Source of the DNA: a bacterium
GTDB lineage: Bacteria; BMS3Abin14
Length of the DNA: 64,000 bases
Direction: 5' to 3'
Assembly: GCA_029210965.1 (NCBI GenBank)
Contig: JARGFZ010000015.1
Location: 1 to 64,000, forward strand
Positions 1-64,000 of this stretch are shown in pieces. The notes beneath the pieces were generated by a model. That model saw nothing but the letters and a program-made list of their open reading frames with translations. It ran no database searches and had not been told where the DNA came from. The translations under genes were made by a program, and so were the position numbers. How positions within the stretch are numbered: the first letter of the stretch is position 1; the number at the start of each line of letters is the position of its first letter.

Positions 1-80
1 CAATGACTTACGGAGTGAGTCATTGATTTGGGCGCCCCGCGCGGGGCGCATTGATGACTTTTTGCGAAGTCATCAACCTT
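1..80. repeat. Dispersed palindromic repeat A, second half (copy cut by window start)
   Basis: Three hairpins follow one another: CAATGACTTA against a matching AGTCATTG, a GC-rich palindrome around GGGCGCCCC, and GATGACTT against AAGTCATC. The same order and nearly the same sequence recurs at 21911-21989, downstream of fba. The left part of the element is outside the window. It ends about 50 bases before the TPR gene and could act as a transcriptional or RNA structure, but that is inference. Confidence 0.75.
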
Positions 81-128
81 AGGTCCCGGAATCGCAGGTA
101 CAACAACTCCTTGTATTGGGGGAACGCC

Positions 129-1151
129 ATGAAATCCTGGAATTCGACGCTCACTTTGCTCATTTTGGCACTGTTTCTTGCTGCGCCGTCACAGGCCGCC
201 TATACAGCCAATATCAATGCTGCCGAAGAGTTTATCTCCACCGGAAAGTATAATGAGGCAATACCGTTGCTTGAAGAAGCGGTGGCCGAATCCCCGGATA
301 GCGCGGAGGGGTATTTTCTTCTGGGTGTGGCAGGGTTGTGGTCAAGGAATTGTGAAATTGCCTGCGTGCATTTTAAAAGGGCGCTGGAGATCGATCCCGG
401 CCTTGTTGTTCGAATGAGCGTTCAGATCAAGGACCGGGTGGTGGAACGAATACTGGCCGGGGACATGGAGGAAGCCAAGGCTGCCCTTACAGTGGCGGTT
501 AAGCACGATCCCCAGCTCAGAAGGGATATCACCCAATCCTGCCTGTACCGCGGCGAGGGCTATCTTGACAGCGGGGACGAGGCTATTGCCGAGAGCATTT
601 TCCAATTCGTAGCCGAGACAGATCCGCAAATGAAAGCCAACATCTGCGAACTTCTCTACGGTAAGGCCAGATCGGCAACTGGAGAGGAAAGCCTCAGACT
701 GGTCCTTGCCTCTCTTCGTTACGGCAACCGGTACCAAAGCGAAACCGTTAAAATGGCTTTTCGTCTTGCCAACGACCTGGATAACGAAACGGCCCGAAAG
801 GGCTACCTGGAGATGACCTCCGAATTCGTTGAACCGGGAAAAATACTGCAATCCAGTGTTGAATATTACACACGAATGTATGGTAACCCCTCCACGGTCA
901 GCCTGTTCACCCCAGACTCATGGATCAGTGCGGACAAGAACAAAAATGTTGCCCGTATCCGTTACCTCACCGGTGACAAAGTGCTTACGAGAGGGGATAC
1001 AGGCCCCAGGGAACTGGAGCTTTCCATTTATACGGCAAAAGATTTTCCAGGAATAGCCACCCCTTCTGACAAGGGTTACCTCCAGCAGATATGGTTCTCT
1101 GCGGCCCAGGGTCCGGCCACTGTTTATTACTGGTCCGTACCGGCTCCCTGA
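129..1151 (+). CDS. Secreted tetratricopeptide-repeat protein
   Basis: A 340-residue protein with a clear N-terminal signal peptide (positively charged start, a hydrophobic stretch near residues 7-20, then AAPSQA|AY as the likely cleavage site), so it should act in the periplasm or be exported. Residues about 30-115 fit TPR helices (FISTGKYNEAIPLLEEA, then AEGYFLLGVAGLW), and a further repeat-like helical segment follows. The C-terminal 90 residues have no family I recognise. I chose the ATG at 129 rather than an upstream in-frame start because the signal peptide begins there and the upstream codons fall near repeat A. TPR proteins are usually scaffolds for protein contacts; no partner is evident here. 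It stands alone, followed by a DMT transporter 94 bases downstream. Confidence 0.7.
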   Translation: MKSWNSTLTLLILALFLAAPSQAAYTANINAAEEFISTGKYNEAIPLLEEAVAESPDSAEGYFLLGVAGLWSRNCEIACVHFKRALEIDPGLVVRMSVQIKDRVVERILAGDMEEAKAALTVAVKHDPQLRRDITQSCLYRGEGYLDSGDEAIAESIFQFVAETDPQMKANICELLYGKARSATGEESLRLVLASLRYGNRYQSETVKMAFRLANDLDNETARKGYLEMTSEFVEPGKILQSSVEYYTRMYGNPSTVSLFTPDSWISADKNKNVARIRYLTGDKVLTRGDTGPRELELSIYTAKDFPGIATPSDKGYLQQIWFSAAQGPATVYYWSVPAP

Positions 1152-1245
1152 CACCGTAACCGATACATGAACAGCTCATCGGGCAGCCCGTTCCTATAGC
1201 TTTTAACGATCAAATCACAAGAACAGTACAGGTCTGACCATCAAC

Positions 1246-2106
1246 ATGACCCCCCGGAATGAAAAAGTAAGAGGTACCCTTCTCATGGTATCGGCAATGG
1301 TGATCCTTAGCCCTGATGCCCTGCTTATCTCACTTATCCGTGTTGATCCCTGGACTCTCGTTTTCTGGCGCGGTCTTCTCACAGCCTGTACCCTGTCGGT
1401 GGCGCTGGTGTGTTCCCATGGAAAAGGAGTATTACGGGAAGTCTTCCGCATGGGGCCCGCTGGTATTCTGGCGGGCTTTTTATTTGGCGCGAGTACGGTT
1501 TCCTTTGTCATGTCGATCCGGCTGACCACAGCAGCCAACACCCTGGTCATTGTCGCAGCGACGCCGCTGTTTGCAGCCATTTTAACCAGGCTGTTTCTGG
1601 CTGAAAGGGTTCCTGTACGGACCTGGGTGGCGGTTATAACCGGTTTTTCAGGCATCATCGTTATCTTCAGCGGAAGCCTTTCAACGGGTACCATTCTCGG
1701 TGACCTTCTGGCCCTTGCAACAGCGATGATCATGGCCACAAACTTTGTCATTATCCGCAGCCACAGGAAGGTCAGTATGATACCGGCAGTTGTTTTAAGC
1801 GGGATATTGACCACCCTTGTGACGCTGTTCATGGCAGAACCATTTGCTGTAGGTACATCCGATATTTTGCTCCTCACGGTTCTGGGTTCTGTTGTGATGC
1901 CCATTCCCCTGGCTATCATGACTGTGGCTCCTAAGCTCATCCCGGCCGCTGAGGTAAGTCTTATTATGCTTTTTGAAACCTTCCTGGGACCCCTCTGGGT
2001 GTGGCTGGTTATAGGGCAAAGGCCAGCAGGTGAGACGGTGCTTGGAGGGGGGTTATTGGTGACAACGCTTGTGGTGCACGCGGTGGTTGGGTGGAAAGAG
2101 CAGTAA
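1246..2106 (+). CDS. DMT-superfamily (EamA) transporter
   Basis: A 286-residue, highly hydrophobic protein with about ten predicted membrane helices in two EamA halves (roughly residues 10-140 and 150-282), the usual size and duplicated architecture of drug/metabolite transporters of the inner membrane. The first half holds the typical FWRGLLTA segment and the stretch TAANTLVIVAATPLFAAILT; the second half ends in the usual TVLGGGLLVTTLV. Substrate cannot be inferred; family members export amino acids, metabolites or toxic compounds. It is monocistronic and convergent with the CDF exporter. Its stop codon TAA lies inside the first unit (CAGTAAT) of a heptamer array, so the last codons border repeat DNA. 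Confidence 0.85.
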   Translation: MTPRNEKVRGTLLMVSAMVILSPDALLISLIRVDPWTLVFWRGLLTACTLSVALVCSHGKGVLREVFRMGPAGILAGFLFGASTVSFVMSIRLTTAANTLVIVAATPLFAAILTRLFLAERVPVRTWVAVITGFSGIIVIFSGSLSTGTILGDLLALATAMIMATNFVIIRSHRKVSMIPAVVLSGILTTLVTLFMAEPFAVGTSDILLLTVLGSVVMPIPLAIMTVAPKLIPAAEVSLIMLFETFLGPLWVWLVIGQRPAGETVLGGGLLVTTLVVHAVVGWKEQ

Positions 2107-2280
2107 TTCGTGATCCGTAATCAGTAATCGGTGAACCGTAACAACATAAGACAACAGGCATTTCAATTACTTCCAATTCATGCTTGACATATAACTGCAT
2201 GGGTTGTTTGTTTCACGGTTCACGGTTCACGGTTCACGGTTCACGGTTCACGGTTCACGGTTCACGGTTCACGGTTCACC
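2101..2280. repeat. Inverted heptamer-arm element with TTGACA core, copy 1
   Basis: The left arm (2101-2140) is a degenerate series of 7-mers such as CAGTAAT and CCGTAAT ending in GTGAACC. The right arm (2212-2274) is nine perfect tandem TTCACGG units, the complement of the GTGAACC type, so the arms can pair. The core between them carries TTGACA at 2184-2189 and is almost identical to the core at 33440-33514. The element lies between two convergent genes and supplies the stop codon of both. Confidence 0.9.
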
Positions 2281-3179
2281 GCCTTCCTCGGTTCCGCAAA
2301 CACCCTTTTAACCTGAGGATACTCTTCCTTGATGGCGATCCTTATCTGTTCGAGCACGTCCTCAACCTGTCCGGCGGGTACAGTGTCCACAAAATCCAGG
2401 CTGATGTTGGTGAGGATGAAATCCGGTCCCATGTGCAGCGTCAGGACTTCGTTCACCGATTGGATCTGAGGGTAGGAACCGGCCAGGATGCGAATCCCGT
2501 GTACGATCTCGCGGTTTGCGCTCTCCCCGATGAGAAGGCCTTTGGTCTCGTAGGCAAGCCAGACTGCTGTCCCTCCAAGAATGATCCCGATGACGATGGA
2601 GGCCAGCCCGTCGTAAAGCGGGTTGTGAGTACGGTGGCTTATGTAAATACCCATAAATGCCACAATCAAGCCCAGCATAGCGGCGGAGTCCTCAAAAAGG
2701 ACAACAAACAGAGAGGGGTTTTTCCCCCGCTGGACAGCTTCAATAATTCCCCATTTTCCTTTTGCTCTGGAAAACTCGCGAAAGGCGAAAAGCCAGGCCG
2801 CCCCTTCGAAAAGAAAGGCCAGACCTAGGACGATATAGTTGATATTTGGATTGGTCAGCTTTGACGGGTGACTGATGTGTACGATGCCTTCGTAAAGAGA
2901 AATGCCGGCTCCCACGGCAAAAATGAGGATAGCCACCACAAAGCTCCAGAAATAGATCTCCTTACCATGGCCGAAGGGAAAATATTCATCTGGAGGGGCT
3001 TCGGAGCGTTTCAGGCCGTAAAGGAGCAGCACCTGGTTGCCAGTGTCCACAAGGGAGTGGATTCCCTCGGACAACATGGCGGAGCTCCCGGTGAGGAGCG
3101 CGGCAAAAAACTTGGTGATCGCAATGAGGGAGTTGCCCACCAGGGCCGCCCAGATAACCTTTTTGGAAGCTGAGGACAT
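2262..3179 (-). CDS. Cation diffusion facilitator (CDF) family exporter
   Basis: A 305-residue inner-membrane protein of the CDF family, which exports divalent cations (Zn, Fe, Mn, Co) in exchange for protons. Visible hallmarks are the first-helix region with SEGIHSLVDTGNQ, where HSLVD fits the metal-site helix, the conserved FGHGKEIYFWSF after it, about six membrane helices over residues 10-205, and a C-terminal cytoplasmic domain of about 90 residues (IRILAGSYPQIQSVNEVL onward). The second metal-site helix reads YDGLASIVIG, keeping the Asp. Metal specificity cannot be read. The last five residues (VNREP) and the stop are encoded by the TTCACGG array on the opposite strand, so the C-terminus has been remodelled by repeat DNA. 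Confidence 0.88.
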   Translation of the reverse strand: MSSASKKVIWAALVGNSLIAITKFFAALLTGSSAMLSEGIHSLVDTGNQVLLLYGLKRSEAPPDEYFPFGHGKEIYFWSFVVAILIFAVGAGISLYEGIVHISHPSKLTNPNINYIVLGLAFLFEGAAWLFAFREFSRAKGKWGIIEAVQRGKNPSLFVVLFEDSAAMLGLIVAFMGIYISHRTHNPLYDGLASIVIGIILGGTAVWLAYETKGLLIGESANREIVHGIRILAGSYPQIQSVNEVLTLHMGPDFILTNISLDFVDTVPAGQVEDVLEQIRIAIKEEYPQVKRVFAEPRKAVNREP

Positions 3180-3306
3180 ATTGTACCTGCCGTTAAATGT
3201 TGTCAGGTTTCCCAGGGAGTGGAATTATGACCACACCTGTGTTTAAATGGGCCTTTTTTTACCTTATAACATTTTTAGCTGTGTAACAGCAGGAAAGGAG
3301 AACCAG

Positions 3307-3789
3307 ATGCAGATCGGAACGAATAGCGTGGTGTCCATTCACTACACCCTAAGGGACGAAACCGGCGAGGTGCTGGACGCTTCAGAGGGCAGGGAACCCC
3401 TGGATTATATGCACGGCTCCGGGCAGATCATTCCGGGCCTTGAAAACGCGCTGGAGGGAAAATCCAAGGGAGAAGAGCTCGCTGTAGTCATCGAACCGGA
3501 AAACGGCTACGGTACCCGGGATGAGTCTCTTGTCCACGAGGTTCCGAAATCGGAGTTCGAGGCGTCTGACGAAATTGAAGTGGGGATGCAGTTTCGGGTG
3601 GGTGATGAAGGCGGAACCTTAATTATGGTGGTGGCCGGCGTTGGCGATGAGGCCGTCACCCTGGATGGCAACCACCCCCTTGCCGGTGTGACCCTGTCCT
3701 TTGATGTTTCCATCGAGGATGTTCGGGAGGCCACCGAGGAGGAGATCAAGGCAAGTCAGCATGTGCATGGGTCGGGATGCGGATGCTAG
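3307..3789 (+). CDS. slyD: FKBP-type peptidyl-prolyl isomerase, SlyD-like
   Basis: A 160-residue cytoplasmic cis-trans prolyl isomerase and chaperone. The FKBP domain is split by an insert-in-flap (IF) domain as in SlyD: FKBP strands at residues 1-65 (VSIHYTLRDETGEVLDAS; GQIIPGLENALEG), IF domain about 70-120 (EPENGYGTRDESLVHEVPKSEF), then the closing FKBP strand GNHPLAGVTLSFDVSI. The tail is short but ends in HVHGSGCGC, a His/Cys metal-binding end of the kind SlyD uses for nickel. The start at 3307 follows the ribosome site AAGGAG with suitable spacing; the longer in-frame start would add an unrelated N-terminus. A hairpin terminator follows at 3870. Confidence 0.9.
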   Translation: MQIGTNSVVSIHYTLRDETGEVLDASEGREPLDYMHGSGQIIPGLENALEGKSKGEELAVVIEPENGYGTRDESLVHEVPKSEFEASDEIEVGMQFRVGDEGGTLIMVVAGVGDEAVTLDGNHPLAGVTLSFDVSIEDVREATEEEIKASQHVHGSGCGC

Positions 3790-3869
3790 TGCAAGAATGC
3801 ATCCGCCGTCGCCAAGGCTATGGCGGACAGGGAATATGGAATGTAGAACGCAGAATAAAAACTAATCTA

Positions 3870-3899
3870 AAATAAAGCGGCCAATTGGCCGCCCTATTT
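3870..3899. terminator. Bidirectional terminator-like hairpin
   Basis: GCGGCCAATTGGCCGC is a perfect 16-base palindrome at 3877-3892. It is extended by AAATA on the left pairing with TATTT on the right. It sits between the convergent slyD (+) and sixA (-), with T-rich sequence on each exit side. Confidence 0.7.
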
Positions 3900-3925
3900 A
3901 TTCCTGGAACCTGGAACTCCGGACA

Positions 3926-4384
3926 CTATAGACTTTTCAATGTGTCCGGGGAGATCATCCATTTAACCCCCCATGTCCCGGCCTTTTCCAGACACACCAT
4001 TGTACCGGGAGTGAAGTCAATGATCTCCCTGCTGCTGTCGTGAAGGAGCAGCAGGGAAGCCAGGCGCGGCAGGTGGCCCACGAGCATGGCATCCTTGTCC
4101 ACGACCTCCAGATGTTGGGACCAGATAGCAGGATCATCTGATGGCCTGAGACCCTCCCTTTCCTCGGGGGCAGGAGCCCTGGGAAGAGCCTGGCTGATAA
4201 TGGAGGCTGTCTGGGCAGCCCTTACCTTGGGACTGTGGAAAATGTGCCCCGGCATCAATCTGAAACGATGGGCCAGAAGCCCGGCCAGATTACGCACATC
4301 GGTTTCGCCCTGCTTTGACAGAGGCCGTGCCCGGTCTTCTCCTTCGCTGACAGCCTCACCATGTCTCATGAGGTAAAGCAGCAT
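3926..4384 (-). CDS. sixA: Phosphohistidine phosphatase SixA-like
   Basis: A 152-residue histidine-phosphatase-superfamily protein. The catalytic RHG motif is at residues 7-9 (YLMRHGEA), followed by a second-site region PLSKQGETDVRNLAG, and the conserved C-terminal His in DAMLVGHLPRLASLL. Length and motif spacing fit SixA, which removes phosphate from histidines of phosphorelay or PTS proteins. It is divergent from the multi-PAS histidine kinase next door, which may or may not be a partner. No signal peptide, so cytoplasmic. Confidence 0.88.
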   Translation of the reverse strand: MLLYLMRHGEAVSEGEDRARPLSKQGETDVRNLAGLLAHRFRLMPGHIFHSPKVRAAQTASIISQALPRAPAPEEREGLRPSDDPAIWSQHLEVVDKDAMLVGHLPRLASLLLLHDSSREIIDFTPGTMVCLEKAGTWGVKWMISPDTLKSL

Positions 4385-4547
4385 CGCACTCTCCCTTCAC
4401 CCGTGTTTAATCTCTTTTTGATTGGAACGTCGAGCGCCCTGGGGGCCCTTCACCGATCTGATCCCATTATGCCAAAACCATAACATTTGTGCTGTGGGCA
4501 ATTCTAACTTACAATAATGTCTTTTATGGCTGTTTACAAAGGAGAGT

Positions 4548-7046
4548 GTGCCTGCAGTTATGAACTATTCCATACTGAGTAAAATACTGGACGCGAGTCC
4601 GGATATGTACCTGATCATCGACGGGAACGGAGTCCTGATCGACTTCAAACCTTCTCCAAATTTTGAACCGGCTTTGCCGCCTGGAGAGTTCCTTGGCAAA
4701 ACCATAGGGCAGGTGCTCCCTGAGGAGCTTGCCAAGACGGGTCTCTTGAGGACAAGAGAGGTCCTGGACACGGGAAAGGAATGTTTGTTGGAGTACAGCC
4801 TTCCCATCGATGGTAAACTTAATTTCTACGAGGCAAGGCTTACTCTCTTTGATGAAAAACAGGTCCTGGTCATAATCCGGGATGTAACCGATAAAAAACG
4901 CTCCATGGAGGCTGCCAAGGCTCTCATTGACGCTTCTACGGACTGGTTCTTCCTTTTGGACAGACAGGGATACATCCTGTCCATCAACCAGAGTGCAGCC
5001 GATATCTTTGGGAAGAGGCGGGAACAGATGGAGGGGACACTCTACTGGGATCATCTCTCACCGGAAAAAGCCCGCTATCGTAAAGAGCGGATGGAGGAGA
5101 TACTTAAAACCGGCAAGCCCACCAGCCTTGTTGACCTGTCAGATGACAGGGTCTTCGAAGCTTCTTTGAATCCGGTAGCGGAACCGGGTGGACCTGTCCA
5201 TTTGGTGGCCTATTTCATCAAGGATATTACCGATCAGGTTAAAGCTGAAAAGGATAGAATCGAATCTGAGGCCCGGCATCGGCGTCTCTTCGATAGCAAT
5301 CCGGTGCCCATGTATGTCTACGACACAAGCACCTTGATAATTCTGGACGCCAACGAGGCAATGGTCGATATCTATGGATTTACACTGGAAGAACTCACCT
5401 CAATGACGATCACCGAAATCTGTCCACTTGAGGATGCTTCCAAGGTCATGGAGAACGTCACCGATCTGCGATCAGGGCAGGTGCACTTTGGCCTGTGGCG
5501 GTATATGAAAAGGGATGGATCCGTCATCGATGTGGAAATCACCAGCGGAGACTTCCCTTATATGAACAGGCCGGCCCGTCTTGTCCTGTGCCAGGATGTA
5601 ACGGAAAAAGCGGCCATGGAAAAGGAACTCGCCGCCAGTGAGGTCAAATTTCGGAGTATCGTGGAATCCTCTCCCATGGGCATACACATGTATCGCCTCG
5701 ATGCCGAGGAGCGTCTCATCTTTTCCGGGGCCAATTCAACAGCCGACAGGATCCTCGGGATCGATCACCACCGGTTAACAGGTTTGACCATCCAGGAGGC
5801 TTTCCCCGGGTTGGAAAACACCGAGATCATCAACCGGTATCGTGAAGTGTGCCTGAGCGGCAATCCGTGGTATTCCGAGCAGGTCGATTACAGGGATGGC
5901 AGGATCAGCGGGGCCTTTGAGGTGCACGCCTTCAAGACAGGTTATCGCTCCATGTCGGTGTGGTTTCTCGATATAACGGAAAAGAAAAAAACCATGGCGG
6001 CCATCACGGAGAGCGAGGAAAAGTTCAGGACCGCCTTTATCACCAGCCCGGACTCTGTCAACATCAACCGGCTGGAAGATGGCAAGTATGTCGATATCAA
6101 TGAAGGTTTTTCGCAAATAACAGGCTACACCAGGGAAGAGGTCATGGGCAGAACCTCCATTGAGTTGGGAATATGGGTCGATCCACAGGATCGTGAAAAA
6201 TTCGCGGACGGCCTGAAACAGAAAGGTTATGTAAACAACCTTGAATCAAAATTCCGTGCAAAGGATGGTTCTATCCTGGAGGGCCTTATGTCGGCGAAGC
6301 TCCTTAACTTGAAACAGGAGCCTCACATCCTTTCGATAACCAGGGACATCACCGAACTCAAGAAAGCTGAGGAGGCACTTATAAAGAGCGAAGAACAGCT
6401 GCGTGCCTCCCTCGGGGAGAAGGAGATCCTTCTCAAGGAGATCCACCACAGGGTCAAGAACAACCTCCAGGTCATTTCCGGTCTCCTGGACCTTCAAGCC
6501 CATCATATCAATGATCCGATGGGCCGGGAGATCTACAAGGAGAGCCAGAACCGGGTCATAACCATGGCTCTCATACATGAGGAGCTTTATCAGAGCGTGA
6601 ACCTCGGCCAGGTGGATTTCGATGACTACATCCGGAACCTGTGTGAAAACCTCATGATCTCCTACGGAGCTGACAGGAAGCAGATCAATCTGGATATCAG
6701 TACCGAAAAGACCAGTATGGTAGTCGATACCGCAATCCCGTGCGGTCTCATCATCAACGAGCTGATGACCAACGCTTTAAAGCATGCTTTTCCCGATAAA
6801 CGAAAGGGGACGATCAGCCTTTCCTTCAGGCAGCTGAAAAACAAAAACTATATGCTTACAGTGAGCGACAACGGCATCGGAATGCCCGGTAAAGTTGACA
6901 TCAACAAAACAACATCCCTGGGGATGCAGCTCATCACGGTCCTGGTGGGGCAGCTGGGCGGAACCCTCAAGTTAAATCGCAGGGAAGGGACCAGTTTTAC
7001 GATAAAATTCAAGGAATACCACGAGGCAGGAAGTGTCCTTTATTGA
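4548..7046 (+). CDS. Multi-PAS sensor histidine kinase (HisKA_2 type)
   Basis: An 832-residue kinase with about five consecutive PAS/PAC modules (roughly residues 5-115, 120-235, 245-365, 370-485, 490-610), each ending in a DVTDKK/DITEKK-like linker, then a HisKA_2 phosphoacceptor domain (EIHHRVKNNLQVISGLL near 630, the first His of HHR being the likely phosphosite) and a HATPase_c domain with N-box CGLIINELMTNALKHAF and G-box SDNGIGMP. No membrane helix is evident, so it is probably a soluble sensor of ligand or redox state. No response regulator is encoded nearby, as is common for this kinase class. The start is a GTG at 4548 close behind AAGGAG; an ATG at 4560 is a plausible alternative. 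Its kinase core is closely similar to the second kinase at 7416. Confidence 0.9.
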   Translation: MPAVMNYSILSKILDASPDMYLIIDGNGVLIDFKPSPNFEPALPPGEFLGKTIGQVLPEELAKTGLLRTREVLDTGKECLLEYSLPIDGKLNFYEARLTLFDEKQVLVIIRDVTDKKRSMEAAKALIDASTDWFFLLDRQGYILSINQSAADIFGKRREQMEGTLYWDHLSPEKARYRKERMEEILKTGKPTSLVDLSDDRVFEASLNPVAEPGGPVHLVAYFIKDITDQVKAEKDRIESEARHRRLFDSNPVPMYVYDTSTLIILDANEAMVDIYGFTLEELTSMTITEICPLEDASKVMENVTDLRSGQVHFGLWRYMKRDGSVIDVEITSGDFPYMNRPARLVLCQDVTEKAAMEKELAASEVKFRSIVESSPMGIHMYRLDAEERLIFSGANSTADRILGIDHHRLTGLTIQEAFPGLENTEIINRYREVCLSGNPWYSEQVDYRDGRISGAFEVHAFKTGYRSMSVWFLDITEKKKTMAAITESEEKFRTAFITSPDSVNINRLEDGKYVDINEGFSQITGYTREEVMGRTSIELGIWVDPQDREKFADGLKQKGYVNNLESKFRAKDGSILEGLMSAKLLNLKQEPHILSITRDITELKKAEEALIKSEEQLRASLGEKEILLKEIHHRVKNNLQVISGLLDLQAHHINDPMGREIYKESQNRVITMALIHEELYQSVNLGQVDFDDYIRNLCENLMISYGADRKQINLDISTEKTSMVVDTAIPCGLIINELMTNALKHAFPDKRKGTISLSFRQLKNKNYMLTVSDNGIGMPGKVDINKTTSLGMQLITVLVGQLGGTLKLNRREGTSFTIKFKEYHEAGSVLY

Positions 7047-7143
7047 TAGCGCTTCCGCTTGCAGGTAGATAAAAGGAAAAAAGTAAAATTGCCTGTCTAC
7101 TTTTCCGCTTTTGACAGTGAATGAAGCATTCAGGGGGGCGCTC

Positions 7144-7419
7144 ATGATCCAGCAGAGTGAACTGATCACATTTCTGATCGGGGCCGGAACCGCGACTTTT
7201 ATTTATCTCAACCGGCGCCGCATCGCTAATATTCCCGGATCCAACTGGATCCTCCTTGCCTACTCAGCACTTTTTGCGGGATGGACCATTACCATCGTAG
7301 AAGGTTTTGTTCTCCCTGATTTCATGAACGCTCTGGAACACGTGTGCTACATGGCAAGTTCCATGGCAGCTGCCGGCTGGTGCTGGATCGCCCTGATCAA
7401 GGAGAGGGGTATACAGTGA
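7144..7419 (+). CDS. Small three-helix membrane protein resembling the kinase sensor module
   Basis: A 91-residue protein with three predicted membrane helices (about 7-22, 35-58, 68-86). Helices 2-3 align by eye with the N-terminal membrane region of the kinase encoded just downstream: both have a Glu at the end of helix 2 (TIVEGFV here, NFLEWAG there) and an acidic pair entering helix 3 (ALEHV here, VEDFLEV there), with Trp near the same place. The stop codon overlaps the GTG start of the kinase (GTGA), indicating translational coupling. I infer it is a separate subunit of a membrane sensor; the family is unknown to me. The start at 7144 is the ATG best fitting membrane topology. Confidence 0.65.
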   Translation: MIQQSELITFLIGAGTATFIYLNRRRIANIPGSNWILLAYSALFAGWTITIVEGFVLPDFMNALEHVCYMASSMAAAGWCWIALIKERGIQ

Positions 7420-9479
7420 ACTTCGTCAGCCTCATGGACCTTGCCGCCGCCGCAGCTTCCCTGACAGCACTCCTGTTTATTCTTTTCGCAGCCAGGCGAA
7501 CCCCCTGGAAACCGGAGGTCACTCTATTTACCTTTGTCATTATCCTCGCCGTCAGCCACGATGTGGGAAATTTCCTGGAATGGGCAGGTTATACAAACTG
7601 GTTCGACCCGGTGGAGGATTTTCTGGAGGTACTCACTGCCGCACTCTGGGCATTTTTCTTCTATACATTTTTTCAGGAACTTACGGAGCGGAAGCTTCGG
7701 CAGATCCAGGATCTCGATGAGAAGATCCTCGATGGGTCACCCGTGGCCTTTGTTCTGAGAAGCTCTGATCTACGGGTTCTGAAGGTTTCCAAGGCGTTTA
7801 AAAAGGTCACAGGTTACGATCCAGCTGCCGTTATGGGTAAAAGTATTGAAGAGTTCATGCCAGATATGCCCGGCCGGCAGGAGCTGGAGGCCAGGCACAG
7901 GAAGGTCCTGGAATCTGGAGGACAGGTAGGACCGACAGAGATGCAGGTACCATCCCCGGTCCCTCGGTTTATTCGTGAGACTATCTTCCCGGTGAGGGGC
8001 CTGGAGGAAGGAAACGTAACCAATACACTTAGCGTTCTGGAGGACATTACTGCTCAGGTAGAGGCAGAGAGAAAACTCAGGGAGGTCCAGGAACTTGACG
8101 AGAAGATACTGGACGGTTCCCCGGTAGCCTTTGTCCTCCACGATCTCGATATGCGTATCATAAGGGTGAGCAGCGCCTATGAAAAGGTGACTGGATTCAA
8201 AACAGAGGATGTACAGGACCGCACACTGAAGGAGTTCATGCCCGACGGATCTCAGAAAGATGACATTATCCAAAGAATCGAATATGTTCAGGAGCAGATG
8301 CTTCAGGTCGGACCCAAAGACATAGAATCTCCCGTCCCCGGCCACTATTTAAGGGAAACGATCCTGCCCATCTTCAGCCCGGAGGGTCGGTTGGTTAACA
8401 CACTCTCCGTGCTGGAGGATATCACCGAGCAAAAGCACGCCAGGGATGCCCTCGAGGAAAGTGAGTCCAGATACAAGATGCTCTTCGACAGTATTCATGA
8501 CGGTGTGGTGGTCCATGAGATCGAGAAAGGTGGGCGCCCCGGGCGCTTCCTGGAAGTAAACCGCACATTTTGCCAAATGACGGGATACTCCCGGAAAGAG
8601 CTGCTCGAGATCACTCCACTGGATTTAAGTGAAATCTCCAGATATGCAGTTGCTTCGGTAAGGAAAACTCTACTTGGAGGTGGATCAACCTCCTTTGAGA
8701 GGGTCCTCATCAGTAAAACTGGTGAGGAACTTCCTTGCGAGATGAAAGCCCATTCTTTCAAGCTGGGGGACAAGCAGGTAATCCTCTCGGTGGTCAGGGA
8801 CATCACAGAGAGAAAGAAAGCTCATGACAGGATCAGCAGCTCCCTTGCAGAAAAAGAGACTCTCTTGCGGGAGATCCATCATCGGGTCAAGAATAACCTT
8901 CAGGTCATTTCAGGCCTTCTCAATCTTCAGGCCCATTATATTGATGATGAGAGGGTCCGGACTATATACAAGGAAAGTCAGAACAGGATCAAAACCATGG
9001 CTCTCATCCACGAAGAGCTTTATCAGCGAGAGGACCTGGCGCGGATAAACCTCGCGGAATATATCAGCGGACTGGCCGGGAACCTGATGGCCTCCTACTC
9101 CATGGCAATCGGAAGGGTCAGCCTCGATCTGGATCTTGAGGACGCGGAGATCACGATCGACACGGCCATTCCCTGCGGCCTTATCGTAAACGAGATCGTA
9201 TCCAATTCCCTGGCTCACGCCTTTCCGGATAATGGGAAGGGTAAAATCAGGATAAAATTAAGGCTGTTGGATGGAGAAAAGTTTGAATTAAAGGTATCAG
9301 ACGATGGCATTGGATTGCCTGCCGATCTGAAAATAAGTAAAACGAAAACACTTGGGTTACGGTTGGTGTCGATCCTGGCAGAACAGCTGGGTGCGGATCT
9401 TCAGGTCGAGAAAGATCAGGGCACTGCTTTTTGCCTGACCTTCAAGGAGTACCTGGAGGCAGGGGCGGAAATGTATTAA
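7416..9479 (+). CDS. Membrane-anchored multi-PAS histidine kinase (HisKA_2 type)
   Basis: A 687-residue kinase starting at a GTG that overlaps the upstream stop, with GGAG 11 bases before it. Residues 1-95 contain three membrane helices with acidic residues between them. Then come two PAS domains that are clearly a tandem duplication (both begin with a LDEKILDGSPVAFVL-like stretch, near 100 and 225), a third PAS (about 350-470), HisKA_2 with EIHHRVKNNLQVISGLL and a HATPase domain (N-box CGLIVNEIVSNSLAHAF, G-box SDDGIGLP). It should autophosphorylate in response to a membrane or PAS-domain signal and pass phosphate to an unlinked regulator. The catalytic half is a paralogue of the preceding soluble kinase, suggesting local duplication. 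Confidence 0.9.
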   Translation: MNFVSLMDLAAAAASLTALLFILFAARRTPWKPEVTLFTFVIILAVSHDVGNFLEWAGYTNWFDPVEDFLEVLTAALWAFFFYTFFQELTERKLRQIQDLDEKILDGSPVAFVLRSSDLRVLKVSKAFKKVTGYDPAAVMGKSIEEFMPDMPGRQELEARHRKVLESGGQVGPTEMQVPSPVPRFIRETIFPVRGLEEGNVTNTLSVLEDITAQVEAERKLREVQELDEKILDGSPVAFVLHDLDMRIIRVSSAYEKVTGFKTEDVQDRTLKEFMPDGSQKDDIIQRIEYVQEQMLQVGPKDIESPVPGHYLRETILPIFSPEGRLVNTLSVLEDITEQKHARDALEESESRYKMLFDSIHDGVVVHEIEKGGRPGRFLEVNRTFCQMTGYSRKELLEITPLDLSEISRYAVASVRKTLLGGGSTSFERVLISKTGEELPCEMKAHSFKLGDKQVILSVVRDITERKKAHDRISSSLAEKETLLREIHHRVKNNLQVISGLLNLQAHYIDDERVRTIYKESQNRIKTMALIHEELYQREDLARINLAEYISGLAGNLMASYSMAIGRVSLDLDLEDAEITIDTAIPCGLIVNEIVSNSLAHAFPDNGKGKIRIKLRLLDGEKFELKVSDDGIGLPADLKISKTKTLGLRLVSILAEQLGADLQVEKDQGTAFCLTFKEYLEAGAEMY

Positions 9480-9489
9480 CTGCGGAATA

Positions 9490-9646
9490 TAGAATGTAGA
9501 ACGCAGAACGCAGAAGAAAGCGTTATCGGTTCCATTCAAAGATCATCCGCGTCTGAACCTTGAATACTGAAAGCAAGAACGTCATCCGAAGGCTGCCGTT
9601 TGGTTTTTAAATTCTACGTTCTACATTCTAGGTTCTACATTCTATT
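9490..9646. repeat. Heptamer-arm element (TAGAACG / TTCTACG arms)
   Basis: The left arm 9490-9517 consists of 7-mers such as TAGAATG and CAGAACG. The right arm 9612-9646 consists of TTCTACG and TTCTACA units, which are the complement of the left arm. The 94-base core is unique. Together they form a long imperfect hairpin filling the gap between the kinase and the ABC-F gene. Confidence 0.8.
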
Positions 9647-9684
9647 TCTAGACACCAGCCACCAGACACTGTAATTTCTCTACT

Positions 9685-11541
9685 ATGCTCAAAATACAGA
9701 ACCTGTCCAAATCATATGGCTCACAGGCCCTTTTTGACGAGGTCTCCGTAAATATCAATCGGGGGGAGCGGGTAGGTCTGGTTGGGCGCAACGGCCATGG
9801 AAAAACAACCCTCCTCAGGCTTCTGACAGGGGAGGAGTCTCCCGATTCAGGGGTCATCTCCGCTCCAAAAGGTTACCGGATAGGATATCTTCATCAGCAG
9901 CTGGAATTCACCCGCCCCTCCGTTCTGGAAGAGGCTGCTCTGGGGCTTGAAGAGGAAGAAAAGGACCAGACGTGGCGGGCCGAAAAAATTCTGGCCGGGT
10001 TGGGTTTTTCCGCGGAGGATATGATCAGCCCCCCGGAGATCTTCTCGGGTGGTTACCAGGTCCGGCTTAACCTCGCCCGGCTGCTCGTGTCGGAACCGGA
10101 TCTGCTTCTTCTGGATGAACCAACCAACTTCCTTGACGTCGTGGCGATACGCTGGCTGAAAAAGTTCCTTTTCTCATGGAAAGGGGAGCTTCTTGTAGTT
10201 ACCCATGACCGGAGTTTCATAGACGCGGTTACGACCCACATCATGGGGATCCACAGGCATAAGGTGCGGAAAATACCGGGTGATACGGGCAAGTATTACA
10301 GTCAGATAGCCATGGAAGAGGATGTTCACGAAAAGTCCCGCGTGAATATGGAGAAAAAACGCCGCCAGACGGAAGATTTTATTCGCAAATTCAGGGCCAA
10401 GGCCCGTCTCGTGGGCCTGGTCCAGTCCCGTATTCGCTCCCTTGAAAAGCAGAAGGTTCCGGAACGGCTCCAGGCTATAAGAACCCTGGATTTTTCTTTC
10501 AGGAAGGCTCCTTTCGAAGGAAAGGTGATGATGGAGGCCAGTGAACTTTCCTACCGCTGGCCTCAGGACTCCAAGGAGCTTTTCCGTAAAGTGCGCCTTG
10601 TCATTGGCAAGGGGGATCGCATAGCCGTTATCGGGCCCAACGGAAAAGGGAAATCGACTTTCCTGAGAGTGCTTGCAGGAGAGCTTACCCCCACGGGTGG
10701 TGAGGTCAGGACCCATAACCGTACGCGGGTGGGTTTCTTTGGGCAGACAAATGTTCAGCGGCTGGAGCCCAACCGCACCGTGGTTGAAGAGCTCCTGGCA
10801 GTGGAACCGGACCGTTCCCTGGCAAGAGCCAGAGCGGTGAGCGGGACAATGATGTTCGAGGGTGACTCGGCTCTGAAAAAGGTTTCTGTACTCTCAGGCG
10901 GGGAGAAGAGCAGGGTTCTTCTCGGCCGATTGCTTCTGGAACCACACAATCTCCTTCTTCTGGATGAGCCAACAAACCATCTGGATATGGATTCCTGTGA
11001 GGCGCTCCTCGACGCTATCGAAGATTTCGAAGGGGGCGTTGTTATCGTCACCCACAACGAAAACTTTCTGCACAGCCTGGCTGAGAAGCTCCTTGTTTTC
11101 GACAGAGGCGGAGCATCCCTGTTCGATGGCACATACCAGAACTTTCTGGATGAGGTGGGATGGGAATCGGAGGAGGAAACTGAGGGGAAAGGGGAAAGGG
11201 AAAAGGGAAAAGGGAAAAAGCCAGGCGTTAAAAGTGATGTCAGGGAGAATAAAAAAGAGTCTCGGAAAGAGAAGGTCCGTCTGCAGCAGGAACGGACCAG
11301 GATCATGGGGCCTCTCCAGCAGCGCGTAAAAGAGATGGAAAAAAAGATCACCGGATTGGAGTCAGAGGTCGAAAGGATAAACAGTGAGCTTATAGAGGCT
11401 TCCAATGCCGGAGAAGGGCAGCATATTTCTGAGCTTTCAAGAAAGCTGCACAGCCTTACCCGGGAGATAGAGAAGGGTTATGAAGTACTTGTGACCGCCT
11501 CGGAGGAGCTGGAAAAGGTGGAGAAGGAATTGGAACGGTAA
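9685..11541 (+). CDS. ABC-F family ATPase (Uup/YheS-like)
   Basis: A 618-residue soluble protein with two ABC ATPase domains and no membrane helices. Domain 1: Walker A GRNGHGKTT near residue 35, signature FSGGYQVRLNLARLL, Walker B LLLLDEPTNFLD. Domain 2: Walker A GPNGKGKST near 320, signature LSGGEKSRVLLGRLL, Walker B LLLLDEPTNHLD. The inter-domain linker has the charged helical look of the P-site tRNA interaction motif, and the last 100 residues form a charged coiled coil, as in Uup. ABC-F proteins act on the ribosome or, for Uup, in genome stability; which applies here is not decidable. A heptamer array (11184-11218) is embedded in the coding sequence just before the coiled coil. Confidence 0.92.
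   Translation: MLKIQNLSKSYGSQALFDEVSVNINRGERVGLVGRNGHGKTTLLRLLTGEESPDSGVISAPKGYRIGYLHQQLEFTRPSVLEEAALGLEEEEKDQTWRAEKILAGLGFSAEDMISPPEIFSGGYQVRLNLARLLVSEPDLLLLDEPTNFLDVVAIRWLKKFLFSWKGELLVVTHDRSFIDAVTTHIMGIHRHKVRKIPGDTGKYYSQIAMEEDVHEKSRVNMEKKRRQTEDFIRKFRAKARLVGLVQSRIRSLEKQKVPERLQAIRTLDFSFRKAPFEGKVMMEASELSYRWPQDSKELFRKVRLVIGKGDRIAVIGPNGKGKSTFLRVLAGELTPTGGEVRTHNRTRVGFFGQTNVQRLEPNRTVVEELLAVEPDRSLARARAVSGTMMFEGDSALKKVSVLSGGEKSRVLLGRLLLEPHNLLLLDEPTNHLDMDSCEALLDAIEDFEGGVVIVTHNENFLHSLAEKLLVFDRGGASLFDGTYQNFLDEVGWESEEETEGKGEREKGKGKKPGVKSDVRENKKESRKEKVRLQQERTRIMGPLQQRVKEMEKKITGLESEVERINSELIEASNAGEGQHISELSRKLHSLTREIEKGYEVLVTASEELEKVEKELER
11184..11218. repeat. In-frame heptamer array inside the ABC-F gene
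   Basis: Five 7-bp units, two GGGGAAA and three GGGAAAA, lie in the linker between ATPase domain 2 and the C-terminal coiled coil (about residues 500-511, GKGEREKGKGKK). Because 7 is not a multiple of 3, gain or loss of a single unit would shift the frame and remove the coiled coil. Confidence 0.85.
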
Positions 11542-11544
11542 GCT

Positions 11545-11645
11545 GTGAACACGTACATGCGTAGGTGCGTGCGTGAGTGTGCGCGGAAATAATCCCGGGA
11601 AAATGCTTTTCGCACGTACGCACGAACGCATTTACCCACGAACGA
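11545..11645. repeat. Inverted GTGCGTGCG / CGCACGTACG repeat element
   Basis: The left arm (11545-11585) is rich in GCGTGCGTG-type units. The right arm (11611-11645) is rich in CGCACGTACG and CACGAACG, the complement. They flank a short core with AATCCCGGG. It starts four bases after the ABC-F stop codon and ends shortly before the ribosome site of the next gene. Confidence 0.65.
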
Positions 11646-11662
11646 CAGCACCGGAGGTGCCG

Positions 11663-12610
11663 ATGAAGATCGTTGTCCTGGACGGCTACACCTTGAATCC
11701 AGGCGATCTTTCCTGGGATGATCTGAAGGCGTTGGGTGATTGTATCGTCCACGACAGGACCGCTCCCGATGAGTTAGTGGAAAGAGGGAAGGGAGCCCAG
11801 GTCCTTCTGACCAACAAGGTGGTCCTGGACCGGGAGGCCATCGGGCAGCTGCCTGAGCTGGCTTATATTGGCGTTCAGGCCACCGGTGTTAACGTTGTTG
11901 ACCTGGAGGCTGCCCGGGACCGGGGGATCGTTATCACCAACGTGCCGGCCTACGGCACCGATTCTGTGGCCCAGTTTGTTTTCGCGCTCCTTTTAGAACA
12001 TGTTAACTCTGTCGGGCACCACACCGAAGCGGTCCATGCAGGGAAATGGTCAGCCTGTGCGGATTTCAGCTTTCATGAAAGACCCCTCGTAGAACTTGCA
12101 GGTATGACCCTGGGTATCGTCGGTTACGGGGCCATCGGAAGGGCTGTGGCAAGGATCGCCGAGGCCTTCGGGATGGTGGTCATTGTGCATACGCGAACAC
12201 CATGTAAAAGCAGCGAGACCCGATTTGTTGATCTGGAAACGGTATTTGCCGAAGGTGATGTGGTGAGTCTCCACTGTCCCCTTACACCTGAAACAAAGAG
12301 GCTGGTAAACAGCAGACGTCTTAAGCTGATGAAGAATTCAGCAATACTCATCAACACATCACGGGGCCCTCTTGTGGATGAAGCGGCCCTCGCAGATGCC
12401 CTCAATGGCGGACAGATAGCGGGAGCCGCCCTGGACGTTCTTTCGGTGGAGCCTCCACCCGAGAACAACCCTCTGTTAGCGGCCCGGAACTGCACCATAA
12501 CTCCTCACATCGCCTGGGCCACACTGGCGGCCAGAAAAAGGCTCATGGACACTGTGGTGGGGAACGTAAAGGCGTGGATGGAAGGGAGACCGAGGAACGT
12601 GGTCAGCTAG
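11663..12610 (+). CDS. D-isomer-specific 2-hydroxyacid dehydrogenase (glycerate dehydrogenase-like)
   Basis: A 315-residue NAD(H)-dependent oxidoreductase. Residues 1-95 and the C-terminal end form the substrate domain; the central Rossmann domain carries GYGAIGRAVARIAEAFG (about 152-168). The catalytic residues are visible: Arg in NTSRGPLVDE, Glu in the VEPPPENN region, and His in TPHIAWAT. It closely resembles HprA-type glycerate/hydroxypyruvate reductases, so serine or glyoxylate metabolism is likely, though the substrate is not proven. The start at 11663 follows CCGGAGG; the longer in-frame start would translate the upstream repeat. A threonine aldolase follows after repeats and could feed the same glycine/serine pool. 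Confidence 0.9.
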   Translation: MKIVVLDGYTLNPGDLSWDDLKALGDCIVHDRTAPDELVERGKGAQVLLTNKVVLDREAIGQLPELAYIGVQATGVNVVDLEAARDRGIVITNVPAYGTDSVAQFVFALLLEHVNSVGHHTEAVHAGKWSACADFSFHERPLVELAGMTLGIVGYGAIGRAVARIAEAFGMVVIVHTRTPCKSSETRFVDLETVFAEGDVVSLHCPLTPETKRLVNSRRLKLMKNSAILINTSRGPLVDEAALADALNGGQIAGAALDVLSVEPPPENNPLLAARNCTITPHIAWATLAARKRLMDTVVGNVKAWMEGRPRNVVS

Positions 12611-12632
12611 GAGCTGACCTGGAATCGTCTGA

Positions 12633-12729
12633 CACGGAGACCCGCCTTCGCTGAAGCTACGGCGTGGCAAGCACGGGGACCCGCCTTCGCTGAAGCTACG
12701 GCGTGGCAAGCACGGAGACACGGGGAAAA
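12633..12729. repeat. Tandem 39-bp repeat (family E)
   Basis: Two nearly identical 39-base copies (12633-12671, 12672-12710) and the start of a third. Each contains CGCCTTCGCTGAAGCTACGG followed by CGTGGCAAG. The inner CTTC/GAAG pair forms a small hairpin. Related single copies are scattered through the window, for example near 17707, 43305, 48821 and 49696. Confidence 0.85.
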
Positions 12730-12822
12730 GGCTCTGTGTCGGAGTGTCGGGGTATCGGTGTGCCGGCGAAATGCTATATAATCCTTTATGCTGTTGACAC
12801 TGCGGGCTCTTTAGATAAGCTG

Positions 12823-12885
12823 CCCATAGCCCATAGCCCATAGCCCATAGCCCATAGCCCATAGCCCATAGCCCATAGCCCATAG
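12823..12885. repeat. Nine tandem CCCATAG heptamers
   Basis: Nine perfect copies end 12 bases before the ATG of the threonine aldolase gene, so they lie in its leader. A TTGACA occurs at 12794-12799. Upstream, at 12735-12766, is a degenerate GTGTCGG-type array with a 7-8-bp period. Confidence 0.95.
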
Positions 12886-12897
12886 CCCCTTTGAGAT

Positions 12898-14001
12898 ATG
12901 AGATCTGAAATTAGCCTTATTGATCTTCGTTCCGACACGGTAACGAAACCCACCCCCGAGATGCGAAAGGCCATGGCCGAAGCCGAGGTGGGGGACGATG
13001 TTTACAGCGAGGACCCCACGGTCAACCGTCTCGAGGAGACGGCTGCCGGCATGCTGGGTTTCGAGTCCGCCCTATATGTGCCCACCGGAAGCATGGGAAA
13101 CCAGGTGGCCCTGGCGGTCCACACCCGTCCCGGGGAAGAGGTTGTGTGCGACGCCGATAGCCATATCCTGCACTATGAGATGGCGGCCATGGCAGCGCTT
13201 TCCGGTCTGCTGCCACGGGTCCTGAACACGGTGGGAGGGTTTCCCAGCGCCAGCCAGGTTTCGGAGGCCATTCAGCCTGACATCGGATACCTGTCGCGGA
13301 CCGGGCTTATTAGTCTGGAAAACAGCCATAACAGGGGCGGCGGTGCGGTCATGGAGATAGAAAGGCAGCGGGAGATCCAGGAGGCTGCCCATCAAAAAGG
13401 AGTGCCTGTCCATCTTGACGGGGCGAGGATCTTTAACGCTGCTATCGCCCTTGGTGTGGATGTCCATGAGGTGGCAGCCGGGTTCGATTCGGTCATGTTC
13501 TGCCTTTCCAAGGGGTTGGGGGTTCCAATCGGATCTCTTCTGTGCGGGTCTTCGGATTTCATCAGGGAGGCCCGAAGGGTCCGCAAGAGGTTCGGCGGGG
13601 GTATGCGGCAGGTGGGGGTGCTGGCCGCTCCCGGCCTGGTGGCCCTGGAAAAAATGACAGGGAGGCTTGCCGAGGACCACCTTACGGTGAGGCTCCTGGC
13701 TGAAGGGTTGGCACAGAAGTCAGGTATCGAGATCCCCGTCGATCCTCAAACCAACATCCTCATCTTCACCGTGGGGCCGGAGTGGTTCGGCGAAAAAATC
13801 CCGGAGGACGAAAACTACGCTGGAGGGTTCGTCCGACACCTGAAAGAACACGGGATCCTGGCTCTGGCATTGGATAAAAACAAGGTCCGAATGGTAACGC
13901 ACTATGATTTACCTGAAGACGCAGTTGTGAGAACAATGAGAGCAGTAGAAAGTAGAAACCCTTCGACAAGCTCAGGGTCCCGAGCCCGGTCGAGGGAGTA
14001 G
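12898..14001 (+). CDS. ltaE: Low-specificity L-threonine aldolase
   Basis: A 367-residue PLP-dependent fold-type I enzyme cleaving L-threonine or allo-threonine to glycine and acetaldehyde. The N-terminus IDLRSDTVTKPTPEMRKAM is the family hallmark; PTGSMGNQVAL and ENSHNRGGG bind PLP and substrate, and the Schiff-base lysine is in FCLSKGLGVPIGS near residue 205. The family usually ends around residue 345; here the last 20 residues (RNPSTSSGSRARSRE) and the stop come from a dispersed repeat containing CCTTCGACAAGCTCAGG, so the tail is an add-on. There is no strong ribosome site before the ATG, only the CCCATAG array and a weak TTTGAG. Confidence 0.92.
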   Translation: MRSEISLIDLRSDTVTKPTPEMRKAMAEAEVGDDVYSEDPTVNRLEETAAGMLGFESALYVPTGSMGNQVALAVHTRPGEEVVCDADSHILHYEMAAMAALSGLLPRVLNTVGGFPSASQVSEAIQPDIGYLSRTGLISLENSHNRGGGAVMEIERQREIQEAAHQKGVPVHLDGARIFNAAIALGVDVHEVAAGFDSVMFCLSKGLGVPIGSLLCGSSDFIREARRVRKRFGGGMRQVGVLAAPGLVALEKMTGRLAEDHLTVRLLAEGLAQKSGIEIPVDPQTNILIFTVGPEWFGEKIPEDENYAGGFVRHLKEHGILALALDKNKVRMVTHYDLPEDAVVRTMRAVESRNPSTSSGSRARSRE

Positions 14002-14690
14002 AAAGGGGAAAGAGAGAACGCAGCACGCAGAAGGCGTGATGAGCCGGAATCCAGCCCAAACAATGGTTCCTGTAAAAGCGGCGGATTTAACCACGGAGAA
14101 AATCGGAGAAAGGCGGAGGAAACCTGGAATCAGGGGGGAGCGCATGCGTATGCCGCAAACGCTCTGAAGTCCATTCACCACGGAGGTCACAGAGGACACG
14201 GAGAAAAGTCAGGAACTGGGGTAATGCTTGTCATCGCGAGCCGTCAACCAGGCGACTCGCCACGGCGGAAGCGCAGACCTGGAATCCAGCCTGGCGTGCC
14301 TGCCGCGTCGAAGTCCGGAGGACGAAGATGGGCCTGCCACGGTGAAGCCGAAGGCGAAGACGGAAGCGATCCCGGTTGTTATGACTGCGATGTTTTTACC
14401 ACAGGGTTCACAGGGTAACACAGGGTTAAACCTGGAGTCTTAGGAAAGCGCGGTTACCATAATTGCGATGTTTTTTCACCACTGAGCTCACTGAGAACAC
14501 TGAGGAAACCTTAAGTCTCGGTTGTGGGACGGTTACTATAAAGGCGATCTTTTTCACACAGAGCGAAGACGGGTCATTGCGAACCCTGAAATAGTCCAGT
14601 TCCTTAATCTTCCTCCCCCTTGAGCCCCTCGACTTTGCTCGGGGTCCTGAGCCTGTCGAAGGAGGGGGAGGACCGAGGTGGGGGTGAAAA
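14002..14690. repeat. Gene-less repeat island
   Basis: No credible gene. It is a mosaic of small dispersed repeats. Family C (ACCACGGAG or ACCACTGAG motifs with about 9-bp internal period, often preceded by ACTATAAAGGCGATGTTTTT) occurs near 14084, 14175, 14378, 14453 and 14530. Family E (complement strand) occurs near 14294 and 14334. Family D (CCTTCGACAGGCTCAGG, complement strand) occurs near 14620-14665. The last copy ends at the ribosome site of hsdS. Confidence 0.85.
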
Positions 14691-14693
14691 AGT

Positions 14694-15515
14694 ATGACCT
14701 CTGAAAACTTCCTTGAAAACTTTGAGCATCTTGCTGGTGCACCTAATGGGGTCCCAAAATTAAGAGAATTAGTACTCCAACTAGCTGTACGGGGGAGGCT
14801 TGTTCCACAGGATTCTAATGCTGAGCCTGCATCGAATTTGTTGAAAAAGATTGAGGCCGAGAAAAGAAAGCTGGTAGTTGCGAAGGCGATAAGAAACAAG
14901 AAGCTGAGCGCTTTGGGAGATGCTCCTTATGAACTCCCAGATAGCTGGTCTTGGGTACTCATCGGGAATATTTGTAGAGATTGGGGTCAAAGAGTACCCG
15001 ATAAGCTTTTCAGTTATATTGATGTGTCGGCTATCGACAATGAAAAAGGTGCCATTAATGAGCCCACCGTTATTGAAGCAGCTGACGCACCATCTCGGGC
15101 AAGAAAATTAGTACGACTGGGGACGGTTATTTATTCGACAGTACGTCCGTACTTGTTGAATGTTGCAGTGATCAACAAGGAGTTGGAACCTGACCCGATT
15201 GCTAGTACTGCTTTTGCTATCGTGCATCCCTTAGGGGGGATATCGAGTCGATATGTTTTCTGGTATCTACGCAGCCCCGTATTTATCTCATATGTAGAAT
15301 CCAAAATGCTTGGTGTTGCTTATCCAGCCATTAATGACAGCCAGTTTTTTTCGGGACTGTTTCCTCTCCCCCCCCTCGAAGAACAAAAACGCATCGTTGC
15401 CAAGGTCGATCAACTCATGGCCCTTTGCGATACACTGGAACAGCAGCTAAACTTGGCACAGTCCAAGGCCTCCAAGTATGCAGAAGCTATTGTCGCAGCG
15501 ATGACGGCTGCCTGA
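14694..15515 (+). CDS. hsdS: Half-size type I restriction specificity subunit (HsdS)
   Basis: A 273-residue protein with the conserved HsdS entry (PKLRELVLQLAVRGRLVPQD, residues about 21-40), one target-recognition domain (about 75-215, starting at YELPDSWSWVLIGNI) and one closing coiled coil (LEEQKRIVAKVDQLMALCDT). Normal HsdS has two target domains and 400-600 residues; this has one, so it is a half subunit that might dimerise or an internal-deletion product. No hsdM or hsdR is present on either side, so it cannot restrict alone. Codon use and A+T content differ from its neighbours, pointing to transfer. A hairpin terminator follows directly. Confidence 0.85.
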   Translation: MTSENFLENFEHLAGAPNGVPKLRELVLQLAVRGRLVPQDSNAEPASNLLKKIEAEKRKLVVAKAIRNKKLSALGDAPYELPDSWSWVLIGNICRDWGQRVPDKLFSYIDVSAIDNEKGAINEPTVIEAADAPSRARKLVRLGTVIYSTVRPYLLNVAVINKELEPDPIASTAFAIVHPLGGISSRYVFWYLRSPVFISYVESKMLGVAYPAINDSQFFSGLFPLPPLEEQKRIVAKVDQLMALCDTLEQQLNLAQSKASKYAEAIVAAMTAA

Positions 15516-15539
15516 TAGTTGCCATATGAGTTGACTTTG

Positions 15540-15563
15540 CCTGATGCAGCCGCATCAGGTTTT
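15540..15563 (+). terminator. Rho-independent terminator after hsdS
   Basis: CCTGATGC pairs with GCATCAGG across a four-base loop and is followed by TTTT. It separates hsdS from the toxin-antitoxin operon. Confidence 0.75.
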
Positions 15564-15635
15564 CAGCGACATTCCTACTAAAGAGAGAACCAAACAACTC
15601 CCTGTTGGTAGCTAACACTATGAGCACATTCTCTG

Positions 15636-15665
15636 TTGACTTTTTATAAAGTATCATTATGATAC
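15636..15665 (+). promoter_or_regulatory. Promoter and operator of the mqsR-mqsA-secB operon
   Basis: A -35-like TTGACT (15636-15641) is followed by a perfect inverted repeat GTATCAT-T-ATGATAC (15651-15665) that covers the -10 position (TATCAT or ATGATA). This is where an autoregulating antitoxin would bind; the known MqsA operator is also a short palindrome, though of different sequence. The assignment is inference from position and symmetry. Confidence 0.6.
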
Positions 15666-15698
15666 CTTTATGTTGATCGCTAGCAAGGAGGTGCAGAT

Positions 15699-15737
15699 AT
15701 GCTTGATCCAGGGGAAGCGATTTGGGACGCAAACTGA
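15699..15737 (+). CDS. Possible 12-residue leader peptide overlapping the toxin start
   Basis: ATG at 15699 with a strong AAGGAGG seven bases upstream opens a 12-codon reading frame (MLDPGEAIWDAN) that stops at 15737, inside the first codons of mqsR in another frame. The toxin itself has only a TTG start (15722). The best ribosome site of the operon therefore drives this short frame, which could limit or couple toxin translation. Sequence alone cannot show it is translated. Confidence 0.4.
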   Translation: MLDPGEAIWDAN

Positions 15738-16057
15738 AACCCCATTATGACCTCAATGAGCTTAAGGAACTGCTTCAGGAAGATGACACTGGTGACATTG
15801 TCGGGAAGGCCAGGAAGACAGCTGTCGCGCTTGGTTATAGCGAGGACGATGTGATCAGGAAGGTTCTGGAACTACAGCCAAAACACTTTTTCCTGAGCAA
15901 GACAGCGTTTCACGATCCAAAGCTTTGGCATGACTATTACAGACTTCCAGACGATGATAAAGATATCGACCTATTTATCAAACTGCAAAAGGGCCATGAC
16001 GGAGTGGCCCGGGTGACATCCTTCACGGGATACGATGAGGAGTACGAGAATGTATAA
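15722..16057 (+). CDS. mqsR: MqsR-family toxin (mRNA interferase)
   Basis: A 111-residue RelE/YoeB-fold endoribonuclease of the MqsR family, which cleaves mRNA (E. coli MqsR at GCU) and stops translation. The family pattern is visible in the second half: VIRKVLELQPKHFFLSKT, then HDPKLWHDYYRLP and the closing strands IDLFIKLQ and VARVTSF. It is somewhat longer than E. coli MqsR (98 residues). TTG at 15722 is the only possible start, since an in-frame stop lies 18 bases upstream. The 3' end overlaps the antitoxin ATG by eight bases. Toxin-first order is typical of mqsRA. Confidence 0.85.
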   Translation: MGRKLKPHYDLNELKELLQEDDTGDIVGKARKTAVALGYSEDDVIRKVLELQPKHFFLSKTAFHDPKLWHDYYRLPDDDKDIDLFIKLQKGHDGVARVTSFTGYDEEYENV

Positions 16058-16580
16058 GCACGGACAGGAATGCCCCATCTGTGGCGCGGGGAAGCTGGAG
16101 AAGAAAGTCATTGAAGAAACCTTTGAGTACAAAGGCCATTCTCTGGTTATCCCCGACTACATCATCTATGAATGTCCCACCTGTGAGGAAGGCCTCGTTG
16201 ACAAGAAATCCTCCAGGGATTCTCAAAAGATCCTTAAGGATTTCTTCCGGGAGGTGGATGGACTGCTTCCATCAAAAGACATCAAGAGGATCCGCAAGAA
16301 GCTCGGCTACACCCAGGAAGATATGGCCAGGGAGTTAGGAGTTGGTCTTAAGAATTTCGCCCGATATGAAAACGGCCAGGTAATCCAGGGCCGTGCAATG
16401 GACCTGCTCTTGCGCGTCTTTGATTTCGATCCGGGAATCTTGGACAGGATAAAGCAGCACGAAAGGCGACAGGTTCTTAGAAACAACATCGTCAGCTTTG
16501 AAGAGGCAGCATTCAAATACAGGCAGAAAAAACAGCCTGAGGAGACAGTTGAGCATACTGCTCTGGGGTGGTTGATATGA
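16050..16580 (+). CDS. mqsA: MqsA-family antitoxin with C-terminal extension
   Basis: A 176-residue antitoxin. Residues 1-60 form the zinc-binding domain that holds the toxin (CPICGAG near 8 and CPTCEEG near 44). Residues about 75-130 form an XRE-type helix-turn-helix (KLGYTQEDMARELGVGLKNFARYENG) that should bind the operator. E. coli MqsA has 131 residues; the extra 40 residues here (to HTALGWLI) match the position of the chaperone-addiction (ChAD) tails of antitoxins that depend on a SecB-like chaperone, and such a chaperone follows. The ATG at 16050 overlaps the toxin stop and has GAGGAG seven bases upstream; a longer start at 16035 is less likely. Confidence 0.88.
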   Translation: MYKHGQECPICGAGKLEKKVIEETFEYKGHSLVIPDYIIYECPTCEEGLVDKKSSRDSQKILKDFFREVDGLLPSKDIKRIRKKLGYTQEDMARELGVGLKNFARYENGQVIQGRAMDLLLRVFDFDPGILDRIKQHERRQVLRNNIVSFEEAAFKYRQKKQPEETVEHTALGWLI

Positions 16581-17059
16581 GAGAAAGTTACAGTTTCAGT
16601 TTTAATGATATTAGAATCGTCGATATCATGTTCCATGCGACGCCAAACTGGAAGAAAGGCGAGGGAGATGTTCCTTTAGACACCAGTCTGAACATCGAAT
16701 ACTCACCTAGAGGGAAAAAACTTCTCGTTAGGATCAGCCTTTCTAACGACAATCAATATTCACCTTTCACCTTCATGGTGGCCGGGATAGGTTTCTTTGA
16801 GTTTGAAAAGATGCCAAATGAAGAAATCCTTGAAACGGTTGCTCGAGTGAACTGTGCCGCGATCATGTTCCCTTATATCAGGGAGGTCGTTGCCGATCTT
16901 ACAAGCAGAGCCGGCCTTCCTCCGTTCCATCATTCACCGGTAAATTTCCATGCGCTCTATGAAGAGTACAAGGCCGCTGAGAGCGAAGAACTTGAACAGA
17001 AACCGCCGGCACCTGGGAAGAGGGCAAGCGGCAAGAAGAAGCAGACCAAAACCAAATAA
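16577..17059 (+). CDS. SecB-like chaperone of a toxin-antitoxin-chaperone system
   Basis: A 160-residue SecB-family protein. The strongest match is the C-terminal half: VNCAAIMFPYIREVVADLTSR followed by GLPPFHHSPVNFHALYEEY, which parallels the SecB pattern (CPNILFPYAR, then LAPVNFDALF). A lysine-rich tail ends the protein. It starts at an ATG overlapping the antitoxin TGA (ATGA), so it is the third gene of one operon. In described TAC systems, such as M. tuberculosis HigBA-SecB and the MqsRA-chaperone systems, the chaperone protects the antitoxin from aggregation and proteolysis. The same role is inferred here rather than general protein export. An IS21-family end lies directly downstream. 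Confidence 0.85.
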   Translation: MRESYSFSFNDIRIVDIMFHATPNWKKGEGDVPLDTSLNIEYSPRGKKLLVRISLSNDNQYSPFTFMVAGIGFFEFEKMPNEEILETVARVNCAAIMFPYIREVVADLTSRAGLPPFHHSPVNFHALYEEYKAAESEELEQKPPAPGKRASGKKKQTKTK

Positions 17060-17075
17060 CCCTGGGGCTGCGTAT

Positions 17076-17213
17076 TCCGGTCCAACCTGACCACCGATTC
17101 CGGTGCAAACTGTCCACCCATTCCGACGCAAACTGTCCACCCATTCCATTCCAAACTGTCCACTGATTCCAACGCAAACTGTCCACCGATTCCAGTGCAA
17201 ACTGACCACTTTT
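17076..17213. repeat. Six 23-bp tandem repeats forming an IS21-family end
   Basis: Six consecutive 23-base units share the core CAAACTGTCCACC. They begin 16 bases after the secB-like stop codon and precede an istA start. Multiple short repeats at the ends are known for IS21-family elements, where the transposase binds. The right end of the element is not in the window. Confidence 0.85.
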
Positions 17214-17326
17214 TGGTTAGCCGCCGGAATTGGTTGTCGAATCGGCGTTGACGGCAATGCGGCGCTGGAGAACCTGGTGTAAAACCACCTGAGGTTTGTT
17301 TTTTACCCACTTCAGGAGGTGCACCA

Positions 17327-17425
17327 TTGGCGAACAAGAGGTTATCCATGCGCAGGATCAAGGAAGTGTTACGTATTCACTACGAATCGGGCCTGGGGCA
17401 GCGGTAGATCGGCCGCGCTGTGGTT
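17327..17425 (+). pseudogene. istA: IS21-family transposase istA, N-terminal remnant
   Basis: From TTG 17327, behind AGGAGG, the translation ANKRLSMRRIKEVLRIHYES followed by GLGQR matches the IstA N-terminus. An in-frame TAG at 17405 interrupts it, where the family has a Gln, and IGRAV continues after the stop. Homology ends near 17425 in repeat DNA. The rest of istA and all of istB are missing, so this is a dead fragment. Confidence 0.8.
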
Positions 17426-17429
17426 AGTT

Positions 17430-18110
17430 GGCTTTTAACGCTTTTACAGGAACCGAGCTTTCCCCCTGATCAAAGCTTTCCTCCGCCTTTCTCCGTGGCT
17501 CCGTGGTGAATCAGCTTTTGCAGTTCTTGCAGGAACCACGTCTTCCCCCAGATCTTGCCTTCCCCTGCGGTTCTCTGCGGCGCGGCCGGGGGTGGCCGCC
17601 TCCGCGGCCCTCTGCGTTAAAGCTTTTGATCTATGGGATTGCTTCACACGGGTATCGGTTTCCGTCTACGTTCTACGAACTACGACGCGACAAGCGCAAT
17701 GACCCGTCTTCGTTCCTGGAACTACGACGCGGCAAGAATGGCTGGATTCCGGGTCATCGCGTTTATTTCACCCTCCCCTCGATCCCCTCCCCTCAGCCGT
17801 CTTCGCATAAAGCTTCGCCGTGCCTGGAGGGAGGGGAAGAGTTCGGAATGGGCCTTATTGGACTGCTCTTCCCGGAATGACGTTAGTGGAGGGTTTCCAG
17901 CAAATTAGATTTCCTCTGTGACCTCTGAGGCTCTGTGGTGCAAAATATCTCCCTCATAGTAACCGGCCTTTACCCAGCATTGAAGTTTTCCTCCGCCTGT
18001 CTCCGTGCCTCCGTGGTGAAAAACATCGCTTGTATGATAACTGTGCTTTATCCAAGATTAAAGCCTTCCTCTGCACCCTGCACTTTACACTCTGCACTGA
18101 GCGAAGAACT
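17430..18110. repeat. Gene-less repeat island after the IS remnant
   Basis: No coding support. It holds complement-strand copies of family C (CTCCGTGGTGAA type) near 17475-17515, 17560-17625, 17905-17960 and 17990-18050. Family E copies (CTTCGTTCCTGGAACTACG type) occur near 17662, 17707 and 17798. A degenerate heptamer array (TGCACCC/TGCACTT units) lies at 18066-18096, just before rlmKL. Confidence 0.8.
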
Positions 18111-18154
18111 CAAGTTTTGTGGACAAGTAAGCAGTTTCCCCATAATCTGTATGT

Positions 18155-20353
18155 ATGTCTACAAAACTCAAGTTCTTTGCTACCTGCCCCAAGGGCATCG
18201 GTGACATTCTCGCTGCTGAACTCATTTCCTTCGGCGCCGAAGGCACGAAAGAGTCCGCGGCAGGTGTCTCCTTTACCGGGACCCTTGAGACGGCCTATCG
18301 AGCCTGTCTGTGGTCCCGGGTTGCCAGCCGGATACTCCTTCCTCTTTCTGAATTTCCCGTAACTTCGGAGGATGATCTTTACCAGGGAGTCAGGGATGTA
18401 CCATGGGAAGAACACTTTTCCCCCGACTCCACCTTTGCGGTTAGCGCCAGCGGGAATGCCGGAACAGTTGAACACACCCACTTTGCCTCCCTGAAGGTAA
18501 AGGATGCCGTTGTGGACAGGTTTCGGGACCTTCTCGGCACACGTCCGTCCATCGACATCAAGCAGCCGGATCTCCGTTTAAACCTTCACCTTGCCCGGGA
18601 CACGGGAACCGTAAGTCTGGATCTGTCTGGGGAGGCGCTGCACAAACGCGGCTATCGCCATGAAAAGGGGAAGGCCCCTCTGAAGGAAAACCTGGCTGCG
18701 GCCATTCTCATAAGGGTGGGGTGGCCGCAATTGGCCATAGACGGCAGTCCTCTTATCGATCCCATGTGTGGATCCGGGACTCTTCCCATCGAAGCTGCGC
18801 TTATGGCCGGCGATGTCGCCCCCGGGATCTTGAGGTCTTCTTTCGGCTTCATGGGGTGGAAAAACCACCATACCGGCACCTGGACCAACCTTCAGGTTGA
18901 GGCCCGCTACCGCATGAAAGAGGGTTTGGAACGCCTGCCTGTCATCCTGGGTTACGACTCGGACAGAGCTGCTATCAGGGCTGCCCTGGATAACACGCAG
19001 AGGGCGGGCCTTGAAAAGCGAATTCACTTTGAGCGTCTCGATCTCCATTCACTGACCGTACCGCCAGCCGTACACGGCAGGAAGGGGCTGGTCATCGTCA
19101 ACCCCCCATACGGGGAACGTCTGGGAGAAGGGGAGGACCTCAAAGCCCTCTACGCAACAATTGGAGAGCGTTTAAAGACCCAGTTCAGACAGTGGCGGGC
19201 CGCTGTTTTCACCGGCAACCCGGAGCTTGGCAAAGAGATGGGCCTGCGGGCTGTGAAGACCAACAACCTTTATAACGGCACCATCAAATGCCGTCTGCTG
19301 CACTTCGATGTTCAGGAAGAGCGTTTCACCAGGGGAACCCTGGATGGATCAGCCGAACCAACCCCTGACCCGGAGGCTGGCGCAGATGCCGGGATGTTCG
19401 CCAACCGCCTTCGAAAGAATTTGCGGACCCTGGGCAAGTGGGCCGAAAAAGAGGACATCTCGTGCTATCGGCTCTACGATGCCGATGTGCCGGAGTTCAA
19501 CTTCGCCGTGGATCTTTACGATGACCATGTCCATGTCCAGGAGTATGAGGCGCCCCGTTCCGTGGATCCCGGGCGCGCAGCCGCCCGTCTCGAGGCGGCT
19601 CTGGGGAAGATCCAGGAGGTCCTGGGCGTTACGAAGGACGCAGTGCATTTGAAAGTCCGGCGACGACAGCGGGGAGGGTCTCAGTACGATAAAAAAGAGG
19701 AACAAAAACAGTTCATGAGGGTAGATGAAGGAGATCTTGATTTCCTTGTAAACCTGACTGACTACCTGGATACGGGACTTTTTCTCGACCATCGGATTAC
19801 AAGGAGTATGATAAGGGAGCTGGCCGCTGGCAAAAGTTTTCTCAACCTGTTTTGCTACACTGGTTCAGCCACGGTTTACGCCGCGATCGGAGAAGCTTCT
19901 TCTACGACTTCCGTTGACATGTCCAACACCTATATCGACTGGGCTCGCCGCAACATGCGCCTGAACTCCTTCGGAGGGCAGCAGCACAGGTTTTTTCGAG
20001 CCGACGTTCTCCGGTGGATACGCAAGGAAAAAGGGCGCTATGATCTGATTTTCCTGGACCCTCCCACCTATTCCAGATCAAAAACCATGAACACTGATTT
20101 CGATGTGCAGAGGGACCACGTTTCTCTCATCCGGGACACTGCCGGACTTCTCACAACGGGTGGGACACTGCTTTTTTCCACCAATCGCAGGGGGTTTTCT
20201 CTTGATAAGGATGCCCTGGACGATCTCAGGATAGAGGATATTACCGACGCCACCATCCCCATGGACTTTAAAAGAAGGCCGGGAATACATAAATGCTTTA
20301 AAATCAGAACGCAGAACTCAGAACTCAGCACACAGGAGAAGATCAAAAGCTGA
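18155..20353 (+). CDS. rlmL: 23S rRNA methyltransferase RlmKL (G2445 N2 and G2069 N7)
   Basis: A 732-residue bifunctional RNA methyltransferase. Residues 1-155 form the THUMP-containing N-terminal part; 170-390 the RlmL Rossmann domain with DPMCGSGTLPIEAAL and catalytic NPPYGERLGEG; about 440-720 the RlmK half with NLFCYTGSATVYAAIG and DPPTYSRSK. Length and two-domain order match E. coli RlmKL (702 residues), with a slightly longer C-terminus. The last 15 residues (RTQNSELSTQEKIKS) are encoded by a CAGAACG-type heptamer array, so the native stop has been replaced by repeat DNA. Confidence 0.93.
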   Translation: MSTKLKFFATCPKGIGDILAAELISFGAEGTKESAAGVSFTGTLETAYRACLWSRVASRILLPLSEFPVTSEDDLYQGVRDVPWEEHFSPDSTFAVSASGNAGTVEHTHFASLKVKDAVVDRFRDLLGTRPSIDIKQPDLRLNLHLARDTGTVSLDLSGEALHKRGYRHEKGKAPLKENLAAAILIRVGWPQLAIDGSPLIDPMCGSGTLPIEAALMAGDVAPGILRSSFGFMGWKNHHTGTWTNLQVEARYRMKEGLERLPVILGYDSDRAAIRAALDNTQRAGLEKRIHFERLDLHSLTVPPAVHGRKGLVIVNPPYGERLGEGEDLKALYATIGERLKTQFRQWRAAVFTGNPELGKEMGLRAVKTNNLYNGTIKCRLLHFDVQEERFTRGTLDGSAEPTPDPEAGADAGMFANRLRKNLRTLGKWAEKEDISCYRLYDADVPEFNFAVDLYDDHVHVQEYEAPRSVDPGRAAARLEAALGKIQEVLGVTKDAVHLKVRRRQRGGSQYDKKEEQKQFMRVDEGDLDFLVNLTDYLDTGLFLDHRITRSMIRELAAGKSFLNLFCYTGSATVYAAIGEASSTTSVDMSNTYIDWARRNMRLNSFGGQQHRFFRADVLRWIRKEKGRYDLIFLDPPTYSRSKTMNTDFDVQRDHVSLIRDTAGLLTTGGTLLFSTNRRGFSLDKDALDDLRIEDITDATIPMDFKRRPGIHKCFKIRTQNSELSTQEKIKS

Positions 20354-20412
20354 AAACCAAACTTGACAATGCACCGCATAGCCTGTTCGATTTCACGCTT
20401 CACTAATCACGG
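20305..20412. repeat. Heptamer-arm element with TTGACA core, copy at rlmL end
   Basis: The left arm is CAGAACG/CAGAACT heptamers at 20305-20339, inside the rlmL reading frame. The core holds ACTTGACAATGCACCGCATA (TTGACA at 20363-20368). The right arm at 20392-20412 consists of TTCACGC-type units. The core resembles those at 2184, 31683 and 33486 in its TTGACA and GCAT spacing. Confidence 0.7.
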
Positions 20413-20541
20413 CTCAAACCTTGCTTTCCCCCCTCCTGTCCGTGTAATCTGTTCCTGTTATAATTGGATCAGGCAGGTCATCCGTAGAATATTTCCATCT
20501 GAACCCGGAGCAACTCATCCAGGCTGACAAGGAGGCAAGCC

Positions 20542-21828
20542 ATGACAGCTGTTTCCCTGAAAGATTTTACAAAAGCCCTTGAAAGAGGGCGTCCACCCAG
20601 CATCGTTCATCTTTTCCCTAACTCCAAGGCGCTCATCGTAAGCGGCAAGGTCATTGACCGGGCTATGATCACCAAGGGCAAGGCTATGACCATCGCCGCC
20701 AACGGTCGCAACCAGTTTATCATCCGTGGGGCACTGAAGGCGGCCCAGAGGGCCAATGCGGCGATCATCGTGGAGATCGCCAAATCGGAGGGCGGCGCCG
20801 GGGCATACTGTGCAGTGAATTTCTGGAACCTGGCTCGCCTGGTTGATTCTATTGCCAACGAGCTGCACATTACTGTTCCCGTGGCCATACACGCCGACCA
20901 TTACGGTATCAAGGGAGACGCGGATGTAGAGAGGGCGCGTGTGGAGATCCCCTCCATGTTCGACGCTGGCGTGACATCTATTGCAGTTGATGCCTCCCAC
21001 CTTCCGGACGAGCAGAACCTTCTGGCCAGTATCGAACTGGCCCAGTATGTCCCGGGCTGGGCAGGGCTGGAAACAGAAGTTGGGGAGATCAAGGGAAAGG
21101 AAGGGCTTTCCACGCTGGAAGAAGCCCTCTTCCTCGTTCAGGGGCTCAACGCCCACAACATATTCCCGGACTGGATCGCTTTGAACAACGGGACTACCCA
21201 CGGCATTGAGGCCAGTGAAGCGGGGATCCAGGTCGAACTTACTTCTGAAATACACAAGGCTCTGAAACCCTATGGGATCTCGGGAGCCCAGCACGGGACC
21301 TCTGGAAACAGCAGCGAAAGGCTCCGGAAGATCGCCTCCGAAACATCCACCACCAAAGCCAACGTGGCTACCGCCTTGCAAATGATCTCCTGGGGAGTGA
21401 AAGTCAACGATTATGGAAATGCGCAGCTCGCCGAAAACGGTGAATTCATAAAAGACAGCAACGCCGGAGCTGACGACGGGGTGTGGGCTGAGATGGTCGG
21501 TTACGCGACGGACAAGGGCTGGAAGAAGGGCGACTACAAGAAACTGAACCTTCCTTTCGAGAACAAGCTTCTTGGCCAGCCAGGAGCTGTTCGGGCCAGG
21601 ATGGTCAGTGCTGTTGAGGAGTTCACATACGGTCTCCTCACAGAAGTTTTCAACGCCGCTGATACCGCTCCCCTGGCGATAGAGGCGATCCTCTCGGCCG
21701 GATCCTTTGATCCTGGACCCAAGGTGGGCCGGATCGAAGACCCCCGTCAATGGACCAAAGTGAAGATCGCCGAAAGGGCCGCAGCCATAGATTCAGACAA
21801 GGGCCCGGCCGGGGATTTCGAGGACTAA
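20542..21828 (+). CDS. fba: Class II fructose-bisphosphate aldolase
   Basis: A 428-residue zinc-dependent aldolase of glycolysis and gluconeogenesis. Visible motifs: the zinc-site HADHYGIK near residue 118, the acidic ETEVGEIKGKEG near 180, NNGTTHGIE near 215, and the QHGTSGNSSE phosphate-binding region near 252. It belongs to the longer class II subgroup (about 420 residues rather than 350). The start follows AAGGAGG. It appears monocistronic, with repeat A downstream. Confidence 0.93.
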   Translation: MTAVSLKDFTKALERGRPPSIVHLFPNSKALIVSGKVIDRAMITKGKAMTIAANGRNQFIIRGALKAAQRANAAIIVEIAKSEGGAGAYCAVNFWNLARLVDSIANELHITVPVAIHADHYGIKGDADVERARVEIPSMFDAGVTSIAVDASHLPDEQNLLASIELAQYVPGWAGLETEVGEIKGKEGLSTLEEALFLVQGLNAHNIFPDWIALNNGTTHGIEASEAGIQVELTSEIHKALKPYGISGAQHGTSGNSSERLRKIASETSTTKANVATALQMISWGVKVNDYGNAQLAENGEFIKDSNAGADDGVWAEMVGYATDKGWKKGDYKKLNLPFENKLLGQPGAVRARMVSAVEEFTYGLLTEVFNAADTAPLAIEAILSAGSFDPGPKVGRIEDPRQWTKVKIAERAAAIDSDKGPAGDFED

Positions 21829-21832
21829 CATT

Positions 21833-21989
21833 GACAGGGTCGCAAAAAGTCCGTTATCGGCTTTTTGCTCCTCGGAAAGTGAAAAGCGTCGTTTTCACTT
21901 TCCTTACAAATCAATGACTTATATGGACAGTCATTGATTCGGGCGCCCCCCTCGGGGCGCGTTGATGACTTTTTGCGAAGTCATCAACA
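21833..21989. repeat. Dispersed repeat A, full copy
   Basis: First half (A1, 21833-21908): AGGGTCGCAAAAAGTCCG onward, with a second inner repeat of GAAAGTGAAAA against TTTTCACTTTC. Second half (A2, 21911-21989): three hairpins as at 1-80. A1 also occurs at 58056-58130, inside a transposase remnant. Confidence 0.85.
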
Positions 21990-22022
21990 TAAAATTCCCG
22001 CAATGGGGCGTTGAATTTTATG
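21988..22022. terminator. Hairpin between fba and tpx
   Basis: CATAAAATTC pairs perfectly with GAATTTTATG around an inner CCCGC/GCGTT region. It may end transcription from fba or shape the tpx leader. There is no strong T-run. Confidence 0.45.
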
Positions 22023-22072
22023 TCTGGAAAATGCTGGAATAACCCAGACCACTCTAAAACCGGAGATATAGC

Positions 22073-22576
22073 ATGGCGACTGTAACCCTCAAAGGCCAGG
22101 AGATCAGGACCAGCGGGGAGCTTCCCGCGGTCGGAAGCAAGGCCCCTGATTTTACCCTTACAAAGAACGATCTTTCCGATGCAACCTACTCTGAATTTGA
22201 GGGAAAGAACATCGTTCTCAATATTTTTCTGAGCCTGGATACATCAACGTGCGCCAGGTCGGTTCGCAAGTTTAACGAAATGGCCGCCTCCTTAAAGGAC
22301 ACAGTCGTCCTGTGCGTATCGGAGGATCTGCCCTTTGCCCAGAAACGTTTCTGCGGTGTGGAGGAGATCGAAAACGCCATAACCCTTTCAGCTTTCCGGT
22401 ATCGCGCTTTTGCCAACAACTACGGGGTCCGGATCCTCTATGGTTCGATGAAGAGTCTCATGGCCAGGTCTGTGATCATCATCAACAAGATGGGACGGGT
22501 GATCTACACCGAGCAGGTTCCGGAGATAAGCCAGGAGCCTGATTACGAAGCGGCACTTGAAGCCTTGGGAGGTTAA
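22073..22576 (+). CDS. tpx: Thiol peroxidase (Tpx, atypical 2-Cys peroxiredoxin)
   Basis: A 167-residue peroxiredoxin reducing H2O2 and organic hydroperoxides with thioredoxin. The peroxidatic Cys is in SLDTSTCARSVRKFN near residue 60 and the resolving Cys in RFCGVEEIE near 94, the Tpx spacing. The conserved Arg is in the MARSVIIINKMGRVIY region. It fits an anaerobe that meets oxygen, together with Roo and the rubrerythrin-like protein elsewhere in the window. The ribosome site GGAG precedes the ATG by about eight bases. Confidence 0.93.
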   Translation: MATVTLKGQEIRTSGELPAVGSKAPDFTLTKNDLSDATYSEFEGKNIVLNIFLSLDTSTCARSVRKFNEMAASLKDTVVLCVSEDLPFAQKRFCGVEEIENAITLSAFRYRAFANNYGVRILYGSMKSLMARSVIIINKMGRVIYTEQVPEISQEPDYEAALEALGG

Positions 22577-22726
22577 GGGACAAGGGCAGCAAACCGGGGC
22601 TCTCGAATCGGATGCGTCGGCGGCGCCCACAGCTTTAGGGAAAATCGTTTCTTTGACGTCAACCTCCACGACATGAGCGAGCGGGAACTGTGGGAAGTTT
22701 GTTCCATCCTGTCCCGGTTCCCATGA
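22577..22726 (+). other. Possible coding remnant after tpx
   Basis: In the same frame as tpx, after its stop, translation runs open for 49 codons and gives a protein-like stretch (FRENRFFDVNLHDMSERELW, then EVCSILSRFP) before TGA at 22724. There is no plausible start codon for most of it; an internal ATG would give about 18 residues. I do not recognise the family. Confidence 0.25.
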
Positions 22727-22746
22727 TCCAGGAAAGTGTTTTTTAA

Positions 22747-23847
22747 ATGAAGATACTCCTTCTTTCAGCTTACGATGCGGCTAGCCACAGAGTTTGGCGT
22801 GAGGGACTGGTCCGTCAACTAAACGAACACGACTGGACCGTCCTCACTCTCCCTCCCAGGTTCTTCGCATGGAGGTCCCGCGGCAATCCACTTTCCTGGG
22901 TATTCGGCGAGAGTGATATTCTCAAAAAAAAATACGATATCATCGTGGCAACTTCCATGACAAATTTGGCAGCCCTCAAGGGGATAGCCTCCAATCTGGC
23001 GGTCATCCCCACCGTGGTCTATTTTCACGAGAACCAGTTCGCTTACCCGGAGCAGCACGAGCGCAAGGAATACCAGAACTACAAGTTCACCAATATCTAC
23101 ACGGCCCTTGCCGCCGACCGTGTTCTGTTCAACTCCCGCTACAATATGGACACCTTTATGGAGGGGGCAGAGGGGCTGCTCTCGGTTATGCCCGATCATG
23201 TGCCGAAGGGTATCGTTAAGGCAGTGCAGGACAGATCGGAGGTCCTCTCTGTTCCTCTTGAGGAAGGTTCTTTTATTGCCAGCCCCAGACCACCCGGTGG
23301 CCCTCTTGTTGTGGTGTGGAACCACCGGTGGGAGCACGACAAAGCGCCTGATCGATTCTTTCAGGCGCTTTATAAGCTCCGGGATGAAAATATCCCCTTT
23401 AAGGTGAATGTTGTGGGTCAACGTTTTCGAGATTGTCCCCCTGAATTTGACAAGGCACGCGAGAGGCTAGGGGACAATATACTGACCTGGGGGTTTGTGG
23501 AGGATAAGGTCAAATTCAGGTCTCTTCTGGCTTCCAGTGATGTGGTTATATCCACGGCTCTTCACGATTTTCAGGGACTCGGTGTCCTGGAAGGAGTTGC
23601 CGCTGGCTGTCTGCCGGTGATCCCGGACAGGCTGGCCTATCCGGAGTTTTTTCCGGAGGTGTCCCGATATTCCTCATTTGAAGATGATGGGGAAAGGGAG
23701 GTTCAGGAACTGGCTGGCCGTCTGGAAGAGCTCTGCCGGGACCCTGAAAAGACGCGAAAGCTGTCTGTGCCGAACCTGGAGCACCTGTCGTGGGAAAATA
23801 TGGCACCATGCTACAGGGAAATCATAAATTCAGTGTCTAGAGTCTAG
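22747..23847 (+). CDS. Glycosyltransferase, tRNA-queuosine mannosyltransferase (QTMAN/GTDC1) family
   Basis: A 366-residue GT-B glycosyltransferase. The N-terminal domain has the family-specific start (ILLLSAYDAASHRVWREGL), PPRFFAWRSRGNPLSW and the HENQFAYP motif near residue 94. The C-terminal half (WNHRWEHDKAPDRF, then DVVISTALHDFQGLGVLEGV) is a nucleotide-sugar-binding domain. Vertebrate GTDC1/QTMAN mannosylates queuosine in tRNA-Asp; bacterial homologues are presumed to modify queuosine too. No queuosine synthesis gene is nearby. The last residues SVSRV and the TAG stop are formed by a GTGTCTA-type heptamer array. Confidence 0.85.
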   Translation: MKILLLSAYDAASHRVWREGLVRQLNEHDWTVLTLPPRFFAWRSRGNPLSWVFGESDILKKKYDIIVATSMTNLAALKGIASNLAVIPTVVYFHENQFAYPEQHERKEYQNYKFTNIYTALAADRVLFNSRYNMDTFMEGAEGLLSVMPDHVPKGIVKAVQDRSEVLSVPLEEGSFIASPRPPGGPLVVVWNHRWEHDKAPDRFFQALYKLRDENIPFKVNVVGQRFRDCPPEFDKARERLGDNILTWGFVEDKVKFRSLLASSDVVISTALHDFQGLGVLEGVAAGCLPVIPDRLAYPEFFPEVSRYSSFEDDGEREVQELAGRLEELCRDPEKTRKLSVPNLEHLSWENMAPCYREIINSVSRV

Positions 23848-23950
23848 TGTCTGGTGTCTAGATTTTAGAACGCAGAACACAGAACGCAGAATAAAATCTT
23901 AAACCTCAGACCAATTTTTTAGTTGGACTTTGGACCTTGGACTTTGGACT
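23833..23950. repeat. Three abutting heptamer arrays
   Basis: GTGTCTA/GAGTCTA units at 23833-23860 overlap the end of the glycosyltransferase gene. TAGAACG/CAGAACG units lie at 23866-23893, and TTGGACT/TTGGACC units at 23923-23950. Three different heptamers share one intergenic gap. Confidence 0.85.
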
Positions 23951-24104
23951 ATCCAGGGACCACCCCGGGTCCCCCTTGTCTTTCCTTTTTTTCTGTGTTA
24001 ATTACCTGACCCGTTTTATGTGATTTGCCCTCTGACCTTCACGGTAATATATAGTGGAGGGTACAGAGGGTTAGCTTCGCCTGGAAAAGATATATGGAGT
24101 TGTG

Positions 24105-25223
24105 ATGAAAAAGACACTGTTCGACCCGGTTCATATCGGGAGCATGGAGCTTTGCAACAGGTTTGTGCGCAGTGCCACATGGGAAGGCATGTGTGATGAA
24201 CATGGCCGTCCTACTGCCCGGCTGGCGGAACTCTACCGGGAAATGGCCCAGGGGGGAGTGGGACTGATCATAACCGGCTATACCGTGGTTCATCCCAGGG
24301 GACGTCAGATGACCGGTGCGATAGGGGCCTGTTCCGACAAACAGATCCCCGTGCTCAGCACTCTTACTGAGGCGGTGCACGGGGCCGGCGGCAAGCTTAT
24401 GGCCCAGCTCTTTCACGCAGGAGCCCAGACCTCTGTCCGGACAATAGGGGAACCCCCTGTCGGACCTTCCCAGGTGGAAAGTCCGTTTTATTCAGGTGTT
24501 CCAGAGGCTATGACAATGGGCCAGGTCGATGAGGTTGTGACCTCTTTTGGCCAGTCGGCCCGCAGGGCCAGAGAAGCAGGGTTCGACGGAGTCCAGCTGC
24601 ACGGTGCCCACGGATATCTCATTAACCAGTTCCTCTCCCCCCTCACAAACGTGAGAACCGACAAGTACGGCGGTTCTTTAAACAACAGGTTCCGTTTCCT
24701 CGAGGAGGTCTATCGGTCCGTGAGAGAGCAGGTTGGTCCGGATTTTCCTGTAGCTATCAAACTCACTGGTTCTGACAACCTCGTGGGAGGACTCCAGATA
24801 GAAGATGCCGTTTTCTTTTCCCGGCGACTGGAGGCTCTCGGTATCGACGCCATAGAGGTGAGCGCGGGCACCTCCGGTTCTGGCGAAGGTGTGCCGGTTC
24901 GCAAGGCGATCAACAGCCAGGATAAGGAAGGCTATAATGCCGGACTCGCGCGGCGCATCAGTGAAGAAGTGAGTGTACCGGTCATGCTTGTGGGTGGGTT
25001 GAGATCCTTTTCGGTCATCAAAAAGCTGCTGGATGAAAAAGTGGCAGATCTTTTCTCCCTCTCCCGGCCCCTCATTCGTGAACCGGACCTCGTGAACATC
25101 TGGAGGAAAGATCCTGGCCACCGGTCCACCTGTACTTCATGTAACCTGTGCTTCAGACCAGGTATGAGAGAGGGAGGGATCTACTGCGTCCCCGAAAAAA
25201 GACTGCGGGAAAAGAATCCCTGA
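24105..25223 (+). CDS. Old-yellow-enzyme-type NADH:flavin oxidoreductase with Fe-S motif
   Basis: A 372-residue FMN TIM-barrel protein. The barrel start LFDPVHIGSMELCNRFVRSA, the active-site region GVQLHGAHGYLINQFLSPLTN with NVRTDKYGGSLNNRFRF, and the phosphate-binding MLVGGLRSF are clear. The C-terminus carries CTSCNLCFRPG followed by a later Cys, like the 4Fe-4S site of the 2,4-dienoyl-CoA reductase/TMA dehydrogenase subgroup, but the FAD/NAD domain of those 670-residue enzymes is absent. It is probably a stand-alone ene-reductase needing an external electron donor; the substrate is unknown. ATG 24105 is placed five bases after GGAG. Confidence 0.88.
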   Translation: MKKTLFDPVHIGSMELCNRFVRSATWEGMCDEHGRPTARLAELYREMAQGGVGLIITGYTVVHPRGRQMTGAIGACSDKQIPVLSTLTEAVHGAGGKLMAQLFHAGAQTSVRTIGEPPVGPSQVESPFYSGVPEAMTMGQVDEVVTSFGQSARRAREAGFDGVQLHGAHGYLINQFLSPLTNVRTDKYGGSLNNRFRFLEEVYRSVREQVGPDFPVAIKLTGSDNLVGGLQIEDAVFFSRRLEALGIDAIEVSAGTSGSGEGVPVRKAINSQDKEGYNAGLARRISEEVSVPVMLVGGLRSFSVIKKLLDEKVADLFSLSRPLIREPDLVNIWRKDPGHRSTCTSCNLCFRPGMREGGIYCVPEKRLREKNP

Positions 25224-25242
25224 TCTTTTTTCGGGAACGAGC

Positions 25243-25341
25243 CCAAAGCCTAAAGACCAAAGGCCAAAGGAAAACCGCAGGAAAAGATGGGATTCATTGT
25301 TTTTGCCACTACTTTGGACTTTGGATTTTGGGCCTTGGGCT
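25243..25341. repeat. Inverted heptamer-arm element (CCAAAGG / TTGGACT)
   Basis: The left arm 25243-25270 has CCAAAGC and CCAAAGG units. The right arm 25314-25341 has TTGGACT and TTGGGCC units, largely complementary. The unique core is 43 bases. It sits after the oxidoreductase gene. Confidence 0.8.
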
Positions 25342-25421
25342 ATCTTGATATTTCCCCCGCCTTGTGTCACCCTTTCGGCTGTTCCCACAGTAGAAACATC
25401 GCTGGAAAGTGAAAATATTGC

Positions 25422-25631
25422 TTTAAAATACTTAACCCGCATTTCTCACCAGGGTTCGTCGCGAGGCGGCGTAGACGGGTGTGGATACAAGGCGCGCGAC
25501 CGAGGGCCCCGCAGGCGTAGTTGACACTACGTTGAGGAGCCCGACCGAGCGCAACGCAGTAGACATGCCCGTATCCGCCGCCGCAGTAGAAGGCTGGTGA
25601 GATGTGGGATATGATCCCGAAGTATTTTAAA
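25422..25631. mobile_element. 210-bp MITE-like element with terminal inverted repeats
   Basis: The ends TTTAAAATACTT and AAGTATTTTAAA are inverted copies, extended inward by TTTCTCACCAG against CTGGTGAGATG and by further matching GC-rich stretches. The centre contains GGCGTAGTTGACACTACG, itself a palindrome. The whole can fold into one long hairpin. No open reading frame is present. It ends immediately before the ribosome site (AAGGGAG) of trkA. Confidence 0.7.
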
Positions 25632-25641
25632 GGGAGCCTTC

Positions 25642-27006
25642 ATGTCACAGAGATTGATCGTTTGCGGAGCAGGTGTCATCGGCTCGAACCTTGCCAAGTA
25701 CCTTGCCGAGGAGAGGCACGAGGTCACCCTCATTGAGCAGAAACAGAATGTAGCTGCCCGAGCCACTGAAAAGCTGGATGTCCAGGTAACGGTGGGGTCT
25801 GCCTTTGATCCCAAGGTCCTGGAAGAGGCAGGTGTCGGCCAGGCCGACATGGTCATCGCGGTGACCAACTCGGATGTGGCCAACCTGACCATCTGTTCCC
25901 TCGCCGCTGCCTTTGGCGCAAAGAAAATGATCGCGCGCGTTCGGGACATAGCCCTGTCAGGGATGGTTGAGCGCCACGGTCGCGGACACTTCCACGTCGA
26001 TGAGATTATCAACCCCGACGAAGTCGCCGCCCAGACCATTGTCAAGATCATGGAGGCACCCGGCTCAAGTGAAGTTGCTGACTTTGCCGGCGGCAGGATT
26101 TTGCTTCGTTCCTTCAATGTATTGGATGAGTCGCCCCTGGTTGGAGAACGTCTGGGTGACCTGAGGGATTCTGAATTCCCTTGGCCCTTCGTCATGGTGG
26201 GCATCAACCGTGACGGGAAGATCCATATTCCACGGGGTGACGATGTCGTCGAAACCAGGGACCGGATCTATGTTCTGCTGCCGAAGCCTTCCCTGGCCGA
26301 ATTCCTCACCTTTGTTCATCCTGGCGTCCGGCTCCCCAAAAAGGTGATCATTTACGGTGCCACCAATACAGGGACAAGCCTGGCCAAAAGCCTTTCGGAA
26401 AAGGTTCCGGATGTAGTGCTCCTGGAGGAAAACCGCCTCAAGGCGGAGAAGGTGGCCGGTGAACTGAAAGATGTGAGGGTCATCCACGGACTGGCCTCGG
26501 AAGCCGACATTCTCAGGGAGTGCGGTGTGGAAGCTGCGGATGCCTATATAGCGGTGTCTGCCAGCGATCATCATAATCTGATAAGCGCGGTGCTCGCAAA
26601 GCAGATGGGAGCCAAGACGACTGTGATAACGACTCACACGCCAGATTACATTCCGATCGTGGCAGGGCTGGGTATTGACGCCTTCATAAACCCAAGGCTG
26701 CTCGCCACAGATCAGATCATGCGTTTGGTAAGAGGCGAAAGGATCAGCCACGTGGCAAGCCTCCCCGAGGTAAAGGCGGAGGTTCTCGAACTTGTGGCTG
26801 AGCCGGATTCGCCCATCACCAGGAAACCGCTCAAGGATTTCAAATTCCCCAAAAATTCCATCGTTGGAGCAATCTGCAGGGAGGATGAAGTCGTTCTGGC
26901 ATCAGGCGACAGTCATGTACGGGCGGGTGAACCGGTTGTCGTTTTCTGTCACGAAGATGCGGTCCCGCAAATAGAAAAGCTGTTCACAAAAAGGAAACTT
27001 CTCTAG
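25642..27006 (+). CDS. trkA: Trk potassium uptake regulator TrkA
   Basis: A 454-residue cytoplasmic gating subunit with two RCK_N-RCK_C repeats: NAD-binding VCGAGVIGSNLAKYLAEE at residues 6-23, a second Rossmann at about 232 (IYGATNTGTSLAKSL, slightly degenerate), and RCK_C domains near 140-220 and 370-450. It binds NAD(H) or other nucleotides and controls K+ flux through TrkH, encoded 44 bases downstream. Its leader is formed by the MITE-like element. Confidence 0.93.
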   Translation: MSQRLIVCGAGVIGSNLAKYLAEERHEVTLIEQKQNVAARATEKLDVQVTVGSAFDPKVLEEAGVGQADMVIAVTNSDVANLTICSLAAAFGAKKMIARVRDIALSGMVERHGRGHFHVDEIINPDEVAAQTIVKIMEAPGSSEVADFAGGRILLRSFNVLDESPLVGERLGDLRDSEFPWPFVMVGINRDGKIHIPRGDDVVETRDRIYVLLPKPSLAEFLTFVHPGVRLPKKVIIYGATNTGTSLAKSLSEKVPDVVLLEENRLKAEKVAGELKDVRVIHGLASEADILRECGVEAADAYIAVSASDHHNLISAVLAKQMGAKTTVITTHTPDYIPIVAGLGIDAFINPRLLATDQIMRLVRGERISHVASLPEVKAEVLELVAEPDSPITRKPLKDFKFPKNSIVGAICREDEVVLASGDSHVRAGEPVVVFCHEDAVPQIEKLFTKRKLL

Positions 27007-27049
27007 GGTTCCCCCTTCACAGGGCGGAGTTTTCTGGTAGCTACCAGGC

Positions 27050-28510
27050 ATGCATAAAAAACTGGTTTTAAATGTCATATCCAGGATGCTGATGGTCGTG
27101 TCCCTTATCATGGTCCTTCCCCTGGGTTGGGCCGTTCTGGATGATCCCTCGAGCGCCGAATCCCGATCGTTTATCATTACCATCCTGCTGGGTCTCGCAA
27201 TTGTGGCTGTAATACGGAAACTTGCTCCTGCTTCCGGTGATGATTTTGACGTTATGGGAGCCAAGGATGGGCTCGCCATTGTGGGTCTGTCGTGGGTTGC
27301 TGTTTCCCTTCTCGGAGCGTTGCCCTTTTACCTGAGCGGTGTGACACCGACCTTTACAGACGCATTTTTTGAGACGGCAAGCGGGTTTACCACTACCGGG
27401 GCTACAATCCTCACCTGGATCGAAGGGCAACCCAGAGGCGTGCTGTTCTGGCGGAGCCTTACTCATTGGCTTGGCGGAATGGGGATCATTGTGCTGTCTG
27501 TGGCACTTCTCCCGGCCATCGGCAGGGGTGCCTACGCTCTTTACAGGGCGGAAGCGCCGGGGCCAACCGCCGAAAGGGTCAGGCCCAGCATGAAGGAGAC
27601 GGCCAAGACTCTCTGGACCGTCTACTTCATCCTGAGTGCGGCGGAAGCCCTCCTGCTTCTCGCGGGGGACATGCCGCTGTTCGATGCTCTATGCCACACA
27701 TTCGGGACCATGGCCACTGGAGGGTTTTCTACAAAAAACGCCAGTATCGCGGCCTACGGCAGCTATATCCAGTGGGTCATCGTCGCGTTCATGTTCCTGG
27801 CTGGATGCAACTTTATCCTTCACTATCAGGGGCTGCGAGGGAAGGTGAAAAGTTACTGGCGAAGCGAAGAGTTCAGGGTCTACCTGGCTATCACACTGTT
27901 CTTCATCTCCCTGTTTATTTTGATACTTGGCCTTGGTGGAGAGGGTTTTTCTGAATCGACTGTGCGCCAGTCTGCGTTTCAGATCGTGTCCATTTTGACC
28001 ACCACGGGTTACACAACGGTGGATTTTGGCCTCTGGCCTGCCTTCCTGAAGATCTCCCTCGTTATCCTCATGTTTGTGGGGGGCTGTGCCGGGTCCACAG
28101 GTGGGGGGATGAAAGTGATCAGGGTTTATATAGCCCTCAAAACGGGTGCCAAAAGTATCATACAGGTTATCCTCCCCAATGCAGTTATGCCCCTCAAGAT
28201 CGATTCCAAGCCGGTTTCGGATACCTATGTCGTCAGGGCCGCGGCCTATTTCATTATCTACATGTTCCTTTTCCTCTTTGGAACCGTTGCGATGACTATC
28301 ACAGAAAATACGGATCTGGTCACAGCTTTTGGTGCCTCTGTAGCCTGTCTATCGAACATCGGCCCTGGTCTCGGCAAGGTAGGTGCGGTTGAGAACTACG
28401 CATGGATATCACCGGCAGGCAAGTGGATCCTCTCCTTTCTCATGCTCGCGGGACGCCTGGAACTGTACTCGATCCTTATACTTTTTGTACCGGATACATG
28501 GAGAAAGTAA
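27050..28510 (+). CDS. trkH: Trk potassium uptake channel TrkH
   Basis: A 486-residue inner-membrane K+ transporter subunit with four M1-P-M2-like repeats. Selectivity-filter regions are visible as ETASGFTTTGATIL, FGTMATGGFSTKN, ILTTTGYTTVDFG and SVACLSNIGPGLGKVG, each with the conserved Gly. HWLGGMGIIVL matches the conserved TrkH loop. It forms an operon with trkA. A heptamer-arm element follows 16 bases after the stop. Confidence 0.94.
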   Translation: MHKKLVLNVISRMLMVVSLIMVLPLGWAVLDDPSSAESRSFIITILLGLAIVAVIRKLAPASGDDFDVMGAKDGLAIVGLSWVAVSLLGALPFYLSGVTPTFTDAFFETASGFTTTGATILTWIEGQPRGVLFWRSLTHWLGGMGIIVLSVALLPAIGRGAYALYRAEAPGPTAERVRPSMKETAKTLWTVYFILSAAEALLLLAGDMPLFDALCHTFGTMATGGFSTKNASIAAYGSYIQWVIVAFMFLAGCNFILHYQGLRGKVKSYWRSEEFRVYLAITLFFISLFILILGLGGEGFSESTVRQSAFQIVSILTTTGYTTVDFGLWPAFLKISLVILMFVGGCAGSTGGGMKVIRVYIALKTGAKSIIQVILPNAVMPLKIDSKPVSDTYVVRAAAYFIIYMFLFLFGTVAMTITENTDLVTAFGASVACLSNIGPGLGKVGAVENYAWISPAGKWILSFLMLAGRLELYSILILFVPDTWRK

Positions 28511-28525
28511 AAATAGCAGAAGGTT

Positions 28526-28625
28526 GAAGGAAGAAGGAGGAAGGAAAACATATAACTGTATAACTGAATATGTTTTGATGGTAGCAACAGTTCTTCATCC
28601 TTCATCCTGCCTCCTTCCCTCTTCC
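28526..28625. repeat. Inverted heptamer-arm element (GAAGGAA / TTCATCC)
   Basis: GAAGGAA and GAAGGAG units at 28526-28546 face TTCATCC and TTCCCTC units at 28594-28625, near-complementary. The core contains ACATATAACTGTAT, which resembles ACATATAACTGCAT in the copies at 2187 and 33489. Confidence 0.7.
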
Positions 28626-28636
28626 AAAACACTCTC

Positions 28637-28783
28637 ATGAAAACCTCCGACTTCCTGTTACTACTCCTGCTTGTCGCCCTCATCATCGGTATGCTCCTCA
28701 CCGCCATTTTCGGCCGCGGCAGCAGGCACGGATACGGAATGGCTCCAACCAGCATAAAGACTATTAAACTAGTCAGCATATAA
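28637..28783 (+). CDS. Possible 48-residue membrane peptide
   Basis: ATG 28637 to TAA 28783 encodes a strongly hydrophobic helix (DFLLLLLLVALIIGMLLTAI) followed by a basic FGRGSRHGYG tail, a credible single-pass membrane protein. There is no clear ribosome site and it starts just after repeat DNA, so coding status is uncertain. It lies between trkH and the Cys/Gly-rich secreted protein. I know no family. Confidence 0.4.
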   Translation: MKTSDFLLLLLLVALIIGMLLTAIFGRGSRHGYGMAPTSIKTIKLVSI

Positions 28784-28804
28784 GGCCATTTCTGTAACAA
28801 CAAC

Positions 28805-28833
28805 TTGACAGCAATGGTGCGAGTTGTTAGATA
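28805..28833 (+). promoter_or_regulatory. Sigma-70-type promoter for the Cys/Gly-rich protein
   Basis: TTGACA at 28805-28810, a 17-base spacer, then TAGATA at 28828-28833. It lies 48 bases upstream of the ATG at 28882. Confidence 0.6.
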
Positions 28834-28881
28834 GTCGATGTAGCCTTTGGAGGGGCGAGGAACTGTTTGCGGAGGATTAAA

Positions 28882-29307
28882 ATGAAGAAGTATATCATCA
28901 TCGGTTCTGTCGCTGTTTTTGTTCTTGTCGCGGTGTCGGTCTTTGCCCTCCAGGGCAAGAGCGGGCAAGCGGCTGTGGCCGAAGAAGTGGCCCCTCTGGC
29001 CGCTGCCACCTCAAGTTCGGGATGTGGCGCCAGCGGATCAGGAGGGTGTGGATCCAGCGCATCAGCCGGTTGCGGCGGCGCTTTGGGCGGCTGTGGCGGG
29101 GAGACTTTGAACCCCGATGAAGCCAGGGCCCGAACAGATCAGATAACGGCCTATCTTCAGAACTACTACACAGGGAAGGGCTATGAGAAAGTTCAGGTCA
29201 AAATAGACGACTTCGGCTGCCACCAGGAAGCAACCGTTTCCAGCGATGGCCAGGTGGTTGACAGGCTTTCAGTCAGCGGGAACAGTATAACGAAGATAGA
29301 GAGTTAA
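28882..29307 (+). CDS. Secreted or anchored Cys/Gly-rich protein of unknown function
   Basis: A 141-residue protein with an N-terminal membrane segment (YIIIGSVAVFVLVAVSVFAL), a low-complexity stretch with five CG motifs spaced by Gly/Ser/Ala (SGCGASGSGGCG, then GCGGALGGCGG), and a C-terminal alpha/beta domain of about 65 residues (DEARARTDQITAYLQNYY, FGCHQEATV). The Cys cluster could bind metal or form disulfides in the periplasm; the C-terminal domain looks like a small ligand-binding fold. No family recognised. It has its own promoter (28805) and terminator (29343), so it is monocistronic. GGAGG precedes the chosen ATG. Confidence 0.75.
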   Translation: MKKYIIIGSVAVFVLVAVSVFALQGKSGQAAVAEEVAPLAAATSSSGCGASGSGGCGSSASAGCGGALGGCGGETLNPDEARARTDQITAYLQNYYTGKGYEKVQVKIDDFGCHQEATVSSDGQVVDRLSVSGNSITKIES

Positions 29308-29342
29308 ACACGGTGAACTGTGAACCGTGAACAGAATAGACG

Positions 29343-29373
29343 AAAAGGGCCGGGAATTTCCCGGCCCTTTTTA
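29343..29373 (+). terminator. Rho-independent terminator
   Basis: GGGCCGGGAA and TTCCCGGCCC form a 10-bp stem with A-run before and TTTTTA after. A GTGAACC-type heptamer array (29311-29331) lies between the stop codon and this hairpin. Confidence 0.85.
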
Positions 29374-29394
29374 TTTGAAATTTGAGATTGATTT

Positions 29395-30624
29395 TTATTT
29401 CTTCGCCGCCGGCAGTATCAGGTTCAAAGCCACCCCCAGGATACCCGCCAGGCCGATGCCGCCGAGTCCCAGGATCTTCATCCCGCCCAGACCGGAAACG
29501 AGGATGAGGGATACGACGATGAGGTTCCTGGGAAGAGAGAGATCATCCCCGGCCCTTACCAGTGTGTTCAGGCCTATCACCGTAATGGCACCGAAGAGAA
29601 GGATCATGATCCCGCCCATCACCGGGACCGGGATGGTGGACAGAAGCGCTCCGAACTTGCCTATAAAGGCCAGGGCGATGGCAAAGATGGCGGCCCAGGT
29701 CATGACAGCCGGGTTAAAGACCCTGGTGATGGCCACTGCGCCGCTGACCTCTGAGTAGGTGGTATTGGGTGGTCCGCCCAGCAGCGACGCAAAGCTTGTG
29801 GCTATCCCGTCCCCAAGGAGAGTCCTGTGTATTCCCGGGTCAGTCACGTAGTCCTTCCCGCTTATGGAGCCGATAGCGAGGATATCCCCGAAGTGTTCGA
29901 TAGCCGGAGCGATGGCCACCGGGACGATGAAGATGATCGCCTCCCAATTCCAGACAGGGAGGGTGAAGTTGGGCCACGCGATGAAGGCGGCCTCCCTGAT
30001 GGCGTCGAACTTTACAAGGCCGAGAAGCATTGCGGTCACGTACCCGGTAGCGACTCCGCACAGGATGGGAATGAGGCGCAGCATCCCTTTGGCCATCATG
30101 GTCACGAGGACAGTGGTTGCCAGAGAAACGATAGCCACGATGATCGCCTGATTGTAAGGCACCAGAACCAGGGCGCCGTCACCTGATCTTCCCTGGGCCA
30201 TGTGGACAGCAACAGGAGCGAGCAGGAGGCCGATGACCATGATGACCGGGCCTGTCACGATGGGGGGCAGCACCTTGTGGAGAATGTCCGTCCCCTGCCA
30301 GCGCACCAGCTGGCTCAGGATTATATAAACGACACCTGCTGCGGCCAGACCGCACATGGTTCCGGGGATGCCCCACTTTGCCACTCCTACGCTTATGGGA
30401 GCGATGAAGGCAAAGGAGGAAGCAAGGAAAATGGGAACCTTTCCCTTGGTGATCAGTTGGAAGATGAGGGTTCCGGCCCCCGCCGTAAACAGTGCTACGT
30501 TGGGATCAAGGCCGGTGATAAGAGGCACCAGAACCAGGGCCCCGAAGGCTACGAACAGCATCTGGGCTCCAATGACGCTGTCCCTTATGGAAAAGTTGTA
30601 AGCGGTTGATTCCCTCTCGGACAC
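29395..30624 (-). CDS. uraA: Uracil/xanthine permease (NCS2, UraA-type)
   Basis: A 409-residue inner-membrane symporter with about 12-14 helices. UraA hallmarks: QMLFVAFGALVLVPLITGLDP near the start, the FLASSFAFIAPIS segment, AIEHFGDILAIGSISG and TTYSEVSGAVAITR near the substrate site (conserved Glu in both), and the PVMGGIMILLFG helix. I choose the GTG at 30624 because AAGGAGG sits five bases before it; the upstream ATG at 30642 would place that ribosome site inside the gene and the start within a hairpin. It lies downstream of upp on the same strand, and together they give uracil salvage. Confidence 0.9.
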   Translation of the reverse strand: MSERESTAYNFSIRDSVIGAQMLFVAFGALVLVPLITGLDPNVALFTAGAGTLIFQLITKGKVPIFLASSFAFIAPISVGVAKWGIPGTMCGLAAAGVVYIILSQLVRWQGTDILHKVLPPIVTGPVIMVIGLLLAPVAVHMAQGRSGDGALVLVPYNQAIIVAIVSLATTVLVTMMAKGMLRLIPILCGVATGYVTAMLLGLVKFDAIREAAFIAWPNFTLPVWNWEAIIFIVPVAIAPAIEHFGDILAIGSISGKDYVTDPGIHRTLLGDGIATSFASLLGGPPNTTYSEVSGAVAITRVFNPAVMTWAAIFAIALAFIGKFGALLSTIPVPVMGGIMILLFGAITVIGLNTLVRAGDDLSLPRNLIVVSLILVSGLGGMKILGLGGIGLAGILGVALNLILPAAKK

Positions 30625-30640
30625 GTTTTCCTCCTTTCCC

Positions 30641-30673
30641 ATAAAACTGGCATGAAAGGTTTGCCAGTTTTAT
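30641..30673 (-). promoter_or_regulatory. Perfect 12-bp leader hairpin before uraA
   Basis: ATAAAACTGGCA (30641-30652) and TGCCAGTTTTAT (30662-30673) are perfect complements with a nine-base loop. In the leader RNA the stem ends just before the uraA ribosome site, so it could control translation or transcription in response to pyrimidines. The mechanism is inference. Confidence 0.6.
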
Positions 30674-30780
30674 GGATGTTACCTCAGTACGAAACCGGGG
30701 ATGCAATTCAAACAGCGCCGATCCGCTCATGGTTCAGCGCGCTCCCCTCCCCCATAAAAATTGGTAAGAAATGATTTAAG

Positions 30781-30820
30781 GTACAAAATAAAAGGGCCGA
30801 AAGGCCCTTTTATTTTGTAC
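30781..30820 (-). terminator. Terminator overlapping the end of upp
   Basis: GTACAAAATAAAAGGGCC and its complement form an 18-bp perfect stem with a GAAA tetraloop. The upp stop codon (30810-30812) is inside the stem. The A/T-rich lower stem allows termination in both directions. Transcription of uraA would need read-through or its own promoter. Confidence 0.85.
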
Positions 30821-31436
30821 CGAAAATCTTGTCCCCGGCGTCCCCGAGGCCGGGCAGGATATACCCGATCTCGTTCAGCCGTTCGTCAATAGCGGCGGTA
30901 TAGACCTCTACGTCAGGGTGGCACTCTTCCAGCTTCTTCAACCCTTCGGGGGCGGCTACCAGGAAAAGACCCTTGATCCGGTTGCAGCCGTCTCTCTTGA
31001 GCATATCCACTGCGGTGCAAAGGGTGCCGCCGGTGGCCAGCATCGGGTCCAGTATGAGAGCGATCCTGTCCTGTATGTTGCTGGTCATTTTCTCGTAGTA
31101 GACTACCGGCTCGAGGGTTTCTTCGTTGCGATACATCCCAACGATGCTCACCCTTGTACTGGGGATGAGATCCAGGACCCCGTCCATCATCCCGAGGCCG
31201 GCCCGAAGGATAGGCACAACGGTGATCTTCTTGCCTTTGATCTTCTCCACATTTACCGGCCCAGCCCAGCCCTGGATAACCCCAGGTTCAGTGGGAAGGT
31301 CCTTGGTCGCTTCGTAGGTGAGCAGGCGTGCTACCTCGGAGGCCAGTTCACGAAAATCCTTGGTGCTGATATCGTGGCGCCGCATAAGGCCCAGCTTGTG
31401 TTTGATCAGAGGATGATCGACAACGGTCACCTGCAT
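30810..31436 (-). CDS. upp: Uracil phosphoribosyltransferase
   Basis: A 208-residue enzyme converting uracil and PRPP to UMP. Conserved features: the N-terminal [31 protein letters not shown], the PRPP-binding [12 protein letters not shown] near residue 128, and C-terminal [16 protein letters not shown] that closes the uracil site. Length is exactly typical. It is paired with the uracil permease uraA downstream. Confidence 0.95.
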
Positions 31437-31556
31437 GAATGAGATACTCCCGGGAATATTGCGGTGGAAAGTCGGAACTACGGGACTGGAAGCCCCCCTC
31501 CCTTAACCCGAATAATAGTATAGCCGATGAGTTGGGGAAAGGGAATAAAGAATTGT

Positions 31557-31725
31557 TAGTCTCCAGTGATCAGTGGTCAGTAATCGGTAATCAGGGGGGA
31601 AAACAGTAATCTGTGATCCGTAATCCGTGATCAGAAAATTCAAACCAGAATATGATAATTCTGCATTATCTCACGTATCTGCTTGACAGAATAAATGGTG
31701 TGGATTCAGCCTTCACGCTTCACGG
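31557..31725. repeat. Heptamer-arm element with TTGACA core, copy at ald end
   Basis: The left arm 31557-31635 has CAGTAAT, CGGTAAT and CCGTGAT-type units in two blocks. The core has TTGACA at 31683-31688. The short right arm 31712-31725 has TTCACGC and TTCACGG units. The right arm encodes the final codons (IREA) and stop of ald on the complementary strand. Confidence 0.7.
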
Positions 31726-32831
31726 ATAAGGTTCTCAACAGGCACCCACTCCCTCCCCAGCGCCTGGGCAACCGGCTCGCAGGTGATGTGTCCATCCCAG
31801 GTGTTGGCTCCCAGGGCCAGCCCGGAGTCGGATCTCAATGCCGCAACCGGATCTGCCGCGAGCCTGAGGCAGTAGGGCAGGGTAACGTTGGTCAAGGCTA
31901 TGGTGCTGGTAGCGGGGACGGAACCCGGGATGTTGGGCACACAATAGTGAATGACGCCCTCCTCCACATAGGTGGGCTGGGAGTGGGAGGTGGCACGGCT
32001 GGTTTCCCCCATACCGCCCTGGTCGATGGATACATCAACGAAAACTGAGCCGGGTCTCATGCCTTTAAGGACTTCCCTCGTTACGATCCTGGGTGCCAGA
32101 GCCCCCGGAAGAAGTACGGCTCCCACGAGCATGTCGCATGAGGCGGCAGCCTCCCTGATGTTCCGGGAGTTTGACATGAGAGTAACCACCTTACCGTCGA
32201 AAACATCGTCGATGTAGCTGAGACGGCTGTGATTCGTATCGATGATCACCACCTGGGCTCCCAGGCCGTAGGCGACCTTGGCGGCGCTTATCCCGACGTT
32301 CCCTCCCCCGATAATGACGATCCGGCCATGCTTGGTGCCAGGCACTCCCCCCAGCAGCCGGCCAATGCCCCCCTTTTCCTTCTGCAGGTAGGCCGCTCCA
32401 AGCTGTACTGCCATTTTACCGGCCACCTGGCTCATGGGGGCAAGAAGAGGGAGGCTTCCATCGGCTCCCTGTATCGTTTCGTAAGCGACGGAACGGATCT
32501 GACCTTCGATGAGGCTGTTCACCAGGTCCGGAAGGGGAGCCAGGTGGAGAAAGGCGAAAAGGAGCTGGCCCTTTTTCATGAGATCGTATTCGGGCAGCAG
32601 CGGCTCCTTGACCTTCATGATGAGCTCCGAGCTTTCCCACAACGCCGGGGCATCCGGGAGGATAGTTGCTCCGGCACTCCTGAATTCCTCATCGGAGATG
32701 AAGCTGCCCTCTCCTGCCCCCTTCTGTATCAGTACATTGTGACCGTGGCGGACAAGATCTTCGACTCCGGATGGAACGATACCGACCCGGTATTCATTGT
32801 CTTTGATCTCCGTGGGTATCCCGATCCTCAT
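31713..32831 (-). CDS. ald: Alanine dehydrogenase
   Basis: A 372-residue NAD-dependent enzyme interconverting L-alanine and pyruvate plus ammonia. Visible: N-terminal GIPTEIKDNEYRVGI with the substrate-binding Arg, MKVKEPLLPEY with the conserved Lys, the catalytic His in LFAFLHLAPL, NAD-binding IIGGGNVGISAAKVA near residue 170, and the active-site Asp in DVSIDQGGMGETS. Length and order match Ald exactly. It is divergent from a cupin gene, sharing a 170-base intergenic region with a 29-base palindrome. Confidence 0.95.
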   Translation of the reverse strand: MRIGIPTEIKDNEYRVGIVPSGVEDLVRHGHNVLIQKGAGEGSFISDEEFRSAGATILPDAPALWESSELIMKVKEPLLPEYDLMKKGQLLFAFLHLAPLPDLVNSLIEGQIRSVAYETIQGADGSLPLLAPMSQVAGKMAVQLGAAYLQKEKGGIGRLLGGVPGTKHGRIVIIGGGNVGISAAKVAYGLGAQVVIIDTNHSRLSYIDDVFDGKVVTLMSNSRNIREAAASCDMLVGAVLLPGALAPRIVTREVLKGMRPGSVFVDVSIDQGGMGETSRATSHSQPTYVEEGVIHYCVPNIPGSVPATSTIALTNVTLPYCLRLAADPVAALRSDSGLALGANTWDGHITCEPVAQALGREWVPVENLIREA

Positions 32832-32946
32832 AACTTGACCTCCTGGCCTGCTAATTCATGCCAGACCCTGAAAATTGTTGATGGCTTCGTAATTGGCATT
32901 ATCAAGAAGGTGCTGTTTAGGGTATGTTATCTTTTGTAGTATATCC

Positions 32947-32975
32947 GATGCAAGTGGCTATATGCCATTTGCATC
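32947..32975. promoter_or_regulatory. 29-base imperfect palindrome in the ald-cupin divergent region
   Basis: GATGCAA-x-TGGC pairs with GCCA-x-TTGCATC about a central ATAT. It sits between the divergent starts of ald (-) and the cupin gene (+), about 25 bases before the cupin ATG, a position suited to a dimeric repressor or activator. The regulator is unknown. Confidence 0.6.
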
Positions 32976-32999
32976 TGAATAGACCAGGGAGGTAACAAT

Positions 33000-33359
33000 A
33001 TGAGCCAGAAAGAGATCCCGAAAAAAGAGCGTGGTATGCCGGTTAGCGAGGCCACAGACCTTGCGGAACTGGTTCAGTATGGAGATGGAGCTGTGGTGAG
33101 CAGGACCCTTATTCAGGCAGCTGTGGGTACAGTCACTGTTTTCGCTTTTGACAAGGGGCAGGGGCTCAGCACCCATTCAGCCCCCTTCGACGCCCTCGTT
33201 CAGATTCTGGACGGAAGCGCCGAAATAACTATCGGGGAGAAAACGGTTCCGGTATCCGCGGGTGAATCCCTTCTCATGCCGGCGGATATCCCCCACGCCC
33301 TGAATGCCACTGAACGGTTCAAGATGCTCCTTACTATGATAAGGGAGAAGAAACAGTGA
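33000..33359 (+). CDS. Small cupin-domain protein
   Basis: A 119-residue single-domain cupin. The two cupin motifs are partly degenerate: motif 1 region LSTHSAPFDALVQILDGSAEITIGE keeps one His and a Glu, and motif 2 PADIPHALNATERFKML keeps the His. Such proteins bind a metal or small ligand; the role is not known here. GGGAGG precedes the ATG. It is transcribed divergently from ald, possibly under the shared palindrome. Confidence 0.8.
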   Translation: MSQKEIPKKERGMPVSEATDLAELVQYGDGAVVSRTLIQAAVGTVTVFAFDKGQGLSTHSAPFDALVQILDGSAEITIGEKTVPVSAGESLLMPADIPHALNATERFKMLLTMIREKKQ

Positions 33360-33383
33360 GCAGAGATCTCGCTGTTTCTTCGT

Positions 33384-33591
33384 GAAAAGTGAACCGTGAA
33401 CGGTAATCTGTGAAGGCAGTTAACGGTGATCGGTGAACCGCAACAACATAAGACAACATGCATTTTAATTATTTTCAATTCATGCTTGACATATAACTGC
33501 ATGGGTTGTTTGTTTTCACGGTTCACGGTTCACGGTTCACGGTTCACGGTTCACGGTTCACGGTTCACGGTTCACGGTTCACGGTTCACGG
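33384..33591. repeat. Inverted heptamer-arm element with TTGACA core, copy 2
   Basis: The left arm 33384-33439 has GTGAACC and GTGAACG-type units. The core 33440-33514 is nearly identical to that at 2140-2211, with TTGACA at 33486-33491. The right arm is eleven perfect TTCACGG units (33515-33591), two more than copy 1. It ends 16 bases before the thioesterase ATG. Confidence 0.9.
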
Positions 33592-33607
33592 GTACTGAGG
33601 TAAAGCA

Positions 33608-34039
33608 ATGTCCAAAGATCTATCAAAGCACATCCAGTTCATGGAGCAGGAAGTTCCCTTCAACCGCTATCTGGGGTTTAAGGTGCTGCATTCTGAGGAA
33701 GGGTTTGTCAGGGTGCTGATACCCTTCAGGCCTGAATTTATAGGGGATCCAAGGCGTCCCGCACTCCACGGAGGGATCTTTTCCGCCGTTATCGATGCGT
33801 GCGGCGGGTTGGCCGTGTGGACCCTGTTCGATGTCAAGGCTCTCATCTCCACAGTGGACATGCGGGTGGATTACCTTCGGCCCGGTCCGGACAGCGATAT
33901 CGTTGCGGAATCAAGAGTCGTGCGCATGGGCAACCGTGTGAGCGTGGTCAATACCATCGTTTACCCTGAAGGCAGCAATGATGATATCCTCGCCGAGGGA
34001 CGGGCGGTTTACAATACGCGAAAGGCTCAAAGCGACTGA
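33608..34039 (+). CDS. PaaI-family hotdog thioesterase
   Basis: A 143-residue hotdog-fold protein of the acyl-CoA thioesterase (PaaI/YigI-like) group. The family motif is visible in RPALHGGIFSAVIDACGGLAV, with the HGG and the Asp of the active-site helix, followed by STVDMRVDYLRP. The acyl substrate cannot be read. The ribosome site is weak (TGAGGTAAAG) and directly follows the TTCACGG array, so repeat length could affect its expression. Confidence 0.87.
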   Translation: MSKDLSKHIQFMEQEVPFNRYLGFKVLHSEEGFVRVLIPFRPEFIGDPRRPALHGGIFSAVIDACGGLAVWTLFDVKALISTVDMRVDYLRPGPDSDIVAESRVVRMGNRVSVVNTIVYPEGSNDDILAEGRAVYNTRKAQSD

Positions 34040-34344
34040 AATTCTTCCTGCCTTTACCGATGATCCCACCGTCTGTACGGTAAAGATTTCCTGTTTGTAT
34101 TGATTATCAAGTCCTTTTGTCCACTTGAAGTAACCCCGCCAGTATGATACAAATAATCTAACAACCGTAACCAGTTATTGACGGTTATGCTTTTATGCTC
34201 TGCAAATGGGGGTGTAGTTGGTGTAGCTGAGGTCCGCAAGGTTCAAGTGCTTTTCTTCCAGAACCCAGCTTCATTTTTTATTCTATTCCAGTCCAGGTTG
34301 TTTTCATTGTTCATGTCCAGCTTTTAGAAAGGGGTAAAGGGGCC
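34040..34344 (+). other. Gene-less leader region of the cytochrome locus
   Basis: No gene. It holds two weak promoter candidates: TTGAAG, 17 bases, TACAAA (from about 34123), and TTGACG, 17 bases, TGCAAA (from about 34174). The first overlaps a TATGATACAAATAATC stretch. The region is A/T-rich and probably carries the start of the electron-transfer operon. Confidence 0.4.
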
Positions 34345-35346
34345 ATGCCGCGGTTGACGCTGAAGATCCTGGGTAAGGCTACCGTTTTCGGGCTCGTTCT
34401 GGCGGCGCTCGGATTTGTCGTTTCCTGCGCTTCCATGAAAACCAGTCGTCCCGTGGTTCCCATGAGGGAGTATGAAAGGGTGCTGGTGGGCTCCATGGCG
34501 GCCGAGTATGTGGGAAACGAGGATTGTCTCAAGGCGTGCCATGACCACGATCAGACCGCTGCGTTTCTTGCCGAAAGTGTCCACGGCCACCAGAAGGTCG
34601 AGGGCACGGACAGGCTTCTCGTCAACTGTGAAACCTGCCACGGTCCCGGCAGCGAGGCGATAGCGCCGGACTTTATCAGCAAGCACAACCGGTGCGATAC
34701 CACCCAGTTCGTCCCCCTTCAGGCGTTGCCGGCAGCGGCCCTTTCCATGCTCTGTCTCAAGTGCCACAGCTCCTACTCCATGGCCAACATACAGTACTGG
34801 CCCTTCAGTGATCATGCTCTGGGTGAGATCAGCTGCTCTGACTGCCACAAGCTGCACCGGAGTTCTCAGCAGAAAATCAAGGGCGCTCAGATCAACCAGC
34901 AATGTATGGGCTGCCACGACAGCGTCAGGGCGGAGTTTTCCTTCACCGCAAGACACCCAGTTCCGGAGGGCAAAATGCTCTGCACCGACTGTCACGAACC
35001 CCATGGCAGCCAGGCTCCCCGCGGCCTCGTGGCGCTGGACCAGAAAGGCCTGTGCCTCAACTGCCACGGACAGCTCGTCGGCCCCTTCACCTGGGAGCAT
35101 GCCGACGTCACCGATGAGTGCACGGCATGCCATTCGCCCCACGGGTCCGTATTCGCTGATATGCTCAAGGTCCAGGAACCGTTCCTGTGTCTTCAGTGCC
35201 ATGCAGGACATACCGATTTCAGCACACCGGCGTCTCCCTCGGCGAGCATAAAGGGAGCTTTCTACACCCGCTGCACCAACTGTCACTCCCAGATACACGG
35301 TTCCGATACAAGGGGACCGCATCCGGGCAGTGGCCTGATCCAGTAG
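34345..35346 (+). CDS. Decaheme c-type cytochrome, MtrA/DmsE family
   Basis: A 333-residue periplasmic cytochrome, the same length as Shewanella MtrA. It has a hydrophobic leader ending in VVSC, a likely lipobox, so it may be lipid-anchored. Nine CxxCH heme sites are visible (CETCH, CLKCH, CSDCH, CMGCH, CTDCH, CLNCH, CTACH, CLQCH, CTNCH). An N-terminal CLKACH, with three residues between the Cys, probably binds the tenth. MtrA-type proteins sit in an outer-membrane barrel and carry electrons across it; a barrel gene follows 31 bases downstream. The ribosome site is AAAGGGG. Confidence 0.9.
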   Translation: MPRLTLKILGKATVFGLVLAALGFVVSCASMKTSRPVVPMREYERVLVGSMAAEYVGNEDCLKACHDHDQTAAFLAESVHGHQKVEGTDRLLVNCETCHGPGSEAIAPDFISKHNRCDTTQFVPLQALPAAALSMLCLKCHSSYSMANIQYWPFSDHALGEISCSDCHKLHRSSQQKIKGAQINQQCMGCHDSVRAEFSFTARHPVPEGKMLCTDCHEPHGSQAPRGLVALDQKGLCLNCHGQLVGPFTWEHADVTDECTACHSPHGSVFADMLKVQEPFLCLQCHAGHTDFSTPASPSASIKGAFYTRCTNCHSQIHGSDTRGPHPGSGLIQ

Positions 35347-35377
35347 GGGACCGGATTATAAAGGCTGGAGGGTTCGA

Positions 35378-37261
35378 ATGAGGGGAAAGCGTTATAAAGT
35401 ACTGACGATCATTTCCATCGCCCTGTGGGTTTTCCTGGGGGGGGCGGCCCTGGCTGCTGAGGTTGATGAGCAGCTGGAGGGGTGCGGTGAAGAGGCCAGA
35501 AGAGGTTATGGGCTCTGTGTAGGTTACGAGGAACTGTCCATCGACGGTGGCGGCGAAACCCTCTTTCCCTACAGGCTCCTGGACTCGCATCCCGTGGCAA
35601 GGGGCCACTACCAGGAGCTCCTCAAAGACGGCCTGCTCAGCCTTTCCTTCTCCTATGAAGGAGAGGACTACTATAATTTTAACGGTGATTACTACGGGCT
35701 TACCGATACCGTGGTGGTCTGGTCCCAGAAGTTCGTGAAGAACCTCGAGCACCAGAACCTGCCCGGGCCATTCAATACTTCAGGTGCACCCCTTTACTGG
35801 TCCGAGGATATGGACCCCGGGGACGCATATCACCTGGACCAGCAGGAGAGCTACGCCAGTTTCAAGTACAAGTGGCACAGTTACCCGGCCAACGTGTCGG
35901 TGGCCATCCGCCAGTATACCACTGAGGGTGAAAAACAGCAGTTCTTTCTCAATGAGAACTGTGCCACCAACTGTCACGCCGTGTCACAGACCAGGAGTGT
36001 CAAAACTTCCACCGACCAGGTCTTTTTAAACGGTTCAACCCATCTGGGACTGGTGGATGTTTCCTACAATTACAGAGGTGCACAGTTCACTGACGACATG
36101 CCTGATCCGGTCTATGCTTTCGGTTCCATCCCCAGCTATTCGGGAACCCGGGATGTTCACAACACCTACCCGGATCTGGATTCATCAGAACACCTTCTCA
36201 GCGTCAGCACCAACCACACAGGACGTTTTTCCGGTCTCCTGGGTCTGGGTATGGGAGACAGGGAGAACCTGGATTCAGGAGCATCCGAGAAATACCAGCA
36301 ACTGCAGGGACGCTTTCTGTGGCGGCCCAGCAAAACGGTGGCGATGTTCCTGGACTCCAAACAGCTTTATCAGCAGGACGACAAACCGTCCGCTGCTCTG
36401 GAAGCTGTGAAGACCGCTGACGGGGCTCCCCTGCGCTACGGGTCGGTTCAAAATCGGCACAAGCTGACAGTCATTTACTATCCCATGGACATCCTGGACC
36501 TCAAAGGGGAGCTGACCTATTCGGATACAGAAAGGGAAGACAACGAACTGTGGGGTCTTCCCGATGACACCTCCTCCAGCGAATGGAGTCTTGCAGCACG
36601 AATAAAGCCTGCTTCAAAGGTAAAGATCAAAGCAACCTATGCCGACAGGATCACCGATAACCCGGCTTACCCGTCTTCAGCCACCGACAGCCGTAAAATG
36701 CTGCTCTCCGGTCAATGGGTCCCCCTGAACGGTTTGTGCTTTGAAGCCGATCTCAAGGATTTTTCCGATGAGAACACCGACAGCGGCCAGACCAATAACC
36801 GTCAGATCCTGGGCGCCGCGATCACATACACCCCCCCAAAGCCTTTCTCCCTCGCCTTCAGGGTGTACCAGTTCACCAACGATATATCAGCCGATCTTAC
36901 CTTCGCTGATACTTCTCCCTCGCCCATTATCGATGAGGGTGTTCCCTACGCCGCGGACGGGACACAATATATGCTGCAGGGTGTCTGGAGCGCGAGCAAG
37001 AAGCTTCAGGTAACCGGTCAATACAGCTACCTCATGGCGGAGGGGTCTTACGATGCTGGCATAACCGGCTTTGCTGATGTGGGAGGTTACTCGGGACTCG
37101 ATGCCGTCCAGCAGGAGTCGTCCCTGGATCTCAATTACACCATGAACGATGGCTGGGGAGTGTCAGCCCGGCTTGCCCAACTGTCCTACGAAGACAAACA
37201 AAGTGATCTGGCGGATGAGGATATAAGCCAGGTTTCGGCTTCCGTGACGAGGAAATGGTGA
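35378..37261 (+). CDS. Outer-membrane beta-barrel porin of a porin-cytochrome conduit
   Basis: A 627-residue protein with a signal peptide (cleavage after GGAALA) and many alternating amphipathic strands rich in Tyr and Ser with short Asp/Gly turns, ending in Trp (SASVTRKW), as outer-membrane barrels do. It plays the MtrB/PioB-like role by context: it follows the decaheme cytochrome and belongs to the same operon. Unusually, it contains CATNCH near residue 198, a CxxxCH site that could bind a heme, and a second Cys pair near the N-terminus (CGEEARRGYGLC). Sequence similarity to MtrB itself is not obvious, so the family is a probable distinct conduit porin. Confidence 0.8.
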   Translation: MRGKRYKVLTIISIALWVFLGGAALAAEVDEQLEGCGEEARRGYGLCVGYEELSIDGGGETLFPYRLLDSHPVARGHYQELLKDGLLSLSFSYEGEDYYNFNGDYYGLTDTVVVWSQKFVKNLEHQNLPGPFNTSGAPLYWSEDMDPGDAYHLDQQESYASFKYKWHSYPANVSVAIRQYTTEGEKQQFFLNENCATNCHAVSQTRSVKTSTDQVFLNGSTHLGLVDVSYNYRGAQFTDDMPDPVYAFGSIPSYSGTRDVHNTYPDLDSSEHLLSVSTNHTGRFSGLLGLGMGDRENLDSGASEKYQQLQGRFLWRPSKTVAMFLDSKQLYQQDDKPSAALEAVKTADGAPLRYGSVQNRHKLTVIYYPMDILDLKGELTYSDTEREDNELWGLPDDTSSSEWSLAARIKPASKVKIKATYADRITDNPAYPSSATDSRKMLLSGQWVPLNGLCFEADLKDFSDENTDSGQTNNRQILGAAITYTPPKPFSLAFRVYQFTNDISADLTFADTSPSPIIDEGVPYAADGTQYMLQGVWSASKKLQVTGQYSYLMAEGSYDAGITGFADVGGYSGLDAVQQESSLDLNYTMNDGWGVSARLAQLSYEDKQSDLADEDISQVSASVTRKW

Positions 37262-37262
37262 G

Positions 37263-38219
37263 ATGATCTCAGTGCCGATAAAGTTCATGCGGACAGAGTT
37301 AATAGTGGGCATTTTATGCATGCTGCTGATGACCTGTGTGCCGGTGGCTGCCCGGGCGGCCACCGTAGGGCTTATCCTTCCCAAAGACTGCGCTTTTTCC
37401 TCCGACGTCAAGGACAAGTTTTCCGTTCATTTAAAAGAGGCAGGGATCAAGGATAGCGAGATCCTGATGCAGCGGCCAGGTTCGGACAAGGTGTCGCGCC
37501 TTAACAGTATGAGGAAGTTCCTGGCTTTCGGGGTGGATGTCATTGTGGTATGGGGCAGTACTTCCATTAAGGAGATCGCAGGTGAGGCGGGCAAAACACC
37601 CATTGTGTTTGTTGGTGTGTGGGATCCTGTTGAGAGCGGCATCGTTAATGGCCTTAAACAGCCGGGTAAAAACATCACAGGCGTTGTGGGGAAAACCGCT
37701 ACAGCCTTCCTGCTGGATAATATCATCGAAGCCACCGGTACCAAGGTTCTCGGAGTCATTTACCATTCAGGTCTTGTTGACAGCATGGGACAGTACGGTG
37801 ACGTCAAGAGGATGGCACCCGGTAAGGGCCTGGAACTTGTGGAGGCTGACCTTCAGACAAGCTCCGAGGAGGAGACCTCCGCAGCCCTGGAACCGGCCCC
37901 GTTCCTGTACCTGGCCCAGGGGTGTGACGTGGAAGGCGGCGTTTATGAGGCTCTGGCGAAGCTCAACAAGCCGGCCGCCACCCAGAACCCGGGTATCACA
38001 GGGGGTGGCGTTATCTTTACTCTCGCTCCGGACATGGATGAGACCATCAAGGTCGCCTCCGACATCACGGGGCGTATTCTGCAAGGAGAAAAACCTGGGG
38101 ATATTCCGGTAGCCAGGATCAAGAAGGTCAACTTTAAAATAAACGTGGGTGAGGCACGCAGGTTGGGCGTAAAGATCCCCTTCGGAGTGCTTAATCGTGG
38201 GACCGAGGTAATCAGATAG
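37263..38219 (+). CDS. ABC-type substrate-binding protein (ABC_sub_bind family)
   Basis: A 318-residue exported protein. The signal peptide (to VAARAA, residue about 33) starts one base after the barrel stop codon. The body has the two-lobe periplasmic-binding fold of the ABC_sub_bind (PF04392) group: VDVIVVWGSTSIKEIAG, PIVFVGVWDPVESGIV, then ITGVVGK and the closing INVGEARRLGVKIP typical of the family. No permease or ATPase is nearby, so transport is unlikely; it may instead feed the chemoreceptor encoded next. The ligand is unknown. Confidence 0.85.
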   Translation: MISVPIKFMRTELIVGILCMLLMTCVPVAARAATVGLILPKDCAFSSDVKDKFSVHLKEAGIKDSEILMQRPGSDKVSRLNSMRKFLAFGVDVIVVWGSTSIKEIAGEAGKTPIVFVGVWDPVESGIVNGLKQPGKNITGVVGKTATAFLLDNIIEATGTKVLGVIYHSGLVDSMGQYGDVKRMAPGKGLELVEADLQTSSEEETSAALEPAPFLYLAQGCDVEGGVYEALAKLNKPAATQNPGITGGGVIFTLAPDMDETIKVASDITGRILQGEKPGDIPVARIKKVNFKINVGEARRLGVKIPFGVLNRGTEVIR

Positions 38220-38227
38220 GTGCAGAC

Positions 38228-40360
38228 ATGATCAATTTCACAAAGCTCTCAATAAAGATCAAGGTCTCGATCTTCGTCGCCGTCATTCTTGTCGTTGTTA
38301 TTGGTTTAACGACGATGATATTCTCTTCGGAGGTCAACCAGCGGCTTGAGAAGGCCCTGCTGGCCGCTACCACCCTTGTGGGAGAGAACCTGGTCAGTGA
38401 GATCAAGAAGACGGTAGACATGGGCATCTACCTTTCCGAACTGGACGGTCTTTCCGATCAGCTCACCCAGGTTGTGGAGCAGGATGCCACTCTCGGTTAT
38501 ATCTATGTCGCTGACAACAAGGCCGCGGTGCTCTACTTCAGCGACGGGATGGCGGAGTGGGTGGGGGAACTGGCCAAGGTTTCGGATTCTCTCCTCGAGG
38601 ATACCGCGACCCCGGTAACGGCACTGATCCAATCCGGGGGTGAGGGGTACTACCAGCTTTCCATTGCCATTGATTCCATGGGAGATTTTCAGGGATACCT
38701 CGCCATCGGTCTCAAGGAAAAGGTCATAGGCGAGCAATTAAAACAGATCAACAGGCGCATGATCCTCATCGGGCTGTTCAGCTTTCTCATTGCCACCCTT
38801 ATCATCGTTGTATTTTTGAACAGGCTCATAAGCGTGCCTCTCGCGAGTCTGGCGGTAACCGCAAGACAGATCTCCGACGGGAATATCATGGAGCCTGACA
38901 TCGCTGTGCGGCACGATGAGATCGGGGAGCTTTCAGGAGCCTTCGGGGTGATGGCTCGGGAGCTTACCGGCATGATTTGCAGGTTCTCCGATACATCGTC
39001 CAGCCTCCAGAGTTCTTCGGTGGACCTGTCCTCCGTAGCCGGGAACCTTACGACCTCCTTCGGGAAACAGATGGAGACCCTCGACGGGGTGGTAACCGCT
39101 ATCCAGGAGATCGATGAGCTGGCCAAGGACCTTTCCAAGCAGGCAATTAACCTGAGTGATACGGCCAACGAATCCTCCGCATCCATTACAGAGTCCACAT
39201 CTGCCATCGGGGAGATCAACCTGAATATGGCTGAGATCAACGAGGCTATAGAAAACATAACCTCCTCCATACTCCAGATGTCCGCTACCTTTGGAGAGTT
39301 GGCGGAGGGGGCTGATGAGACGGCCAAGCTGGGAGAGGACGCCATGGACGCTGTGTCCAGGATCAGCGAGGGCGTCAAGAACATGGAGATGATGGTGGAC
39401 CAGTCAAAGACCCTGTCTGAGGATATGAAGCTCAACGCTCAGGACATCGGGTCCAAAGCTGTCAGGGAGACCCTCCAGGGCATTCTTTCCATAAAGGAGG
39501 ATGTCCAGAATTCTGAACAGGCCATGAAACTGCTTAACGAAAAGGTGGACAGCATAGGGGATATCGTCACTGTGATCGAGGGTATTGCCGACCAGACCAA
39601 CCTCCTTGCGCTCAACGCAGCCATCATCTCGGCCCAGGCCGGAGACGAAGGCAAGAGCTTTGCCGTGATCGCCTCCGAGATCAGGGAACTTTCCGCAAGC
39701 ACAACCGAGTCCACAAAGAAAATATCCTCGGTCATCCAGTCGGTCCAGCAGGAGGCCAAAAGCTATACCAACTATGTAAAGAGGGTCAGCCATAGCGTGG
39801 AAGAGGGTCATAACCGCGGTCTGCAGGCAACAGAAGCGCTGGACAAGCTCGTGGAGTATGCTAACGACTCTGCTAGAATGTCTGGAGAGATCTCCCAGGT
39901 GACGCGAGAACAGGCATCGGCCAGTGAAATGGTGGCCAGCAGCATCGAGCATTTCACCAAGCGGGCTGACGTGATCAGACGCGCCACCTCCGAAGAGGCG
40001 CAAACGGCAAAGTTCATCAGGGATTCAATCGAGAAGGCAAAGGGGATGGTGGAAAAGGTCTATCGGTCCACAGAAGAGCAGAACAAGACCAGCCAGATGA
40101 TCAACGACATGGTCATCAAGGCTGAGGAGATAGCCAGCAGACTGCAGCAGGCTACCGAGAGAGAAAAAGACCTCATCACTTCCATTTCCGGTTCCGTGGA
40201 GTCCCTGAGGGATATGAGCCAGGAGAACTTCGGAATGGTGAAGAGTGTCGATTCCTCGTCAGAAATGCTTACCGATCTGTCCTCCTCCCTGGGCAAGGAA
40301 CTCGACAGGTTCAGGATGGAAAATGGCGCGGAAAAGGGACCTTCCATCGAGGAAGGGTAG
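38228..40360 (+). CDS. Methyl-accepting chemotaxis protein
   Basis: A 710-residue transmembrane receptor: TM1 at about 12-33, a periplasmic sensor of about 150 residues, TM2 at 180-200, HAMP at about 200-255, and a long signalling coiled coil. The tip that contacts CheW/CheA reads DQTNLLALNAAIISAQAGDE where most receptors have [11 protein letters not shown], so two conserved acidic/basic positions are changed. This suggests a receptor class serving a non-flagellar Che-like pathway, or an altered partner. It starts eight bases after the binding-protein gene and sits within the cytochrome operon, so it may sense electron-acceptor status. Confidence 0.88.
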   Translation: MINFTKLSIKIKVSIFVAVILVVVIGLTTMIFSSEVNQRLEKALLAATTLVGENLVSEIKKTVDMGIYLSELDGLSDQLTQVVEQDATLGYIYVADNKAAVLYFSDGMAEWVGELAKVSDSLLEDTATPVTALIQSGGEGYYQLSIAIDSMGDFQGYLAIGLKEKVIGEQLKQINRRMILIGLFSFLIATLIIVVFLNRLISVPLASLAVTARQISDGNIMEPDIAVRHDEIGELSGAFGVMARELTGMICRFSDTSSSLQSSSVDLSSVAGNLTTSFGKQMETLDGVVTAIQEIDELAKDLSKQAINLSDTANESSASITESTSAIGEINLNMAEINEAIENITSSILQMSATFGELAEGADETAKLGEDAMDAVSRISEGVKNMEMMVDQSKTLSEDMKLNAQDIGSKAVRETLQGILSIKEDVQNSEQAMKLLNEKVDSIGDIVTVIEGIADQTNLLALNAAIISAQAGDEGKSFAVIASEIRELSASTTESTKKISSVIQSVQQEAKSYTNYVKRVSHSVEEGHNRGLQATEALDKLVEYANDSARMSGEISQVTREQASASEMVASSIEHFTKRADVIRRATSEEAQTAKFIRDSIEKAKGMVEKVYRSTEEQNKTSQMINDMVIKAEEIASRLQQATEREKDLITSISGSVESLRDMSQENFGMVKSVDSSSEMLTDLSSSLGKELDRFRMENGAEKGPSIEEG

Positions 40361-40412
40361 CGCAACTTTTCGGGCCCGCTAGAAGCAGGGCCCCACAAGG
40401 GAGCGGTGGTTC

Positions 40413-42488
40413 ATGAAAGGTTTCGAAAGAGCATTTTTGGTCCTGTTATTGGTTCCTGTCCTTATGGTGTCGGCGTGCAGCAACCCGCTGGACAGCAGCA
40501 GTACGGACGGTGTTCAGTTCACTCCCCAGCCCCTGGGTATGGATTACTGCTACGATTGCCACAATGTCCCAGGTTCCAGTCAGGCGTTCGAACAGGTATT
40601 TGAGGGATGGGTGATCAGCCGGCACTCCAACTTCGACTACTACGATAGTGTTTCTCATTCCGGAACCCCTGTGGACCCCTTCAATTTGGGAGTGTACAAC
40701 TACAGCGACATCGAAGGCTATCCCAGCTACTATTCCAATACTTTGGTTTACCCGACAAGCTGCAGCCCGTGCCACATGGGTCCTGACGACGGAGGTCAGT
40801 TCCTCGATGCCAATGCAGGTGGGGTGATATTCAATGACCCGAACCTGGGGGAGCAATACCGTTTTATAGTCGACTGCGAGGCGTGCCACGTAAGTGGAAC
40901 AGGACATTTTGGCGGAGCTTCCCCTCCTGAGGTGGCCATCCCGGCCTTTCACCAGTGCACAGAGTGTCATCCGCCCACTGACCCCATGCTCATTTCCCCG
41001 GCCTTTGCGGATGCCGAGCACACCGACCACCACGGTCCCGATTCGACCCGCATGTGGTCCTATGGGGATACGGTTATTTACGATATCGTGGGAAGAACAG
41101 GAGCTTCCCCTATAGACACAGCGACCCTGGTCCTGGCTTCCAATTCCTTTGATGCCTATATCATCAGTGCGGCTTGGCTTGCTGCCAACGGCGGTTCCTG
41201 GACCTTCGATTCCCACGAGACCATTAACGATACTCACTACCAGGGGATCTGGATGATCGACGAACCTAACGAGCTGGTGATCTACGAGGTCCCCACCTCC
41301 AGGTTCGGTTACGTGGACCTGACCAACACCTCTCCCAATTCGGGCATGGCCAGAGCCGACGCTGTTGACTCTTGCACAGCAAGTTGCCACGGGGCCCACG
41401 AGTTCGATCTCACCATCAACGAGCAGTGGTTCCACGGCGCGCATCATCCCAACATTGAGGGTCCCCTGGGAACAACCACAAGCAGGGGGAATGTGGTACT
41501 GGACATTCCCGGGCCAGCCAACTGGGGGGCGGTGGACCATGGGTTTAACGCCTCGTGCTATCGCTGCCACAATGCCATGGGGTTCGCAGAGGTGGCCCCG
41601 GGTTACGGCAACGCCATTCTCACACCTGCCAATTCGGACGGTTTTATAACCTGCAACGCTTGCCACGATGGGGTGAATTACCCGACTGCTAATGACAAGA
41701 GTCTCCGCTTCAGCGGAGCGGTGCCTCTGTACGATTACCAGGGTGTTCCTTTGGCAAATGTTCAAGCGGGAAGGAACGCTGTTTGTGTTTACTGCCATCA
41801 AGGCCGTGAGGATGGCAGTCACGTTGATGCAGATATCGCCTCAGGCTCGCCGGGATTCAGGAACATGCACTACCTGGCTGCCGGCGCCACCCTCTACGGA
41901 ATGAAGGGGTATGAATATTCCGGAAAGACCTATGCGGGAGAGCATACCTTCCACGTAGTGGCTGGTTGCGCCGGCTGCCACATGGCGGATGATCCCCCGG
42001 TAGACGATGTGGGTGGTCACACTTTCCACATGGCCTATGGGTCTACTGAAAATACCGCCTTCTGCGCAGCGTCCTGCCACACGTTCATGGTAGCTCTGGA
42101 CGATCCCGGGGCACCCCATGCTCATGGTGTGGACTGGGATGGAAATGGCGCCACCGTATCGGCCAAGGATGAAGTGGCATATCTCCTGACAGTACTCCTC
42201 CATGACGCCATCGAGGCCTACGACAGCCCCGACGATGCTGATACGATAGCAAATATAGACTATTCGAGCAGTTATCCCTATTTTGGAACTTCCGACCCCA
42301 CCCAGCAGTGGGACGGCACCGTTGCCAAAGCAGCTTTTAACTGGCAGTTCATATATAAAGACCCCGGAGCTTATGCCCATAACCCGAAATACGCAGTTCA
42401 GCTATTAAGGGATTCGTACAATGACATGGTCGATGCCCAACCGGCAGGTGCTCCGAGCATACCATCGCTGGGCGGTACAAGACCTTGA
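40413..42488 (+). CDS. Outer-surface multiheme c-type cytochrome lipoprotein
   Basis: A 691-residue lipoprotein (signal peptide with lipobox VSAC, Cys at about residue 22). Eight CxxCH sites (CYDCH, CSPCH, CEACH, CTECH, CYRCH, CNACH, CVYCH, CAGCH) plus CTASCH and CAASCH, each with three intervening residues, give up to ten hemes. By position and type it should be the exterior partner of the barrel and decaheme cytochrome, handing electrons to minerals, partners or soluble acceptors. The protein is rich in Asp, Gly and aromatic residues between hemes, as in surface cytochromes. The exact acceptor is unknown. Confidence 0.9.
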   Translation: MKGFERAFLVLLLVPVLMVSACSNPLDSSSTDGVQFTPQPLGMDYCYDCHNVPGSSQAFEQVFEGWVISRHSNFDYYDSVSHSGTPVDPFNLGVYNYSDIEGYPSYYSNTLVYPTSCSPCHMGPDDGGQFLDANAGGVIFNDPNLGEQYRFIVDCEACHVSGTGHFGGASPPEVAIPAFHQCTECHPPTDPMLISPAFADAEHTDHHGPDSTRMWSYGDTVIYDIVGRTGASPIDTATLVLASNSFDAYIISAAWLAANGGSWTFDSHETINDTHYQGIWMIDEPNELVIYEVPTSRFGYVDLTNTSPNSGMARADAVDSCTASCHGAHEFDLTINEQWFHGAHHPNIEGPLGTTTSRGNVVLDIPGPANWGAVDHGFNASCYRCHNAMGFAEVAPGYGNAILTPANSDGFITCNACHDGVNYPTANDKSLRFSGAVPLYDYQGVPLANVQAGRNAVCVYCHQGREDGSHVDADIASGSPGFRNMHYLAAGATLYGMKGYEYSGKTYAGEHTFHVVAGCAGCHMADDPPVDDVGGHTFHMAYGSTENTAFCAASCHTFMVALDDPGAPHAHGVDWDGNGATVSAKDEVAYLLTVLLHDAIEAYDSPDDADTIANIDYSSSYPYFGTSDPTQQWDGTVAKAAFNWQFIYKDPGAYAHNPKYAVQLLRDSYNDMVDAQPAGAPSIPSLGGTRP

Positions 42489-42569
42489 CAGCAGCGATGA
42501 ATGGCGTAGGCTAAACGTAGCAAACCGAGTCATCAAAACTGTTAACTGTGTTCGCAAAGGAGGGGGAAA

Positions 42570-42803
42570 ATGCTACTTTGGCTAATGGTTGGTATTGCCT
42601 TGGCTGTTTTTGGGGTCCTTGAGATCATGCTCAACTTTACTATGCCCTTTGTGGAGCTCAGGACTATCCTCCTTTTTCTCCTGGTCATGGGGATGTCCTA
42701 CCGCATCTATCTCATGGAGCGGGGAGGGGAAAAGGAAAAACTTAAAAACAAAGTCCGTGAACTGGAGGACAAACTGCGCCAATTGGAGATGGGCTTGGAG
42801 TAG
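42570..42803 (+). CDS. Small membrane protein with coiled-coil tail
   Basis: A 77-residue protein with two membrane helices (about 2-24 and 28-47) and a charged cytoplasmic coiled coil (EKEKLKNKVRELEDKLRQLE). AAAGGAGGGGG precedes the ATG. It lies 81 bases after the surface cytochrome and before a strong terminator, so it is probably the last gene of that operon. The function is unknown. Confidence 0.75.
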   Translation: MLLWLMVGIALAVFGVLEIMLNFTMPFVELRTILLFLLVMGMSYRIYLMERGGEKEKLKNKVRELEDKLRQLEMGLE

Positions 42804-42899
42804 GTTTAAATGGTTAAAAGCGTCAGGGGTCGAGGGTAGTCAGAGGATTACTCCTGAGGCCTTCAACCCCGGCGATTAAAAGTGCCGTAAAAGCAGTTC

Positions 42900-42925
42900 G
42901 CTGAAGGGCCGAAAGGCCCTTCAGC
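42900..42925 (+). terminator. Strong hairpin terminator ending the cytochrome operon
   Basis: GCTGAAGGGCC and GGCCCTTCAGC form an 11-bp stem with a GAAA loop. The following T-content is modest. Confidence 0.7.
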
Positions 42926-42949
42926 CGTTATTGTGGAATGTCCGGAAGC

Positions 42950-43480
42950 CAAATGCCCGCCAAGTTTACAGTAAAACCGAATTTTCACCACGGAGATGTT
43001 GAAGCATGGAGGAAAAGGAGAAAGGTCAAGTTCCGGGTAAAGGCGTGAATACTATAAAAGCGATGTTTTTTTACCACTGAGATCAGTGAGAACAGTGAGA
43101 GAACCTTTAAACCAGGAAATACCGCTTGTCATTCCGGGCACCGACCCGGAATCCAGTGGTATTTTTATTAAGTACGATAAAAGCTTTAACGCAGGGTGAC
43201 GCAGAGCGGCCGATCATGGCCGCACCGCAGGGTTACGCAGGGTAAACCTTTAAACTGAGGGAAGGACGGTATCCAGGTCTAAGTATCCAGGTTTTACGGA
43301 TCACCCGTCTTCGCTTTCAGCTTCCGTCTTCGTTCTTCGAACTACGCCGTGACAAGTCGCCGTGGCAGGCGGATCACGAATTACGATTCACGGTTTATTC
43401 ACCACAGACACAGAGGTCAAAGAGGAAGGCTTAAGGCTGGGGGAAAGAACAGGTTCTATGAAAGTAAATTTTCCCCTCGC
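42950..43480. repeat. Gene-less repeat island
   Basis: No coding support. Family C copies occur at about 42985, 43050, 43180 and 43395 (the second with ACTATAAAAGCGATG before ACCACTGAG). A double family E copy occurs at 43303-43355. The rest has no recognisable content. Confidence 0.8.
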
Positions 43481-43580
43481 AAAAACTATGGCAGGCATGG
43501 AAGTTCTTCTCACAGGATAACACTGAAACTATTGAGAAAACCGAAAGAAATCATTGGCGGATTAGTGTGAGAGGTACAAA

Positions 43581-44546
43581 TTGACACAATCGAGATTGAA
43601 GGATGGAAGCCCGGCAAGGGTAAAAAGGGTTGGGCTGAGCCTTCGCAGGGGGGTTCTTTCGGGGGTTTTCACCTCCTGGGCCCTTCTGAAGGTCATGATC
43701 CCCACCATGGTTCTGGTACAGATCCTCAAGGTGACCGGCCTGTTGAGTTCCATGGCTGTCGCTGCGGCTCCCCTGATGGATTTTTTCGGCCTGCCAGGTG
43801 AAAGTTCACTCGTTCTGATTACGGGAGGTTTGGTCAATATTTACGCCGCGATAGCTGTCGCTGTAAATATCCCCCTCACGGCTAAAGGGATGACGATCCT
43901 GGCCATCATGGTTCTCATTGCCCATAACCTCATTGTGGAGACCGCGGTTCAAAGCCAGTCAGGGACACCGGCCTGGATCACTCTCCCCGTCAGGATCTCA
44001 GCCGCCATTTTTGCCGGCCTCTTCTTCGCCTGGATCATGCCGGGAGGTGGAGAGGTTCTGGTTCAGGCTGGGATGTCCGCCGATGGTGTCCACACCTGGG
44101 GTCAGATCCTCATCGCCAACATGATATCCCTTGCCAAGATCATCGTGATCATCATCAGTCTGATGGTGGTTATGGACCTGAGCCGGGAGTTCGGAATTAT
44201 GGATCAAATTACTGCCGGCTTGAGTGTGCCAATGAAGTTCCTGGGAATGGACAGGCGGACCTCCCTGGTAACGGCTGTGGGGCTGCTTCTTGGCCTGGCC
44301 TACGGTGCAGGTCTCATTATTGAAGAGACAAGGCAAAACAATATCGGGAAAAGTGAGATCCTCCCAACAAACATTTTTTTGGGCACCAACCATGCCCTGA
44401 TCGAGGACACCCTTATCTTCGTTGCCGTTGGGGCCAGTTTGGGATGGATCGTTCTCGGACGTTTGCTGGTCGGTTACTTGATGCTCAAAATCTCCCTACC
44501 TCTGGTCCGGTATTTCTGGAAGCCAGAGGGGTTTGGATCAAATTAG
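43581..44546 (+). CDS. Nucleoside-recognition (GATE) domain membrane protein
   Basis: A 321-residue inner-membrane protein with about eight helices and two Gate-like halves (about 25-140 and 190-300), as in spore-maturation-A/B-like and nucleoside-recognition proteins. Typical pieces are SSLVLITGGLVNIYAAIAVA and IMVLIAHNLIVETAV in half 1, and NIFLGTNHALIEDTLIFVAVGA in half 2. The transported solute is unknown; related proteins include putative nucleoside or iron transporters. The start is a TTG at 43581 behind GAGAGG, as no good ATG is available; this start is moderately sure. Confidence 0.8.
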   Translation: MTQSRLKDGSPARVKRVGLSLRRGVLSGVFTSWALLKVMIPTMVLVQILKVTGLLSSMAVAAAPLMDFFGLPGESSLVLITGGLVNIYAAIAVAVNIPLTAKGMTILAIMVLIAHNLIVETAVQSQSGTPAWITLPVRISAAIFAGLFFAWIMPGGGEVLVQAGMSADGVHTWGQILIANMISLAKIIVIIISLMVVMDLSREFGIMDQITAGLSVPMKFLGMDRRTSLVTAVGLLLGLAYGAGLIIEETRQNNIGKSEILPTNIFLGTNHALIEDTLIFVAVGASLGWIVLGRLLVGYLMLKISLPLVRYFWKPEGFGSN

Positions 44547-44568
44547 GCCAAATTGTAGTGATAACAAC

Positions 44569-44597
44569 TTGACACCGTGTGACTAGTGGGAAACAAT
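44569..44597 (+). promoter_or_regulatory. Candidate promoter of the rubredoxin-roo operon
   Basis: TTGACA at 44569-44574, a 17-base spacer, then AACAAT at 44592-44597. The -35 flank AACAACTTGACA is identical to that of the promoter at 28805. Confidence 0.45.
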
Positions 44598-44664
44598 ACG
44601 GCAATTCGAGTCGGTCGGGATGGCCTTGGCCGGTCAAATAACATTGGAACAGGGAGGAAAGACC

Positions 44665-44823
44665 ATGAAAAAGTATAACTGTACAGTCTGTGGTTATCTC
44701 TATGACCCCGCAGTAGGCGATCCAGACGCAGGGATCGCCGCCGGGACCCCTTTTGACGATCTACCCGAAGATTGGGTATGCCCCGAGTGTGGTGCAGACA
44801 AGAGTTTTTTCGAGGAGGATTAA
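44665..44823 (+). CDS. Rubredoxin
   Basis: A 52-residue rubredoxin. Both iron-binding loops are intact: [10 protein letters not shown] near residue 6 and CPECGADKS near 39. It carries single electrons in the cytoplasm and is the natural donor to the Roo flavodiiron protein encoded next; the two genes are one base apart. The ATG at 44665 follows GGGAGG and gives the standard N-terminus MKKYNC. Confidence 0.96.
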
Positions 44824-44824
44824 A

Positions 44825-46012
44825 TTGAGCGCGATCCAACTTGCACCTGGTGTTCACTGGATAGGTGCCATCGACAAGGACATTCGCGTTTTTGACGTGA
44901 TCATGAAGGCGGAGCAGGGAACGACCTACAACTCCTACCTGGTCCAGGGATCCAAAGGCTGCGCCCTTATTGAAACGGTGAAGGCCCGGTTCTACGACTC
45001 TTACCTTTCCACGATCGAGACCCTGGTCGATCCAGCACAGATCGACTATATCGTTATGAACCACGCGGAACCGGATCACTCCGGGTCTCTGGGCAAAATC
45101 CTGCAGGAGGCTCAGTCGGCTCAACTCGTCGCCTCCAAAAACGGTGTCCCTTTCATCCAAGGGATACTGAACCAGGATGTGGATGTCCGGGCGGTGGGGG
45201 ATGATGATTCCATCGATCTGGGGGGTGTGACCCTGGAGTTCATCCAGGCTCCATTCCTCCATTGGCCCGACACCATGTTTACCTTCGTAAGGGAGCATGG
45301 CATCCTGTTCCCCTGCGATTTTCTGGGCAGCCACTATGCCGATGAGCGGATGTTCGATGATGAGTTAGACGATTTTACCTATGCCCGCAGCTACTACTTT
45401 GACCATATTATCCGTCCTTTCAAAGAGTTCGCTGTTAAGGCTATGGACAAGATAGAGGATCTTCCTGTCCAGATTATCGCTCCCAGCCACGGTCCTGTTC
45501 TCCGCACCGATGTTAATAAATACATTGAGGAATGCAGGAACTGGTGTGCGGTGCCGTCCAAGGGCGAGAAACCCAGGGTTCTGGTGTTTTATGCATCCAG
45601 TTACGGTAACACGCGGCGCATGGCCGAAAGTGTGGCCGATGGCTGCCGGGGCGCTGGGGCCGATGTCACCCTTTTCGACCTTGAGGTGACAGTAGGAGGT
45701 TCGATCCTGGATGAGGTAGAAAGTGCCGATGCTCTGGCAGTAGGGTCCCTCACGATCAACGGGGATGCAGTGAAACCTGTCTGGGACTTTCTGTCCTCCC
45801 TGGCTACTCTTAAGCTGAGGGGGAAGGCCGGTGCTGCTTTTGGCTGCTTCGGCTGGAGCGGTGAAGCAGTGAAGTTCATTGAGGACCGAATGAAAGCTAT
45901 TAAGCTGAAGGTCCCTGTGGAGGGTGTTCGGGCCAAGTTGATGGTTACGGAGCAGGACCTGGATGAGTGCAGGGCCCTTGGTAAAAGCCTGACCGAATCT
46001 TTAACCTCCTAG
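44825..46012 (+). CDS. roo: Rubredoxin:oxygen oxidoreductase (FprA-type flavodiiron protein)
   Basis: A 395-residue cytoplasmic enzyme that reduces O2 to water and/or NO to N2O. The N-terminal beta-lactamase-like di-iron domain has the H-x-E-x-D-H motif (NHAEPDHSGSL, near residue 80), the Asp in PCDFLGSH and the His in APSHGP. The C-terminal flavodoxin domain has the FMN loop VFYASSYGNTRRMAE near 258. The start is a TTG at 44825 with GAGGAGG upstream, one base after the rubredoxin stop. This pair defends an anaerobe against oxygen. Confidence 0.94.
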   Translation: MSAIQLAPGVHWIGAIDKDIRVFDVIMKAEQGTTYNSYLVQGSKGCALIETVKARFYDSYLSTIETLVDPAQIDYIVMNHAEPDHSGSLGKILQEAQSAQLVASKNGVPFIQGILNQDVDVRAVGDDDSIDLGGVTLEFIQAPFLHWPDTMFTFVREHGILFPCDFLGSHYADERMFDDELDDFTYARSYYFDHIIRPFKEFAVKAMDKIEDLPVQIIAPSHGPVLRTDVNKYIEECRNWCAVPSKGEKPRVLVFYASSYGNTRRMAESVADGCRGAGADVTLFDLEVTVGGSILDEVESADALAVGSLTINGDAVKPVWDFLSSLATLKLRGKAGAAFGCFGWSGEAVKFIEDRMKAIKLKVPVEGVRAKLMVTEQDLDECRALGKSLTESLTS

Positions 46013-46023
46013 GTTATTGTTTT

Positions 46024-46725
46024 ATGGTGATCGTTTTACGGCATGTCCCCTATGAAGGCCCCGGCCTCATCGAGGACATGCTGGAGGGAAGGGGACTTCC
46101 TTACAGGATAGTTGATGTACCCGGGGAAGGGGTCCCCCTTGGAGTGGCAGGTTTTACCGGGATCGTATCCATGGGCGGCCCCATGTCTGTCAACGACGGT
46201 ACCATGGAGATCGAGAAGGAAAAGGGACTTCTCCTTGAGGCCATAGGGAGGGGTATCCCCATCCTGGGTGTGTGTCTCGGGGCTCAGCTCATTGCCAGCG
46301 CCATGGGCGCCAGGGTCTATGCGGGCGATCAACCTGAGGTTGGATGGGGTGAGGTGACCCTGACTAAAAGCGGTATGGCAGATCCCCTCATGGCAGGGGT
46401 GGACAGTGTTTTTCCAGTTCTGCACTGGAACGGGGATACTTTTGACCTGCCGGAAGGTGCAGTGAAACTGGCCAGTTCCGATAAGTATGAAAACCAGGCC
46501 TTCAGGGCAGGGAGCAACATCTACGGCATGCAGTTTCACATGGAGATCGACGAGGAAATGGTTCGGGAATGGGTTGCCATGGATCTGGAAGAGGAGAACG
46601 GCATCGTTTCCGAGCCGGAGGAGATCCTGGATGGTGTGAGACTGTATCTGGACCAGGTACGGTTTGGCGGTTCTTTTGTTATCGGCAGGTTTCTGGACCT
46701 TGTGGCGGGGCGGGAGAGTGGTTAG
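46024..46725 (+). CDS. Class I glutamine amidotransferase-like protein
   Basis: A 233-residue GATase1 protein. The nucleophile elbow GVCLGAQLIA is near residue 84 and the catalytic His and Glu are in QFHMEIDEE near 177, where most have QFHPE. MGGPMSVND forms the oxyanion strand. It resembles stand-alone GMP-synthase-type amidotransferases such as gamma-glutamyl hydrolases or YfeJ. It follows roo by 11 bases, so it may be co-transcribed, but no functional link is known. Confidence 0.85.
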   Translation: MVIVLRHVPYEGPGLIEDMLEGRGLPYRIVDVPGEGVPLGVAGFTGIVSMGGPMSVNDGTMEIEKEKGLLLEAIGRGIPILGVCLGAQLIASAMGARVYAGDQPEVGWGEVTLTKSGMADPLMAGVDSVFPVLHWNGDTFDLPEGAVKLASSDKYENQAFRAGSNIYGMQFHMEIDEEMVREWVAMDLEEENGIVSEPEEILDGVRLYLDQVRFGGSFVIGRFLDLVAGRESG

Positions 46726-46736
46726 AATAAGCTGAA

Positions 46737-46839
46737 GTGAAGAGTGAATCGTGAACAGTGAAGGGTCAAAACAACAGATCCGAGAGACGATAACATTGTA
46801 CTGCTTACCATTCACGTTTCACTATTCACGGTTCACTGA
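46737..46839. repeat. Inverted heptamer-arm element (AGTGAAG / TTCACGT)
   Basis: The left arm 46737-46764 has GAGTGAA and CAGTGAA-type units. The right arm 46808-46839 has TTCACGT, TTCACTA and similar, complementary to the left. The core is about 43 bases. It fills the gap before the Nfu-type gene. Confidence 0.8.
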
Positions 46840-46858
46840 ATTTAAATGGAGGTTACAA

Positions 46859-47089
46859 ATGGTTGACAAGGAAAAGGTCAAAGAAGTTCTGGACAAGGTG
46901 AGAGTCTCTCTTCAGGCAGATGGCGGTGATGCTGAGCTGGTGGAGATAACTGACGAAGGTCTCGTAAAGCTGCGCCTCATGGGTGCCTGCTCCGGTTGTC
47001 CTATGTCCCAGATGACTCTGAAGAACGGCATTGAGCGGTCCTTGAGGGAAAACGTGGATGACTCCATCGTAGTTGAAGAGGTTGTGTAA
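46859..47089 (+). CDS. NifU C-terminal-domain (Nfu) Fe-S scaffold protein
   Basis: A 76-residue stand-alone Nfu domain that carries a 4Fe-4S cluster to target proteins. The CxxC site is CSGCPMSQMTLKNGIE near residue 44; the start VKEVLDKVRVSLQADGGDAEL is the family signature. The ATG at 46859 follows GGAGG; longer in-frame starts would translate the repeat. A heptamer array (CAGTACC units) begins right after its stop. Confidence 0.93.
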   Translation: MVDKEKVKEVLDKVRVSLQADGGDAELVEITDEGLVKLRLMGACSGCPMSQMTLKNGIERSLRENVDDSIVVEEVV

Positions 47090-47126
47090 AATCAGTACCC
47101 AGTACCCAGTAGAACCATATGTAATT

Positions 47127-47169
47127 AAAAAGGTCAGGTTACGCACATATTGCTAGACCTGACCTTTTT
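47127..47169. terminator. Bidirectional terminator
   Basis: AAAAAGGTCAGGT pairs perfectly (13 bp) with ACCTGACCTTTTT around a 17-base loop. It lies between the convergent Nfu gene (+) and rubrerythrin-like gene (-). Confidence 0.85.
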
Positions 47170-47179
47170 GTGTTCACTT

Positions 47180-47228
47180 TTCCTGGCTCCTGGCTCCTGG
47201 CTCCTGGCTCCTGGCTCCTGGCTACTGA
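47180..47228. repeat. CTCCTGG heptamer array
   Basis: Six units (the first TTCCTGG, then five perfect CTCCTGG) run to 47221, followed by the diverged unit CTACTGA. That unit contains, on the complementary strand, the TAG stop of the rubrerythrin-like gene. Confidence 0.95.
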
Positions 47229-47719
47229 TTACTCAACTGCTCTCTCATTTTGTACAGGTAGGCTGCGTGTCCCTTCTCCTGTTTCTCCAACTCCGAAACA
47301 GAAGCGCGGTCCTCAGGGTTATCGACCATATCTGCCATCTCTCTGTAAAAGCCCACCGACCTGAGTTCGAAGTCGAGGGCCATATCAATGGCCTCGATGA
47401 CATCACCGAGGTTCTCCGCTTTGCTGACAGCATCTTCAGGACTTGTGAATATACGCCTCGAGGCGGAAGCTCTCAGGTAGAGCAGATCTTGTTCAGTGGC
47501 GGCATAGTCCAGTTGACCCGGTCTGGCAAGGGCCTTTTTGAGGATGGCCTCAAAATCGGAGATGTGGTGATATTCGGCCTTTTCAAGGTGTCCGAACAGT
47601 TCCCTTGCCTCGTCTGATTCAGCAAGTTCCCGCAGCCTCCTGTAAAAGGCGGCACCGGCGGTCTCGATCTGGATCGCCATCTCGATGATCTCTTTCAGGT
47701 TCAGTTTTTTATCGGCCAT
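47222..47719 (-). CDS. Rubrerythrin-like ferritin-family protein
   Basis: A 165-residue four-helix-bundle protein with di-iron ligand patterns: Glu in IQIETAGAAFYRRL, ExxH in EKAEYHHISDFE, a second Glu in LDFELRSVGFYREM, and ExxH in ELEKQEKGHAAYL. This is the rubrerythrin/ferritin-like arrangement without the C-terminal rubredoxin domain. It likely acts in peroxide or iron handling beside rubredoxin and Roo. The start at 47719 follows GGGAGG; longer starts add a non-family leader. The stop codon is in the first diverged unit of the CTCCTGG array. Confidence 0.85.
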   Translation of the reverse strand: MADKKLNLKEIIEMAIQIETAGAAFYRRLRELAESDEARELFGHLEKAEYHHISDFEAILKKALARPGQLDYAATEQDLLYLRASASRRIFTSPEDAVSKAENLGDVIEAIDMALDFELRSVGFYREMADMVDNPEDRASVSELEKQEKGHAAYLYKMREQLSNQ

Positions 47720-47828
47720 GATAGCCTCCCATGACTGTGTAATTTGACCGGGAGTAGAACTTATCACCTCACCCGGTACATGTCTAGCAAGTGGTCATTG
47801 GAACCGGTTTTGTGATAGAAAATGGGAC

Positions 47829-48791
47829 ATGATCCTATTCAATCCTAAAAACTGTCCATCCATGTTTAAACTAACACGGGTATTTGAGACTGGCAAACCC
47901 CGGAGCAGGGGAATATTTTTCCTGGCGCTTGCCCTTATCATCCTTGTTCCGATGCAGGCCACGGCAGGAAATATCAAGGTCTCCTGGAACCCCGCACAGG
48001 TCAGGTCCGGAGGGGTGGTCATGATGAAGGTCCAGTCACCTGTCAGGCTCATGGCTGCTGAAGCGCAAACGGGTGAGGACCGGTTCCCCTTATTCAAGAT
48101 GGAAGGGGGGGCCTATGCTGCTTTGGTCGGGGTTGATGTGGCGTTAAAGGAACCATCCATGCCGGTGGATTTCGTTCTGTTCCCGGCCAAGGGCGGGCCA
48201 CCTTACAGGATCAGGGCAGATTTGAAAATAAAAGACGGGGCTTCGGGAGCCAAACGGACCCAGAACCTTTCACTCCCAACCGGGATGGTGGACCTTTCCC
48301 AGAAGAGGGTAAAACAGGTGCAAAAGGACAACAGGAATCTGGGGGATATCCTTGCCACCAGAAGCCGCGAGAGGTACTGGAAGGAAGGGTTCCTTTTGCC
48401 GCTGCAGGGCCGCATTACGACCAGGTTCGGCACAGGAAGAGTGTTGAACGGCAAGCCGCGCTCCTCTCACAGCGGTGTGGATATCTCAGGGAAAAAAGGG
48501 AAACCGGTAAAGGCATCCAACAGCGGGAAAGTCCTTCTGGCGGACGATTTTTATCTTTCAGGAAAAACGGTGGTAGTGGATCACGGTTGGGGTGTGTCAA
48601 CCCTCTACGCACACCTGGACAGGATCGATGTCCAGGAAGGACAGGAAATGAACAGGGGTCAGGTCCTGGGCACTGTGGGGACCACCGGCCGCTCCACCGG
48701 TCCGCACCTTCACTTCGGGGCGTTCATTCGTGGATCGAAGATTGATCCTCTGCTGCTTGTTGAAGTAACAAAGCAGTTAAGTACCCGGTAA
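47829..48791 (+). CDS. Secreted M23 (LytM-type) peptidase
   Basis: A 320-residue protein with a signal anchor (FFLALALIILVPMQATA, about 31-47), an Ig-like or beta-rich middle (about 50-150), and a C-terminal M23 domain: SHSGVDISGKKG supplies the first His and Asp, and TGPHLHFGAF the HxH motif. These are zinc endopeptidases cutting peptidoglycan cross-links, here in the periplasm. The start could be 47829 or the ATG at 47862. The final residues and the TAA stop fall in a CGGTAAT/CAGTAAC heptamer array. Confidence 0.88.
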   Translation: MILFNPKNCPSMFKLTRVFETGKPRSRGIFFLALALIILVPMQATAGNIKVSWNPAQVRSGGVVMMKVQSPVRLMAAEAQTGEDRFPLFKMEGGAYAALVGVDVALKEPSMPVDFVLFPAKGGPPYRIRADLKIKDGASGAKRTQNLSLPTGMVDLSQKRVKQVQKDNRNLGDILATRSRERYWKEGFLLPLQGRITTRFGTGRVLNGKPRSSHSGVDISGKKGKPVKASNSGKVLLADDFYLSGKTVVVDHGWGVSTLYAHLDRIDVQEGQEMNRGQVLGTVGTTGRSTGPHLHFGAFIRGSKIDPLLLVEVTKQLSTR

Positions 48792-49111
48792 TCAGTAACC
48801 GGAATCCAATGGCCCTTGCCTGCCACGGTGAAGTCCGGAGGGCGAAGACGGGTCATCGCGAACTATTACCCATGTGAAGCGATCCCAGTTAATATGAAGT
48901 CGAATTGTTTTAACGCAGAGTAGGCGAAGGAGCCAGAGAAAGGCCTGAATCCTGGTTGAGGCACACTTGCTATTAAGTCGACGTTTTTTCACCACTGAGT
49001 TTATTGAGGACACTGAGAAAGGCTTGAGCCTGTGGAAAAGAACGGTTCTCTTGAATTCGATAAATTTGATATCTGGAATTTCTGGTAATATTAATGTAGA
49101 GTTTGTCGGTT
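48792..49111. repeat. Gene-less repeat stretch before the tRNA genes
   Basis: Heptamers continue from the M23 stop. One family E copy lies on the complement at 48821-48852, directly followed by GTCATCGCGAAC as at 14573. Two family C copies follow, near 48895 and 48966. No gene seen. Confidence 0.8.
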
Positions 49112-49189
<78 letters not shown>

Positions 49190-49260
49190 TATTTGCCTCA
49201 ACCGAGCGAGAGAACCGCGGTCGGGAAAATATTGCAAGCAAAATGGCTGCACCATTTTGC

Positions 49261-49337
49261 GCGCCCGTAGCTCAGCTGGATAGAGCAGCGGACTTCTAAT
49301 CCGCAGGTCACAGGTTCGAATCCTGTCGGGCGTGCCA
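49261..49337 (+). tRNA. tRNA-Arg (anticodon TCT)
   Basis: A 77-base cloverleaf. The acceptor stem GCGCCCG pairs with CGGGCGT, and the anticodon stem GCGGA/TCCGC holds the loop CTTCTAA (anticodon TCT). The T-loop is GGTTCGAATCC and CCA is encoded. Its 3' end is partly duplicated at 49688-49739. Confidence 0.95.
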
Positions 49338-49341
49338 ATGC

Positions 49342-49379
49342 AAAAAAAAGCCTCCTCAATTTTGAGGGGGCCTTTTTTT
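49342..49379 (+). terminator. Terminator after tRNA-Arg
   Basis: An A-rich left side and GCC-CCTCAA face TTGAGGGGGCC and a run of seven T. It ends the tRNA transcript. Confidence 0.8.
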
Positions 49380-49395
49380 GCATCTGCCCTCCAGT

Positions 49396-49644
49396 ATGAG
49401 AACCATGTTGCGAGAACAGAGATTGCGTCGATGGTGGGTCTATATAGTTCCCAAAGGTGAGAACTTCTATGTTGGGATCACCACAGACCCACCAAATCGA
49501 CTCAGACAACACAGTAGTCCCACTTCCTTCTACGTCAAGGGTCCCCTTGAAAGAGACCAGGCCATTCGTTTAGAGAAAAAACTGAAAAAATGCACGAGAC
49601 TGGAGAAGTGGGCCCTCATTAGAGAGTTCTCGCAACAAGAGTGA
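49396..49644 (+). CDS. GIY-YIG domain protein
   Basis: An 82-residue single-domain GIY-YIG protein. The core WVYIVPKGENFYVGITTDPPNRLRQH holds the VYI and YVG halves of the motif and the conserved Arg; the later Glu is in RLEKKLKKCTRLEKWALI. Small stand-alone members of this family (UPF0213/YhbQ-like) are presumed endonucleases of uncertain role. It lies between the tRNA-Arg gene and a partial copy of that tRNA's 3' end, and a fragment of a sister gene lies at 51690, so it appears to be on a transferred segment. The ATG at 49396 is preferred to a TTG at 49378 inside the terminator. Confidence 0.8.
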   Translation: MRTMLREQRLRRWWVYIVPKGENFYVGITTDPPNRLRQHSSPTSFYVKGPLERDQAIRLEKKLKKCTRLEKWALIREFSQQE

Positions 49645-49649
49645 GCCTG

Positions 49650-49739
49650 TCCCCCGTAGTCCTGACCTTGTCGAAGGACGAAGGGGGGAATCCTGCTTGT
49701 CACGTCGTAGCTGTAAGCGAAGACGGATCGGGCGTGCCA
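49650..49739. repeat. Split copy of the tRNA-Arg 3' end with nested repeats
   Basis: GAATCCTG (49688-49695) and TCGGGCGTGCCA (49728-49739) together reproduce the last 20 bases of the tRNA-Arg gene. They are separated by 32 bases that are a family E repeat (complement strand) and preceded by a family D repeat (TTGTCGAAGG type). This looks like an attachment-site or duplication copy later invaded by a small repeat. Confidence 0.65.
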
Positions 49740-50311
49740 CAAATAAAAGGCTATCCATTGTTTGGTGGAGAGACTTATTATTTGTGAGCACCTTGAGCAA
49801 GCCGTGATCCTGTCTGATGGCGCGTCGAATGGGTGCCATGCAGGCCACTATGCGAAAAGCGAAAGCCACGAGCAGCGTCGAATGGCCCTGCCTGCCCTGA
49901 GCGTGTCGAAGGGAGCAAGTCCCCGATAAAATGAGTGACGCGTCGAAGGGCGCCTGGATGGTAGCTTAGGTTACCCCTTTTCCCTATTCTGGAGTGGGGA
50001 GTGGAGTTGGTTTGGGGGCTAGAGATTCAATCCATCGGCCTGTACCCTAGGGCGCTTCTCTCGCGGTGTCGACCGCATATATAATTCATATTATCCTGAA
50101 AAATATTCTCTCGCGTGTTTGGAGGGGGGTTGATCCCCCCTCATACCCCTAAACTGCCTAGGATGCCCTCTATGGCACCTTCTCCTCTAAATCTGTAAAG
50201 GAGGAGGGTGGGGTTGGGGCCCGCAGGGACGCATTGGTGGACTTTTTGCGATCCCATCAACAATTAGTGTATACTGTATCTATTCGCTATGGATATGCAT
50301 ATATCTATTAA
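49740..50311. other. Gene-less stretch before the HipA-like gene
   Basis: No credible gene. It contains a family D motif (CCTGAGCGTGTCGAAGGG, about 49893-49912) and a piece resembling the end of repeat A (GACTTTTTGCGATCCCATC near 50238). There is a GC-to-AT shift near 50260, where the sequence becomes A/T-rich up to the next gene. Confidence 0.6.
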
Positions 50312-51643
50312 GTGATTGATATATTTGAATATTTATATATATTTTCTATTCATAGTGCCCTGGGCATGAGCCAGGCAACAGTATCTCGACTTATTAACTC
50401 TATAGGCAGCAGGGTCTTGAGGCTGGGGCGTGGAAAAGCAACTCTATATGCTATTGCCAGAGACGCAAGAGGCGATGGCCACGAATTTCCTGTATTCCGG
50501 GTAACTGAAACCGGAGATGTTGAACCTGTTGGTACTCTGCTTACAGTCCAGGGAAACCAGTATTGGTGGGCTCCAGTAGGCGCCAAAGGTGAACTGTTTA
50601 ATCACTTGCCCTGGTTCATACAGGACATGCGTCCAGATGGTTTCATGGGGCGGGCATTTGCTCAAAGAGTCGGGCCGCAATTAAGGATTCCTGATCGATT
50701 GCAGTATTGGACAGATGAACACGTACTGGCAGCCCTTTCAACAAGGGGTGAAGATTTGATGGGAAATATTATTGTGGGCCAGGAATCGTTGGGGCGATAT
50801 CTCGAAATGACGCGGCAGCCATGCGAGGCGATAAATGCGAATGAACGTTTAGAGACATATCCACGATTAGTAGAATCTGCATTGAAAGGGGATCCGCCAG
50901 GATCATCCGCTGCCGGGGAACAGCCGAAATTTGCCGCACTGATCCGAAACAATGGCGAGCTTAGACATGTACTTGTCAAGTTCTCTTCTTTGATCGCTAC
51001 CCCAGTTGGCAGAAGATGGGCGGATTTGATCGTATGTGAACATCTTGCTCTCAATCTTATAAGTGAACGAGGAATTGATTCTGCCCCCAGTCAACTTCTT
51101 GAGACAGAAGACAGATACCTTTTGGAGGTAACCCGGTTTGATCGTCAAGGAAGATTTGGTCGACTCCCGATGTTATCTCTTTTTTCCATCGACGCCGAGT
51201 TTTTCGGGCACCTGGACAATTGGATCGCTGCTGCGTCCAGGCTAGAGAGCAGTGCGATGCTCTCTCGGGATGATGCTGCTGATCTACGGTGGCTGTCACT
51301 GTTTAGCAGTCTTATCGCGAACTCAGATCAGCATTTTGGAAATGTCTCATTGATAACGGAAGATGGAAGGAGACGTTTTTCTCTGGCACCTGCTTACGAC
51401 ATTCTTCCAATGCTATATAGACCTCAGGAAGATGATGTCCCAGGGAGACCATTTAAGCCGGGCATTGACATGGCTTCCGGAGCTTTAGACTTGTTTCCGG
51501 ATGCCCTTGATTGGGCGATCAGATTTTGGGAAGAAGCTGCCGGAGACACTCGGATCACGGAAGGTTTTAGAGGGATCTGCAGGGAAAACCTGGTGGCTGT
51601 GCGCAACCTGGCTGGTGGTCCGCAACTTCTTTCATCGCGTTAG
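50312..51643 (+). CDS. yjjJ: HipA-family kinase, YjjJ-like
   Basis: A 443-residue HipA-like protein, the same length as E. coli YjjJ. Residues about 15-50 form a winged helix (ALGMSQATVSRLINSIG), so the DNA-binding part that is usually a separate HipB antitoxin is built in. The kinase half has GEQPKFAALI with the ATP-site Lys, LEVTRFDR, the catalytic loop ANSDQHFGN and the metal-binding AYDILPM. HipA phosphorylates glutamyl-tRNA synthetase; the YjjJ target is not known to me. The first ten residues (IDIFEYLYIF) lack family character and the DNA there is A/T-rich, so the true start may be lost or differ. The region looks acquired. Confidence 0.82.
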   Translation: MIDIFEYLYIFSIHSALGMSQATVSRLINSIGSRVLRLGRGKATLYAIARDARGDGHEFPVFRVTETGDVEPVGTLLTVQGNQYWWAPVGAKGELFNHLPWFIQDMRPDGFMGRAFAQRVGPQLRIPDRLQYWTDEHVLAALSTRGEDLMGNIIVGQESLGRYLEMTRQPCEAINANERLETYPRLVESALKGDPPGSSAAGEQPKFAALIRNNGELRHVLVKFSSLIATPVGRRWADLIVCEHLALNLISERGIDSAPSQLLETEDRYLLEVTRFDRQGRFGRLPMLSLFSIDAEFFGHLDNWIAAASRLESSAMLSRDDAADLRWLSLFSSLIANSDQHFGNVSLITEDGRRRFSLAPAYDILPMLYRPQEDDVPGRPFKPGIDMASGALDLFPDALDWAIRFWEEAAGDTRITEGFRGICRENLVAVRNLAGGPQLLSSR

Positions 51644-51689
51644 CGAGCCAATACTTCAACATAAGCTATGTTTTTCTTCGGGTAGTTGA

Positions 51690-51782
51690 GCAAAAATACG
51701 TTTAGAGAAAAAGCTTAAAAGGCTCACCAGGCAAAAGAAGTGCCCCCTCAAGAATGAAAAGCTTGTTGCGGCACCGTGGTGA
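51690..51782 (+). pseudogene. GIY-YIG gene fragment
   Basis: In one frame the DNA reads IRLEKKLKRLTRQKKCPLKN followed by EKLV, clearly related to the C-terminal part of the GIY-YIG protein encoded at 49396 (IRLEKKLKKCTRLEKWALIR). The N-terminal part is absent and an in-frame stop lies just upstream. The rest of the 51644-52011 gap shows no gene. Confidence 0.65.
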
Positions 51783-52011
51783 AACCATCTTTCCGGAGAG
51801 GCAGTAGGGGTTATGACCGCCTAGTTTAGACTGGACTGGGATCGGCTCTATGAGGCATATTGCCAGATGACTCTTGATAGTTTCATGGGGATTCTAAATG
51901 TCATCCCACTTTAATGCGCAGCAATTTTGGTCCGCTTGGCCGGCAAAAGAAATTATAATGAATATCAAAAAGCCTGGCTGGCACATACAATAGTTAATTC
52001 GAATCCAAACT

Positions 52012-53598
52012 ATGCAGAATAACAAAAAAAATATCATTTTGACCGGATTCATGGCAACCGGGAAGACCTCCGTTGGCAGGACCCTGGCGTCTCATCTCGG
52101 CTATGATTTTGTGGATACCGACCATCTGATCGAAGCAAAGACAGGCATGACAATTGCTGAATTTTTCCAGGAAAAAGGCGAGGCGGCTTTCCGAAAAATG
52201 GAGGCGGATCTTGCCCGGGAGCTCGCGGATAAAAGCGGCATGGTCATTGCCACCGGTGGCCGATTCATGCTGGATGGTGACAACGCAGCCGTACTGGGCA
52301 AAAGCGGCCGGGTATTCTGTCTGGTGGCGACACCAGAGGAGATCCTCAAGCGGGCCGAGAGCGATCACCATGTTCGCCCGTTGCTTCAGGTACCCAACCC
52401 TCTTGAGCATATCGTCGAACTCCTGCAGCAGCGAAGGAAGGGATACAGTAAGTTTGCCCAATTTGTCACCTCTGAAAAAAACCCGGAAACCGTTGCCGAA
52501 GATCTTGTGGGGATTATAGCAGGAGGGCCAGATGTCCGTCTGCCTATTGCGGCCCATAGCGATCGCTATGATTTTATTGTCGGTGGCGGACTGCTGCCGT
52601 TTATCTCCCAGTTAGCCGGAATTGATGGCCCCATTGCTATCATAACGGATGATACCGTTGGTCCTTTGTATGCGCAGAGCTGCGGTATTGTCGATGTCGT
52701 GGTCACCATGCCGCCCGGCAGGAAGAATAAAACCCTGGCAACAGCCCAGGCGATTTACGAACAGTTGCTTCAAGCGGATTTCGACCGTAGTGGAACGGTC
52801 ATTGCGCTTGGCGGAACCGTGATCAGTGAGCTTGCCGGATTTATAGCGGCCACATACATGCGGGGGGTCGATTGTGTGCAGTGTCCCACCAGCCTGTTGG
52901 CTATGGTCGACACCAGTATCGGCGGTAAAACCGGGATTGATATGCCCAATGCGAAGAATCTGATCGGCGCTTTCAAACAACCGAAATCTGTGATCGCCGA
53001 TATCGCTACGCTGCAAAGCCTGTCACCCAGGGCGTTTGCGTCTGGGATGGCGGAGGTTATCAAGCACAGCCTCATAGCTGATTCAGATCTGCTCCAGAAG
53101 ATCGAATCGGGAAGCTGGATCCAGACATCGGGGAAGATTGGGCAGCAGGCTTTGGAGCTTCAGGCGCTGGTTGCCCAGGCCATTCAGGTCAAAATCAATA
53201 TCGTTCAGGAAGATCCTTATGATCAGGGGCGAAGGGCGGTGCTGAATTTCGGACACACTTTCGCAAACGCCATTGAACGCCTCAGCCATCACAGCGTCAA
53301 TCATGGTGAAGCCGTGGCCATGGGGATGGTTGCTGCCGCCAACCTTTCCGTAAAATTGGGTTACTGCCCTGAAGAACTGGAGAACAGGGTCGAGTCTGTC
53401 CTGGTGGCCTCTGGCTTACCGATCCGAATCCCCAATGACCTGGTTCCGAAACAGCTGCTCCAGGCCATGGGAAGCGACAAAAAGAAGAAGGCCGGAAGGC
53501 TGCGCTATGTGCTGCTCAAGGATGTCGGCGATGTGTTTGTGACCGATCAGGTCCCTGAAGAAACCATACTGGACACTTTTGCAGCATTGAAATCCTGA
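52012..53598 (+). CDS. aroKB: Shikimate kinase / 3-dehydroquinate synthase fusion
   Basis: A 528-residue fusion. Residues 1-170 are shikimate kinase: P-loop GFMATGKTSVG, the DTDHLIE shikimate-binding Asp, and RPLL in the lid; the usual GGG is changed to GGR (ATGGRFML). Residues about 180-525 are dehydroquinate synthase: PTSLLAMVDTSIGGKTGID, AEVIKHSLI with zinc-site Glu and Lys, LNFGHT and HGEAVAMGM. The NAD-site region reads GGTVISELAG where the norm is GGGVVGDLAG. A second, canonical AroB follows 73 bases downstream, so this copy may have a modified role, for example a different sugar-phosphate cyclase product. Catalytic metal ligands are intact. Confidence 0.88.
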   Translation: MQNNKKNIILTGFMATGKTSVGRTLASHLGYDFVDTDHLIEAKTGMTIAEFFQEKGEAAFRKMEADLARELADKSGMVIATGGRFMLDGDNAAVLGKSGRVFCLVATPEEILKRAESDHHVRPLLQVPNPLEHIVELLQQRRKGYSKFAQFVTSEKNPETVAEDLVGIIAGGPDVRLPIAAHSDRYDFIVGGGLLPFISQLAGIDGPIAIITDDTVGPLYAQSCGIVDVVVTMPPGRKNKTLATAQAIYEQLLQADFDRSGTVIALGGTVISELAGFIAATYMRGVDCVQCPTSLLAMVDTSIGGKTGIDMPNAKNLIGAFKQPKSVIADIATLQSLSPRAFASGMAEVIKHSLIADSDLLQKIESGSWIQTSGKIGQQALELQALVAQAIQVKINIVQEDPYDQGRRAVLNFGHTFANAIERLSHHSVNHGEAVAMGMVAAANLSVKLGYCPEELENRVESVLVASGLPIRIPNDLVPKQLLQAMGSDKKKKAGRLRYVLLKDVGDVFVTDQVPEETILDTFAALKS

Positions 53599-53671
53599 AT
53601 ATCGTGGATATCCACGGCGAATGCGTTGACGAGGTCTTCGAACCCCTTTTCATAAAGGTTTCCCCCTGACC

Positions 53672-54742
53672 ATGGCTCTTGGTGTTGTACATGTCGAACT
53701 GAGTGAACGGTCCTATTCCATATATATCGGGGACGAGGCCTGGGAACTGCTCGAAGAAAATTTGCGCGGATGGAATCCGGCCGGGAAGGCCATGGTGGTG
53801 ACTGACGAACGGGTTAACTCTATCTATGGTCATCGCATCGAAAAGCTGGCAGGAGCCTTGGAGTCAACCGCCACCGTCGTCGTACCCGAGGGAGAGAAGA
53901 GCAAATCCTTCGGTCACCTGGAAGACCTCTGCAGGAAAATGGCAGGTGCCGGACTGGACAGGGGTTCCCTGGTCGTTGCCCTGGGCGGTGGAGTCGTGGG
54001 AGATCTCGCGGGTTTGGCTGCCTCCCTTTACCTTCGGGGCGTGTCCGTCATCCAGGTTCCCACGACACTTCTTTCCATGGTGGACAGCAGCACCGGGGGG
54101 AAAACCGGAATAAACCTTCCCGAAGGTAAGAATCAAGTAGGGACCTTCCATCAGCCCCAGGCAGTATACGCCAACACCGATGTCCTCAGGACCCTGGAAT
54201 CCAGGGATTGGTACTCGGGCATGGCAGAGATAGTGAAAATTTCCCTCACCCTGGACCCGGAACTCTTCGCTTATCTCGAAAAGTTGAATGATCTCGGTCC
54301 TGAAGGGGGCGTTGATATACCGTTCATAGTGGAGACGGCCTGCCGCCGAAAAGCGGAGGTGATATCCATTGATGAAAAAGAGGCCGGTCCCCGACTTGTT
54401 CTCAATTTTGGCCACACCCTCGCCCACGCCCTCGAGTCGTCCCTGGGGCTTGGTGAGATCCGTCACGGTGAGGCTGTGGCTATCGGCATGAGAGGCGCTC
54501 TTTCCCTTTCAAAACAGATGTGCGGACTTGATGAGGGGCAGTACAGAAGAGCCATGGCGGTGATTGAAAAGATCCCCGTTCCTGACAACAGGTATGATCA
54601 AAACCTGGAGCGGTTTTTAACCCGTGACAAAAAAAGAATTGGCGGGCGCGTCAGGTGCATACTCCTGGAAGATATCGGCCGCTGTCACGTAACTTCACTT
54701 GATGATCCAGGGGACCTTGTAAAAGCGCTGGCATCACCCTGA
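53672..54742 (+). CDS. aroB: 3-dehydroquinate synthase
   Basis: A 356-residue enzyme of the shikimate pathway converting DAHP to 3-dehydroquinate with NAD and a metal. All landmarks are canonical: GGGVVGDLAG near residue 105, PTTLLSMVDSSTGGKTGIN, AEIVKISLT, LNFGHTLAHALE and HGEAVAIGM. It directly follows the fused aroK-aroB and probably forms one operon with it. It is the more likely housekeeping enzyme of the two. A short palindrome GTGGATATCCAC lies in the 73-base gap. Confidence 0.92.
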   Translation: MALGVVHVELSERSYSIYIGDEAWELLEENLRGWNPAGKAMVVTDERVNSIYGHRIEKLAGALESTATVVVPEGEKSKSFGHLEDLCRKMAGAGLDRGSLVVALGGGVVGDLAGLAASLYLRGVSVIQVPTTLLSMVDSSTGGKTGINLPEGKNQVGTFHQPQAVYANTDVLRTLESRDWYSGMAEIVKISLTLDPELFAYLEKLNDLGPEGGVDIPFIVETACRRKAEVISIDEKEAGPRLVLNFGHTLAHALESSLGLGEIRHGEAVAIGMRGALSLSKQMCGLDEGQYRRAMAVIEKIPVPDNRYDQNLERFLTRDKKRIGGRVRCILLEDIGRCHVTSLDDPGDLVKALASP

Positions 54743-54827
54743 ACCCCTGTCTGTCAGGCTCACTGATGGTTTGAGATGCTTTCGGTATGAAAGCTGGTGC
54801 AAACGCCGGGATGGGAAATCGGGGCAG

Positions 54828-55616
54828 TTATTCCTTCCCCTGCAGAAAGGAGAGGCGGCGGGCAGATTCCATAAGAGCGGGTAGAAGCTCTGACTGCTTT
54901 TCAGGTGTCAGGCGCTGGGCCGGGCCGCCAAGATGGATCGCATAGCTCGCATTGGACTCGTTATCAAAGATCGGTGCTGCTATGGAAATGGCGCTTTGCA
55001 CAACCTCACCCTCACTGATGGCATACCCTTTAAGGCGCACCGAATCCAACTCCTGTTCCAGTTCCTTCCTGTTGGTGATGGTCCTCGATGTGTATTTTTT
55101 CAAATCCTGATCTTTAAAAAATCGCTCTCTTATGTTTTCAGGGGCCCAGGCCAGCAGTACTTTTCCCGGTGCCCCCGCATGGAGCGGCAGGGGTTCACCC
55201 TCACTTACAGAGTAACGGAGGGAGGCAGGACCGATCCTCTGGATCACACAGAAACGGTTCATTCCTTCCCGCATGAAGATGGCCGCTGATTCCCCGGTTA
55301 TGGAAACGAGTTCCTCAAGGACGGACCCGGCAGTGCTGAGCAGGCTGTGGGTTTTTTCGTAGATCTTGCCCAGGATCATGACTCTGGGGCCCAGTTCGTA
55401 GGTGGCACGCGACGTCTTCACCAGGAACCCCTGGGCGCTGAGTGTACCGCACAACCGCATGATACGGCTCTTGTACAGTCCGGTCATTTCACTAAGGGCC
55501 TTAAGAGACAGTTCCGGCTCGCTTGCGGAAAAGCAGTTGAGGATGGTCAGAGCCTTGGCGACGGTGTCTACCTGACGATCCGATTCCCTGACTGGATTCC
55601 GGGCCTTTTCAGTCAC
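54828..55616 (-). CDS. IclR-family transcriptional regulator
   Basis: A 262-residue regulator. The N-terminal winged helix (about 16-75) reads TVAKALTILNCFS, SLKALSEMTGLYKSRIMRLCGTL. The effector-binding domain (about 95-255) has the family RYSVSEGEPLPLHAGAPGKVLLAWAP and the CxI-like GEVVQSAISIAAPIFD. It is encoded downstream of, and overlapping by eight bases, the HMG-CoA-lyase-like gene. It is likely the local repressor of this operon and of the divergent TRAP operon, responding to the pathway substrate. Confidence 0.92.
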   Translation of the reverse strand: MTEKARNPVRESDRQVDTVAKALTILNCFSASEPELSLKALSEMTGLYKSRIMRLCGTLSAQGFLVKTSRATYELGPRVMILGKIYEKTHSLLSTAGSVLEELVSITGESAAIFMREGMNRFCVIQRIGPASLRYSVSEGEPLPLHAGAPGKVLLAWAPENIRERFFKDQDLKKYTSRTITNRKELEQELDSVRLKGYAISEGEVVQSAISIAAPIFDNESNASYAIHLGGPAQRLTPEKQSELLPALMESARRLSFLQGKE

Positions 55617-56541
55617 ACTTGGCCCTTTGAAGCAGTCTACTCATGCGCCCCGGTAAGGTGCGGCCAAGCCTGGACTCGAGGAAGCCCACAGCGCCGCAAA
55701 GGGCGTCCAGATCGACCCCCGTATCCACCCCCATGGATTCGAACATGTTCACCGCATCCTCCGCAGGAACGTTTCCCGCAGCTCCCTCCACGAAAGGACA
55801 GCCCCCAAGACCGCCGGCTGCGACGTCAAAGATGCGAACGCCGGCTTCGTAACCGGCGAACATGTTGGCTAGCCCAAGACCGGTTGTATCGTGAAGGTGA
55901 AGGGATACATGGACATCCGGGAGTTCCATGGCGGCGCGTTGGGCGAGGCTGCTCACGGAATAAGGTGATGCCATTCCGGTGGTATCTGCCAGATTGACTT
56001 CCGAAGCCCCGGCCTGGGTCATGCGGATTATGCCGCGGATGACAGTGTCCGGTTTAACGGTTCCTTCATAAACACAGCCGAAACTGCACTGAAAGCCAGC
56101 TCTTACCTGCACACCTTCCCCGTCGGCCAGGGCGATAAGCCGGGTCATGGAGTCCAGGGCCTCGACAGCCGACATCCCGGCGTTCTTGCGGCTGTGGGTG
56201 TCGCTGGCGGAAACGGACATGCTCAGATGTTTTAAGCCGCAGGCCAGGGCCCGCTCCAGCCCCTTTTCGTTAAGGACCAGTGCTGTTAGCACAGTTCCTT
56301 TTGTTTCTCCGATATGCCGGATCAGTTCGTCTGTGTCGGCCATCTGGGGCACTATCCTGGGATGGACGAAGGAACCCACCTGGATCCGCCTGATGCCTGA
56401 TTCTTCCAGAAGGTGGAACAGTTGCAGTTTCTCTTCGAGACTGAAGATCTCGGACTCCATCTGGAGACCGTCCCGCAGTGCCTCGTCTTCGAGGAGCAGT
56501 TCCGGGGCTTGTCTCTTTTTATTATTGTCACCGGGTATCAC
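55609..56541 (-). CDS. HMG-CoA lyase-like aldolase (HMGL/DRE-TIM family)
   Basis: A 310-residue TIM-barrel metal-dependent lyase. Key motifs: the catalytic EDEALRDGLQ near residue 18 (Arg-Asp), VHLHDT-type HLHDTTGLG near 205 giving the metal His residues, and GLGGCPFVEGAAGNVPAEDAV with the flap Cys near 245. HMG-CoA lyases split HMG-CoA to acetoacetate and acetyl-CoA; relatives use citramalyl- or other 3-hydroxy-3-methyl acyl-CoAs. The true substrate is probably a branched hydroxyacyl compound from the TRAP-imported acid. It is the second gene of the leftward operon. Confidence 0.87.
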   Translation of the reverse strand: MIPGDNNKKRQAPELLLEDEALRDGLQMESEIFSLEEKLQLFHLLEESGIRRIQVGSFVHPRIVPQMADTDELIRHIGETKGTVLTALVLNEKGLERALACGLKHLSMSVSASDTHSRKNAGMSAVEALDSMTRLIALADGEGVQVRAGFQCSFGCVYEGTVKPDTVIRGIIRMTQAGASEVNLADTTGMASPYSVSSLAQRAAMELPDVHVSLHLHDTTGLGLANMFAGYEAGVRIFDVAAGGLGGCPFVEGAAGNVPAEDAVNMFESMGVDTGVDLDALCGAVGFLESRLGRTLPGRMSRLLQRAKCD

Positions 56542-56554
56542 AGTGACTGGCCTC

Positions 56555-57538
56555 TCAAAAGGAGACCAGGACCTTGAACCGGTCCGGTGCGTTGAAGTTC
56601 TTTATGGCATGATCCAGGTCATCAAGTCCTATGAAGTCTGAGATAAGAGGGCTGAGATCAATTCGCCCGCTCCGCAAAAGCTCAAGGACACCTGGAAATT
56701 CGTCGGTGTAGATCATGGAACCCCTGATAGTAAGCTCCTTGCGGACGATCTGGGTAGTGGAGACAGGGTGCTCATTGCCTGGAAGACCCTGCAGTGCTAT
56801 TCGTCCCCCCGGGGCGGCAAGTCCAATGGCATCCGAAAGGCCCGACGGCGCGCCGCTGGTCTCATAGATCAGGTGGAAGGATGCCGGATCCGGCTTTTTA
56901 TCACCCCCGACCCGAAAGGCGCTGTCGGCCCCCATTTTCTCCGCCAGCGACAGGTGCTCGTTCAGAAGGTCCAGAACGGTCACATTAGCTCCGTTGAGTT
57001 TGGCGAGCAGGAGCGTCATAAGGCCGATGACCCCGGCGCCGATGATAAGGACCCGGTCCCCCTCGGCCGGGGGCATCACCTTCACGCCGTGAGCAGCCAC
57101 GGCCAGCGGTTCCGTAAGCGCGGCGGTCCGGTCATCAAGACCCTCCGGGACCGGCCAGGCATATCTGGCCGGGACCTTGACATACTGGGCGAACACGCCG
57201 TTAACGTCGATCCCGAGACGCACCTTTCCAGAGCAGATGTTATCCATCCCGGCAATGCAAAGATCACAATCCCAGCAGGCGAAGTTGGGCTGGATCACGA
57301 CCCTCTGTCCCACAGTCACATTCGATACCCCGGGACCGACCTCTGTGACGGTCCCCATCCCCTCATGGCCAGGTACTACGGGGAGGGGAACGCCGAACTT
57401 TCCGTGATACAGCGAGTAGTCCGAACCGCAGACGCCAGCTAAGGTTACGGCGATGATAACCTCTCCAGAATCCGGTACGGGATCTGGCAGGTCACGAATA
57501 GCCAGCTTTGCTGACTGGTCAAGCACTGCTGCTCTCAT
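56555..57538 (-). CDS. Zinc-dependent medium-chain dehydrogenase
   Basis: A 327-residue MDR-family alcohol/polyol dehydrogenase. The catalytic zinc ligands are Cys in GVCGSDYSLYHG and HE in PGHEGMGTV. Structural zinc cysteines cluster in CWDCDLCIAGMDNIC. NAD-binding IGAGVIGLMTLLLAKLNGA is near residue 165. It resembles sorbitol/threonine dehydrogenases in motif spacing. It is the first gene of the leftward operon (promoter at 57639) and is likely to oxidise a hydroxy substrate of the pathway; the exact one is unknown. Confidence 0.9.
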   Translation of the reverse strand: MRAAVLDQSAKLAIRDLPDPVPDSGEVIIAVTLAGVCGSDYSLYHGKFGVPLPVVPGHEGMGTVTEVGPGVSNVTVGQRVVIQPNFACWDCDLCIAGMDNICSGKVRLGIDVNGVFAQYVKVPARYAWPVPEGLDDRTAALTEPLAVAAHGVKVMPPAEGDRVLIIGAGVIGLMTLLLAKLNGANVTVLDLLNEHLSLAEKMGADSAFRVGGDKKPDPASFHLIYETSGAPSGLSDAIGLAAPGGRIALQGLPGNEHPVSTTQIVRKELTIRGSMIYTDEFPGVLELLRSGRIDLSPLISDFIGLDDLDHAIKNFNAPDRFKVLVSF

Positions 57539-57638
57539 AATGTTTCTCCGTGAAAGCTGATGGTATTCTTCCCGGGCTTTATTAATTCAGGCAGGCCCCC
57601 TTGATAACGGAAGTCAATTAAGTGACTGCGCCAGTGAC

Positions 57639-57667
57639 ATTATCATATTTTTCCATGCGGTAGACAA
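57639..57667 (-). promoter_or_regulatory. Promoter and possible IclR site of the leftward catabolic operon
   Basis: Read leftward: TTGTCT (57662-57667), a 17-base spacer, GATAAT (57639-57644). Just downstream, at 57613-57626, is the near-palindrome GTCAATTAAGTGAC (two mismatches), well placed for repressor binding. Binding of the IclR protein is inference. Confidence 0.6.
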
Positions 57668-57769
57668 GTCGTTCACCTGGTACATGTCTTTTTATCCTGG
57701 CGGCGGGAAAATGGGAGTGGCCGCCGGAAATACATTGACAGGATGATCGGGAGGAATATGTGATAATAA

Positions 57770-58050
57770 TAGTACCACGTCCCCTTCAGTAGGACAATAA
57801 GGCTTTCACGCCCGAAATCCGAGACTGGTTTTGATGGGCCTCCGGTTGGTGTGTTCGCGGGGCGGTTTTTGCCGTCGGCGGGCACCTGGAGGTTCAAACA
57901 GCGACCCGATGCCGCCCATCCGTCCCACAAACCCCACCGGAGGGGTCTCATCGCCGGATTTCGGGTATGGTTCCCCCCTGCCTGCGGCAGGCAGGCCTGC
58001 CCGCCGCTTTCTGGTCACGCCGCCGGCGTGATGACGCCATAAGGACGCCA
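57770..58050. other. Gene-less GC-rich stretch with palindrome
   Basis: Open frames of 60-90 codons exist on both strands, but none has a ribosome site or recognisable family, so no gene is called. The palindrome GCCTGCCTGCGGCAGGCAGGC lies near 57979-57999. The 57540-57770 part holds only the promoter region of the leftward operon. Confidence 0.5.
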
Positions 58051-58055
58051 ATCTT

Positions 58056-58130
58056 GACAGGGTCGCAAAAAGTCCGTTATCGGCTTTTTGCTCAACGGAA
58101 AGCGAAAAGTGTCATTTTCCCTTTCCTCAC
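58056..58130. repeat. Repeat A1 inserted in a transposase remnant
   Basis: Seventy-five bases, closely similar to 21833-21908 (AGGGTCGCAAAAAGTCCG start). On the minus strand the transposase reading frame enters it after AAVCSIRE and leaves it at DWRPYG without a stop codon. Confidence 0.75.
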
Positions 58131-58340
58131 GGATCGAACACACAGCCGCGTCCAGGTCCGCCTCGATCGTGAACGGCATCCTCTCACTCTCGCGGTAGTT
58201 GAACACGCTCGCCCGGTACGCCGCGCCGTCCGAACGAAACGCCCCAATGCCCTTGCCCGCGGGCATCCGGGCACAGCACATCTTGAGAAACTGAAGGTTC
58301 CGCGCCCGGGACTGTCGTTGCCCTCGCGAAACTCGTGCGG
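58131..58340 (-). pseudogene. IS1380-type transposase fragment, frameshifted
   Basis: Read leftward: FREGNDSPGRGT in one frame, then after a frameshift LQFLKMCCARMPAGKGIGAF, RSDGAAYRASVFNY and TIEADLDAAVCSIRE. This is the order of the catalytic region of IS1380-family DDE transposases (EFREGN, FLK..ARMP, RSDSA.Y, GADLD.AV). The first and last thirds of the gene are missing. Confidence 0.7.
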
Positions 58341-58375
58341 CACCCACAATGCGGATGTATTTTCTGCCGCAGAAC

Positions 58376-58643
58376 ATGCCGAAAAAAAGTATATAGGAAC
58401 GACAACAGCTTACTTCCTCATCCTCAACCTCGTGAAGCTGCTCCCCCCCTCTCTTTCTGGACGCATCACTACATACAGTCTCAAGCACGGGGTGGTCATG
58501 CTGCCCATCATCCCAGTGGGTGTTTTTCTCGGAGCATGGATGACTCACATCACGCGGCAGCGGCACTATTCCTGTTCATATATGCTATCCTTTTAACAAC
58601 TTCCGGGTTGCTGATAATAAAGGCGTTCTACGCGGGACCATGA
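58376..58643 (+). pseudogene. TauE/SafE permease C-terminal fragment, frameshifted
   Basis: KKYIGTTTAYFLILNLVKLL and VVMLPIIPVGVFLGAWMTHI are in one frame. After a frameshift near 58560, ALFLFIYAILLTTSGLLIIK follows in another. This matches the C-terminal helices of TauE/SafE sulfite/sulfoacetate-type exporters. The 5' part is gone, replaced by the transposase remnant. Confidence 0.7.
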
Positions 58644-58739
58644 CAGCACGGTGAAAACAGGTCATTGATCCTCTGTCGATGAATAGGGCACATGCAGCAA
58701 CAACCCGTGTTAACCGCATTATCCGAAATGAAATATCGT

Positions 58740-58768
58740 TTGACAAAAACTTCGATGCCTTTTATTTT
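58740..58768 (+). promoter_or_regulatory. Promoter of the TRAP operon
   Basis: TTGACA at 58740-58745, a 17-base spacer, then TATTTT at 58763-58768. It lies about 200 bases before dctP. No clear operator seen. Confidence 0.5.
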
Positions 58769-58974
58769 AATATTAAACATTGTGTTCTACTGAGTAGGAT
58801 GCGATAGGTAGAAATCCAATTCTGTCCCCATAAAATCGAATTTGTCTCGGTGCTGCATGGCATTTTGACGACAAGGTATTTGACTGATTTTGACAGTGGC
58901 CGGGATCCGGCATGGATGACCGGGACCCCCGTGGGCCTCTCTCATTACCGTGTAAATGGTTAAAGGAGGAAGAG

Positions 58975-60006
58975 ATGGAAGGTATATTAAGGAAGATGAC
59001 GAAGTTCACGTGCCTCGTGGCGGTAGCCGCGCTTGTACTCGTACCGGCAGCTGCCATGGCGGCGACCACGATCAAACTGGCCCACGTGGATCCGGCCGAG
59101 TGGCAGTCCTCTAAAAAGGGCGCCGCCAGTTTGATTTTCAAGAATATAGTAGAAGGCGAGAGCGACATGAAGGTCGAGCTCTTCCCGGCCAAGGCCCTCG
59201 GCGATGAAAACTCCCTGGTGCAGCAGGCCCAGGAAGGCACCCTTCAAATGGCTCTGGTTTCAGGCGCCATGGCGAAGGTCTGCAAAGCTGCGGACGTCCT
59301 CAACATTCCCTACACCTTTCCATCGGCACCCGTCGCCTGGGATGTGATGGATGGTCCCTTCGGCAAGGAACTTGGCGAATTCTGCCTGAAGAAGTCGGGT
59401 CTGCGCACTCTCGCTTATGGTGAAACCGGATACCGCAACTTCACCAACGGCAAGCGGGAGATCAGGACTCCCGCGGACATGAAGGGCCTGAAGTTCCGTG
59501 TTCAGCCCATCCCTCTGTACGTGGAGATGGTCAAAGGTCTGGGTGGCGAGCCGGCACCCATCGCCTGGTCAGAGCTTCCCAACGCCCTGGCAACCGGCGT
59601 TGTTGATGGCCAGGAAAACCCCGTCGGCGTCATCTACAACAATCAGCTTCACAAACTGCAGAAGTACATGACCCTCGATGGTCACGTTTACGCTGTCGAT
59701 TTCTTCCTCATCAACGATGAATTTTTCCAGTCCCTCTCTGACAAGGACAAGGCCCTTATCAAGAAGGCCGCGCGCACTGCCGGGCTCATGGGGCGTGCCA
59801 TTCAGCAGTTCAACACCGCTGAAGGTGTGACCAAGGTCGTTGCTGAAGGGATGCAGGTCTATTCACCCTCAGCGGCTGATCTGAAGAAATTTAAAGCTGC
59901 CGCTCAGCCGGCTGTGGTCAAGTGGCTGCGCGGAGAGCTGGGCAACGATGCCGGCTGGATCGATAAGCTGGACAAGGCGGTCGCCGAAGCGTCAAAAAAC
60001 CAGTAG
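58975..60006 (+). CDS. dctP: TRAP transporter substrate-binding protein (DctP)
   Basis: A 343-residue periplasmic binding protein with a signal peptide (VAALVLVPAAAMAA, cleavage about residue 29). DctP hallmarks: TIKLAHVDPAEW at the mature N-terminus, the helix DENSLVQQAQEGTLQMALVS, and the carboxylate-binding region MKGLKFRVQPIPLYVEM with its Arg, followed by LPNALATGVVDGQENP. It captures an organic acid for the DctQM permease encoded next. Start ATG 58975 follows AAGGAGG; upstream in-frame starts would add a non-signal leader. Confidence 0.94.
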   Translation: MEGILRKMTKFTCLVAVAALVLVPAAAMAATTIKLAHVDPAEWQSSKKGAASLIFKNIVEGESDMKVELFPAKALGDENSLVQQAQEGTLQMALVSGAMAKVCKAADVLNIPYTFPSAPVAWDVMDGPFGKELGEFCLKKSGLRTLAYGETGYRNFTNGKREIRTPADMKGLKFRVQPIPLYVEMVKGLGGEPAPIAWSELPNALATGVVDGQENPVGVIYNNQLHKLQKYMTLDGHVYAVDFFLINDEFFQSLSDKDKALIKKAARTAGLMGRAIQQFNTAEGVTKVVAEGMQVYSPSAADLKKFKAAAQPAVVKWLRGELGNDAGWIDKLDKAVAEASKNQ

Positions 60007-60028
60007 CCCCTTTCATACAGAAAAGCTT

Positions 60029-60053
60029 CCCCGGGTGGAAATCCCGCCCGGGG
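60029..60053 (+). terminator. Hairpin between dctP and dctQ
   Basis: CCCCGGG pairs with CCCGGGG around an 11-base loop and is followed by a weak T-rich tract. It probably lowers permease expression relative to the binding protein. Confidence 0.65.
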
Positions 60054-60117
60054 ATGTCTTGTTATAACCTTCCGGGAGTCAATCCCGGGCTGACATAAAG
60101 AGTTTAAAAGGTGGAAC

Positions 60118-60705
60118 ATGTACCGGTCAACTATTCAAAAAATGTCCCGTTTTTACACGGGCCTGTGTGCCGGCGGTGCATCCCTTTCCATGATGGCGCT
60201 CTTCGCCATCATCCTTTTCAATTCGCTGCGCCGATACACCTTCGGCAAGTCCCTTGAGTGGGGTGAGGAGCTGCCCACCTTAATTGCCGTCTACGGTTTC
60301 ATGTTCGGGGCGGCCTACGCGTACATGCGGGATCGCCACATCCGTTTCACCATCCTGGTTGGTTTCTTGTCTCGTTCAGCCACTGAGAAGCTTTACATGT
60401 TGGTGGATCTCATCATGGTGGGGATAGGCGGCCTCATGGCCTGGTCCGGCTGGCAGTTCGTCCTCAAGCGGGGCGGCATGGAAGCGTCCGCTCTCATCGG
60501 CCTGGCCAAAGACCTGAGGGCAGTCACCAGTTGGGACTGGACGATCTGGCTGGGTCATTACTACCCTTACCAGGCAGCCATGATCCTCGGCGGAGTGATG
60601 CTGTCTGTCGCGGCCCTGTTAAAACTATTGGGACGTTGGAACGACAGGGCGTGGGTGGTTGTTGAACCGGATGCCCCACCGGCGGCCCAACCGGTGGACA
60701 GTTAG
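60118..60705 (+). CDS. dctQ: TRAP transporter small permease (DctQ)
   Basis: A 195-residue membrane protein with four helices in the DctQ pattern: FNSLRRYTFGKSLEWGEELP in the first loop, FGAAYAYMRDRHIRFTILVGFL in the second, and the closing helix near 155-175. It forms the permease with DctM and depends on a Na+ gradient by family knowledge. It lies three bases before dctM. Confidence 0.93.
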   Translation: MYRSTIQKMSRFYTGLCAGGASLSMMALFAIILFNSLRRYTFGKSLEWGEELPTLIAVYGFMFGAAYAYMRDRHIRFTILVGFLSRSATEKLYMLVDLIMVGIGGLMAWSGWQFVLKRGGMEASALIGLAKDLRAVTSWDWTIWLGHYYPYQAAMILGGVMLSVAALLKLLGRWNDRAWVVVEPDAPPAAQPVDS

Positions 60706-60708
60706 ATC

Positions 60709-61980
60709 ATGATCTATATTATCCTGTTGGCTGGTCTGGTCATCGGTCTGCCAGTGGCCTTTTCCATCCTGGCTGCCCTTTTCTACTTCATGGCGGTTAG
60801 TGACTTCCCCTATAGTATGCGGATCGTTGCCACCCAGATGTACGGCGGTATGCAATCCTTTCCGCTGCTGGCGATCCCGTTGTTCATCCTCGCTGGTGAG
60901 CTCATGAACGAATCGGGGATCACAAGCCGCATCATTGATTTTACCACCTTGCTGGTGGGGCGGTTCCGTGCCGGTCTTGCGCTGGTCAATATCTGGGCCT
61001 CGGTGATATTTGCCGGGCTGTCCGGGTCCGCTGTGGCAGACACTTCCGCCATCGGCCGGATCTTTATCCCGGAGATGGAAAAGCGCGGCTATCCCCGGGA
61101 TTTTTCAGCCGCGGTCACCGCCGCGTCTTCTGTTATCGGTCCCATCATCCCCCCGAGTATTCCGGTTATTATCTATGCCCTCACCGTGACCGGTGTCTCG
61201 GTGCCCGGGCTTTTCCTGGGGGGGATCGCCCCCGGTCTGCTGCTGGCCACCCTCCTGTCCATTTACGTCATGATATTTGCCGGGCATTTTGAGACGCCCG
61301 CACCGCAAACAACTAAGGCCTCCAGGATCAAGACCCTGATGCAGGGAATCATCCCCCTCTTTATGCCGGTATTCGTCGTCGGCAGTATTCTTATGGGGGT
61401 GGTTACCCCCACAGAAGCGGCCTGTTTTGCCGTCGCCTACGCTCTTGTGGTGGGTATTTTTGTGTTCCGCGAACTTAAGATAAAAAAACTGCCGGAGATC
61501 TTTGGCCGCTCCATGCGTGACACTGCCACGATCATGGTGGTCATCGGTGCTGTATCAGCCGCGAACTGGCTCATGACCTATAACCGGATTCCCAATATGA
61601 TCACCGATTTCGCTATTACATTCATGACCGCCAAATGGATGTTCCTCATCTCCTCCATGATCCTGTTCCTCATTGTCGGCCTATTCCTGGAAGGTATCGC
61701 CGCCATGCTGGTGCTGGTGCCCATCCTGCACCCCATCGCCGTATCCATGGGGGTTGATCCGACCCATTACGGCATCCTGGTGGTCTTTAACCTGATGATC
61801 GGCCTGATCACGCCACCCATGGGTCTGTGCCTTTTCGTCGTGGATTCTGTTGCTAATGTGGGACTGGGACGTCTGATCCGTCAGATCTGGCCGTTTTTCC
61901 TGGTGGAACTGTTGGCGCTTATCATTATTACGTTTGTCCCGGCGACGGTGACCTGGATACCGAGGTTATTCGGGTTCTGA
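60709..61980 (+). CDS. dctM: TRAP transporter large permease (DctM)
   Basis: A 423-residue membrane protein with 12-13 helices. Conserved segments: FPLLAIPLFILAGELMNESGI, FAGLSGSAVADTSAIG, SSVIGPIIPPSIPVIIYAL, MGVVTPTEAACFAVAYALVVG and LMIGLITPPMGLCLFV. These fit the DctM substrate and ion sites. Substrate class is set by DctP, not readable here. The 62-kb TPP enzyme gene follows. Confidence 0.95.
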   Translation: MIYIILLAGLVIGLPVAFSILAALFYFMAVSDFPYSMRIVATQMYGGMQSFPLLAIPLFILAGELMNESGITSRIIDFTTLLVGRFRAGLALVNIWASVIFAGLSGSAVADTSAIGRIFIPEMEKRGYPRDFSAAVTAASSVIGPIIPPSIPVIIYALTVTGVSVPGLFLGGIAPGLLLATLLSIYVMIFAGHFETPAPQTTKASRIKTLMQGIIPLFMPVFVVGSILMGVVTPTEAACFAVAYALVVGIFVFRELKIKKLPEIFGRSMRDTATIMVVIGAVSAANWLMTYNRIPNMITDFAITFMTAKWMFLISSMILFLIVGLFLEGIAAMLVLVPILHPIAVSMGVDPTHYGILVVFNLMIGLITPPMGLCLFVVDSVANVGLGRLIRQIWPFFLVELLALIIITFVPATVTWIPRLFGF

Positions 61981-62268
61981 TAAAACTTATCCGAGTGAGC
62001 AGAAAACAGCGTTTCGAGACGCTGCTTGAATGACAGGTTCATCCAATAAAAGAGTGCCTGTTTTCCACGGGTTCACGCTACAGGAAAGGCCCTTCACCTC
62101 CGGGAGTCCTGGCCGTGACTGGCCTCTGTTCTCCGGCGAAGCGCGAAGCGTAGCTTGATAAGAGATCCGCGAAGCCGAGCGCCTTGATCAGAGAAAACCC
62201 CCGGTGTCGGCCAGGTATCAGGTACTCATTGTAACTAATGAACCGAAGAACCGCATAGGGAGGTTTTC

Positions 62269-64000
62269 GTGAAGAATCCGGTTTCCCATCAACTGGTAAA
62301 ATACCTGGAGCACCGCGAAGTAAAACACATATTCGGCCTTTGCGGACACACCAACATAGCGGTCCTCGCCGCAATGGAAAAAAGCTCCATACGGTTCATC
62401 AATGTCCGTCACGAGCAGGTTGCCGCTCACGCCGCAGATGGTTACGCCAGGGCCACCGGGAAGGCCGCCGTGCTCCTGACCCACCTGGGGCCGGGGCTCA
62501 CCAACGCCGTGACGGGAGTTGCCAACGCCGCGCTTGACTGCATCCCCATGGTGGTCATCGCCGGGGATGTTCCAAGCCACTACTATGGAAAGCATCCCCA
62601 CCAGGAGGTGAACCTCCACTCCGACGGCAGTCAGTGCGAGATTTACCGCCCCTTCTGCAAGAGGGTGTGGCGGGTGGAGCGGCCGGAACACCTGCCGGAG
62701 ATAATGGAGAGGGCTTTTACCCTTGCCGAAAGCGGCCAGCCTGGCCCTGTCCTTGTGGACGTGCCCATGGATATTTTTTCAAAGGAGATCGACGCAGCCC
62801 TCTTCGACCGGGTGAAGGGCAATGTGAAGGCCCTCACCAGGCCGTCCCTCGATGAAGAGACGGCAAGGGAGATCGTCCGACATCTTGGCCAGGCGAAGCG
62901 TCCCGTACTTTACGTGGGGGGCGGGATCGTACTGGCCGGTGCGGCCCCTGAGCTGCGCGCTTTCGTGGATCACATGCAGATCCCGGTGTCCCACAGCCTC
63001 ATGGGCAAGGGCGCCCTGCCCGACGACCACCCCATGACCCTGGGCATGACCGGTTTCTGGGGAACGCAGTACACCAACGACTCGTGCCGGAACGCCGACT
63101 GGATCATGGCTCTGGGAGCCCGGTTCAAGGAAGCGGATTCGAGCTCCTGGTACCCGGAGTACACCTTCGACATACCGAAAACAAAACTGATCCACATCGA
63201 CATCGAACCCACCGAGATAGGAAGGAACTACCCTGTCCGGATAGGCGCCGTCGCGGACCTCAAGATGGCCCTGCCGGTCCTGACCCGTGCCGCGCTGGAA
63301 CTGTTCCCGGACGGGATCCGGAGGCCGGAACTCGCCGGGGAGATCGCCGTGCAGAGGGAACAGTTCAAGGCGCGCAACGTCCAGATGGAGCAAAGTGACG
63401 CCTTCCCCATGATGCCGGAACGGATTCTGGCCGAACTGAGGGAGGTTCTTCCGCGGGACGCCGTCATCACAACCGATGTGGGGTGGAACAAGAACGGTGT
63501 GGGACAGCAGTTCCCCATATACGAACCGGGTAGCATCCAGATCACCGGCGGCCTTGCCACCATGGGGTTCGGTGCCCCGGCAGCCATCGGCGCGAAGCTC
63601 GCCCGACCGGACAAGGTCGTAGTGGCGCTGGTGGGCGATGGCGGGTTCGGCCAGAATCCGGCCATGCTGGCCACCGCCAGGGCCGAAGGTATCGCCGCGG
63701 TGTGGATCATCATGAACAACGACGCCTTCGGGACCATCGCGGGCCTGGAAAAGGCCCACTTTGGCACAACTTTCGGCACCGTTTTTAACAAGGACGGGAA
63801 ATCCACCTCCCCCGATTACGCCGCCCTGGCCCGGGCCTACGGGGTGGAGGGGATCAGGATCGAGTCGGCTGACGGGTTCAAGCCCGCTCTGGAACAGGCC
63901 ATCAGGGCCAACGCTCCCGTGGTCATGGACGTCCCCATGATCAATAACCCGACACCCACCACCGGGCATTGGAATATTCTGGACATCTACTCACCGGATG
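62269..64000 (+). CDS. TPP-dependent enzyme of the acetolactate synthase/decarboxylase family (cut by window end)
   Basis: Starts at GTG 62269 behind GGGAGG and runs open to the window end (577 codons seen, typically 560-600 in total). Residues about 1-170 are the pyrimidine-binding domain with the catalytic Glu in VRHEQVAAHAADGYAR; about 190-330 is the central domain; about 390-560 the PP-binding domain with VGDGGFGQNP and then the MNNDAFGT end of the GDG-N-N motif. It could be an acetolactate-synthase-like carboligase or a 2-oxoacid decarboxylase; sulfopyruvate or benzoylformate types are possible. Its position after dctPQM ties it to the imported acid. Confidence 0.9.
   Translation, partial: MKNPVSHQLVKYLEHREVKHIFGLCGHTNIAVLAAMEKSSIRFINVRHEQVAAHAADGYARATGKAAVLLTHLGPGLTNAVTGVANAALDCIPMVVIAGDVPSHYYGKHPHQEVNLHSDGSQCEIYRPFCKRVWRVERPEHLPEIMERAFTLAESGQPGPVLVDVPMDIFSKEIDAALFDRVKGNVKALTRPSLDEETAREIVRHLGQAKRPVLYVGGGIVLAGAAPELRAFVDHMQIPVSHSLMGKGALPDDHPMTLGMTGFWGTQYTNDSCRNADWIMALGARFKEADSSSWYPEYTFDIPKTKLIHIDIEPTEIGRNYPVRIGAVADLKMALPVLTRAALELFPDGIRRPELAGEIAVQREQFKARNVQMEQSDAFPMMPERILAELREVLPRDAVITTDVGWNKNGVGQQFPIYEPGSIQITGGLATMGFGAPAAIGAKLARPDKVVVALVGDGGFGQNPAMLATARAEGIAAVWIIMNNDAFGTIAGLEKAHFGTTFGTVFNKDGKSTSPDYAALARAYGVEGIRIESADGFKPALEQAIRANAPVVMDVPMINNPTPTTGHWNILDIYSPD

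Follow-up and report, generated by a model that had tools for sequence, protein, structure and literature searches.

Six genes follow one another on the forward strand of the window, as we call the whole 64,000-nucleotide stretch of DNA that was analysed (Table 1). The original prediction had described them as a series on one strand with short gaps, running from a decahaem MtrA-like cytochrome through an outer-membrane barrel, a periplasmic binding protein and a methyl-accepting receptor to a surface multihaem lipoprotein and a small membrane protein, and all of these open reading frames were found in place, with gaps of 31, 1, 8, 52 and 81 bases. That the unit is more than a chance arrangement is borne out by the repetition of the same order across the family and of its core across 11 family groups. 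A promoter scan of the window detected no site on the forward strand and nothing above chance, and an Rfam search of the window and seven other loci rendered only tRNAs, so that control by a riboswitch is not supported. The cupin and thioesterase genes located upstream were considered as further members of the unit and ruled out, since they are missing from G003, one of the related genomes.

Table 1. Genes and features of the six-gene unit in the window, with the evidence for each assignment.
Feature	Position	Strand	Evidence
MtrA/DmsE-type decahaem cytochrome of the binding-protein-linked clade	34345..35346	+	TIGR03508 2e-70, above the curated cut-off; 6r2q_A 1.7e-61; haem motifs; clade support 100/100; lipobox
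MtrB-like outer-membrane barrel, relative of the GSU2204 family	35378..37261	+	NF041027 1.7e-17, below the curated cut-off; one CX3CH
Periplasmic binding protein, PF04392 (TrpX fold), not of transporter type	37263..38219	+	PF04392 1.1e-25; fold matches; separate clade, support 100/99
Methyl-accepting receptor	38228..40360	+	PF00015 1.1e-38, PF00672; model and fold matches (WalK sensor domain, tip of the E. coli core signalling unit)
Surface multihaem lipoprotein	40413..42488	+	PF14522 1.1e-7; motif count; conserved Cys22
Membrane protein of 77 residues with charged coiled tail	42570..42803	+	kept across the phylum, 55-86% identity (alignment)
Terminator-like hairpin 3' of the last gene	42900..42925	+	T tail weak; sites of this kind not enriched over shuffled sequence

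The first two genes encode a decahaem periplasmic cytochrome and a probable outer-membrane barrel, a pair of the kind found in the MtrCAB and porin-cytochrome conduits, such as those of Shewanella (MtrA in 6r2q), DmsEF, and Geobacter GSU2203-2204. The MtrA of the window belongs to the DmsE family and shows a match to MtrA in the solved structure of the MtrCAB complex. It contains nine CX2CH haem motifs and one CX3CH, which is the first site (residue 61), and judging from its sequence it is likely a lipoprotein (lipobox C28). The putative barrel, of 627 amino acids, resembles the GSU2204 family by a sequence match that stays under the curated cut-off, and it carries one CX3CH motif at residues 195-200 (window positions 35960-35977) that is conserved within the phylum. 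Haem-type CXnCH motifs are present in the barrels of the window's phylum, G296, G627, G764 and G585 and absent from those of G319, G370 and G286; such a motif inside a porin is puzzling. The surface cytochrome has eight CX2CH and two CX3CH motifs and a conserved lipobox cysteine. Some of the haem motifs of the unit thus depart from the canonical form. A surface multihaem lipoprotein is a feature that the window's phylum has in common with the MtrCAB and porin-cytochrome conduits, and its gene is missing from most of the module loci outside this phylum. In contrast to those conduits, the MtrA of the window belongs to a distinct clade with a CX3CH first site, whose loci have a binding protein as an obligate member as well as signalling genes, both of which are lacking in sister conduits.

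The phylum of the window was sampled by 12 genomes, all of one family. The six-gene order was indeed found again, six of the 12 genomes carrying the unit: it is ordered in G000 (the host of the window), G002, G003 and G006, fragmentary in G001 and split in G004. The surface cytochrome of G002 runs into an assembly gap, and in G003 the order is intact even though every flanking gene is different. In G004 the unit is severed inside mtrB, with MtrA and most of the barrel on one piece and the end of the barrel, followed by the binding protein, the receptor, the surface cytochrome and the small protein, on the other, and this split is a rearrangement or misassembly of the six-gene unit. Some 690 kb separate the two halves (L050 and L051), which lie on the one contig of this genome. 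No strong MtrA match and no close binding protein were found in the remaining six genomes of the phylum. Since the unit is intact, fragmentary or split in its carriers, and the other six genomes have neither element, the family's genomes offer no example of the arrangement that would speak against the unit, namely a conduit alone with the binding protein and receptor encoded elsewhere.

A profile of the phylum's MtrA was run on 386 genomes, nearly all from different families, and an enlarged MtrA profile on 395 genomes of the phylum of G319 and eight genomes of the phylum of G370; most of the genomes compared are metagenome-assembled. The scores fell into two groups separated by a wide gap (<=1e-124 versus >=1e-79 in the phylum of G319). 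All 21 proteins of the strong-scoring group have the CX3CH first haem site together with nine CX2CH motifs, and such a first site was present in none of the 31 weaker, sister proteins. In a maximum-likelihood tree the strong group forms a single clade (support 100/100), the members of which, collected by MtrA similarity alone, belong to 11 family groups from at least three phyla. A truncated MtrA of the clade type directly adjoins tilS in G158 (L140 4817-6918), with no barrel or binding protein seen, and a TilS-like gene is located after the module of G296 as well.

Because the clade was gathered by MtrA alone, the neighbouring genes provide an independent test. A binding protein gene, detected with a profile of PF04392 proteins, is located directly after mtrB on the same strand in all 20 readable loci (the 21st locus of the clade being that of the split G004), and among 27 sister conduits whose downstream sequence extended for 3.9 kb or more none was followed by a binding protein and none had an MCP nearby. 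These counts (20/20 and 0/27) do not represent independent events, as a single origin accounts for them; the independent point is co-inheritance, which follows from a separate clade of binding proteins and from congruent trees. The conduit binding proteins do form one clade apart from the transporter-type proteins (support 100/99), and the MtrA and binding-protein trees have 13 of 17 splits in common, with a Mantel r of 0.937 that none of 2000 permutations reached. Moreover, the spacing between mtrB and the binding protein gene is -7 to +21 bases in most loci, so that the two genes abut or overlap. Genomics shows in this way that MtrA, barrel and binding protein are a single inherited unit, spread over the 11 family groups. 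The binding protein, rather than the receptor, is the closest partner of the conduit; in some lineages the receptor is absent or has another gene in its place.

The model of the binding protein (mean pLDDT 79) rendered 3lkv (1.7e-18), 6hnj, 3lft and 6hni as best fold matches, with LuxP and the ribose-binding protein lower. Proteins of the 3lkv, 6hnj and 3lft kinds have phenylalanine, tyrosine or tryptophan as ligands (PMC6816091). The conduit binding protein has its fold and the PF04392 family in common with the TrpX-type binding proteins for aromatic amino acids (3lft, 3lkv and CD0873, 6hni), but it differs from them in belonging to a separate clade, in the loss of motifs of its transporter relatives and in the lack of a permease. 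The EHPALD and TDN motifs, common to the permease-linked relatives, are absent from all 20 conduit binding proteins, and, in agreement with what had been read from the window, none of the module loci contains a match to the permease of the host genome's own transporter. That transporter includes the other PF04392 protein of the host (L053; G000:C3:29000-48900, 7230-12480), which is encoded with a BPD_transp_2 permease, an ATPase and a molybdopterin oxidoreductase; it serves uptake, a role that proteins of the PF04392 family also have, and this weighs against the sensory reading. The conduit binding protein lacks a haem motif. A redox switch involving its two invariant cysteines was considered and rejected as a mechanism of general scope, since these are conserved only in the phylum and, roughly, in G296, and are absent from most other members.

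A signalling gene lies downstream of the binding protein gene in 17 of 19 testable loci, from which G149 and G778 were left out as their contigs end too early, and three kinds are found. The gene that follows the binding protein codes for a methyl-accepting receptor in the window's phylum, in G296, G286, G764 and G585, and in both module copies of G779. In the second G779 copy (L211 1957-4568) a surface cytochrome gene stands between the two, and the receptor gene is broken over two reading frames. The sensor domains are homologous among the receptors of the window's phylum, G296, G286 and G779, and also in an unlinked receptor of G319. In G319 itself, as in G509, G726, G409 and G650, the next gene encodes a CheY-like receiver in which the acidic, phosphorylation, serine and lysine positions are intact. 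In G684 (L191 3942-6346) the next genes encode another binding protein (PF12974) and a HAMP histidine kinase, so that two binding proteins of different kinds stand beside one sensor. No signalling gene was found directly after the binding protein in G370 and G627, so signalling may not be the sole role of this protein.

The receptor of the window is composed of a transmembrane helix, a single-Cache-like periplasmic domain (approximately residues 35-175), a second transmembrane helix, a HAMP domain and a signalling hairpin. In its model, of which the sensor domain and the tip alone were used given a full-length pLDDT of 60, a helix and five strands lie between the two membrane helices. The fold matches of the sensor domain include the single-Cache domain of WalK, and a search by sequence matched it to no solved structure. 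The tip is 36% identical over 99 residues to that of the E. coli core signalling unit (6s1k), and the hairpin arms, of about 225 residues on either side of the tip, suggest a signalling hairpin of about 64 heptads. The 40+24H receptor class is that of pilus systems. As the host has only four MCPs, one quarter of them is encoded in the conduit operon. A che cluster of the host (L084; G000:C1:28000-47900, 3111-15783) encodes CheY, CheA, an ATPase, CheW, a receiver, HEAT repeats, CheR and CheB; it includes no MCP of its own and is a probable partner of the scattered receptors.

The CheW-ATPase-CheA run of this cluster has the content of GSU2220-2222 of Geobacter sulfurreducens, which are part of the Esn network, required on electrodes and not on Fe(III) oxide (PMC5585712). 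Esn is likewise a chemotaxis-like complex tied to the use of extracellular acceptors, but EsnA, which lacks both a periplasmic domain and a binding protein, is encoded apart from any conduit (PMC5585712). No flagellin was found in the 12 genomes of the phylum, and matches to PilT-family ATPases were present in all 12; with the Esn-like che cluster, this makes pilus motility or gene control likelier as output than flagellar taxis. The original prediction, that taxis or gene control is tied to extracellular acceptors or shuttles at this operon, is supported as regards sensing tied to the conduit, for which co-inheritance at every readable locus, the lack of a nearby permease, the lost motifs and the three kinds of signalling gene speak; flagellar taxis is unlikely.

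We consider it reasonably probable (about 0.6) that the operon encodes a trans-outer-membrane electron conduit with a sensory arm of its own, the sensory part being suggested by signalling genes that can be exchanged, by the lack of a permease and by the loss of the transporter motifs. MtrA and the barrel would carry electrons between the periplasm and the cell surface, and in the window's phylum the decahaem lipoprotein would extend the path outward. The binding protein would reside in the periplasm, be produced in step with the barrel and not act in transport; it may recognise a small redox-active molecule (an acceptor, a shuttle or a product) or the state of the conduit, and would dock on the single-Cache domain of the adjoining receptor. 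The receptor would then pass its signal to CheA/CheW, with type IV pili or gene expression as the probable target. In other lineages conduit and binding protein would work with either a CheY-like receiver or a histidine kinase joined by a second binding protein. A permease-free binding protein encoded beside a sensor is likewise found in TorT-TorS, which has a part in respiration with an external acceptor too, and in LuxP-LuxQ, of which LuxP was one of the fold matches of the conduit binding protein. The present module differs from both in its PF04392 family, in an output that is usually a methyl-accepting receptor and in the fixed linkage to an electron conduit. On the other hand, the single-Cache domain could bind its own ligand unaided, which counts against a sensory arm of this kind.

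The main rival reading is that the binding protein directly serves the conduit, as a structural or catalytic part that acts as a periplasmic adaptor on MtrA or presents a soluble acceptor or donor, the signalling genes being secondary. It would account for a binding protein that accompanies MtrA and the barrel in all lineages, even where the signalling gene differs or is lacking, whose gene abuts mtrB and whose tree follows that of MtrA, and it fits the absence of the surface multihaem gene from most loci outside the phylum. The three kinds of signalling gene in nearly all testable loci, set against the lack of MCPs near sister conduits, and a binding protein devoid of haem motifs argue against it, and we regard it as unlikely on balance. 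Somewhat more doubtful still is the possibility that the MtrA-barrel pair of this clade is a redox antenna rather than mainly a respiratory wire, so that the binding protein would sense how far the conduit is filled with electrons, or detect a shuttle that the conduit has reduced, and would relay this to interchangeable outputs. If true, such a sensory system would use a dedicated trans-membrane haem wire to gauge the redox state outside the cell.

Two further explanations appear very improbable to us. Many PF04392 proteins are transporter components, and the host itself has one with its permease and ATPase, so the binding protein might be an uptake component served by a permease and an ATPase encoded elsewhere, in an accidental neighbourhood; but its clade is separate from the transporter proteins and has lost their shared motifs, no permease of the host's transporter type is found in any module locus, and the protein has been co-inherited with MtrA across at least three phyla. 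It would be equally hard to reconcile with the data that the locus is a plain respiratory conduit, beside which receptor and binding protein hitch-hike and do something unrelated: sister-type conduits do without both, but the order is kept in G003 amid entirely different flanks and across the 11 family groups, and the MtrA and binding-protein trees are congruent.

The component parts of the module are of known kinds, and their combination was not found in the openly licensed literature that was searched, in which we met with no description of a conduit together with a binding protein and a receptor. The CX3CH first haem site is a simple sequence mark by which further members of the clade can be found. 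To our knowledge, it is still an open question how bacteria sense electron acceptors that are solid or lie outside the cell, and Esn, the best candidate for such a sensor in Geobacter, is encoded apart from any conduit. In the present case a single cytochrome clade is accompanied across at least three phyla by a binding protein of its own and, for the most part, by a signalling output, so that the sensing of acceptors becomes testable.
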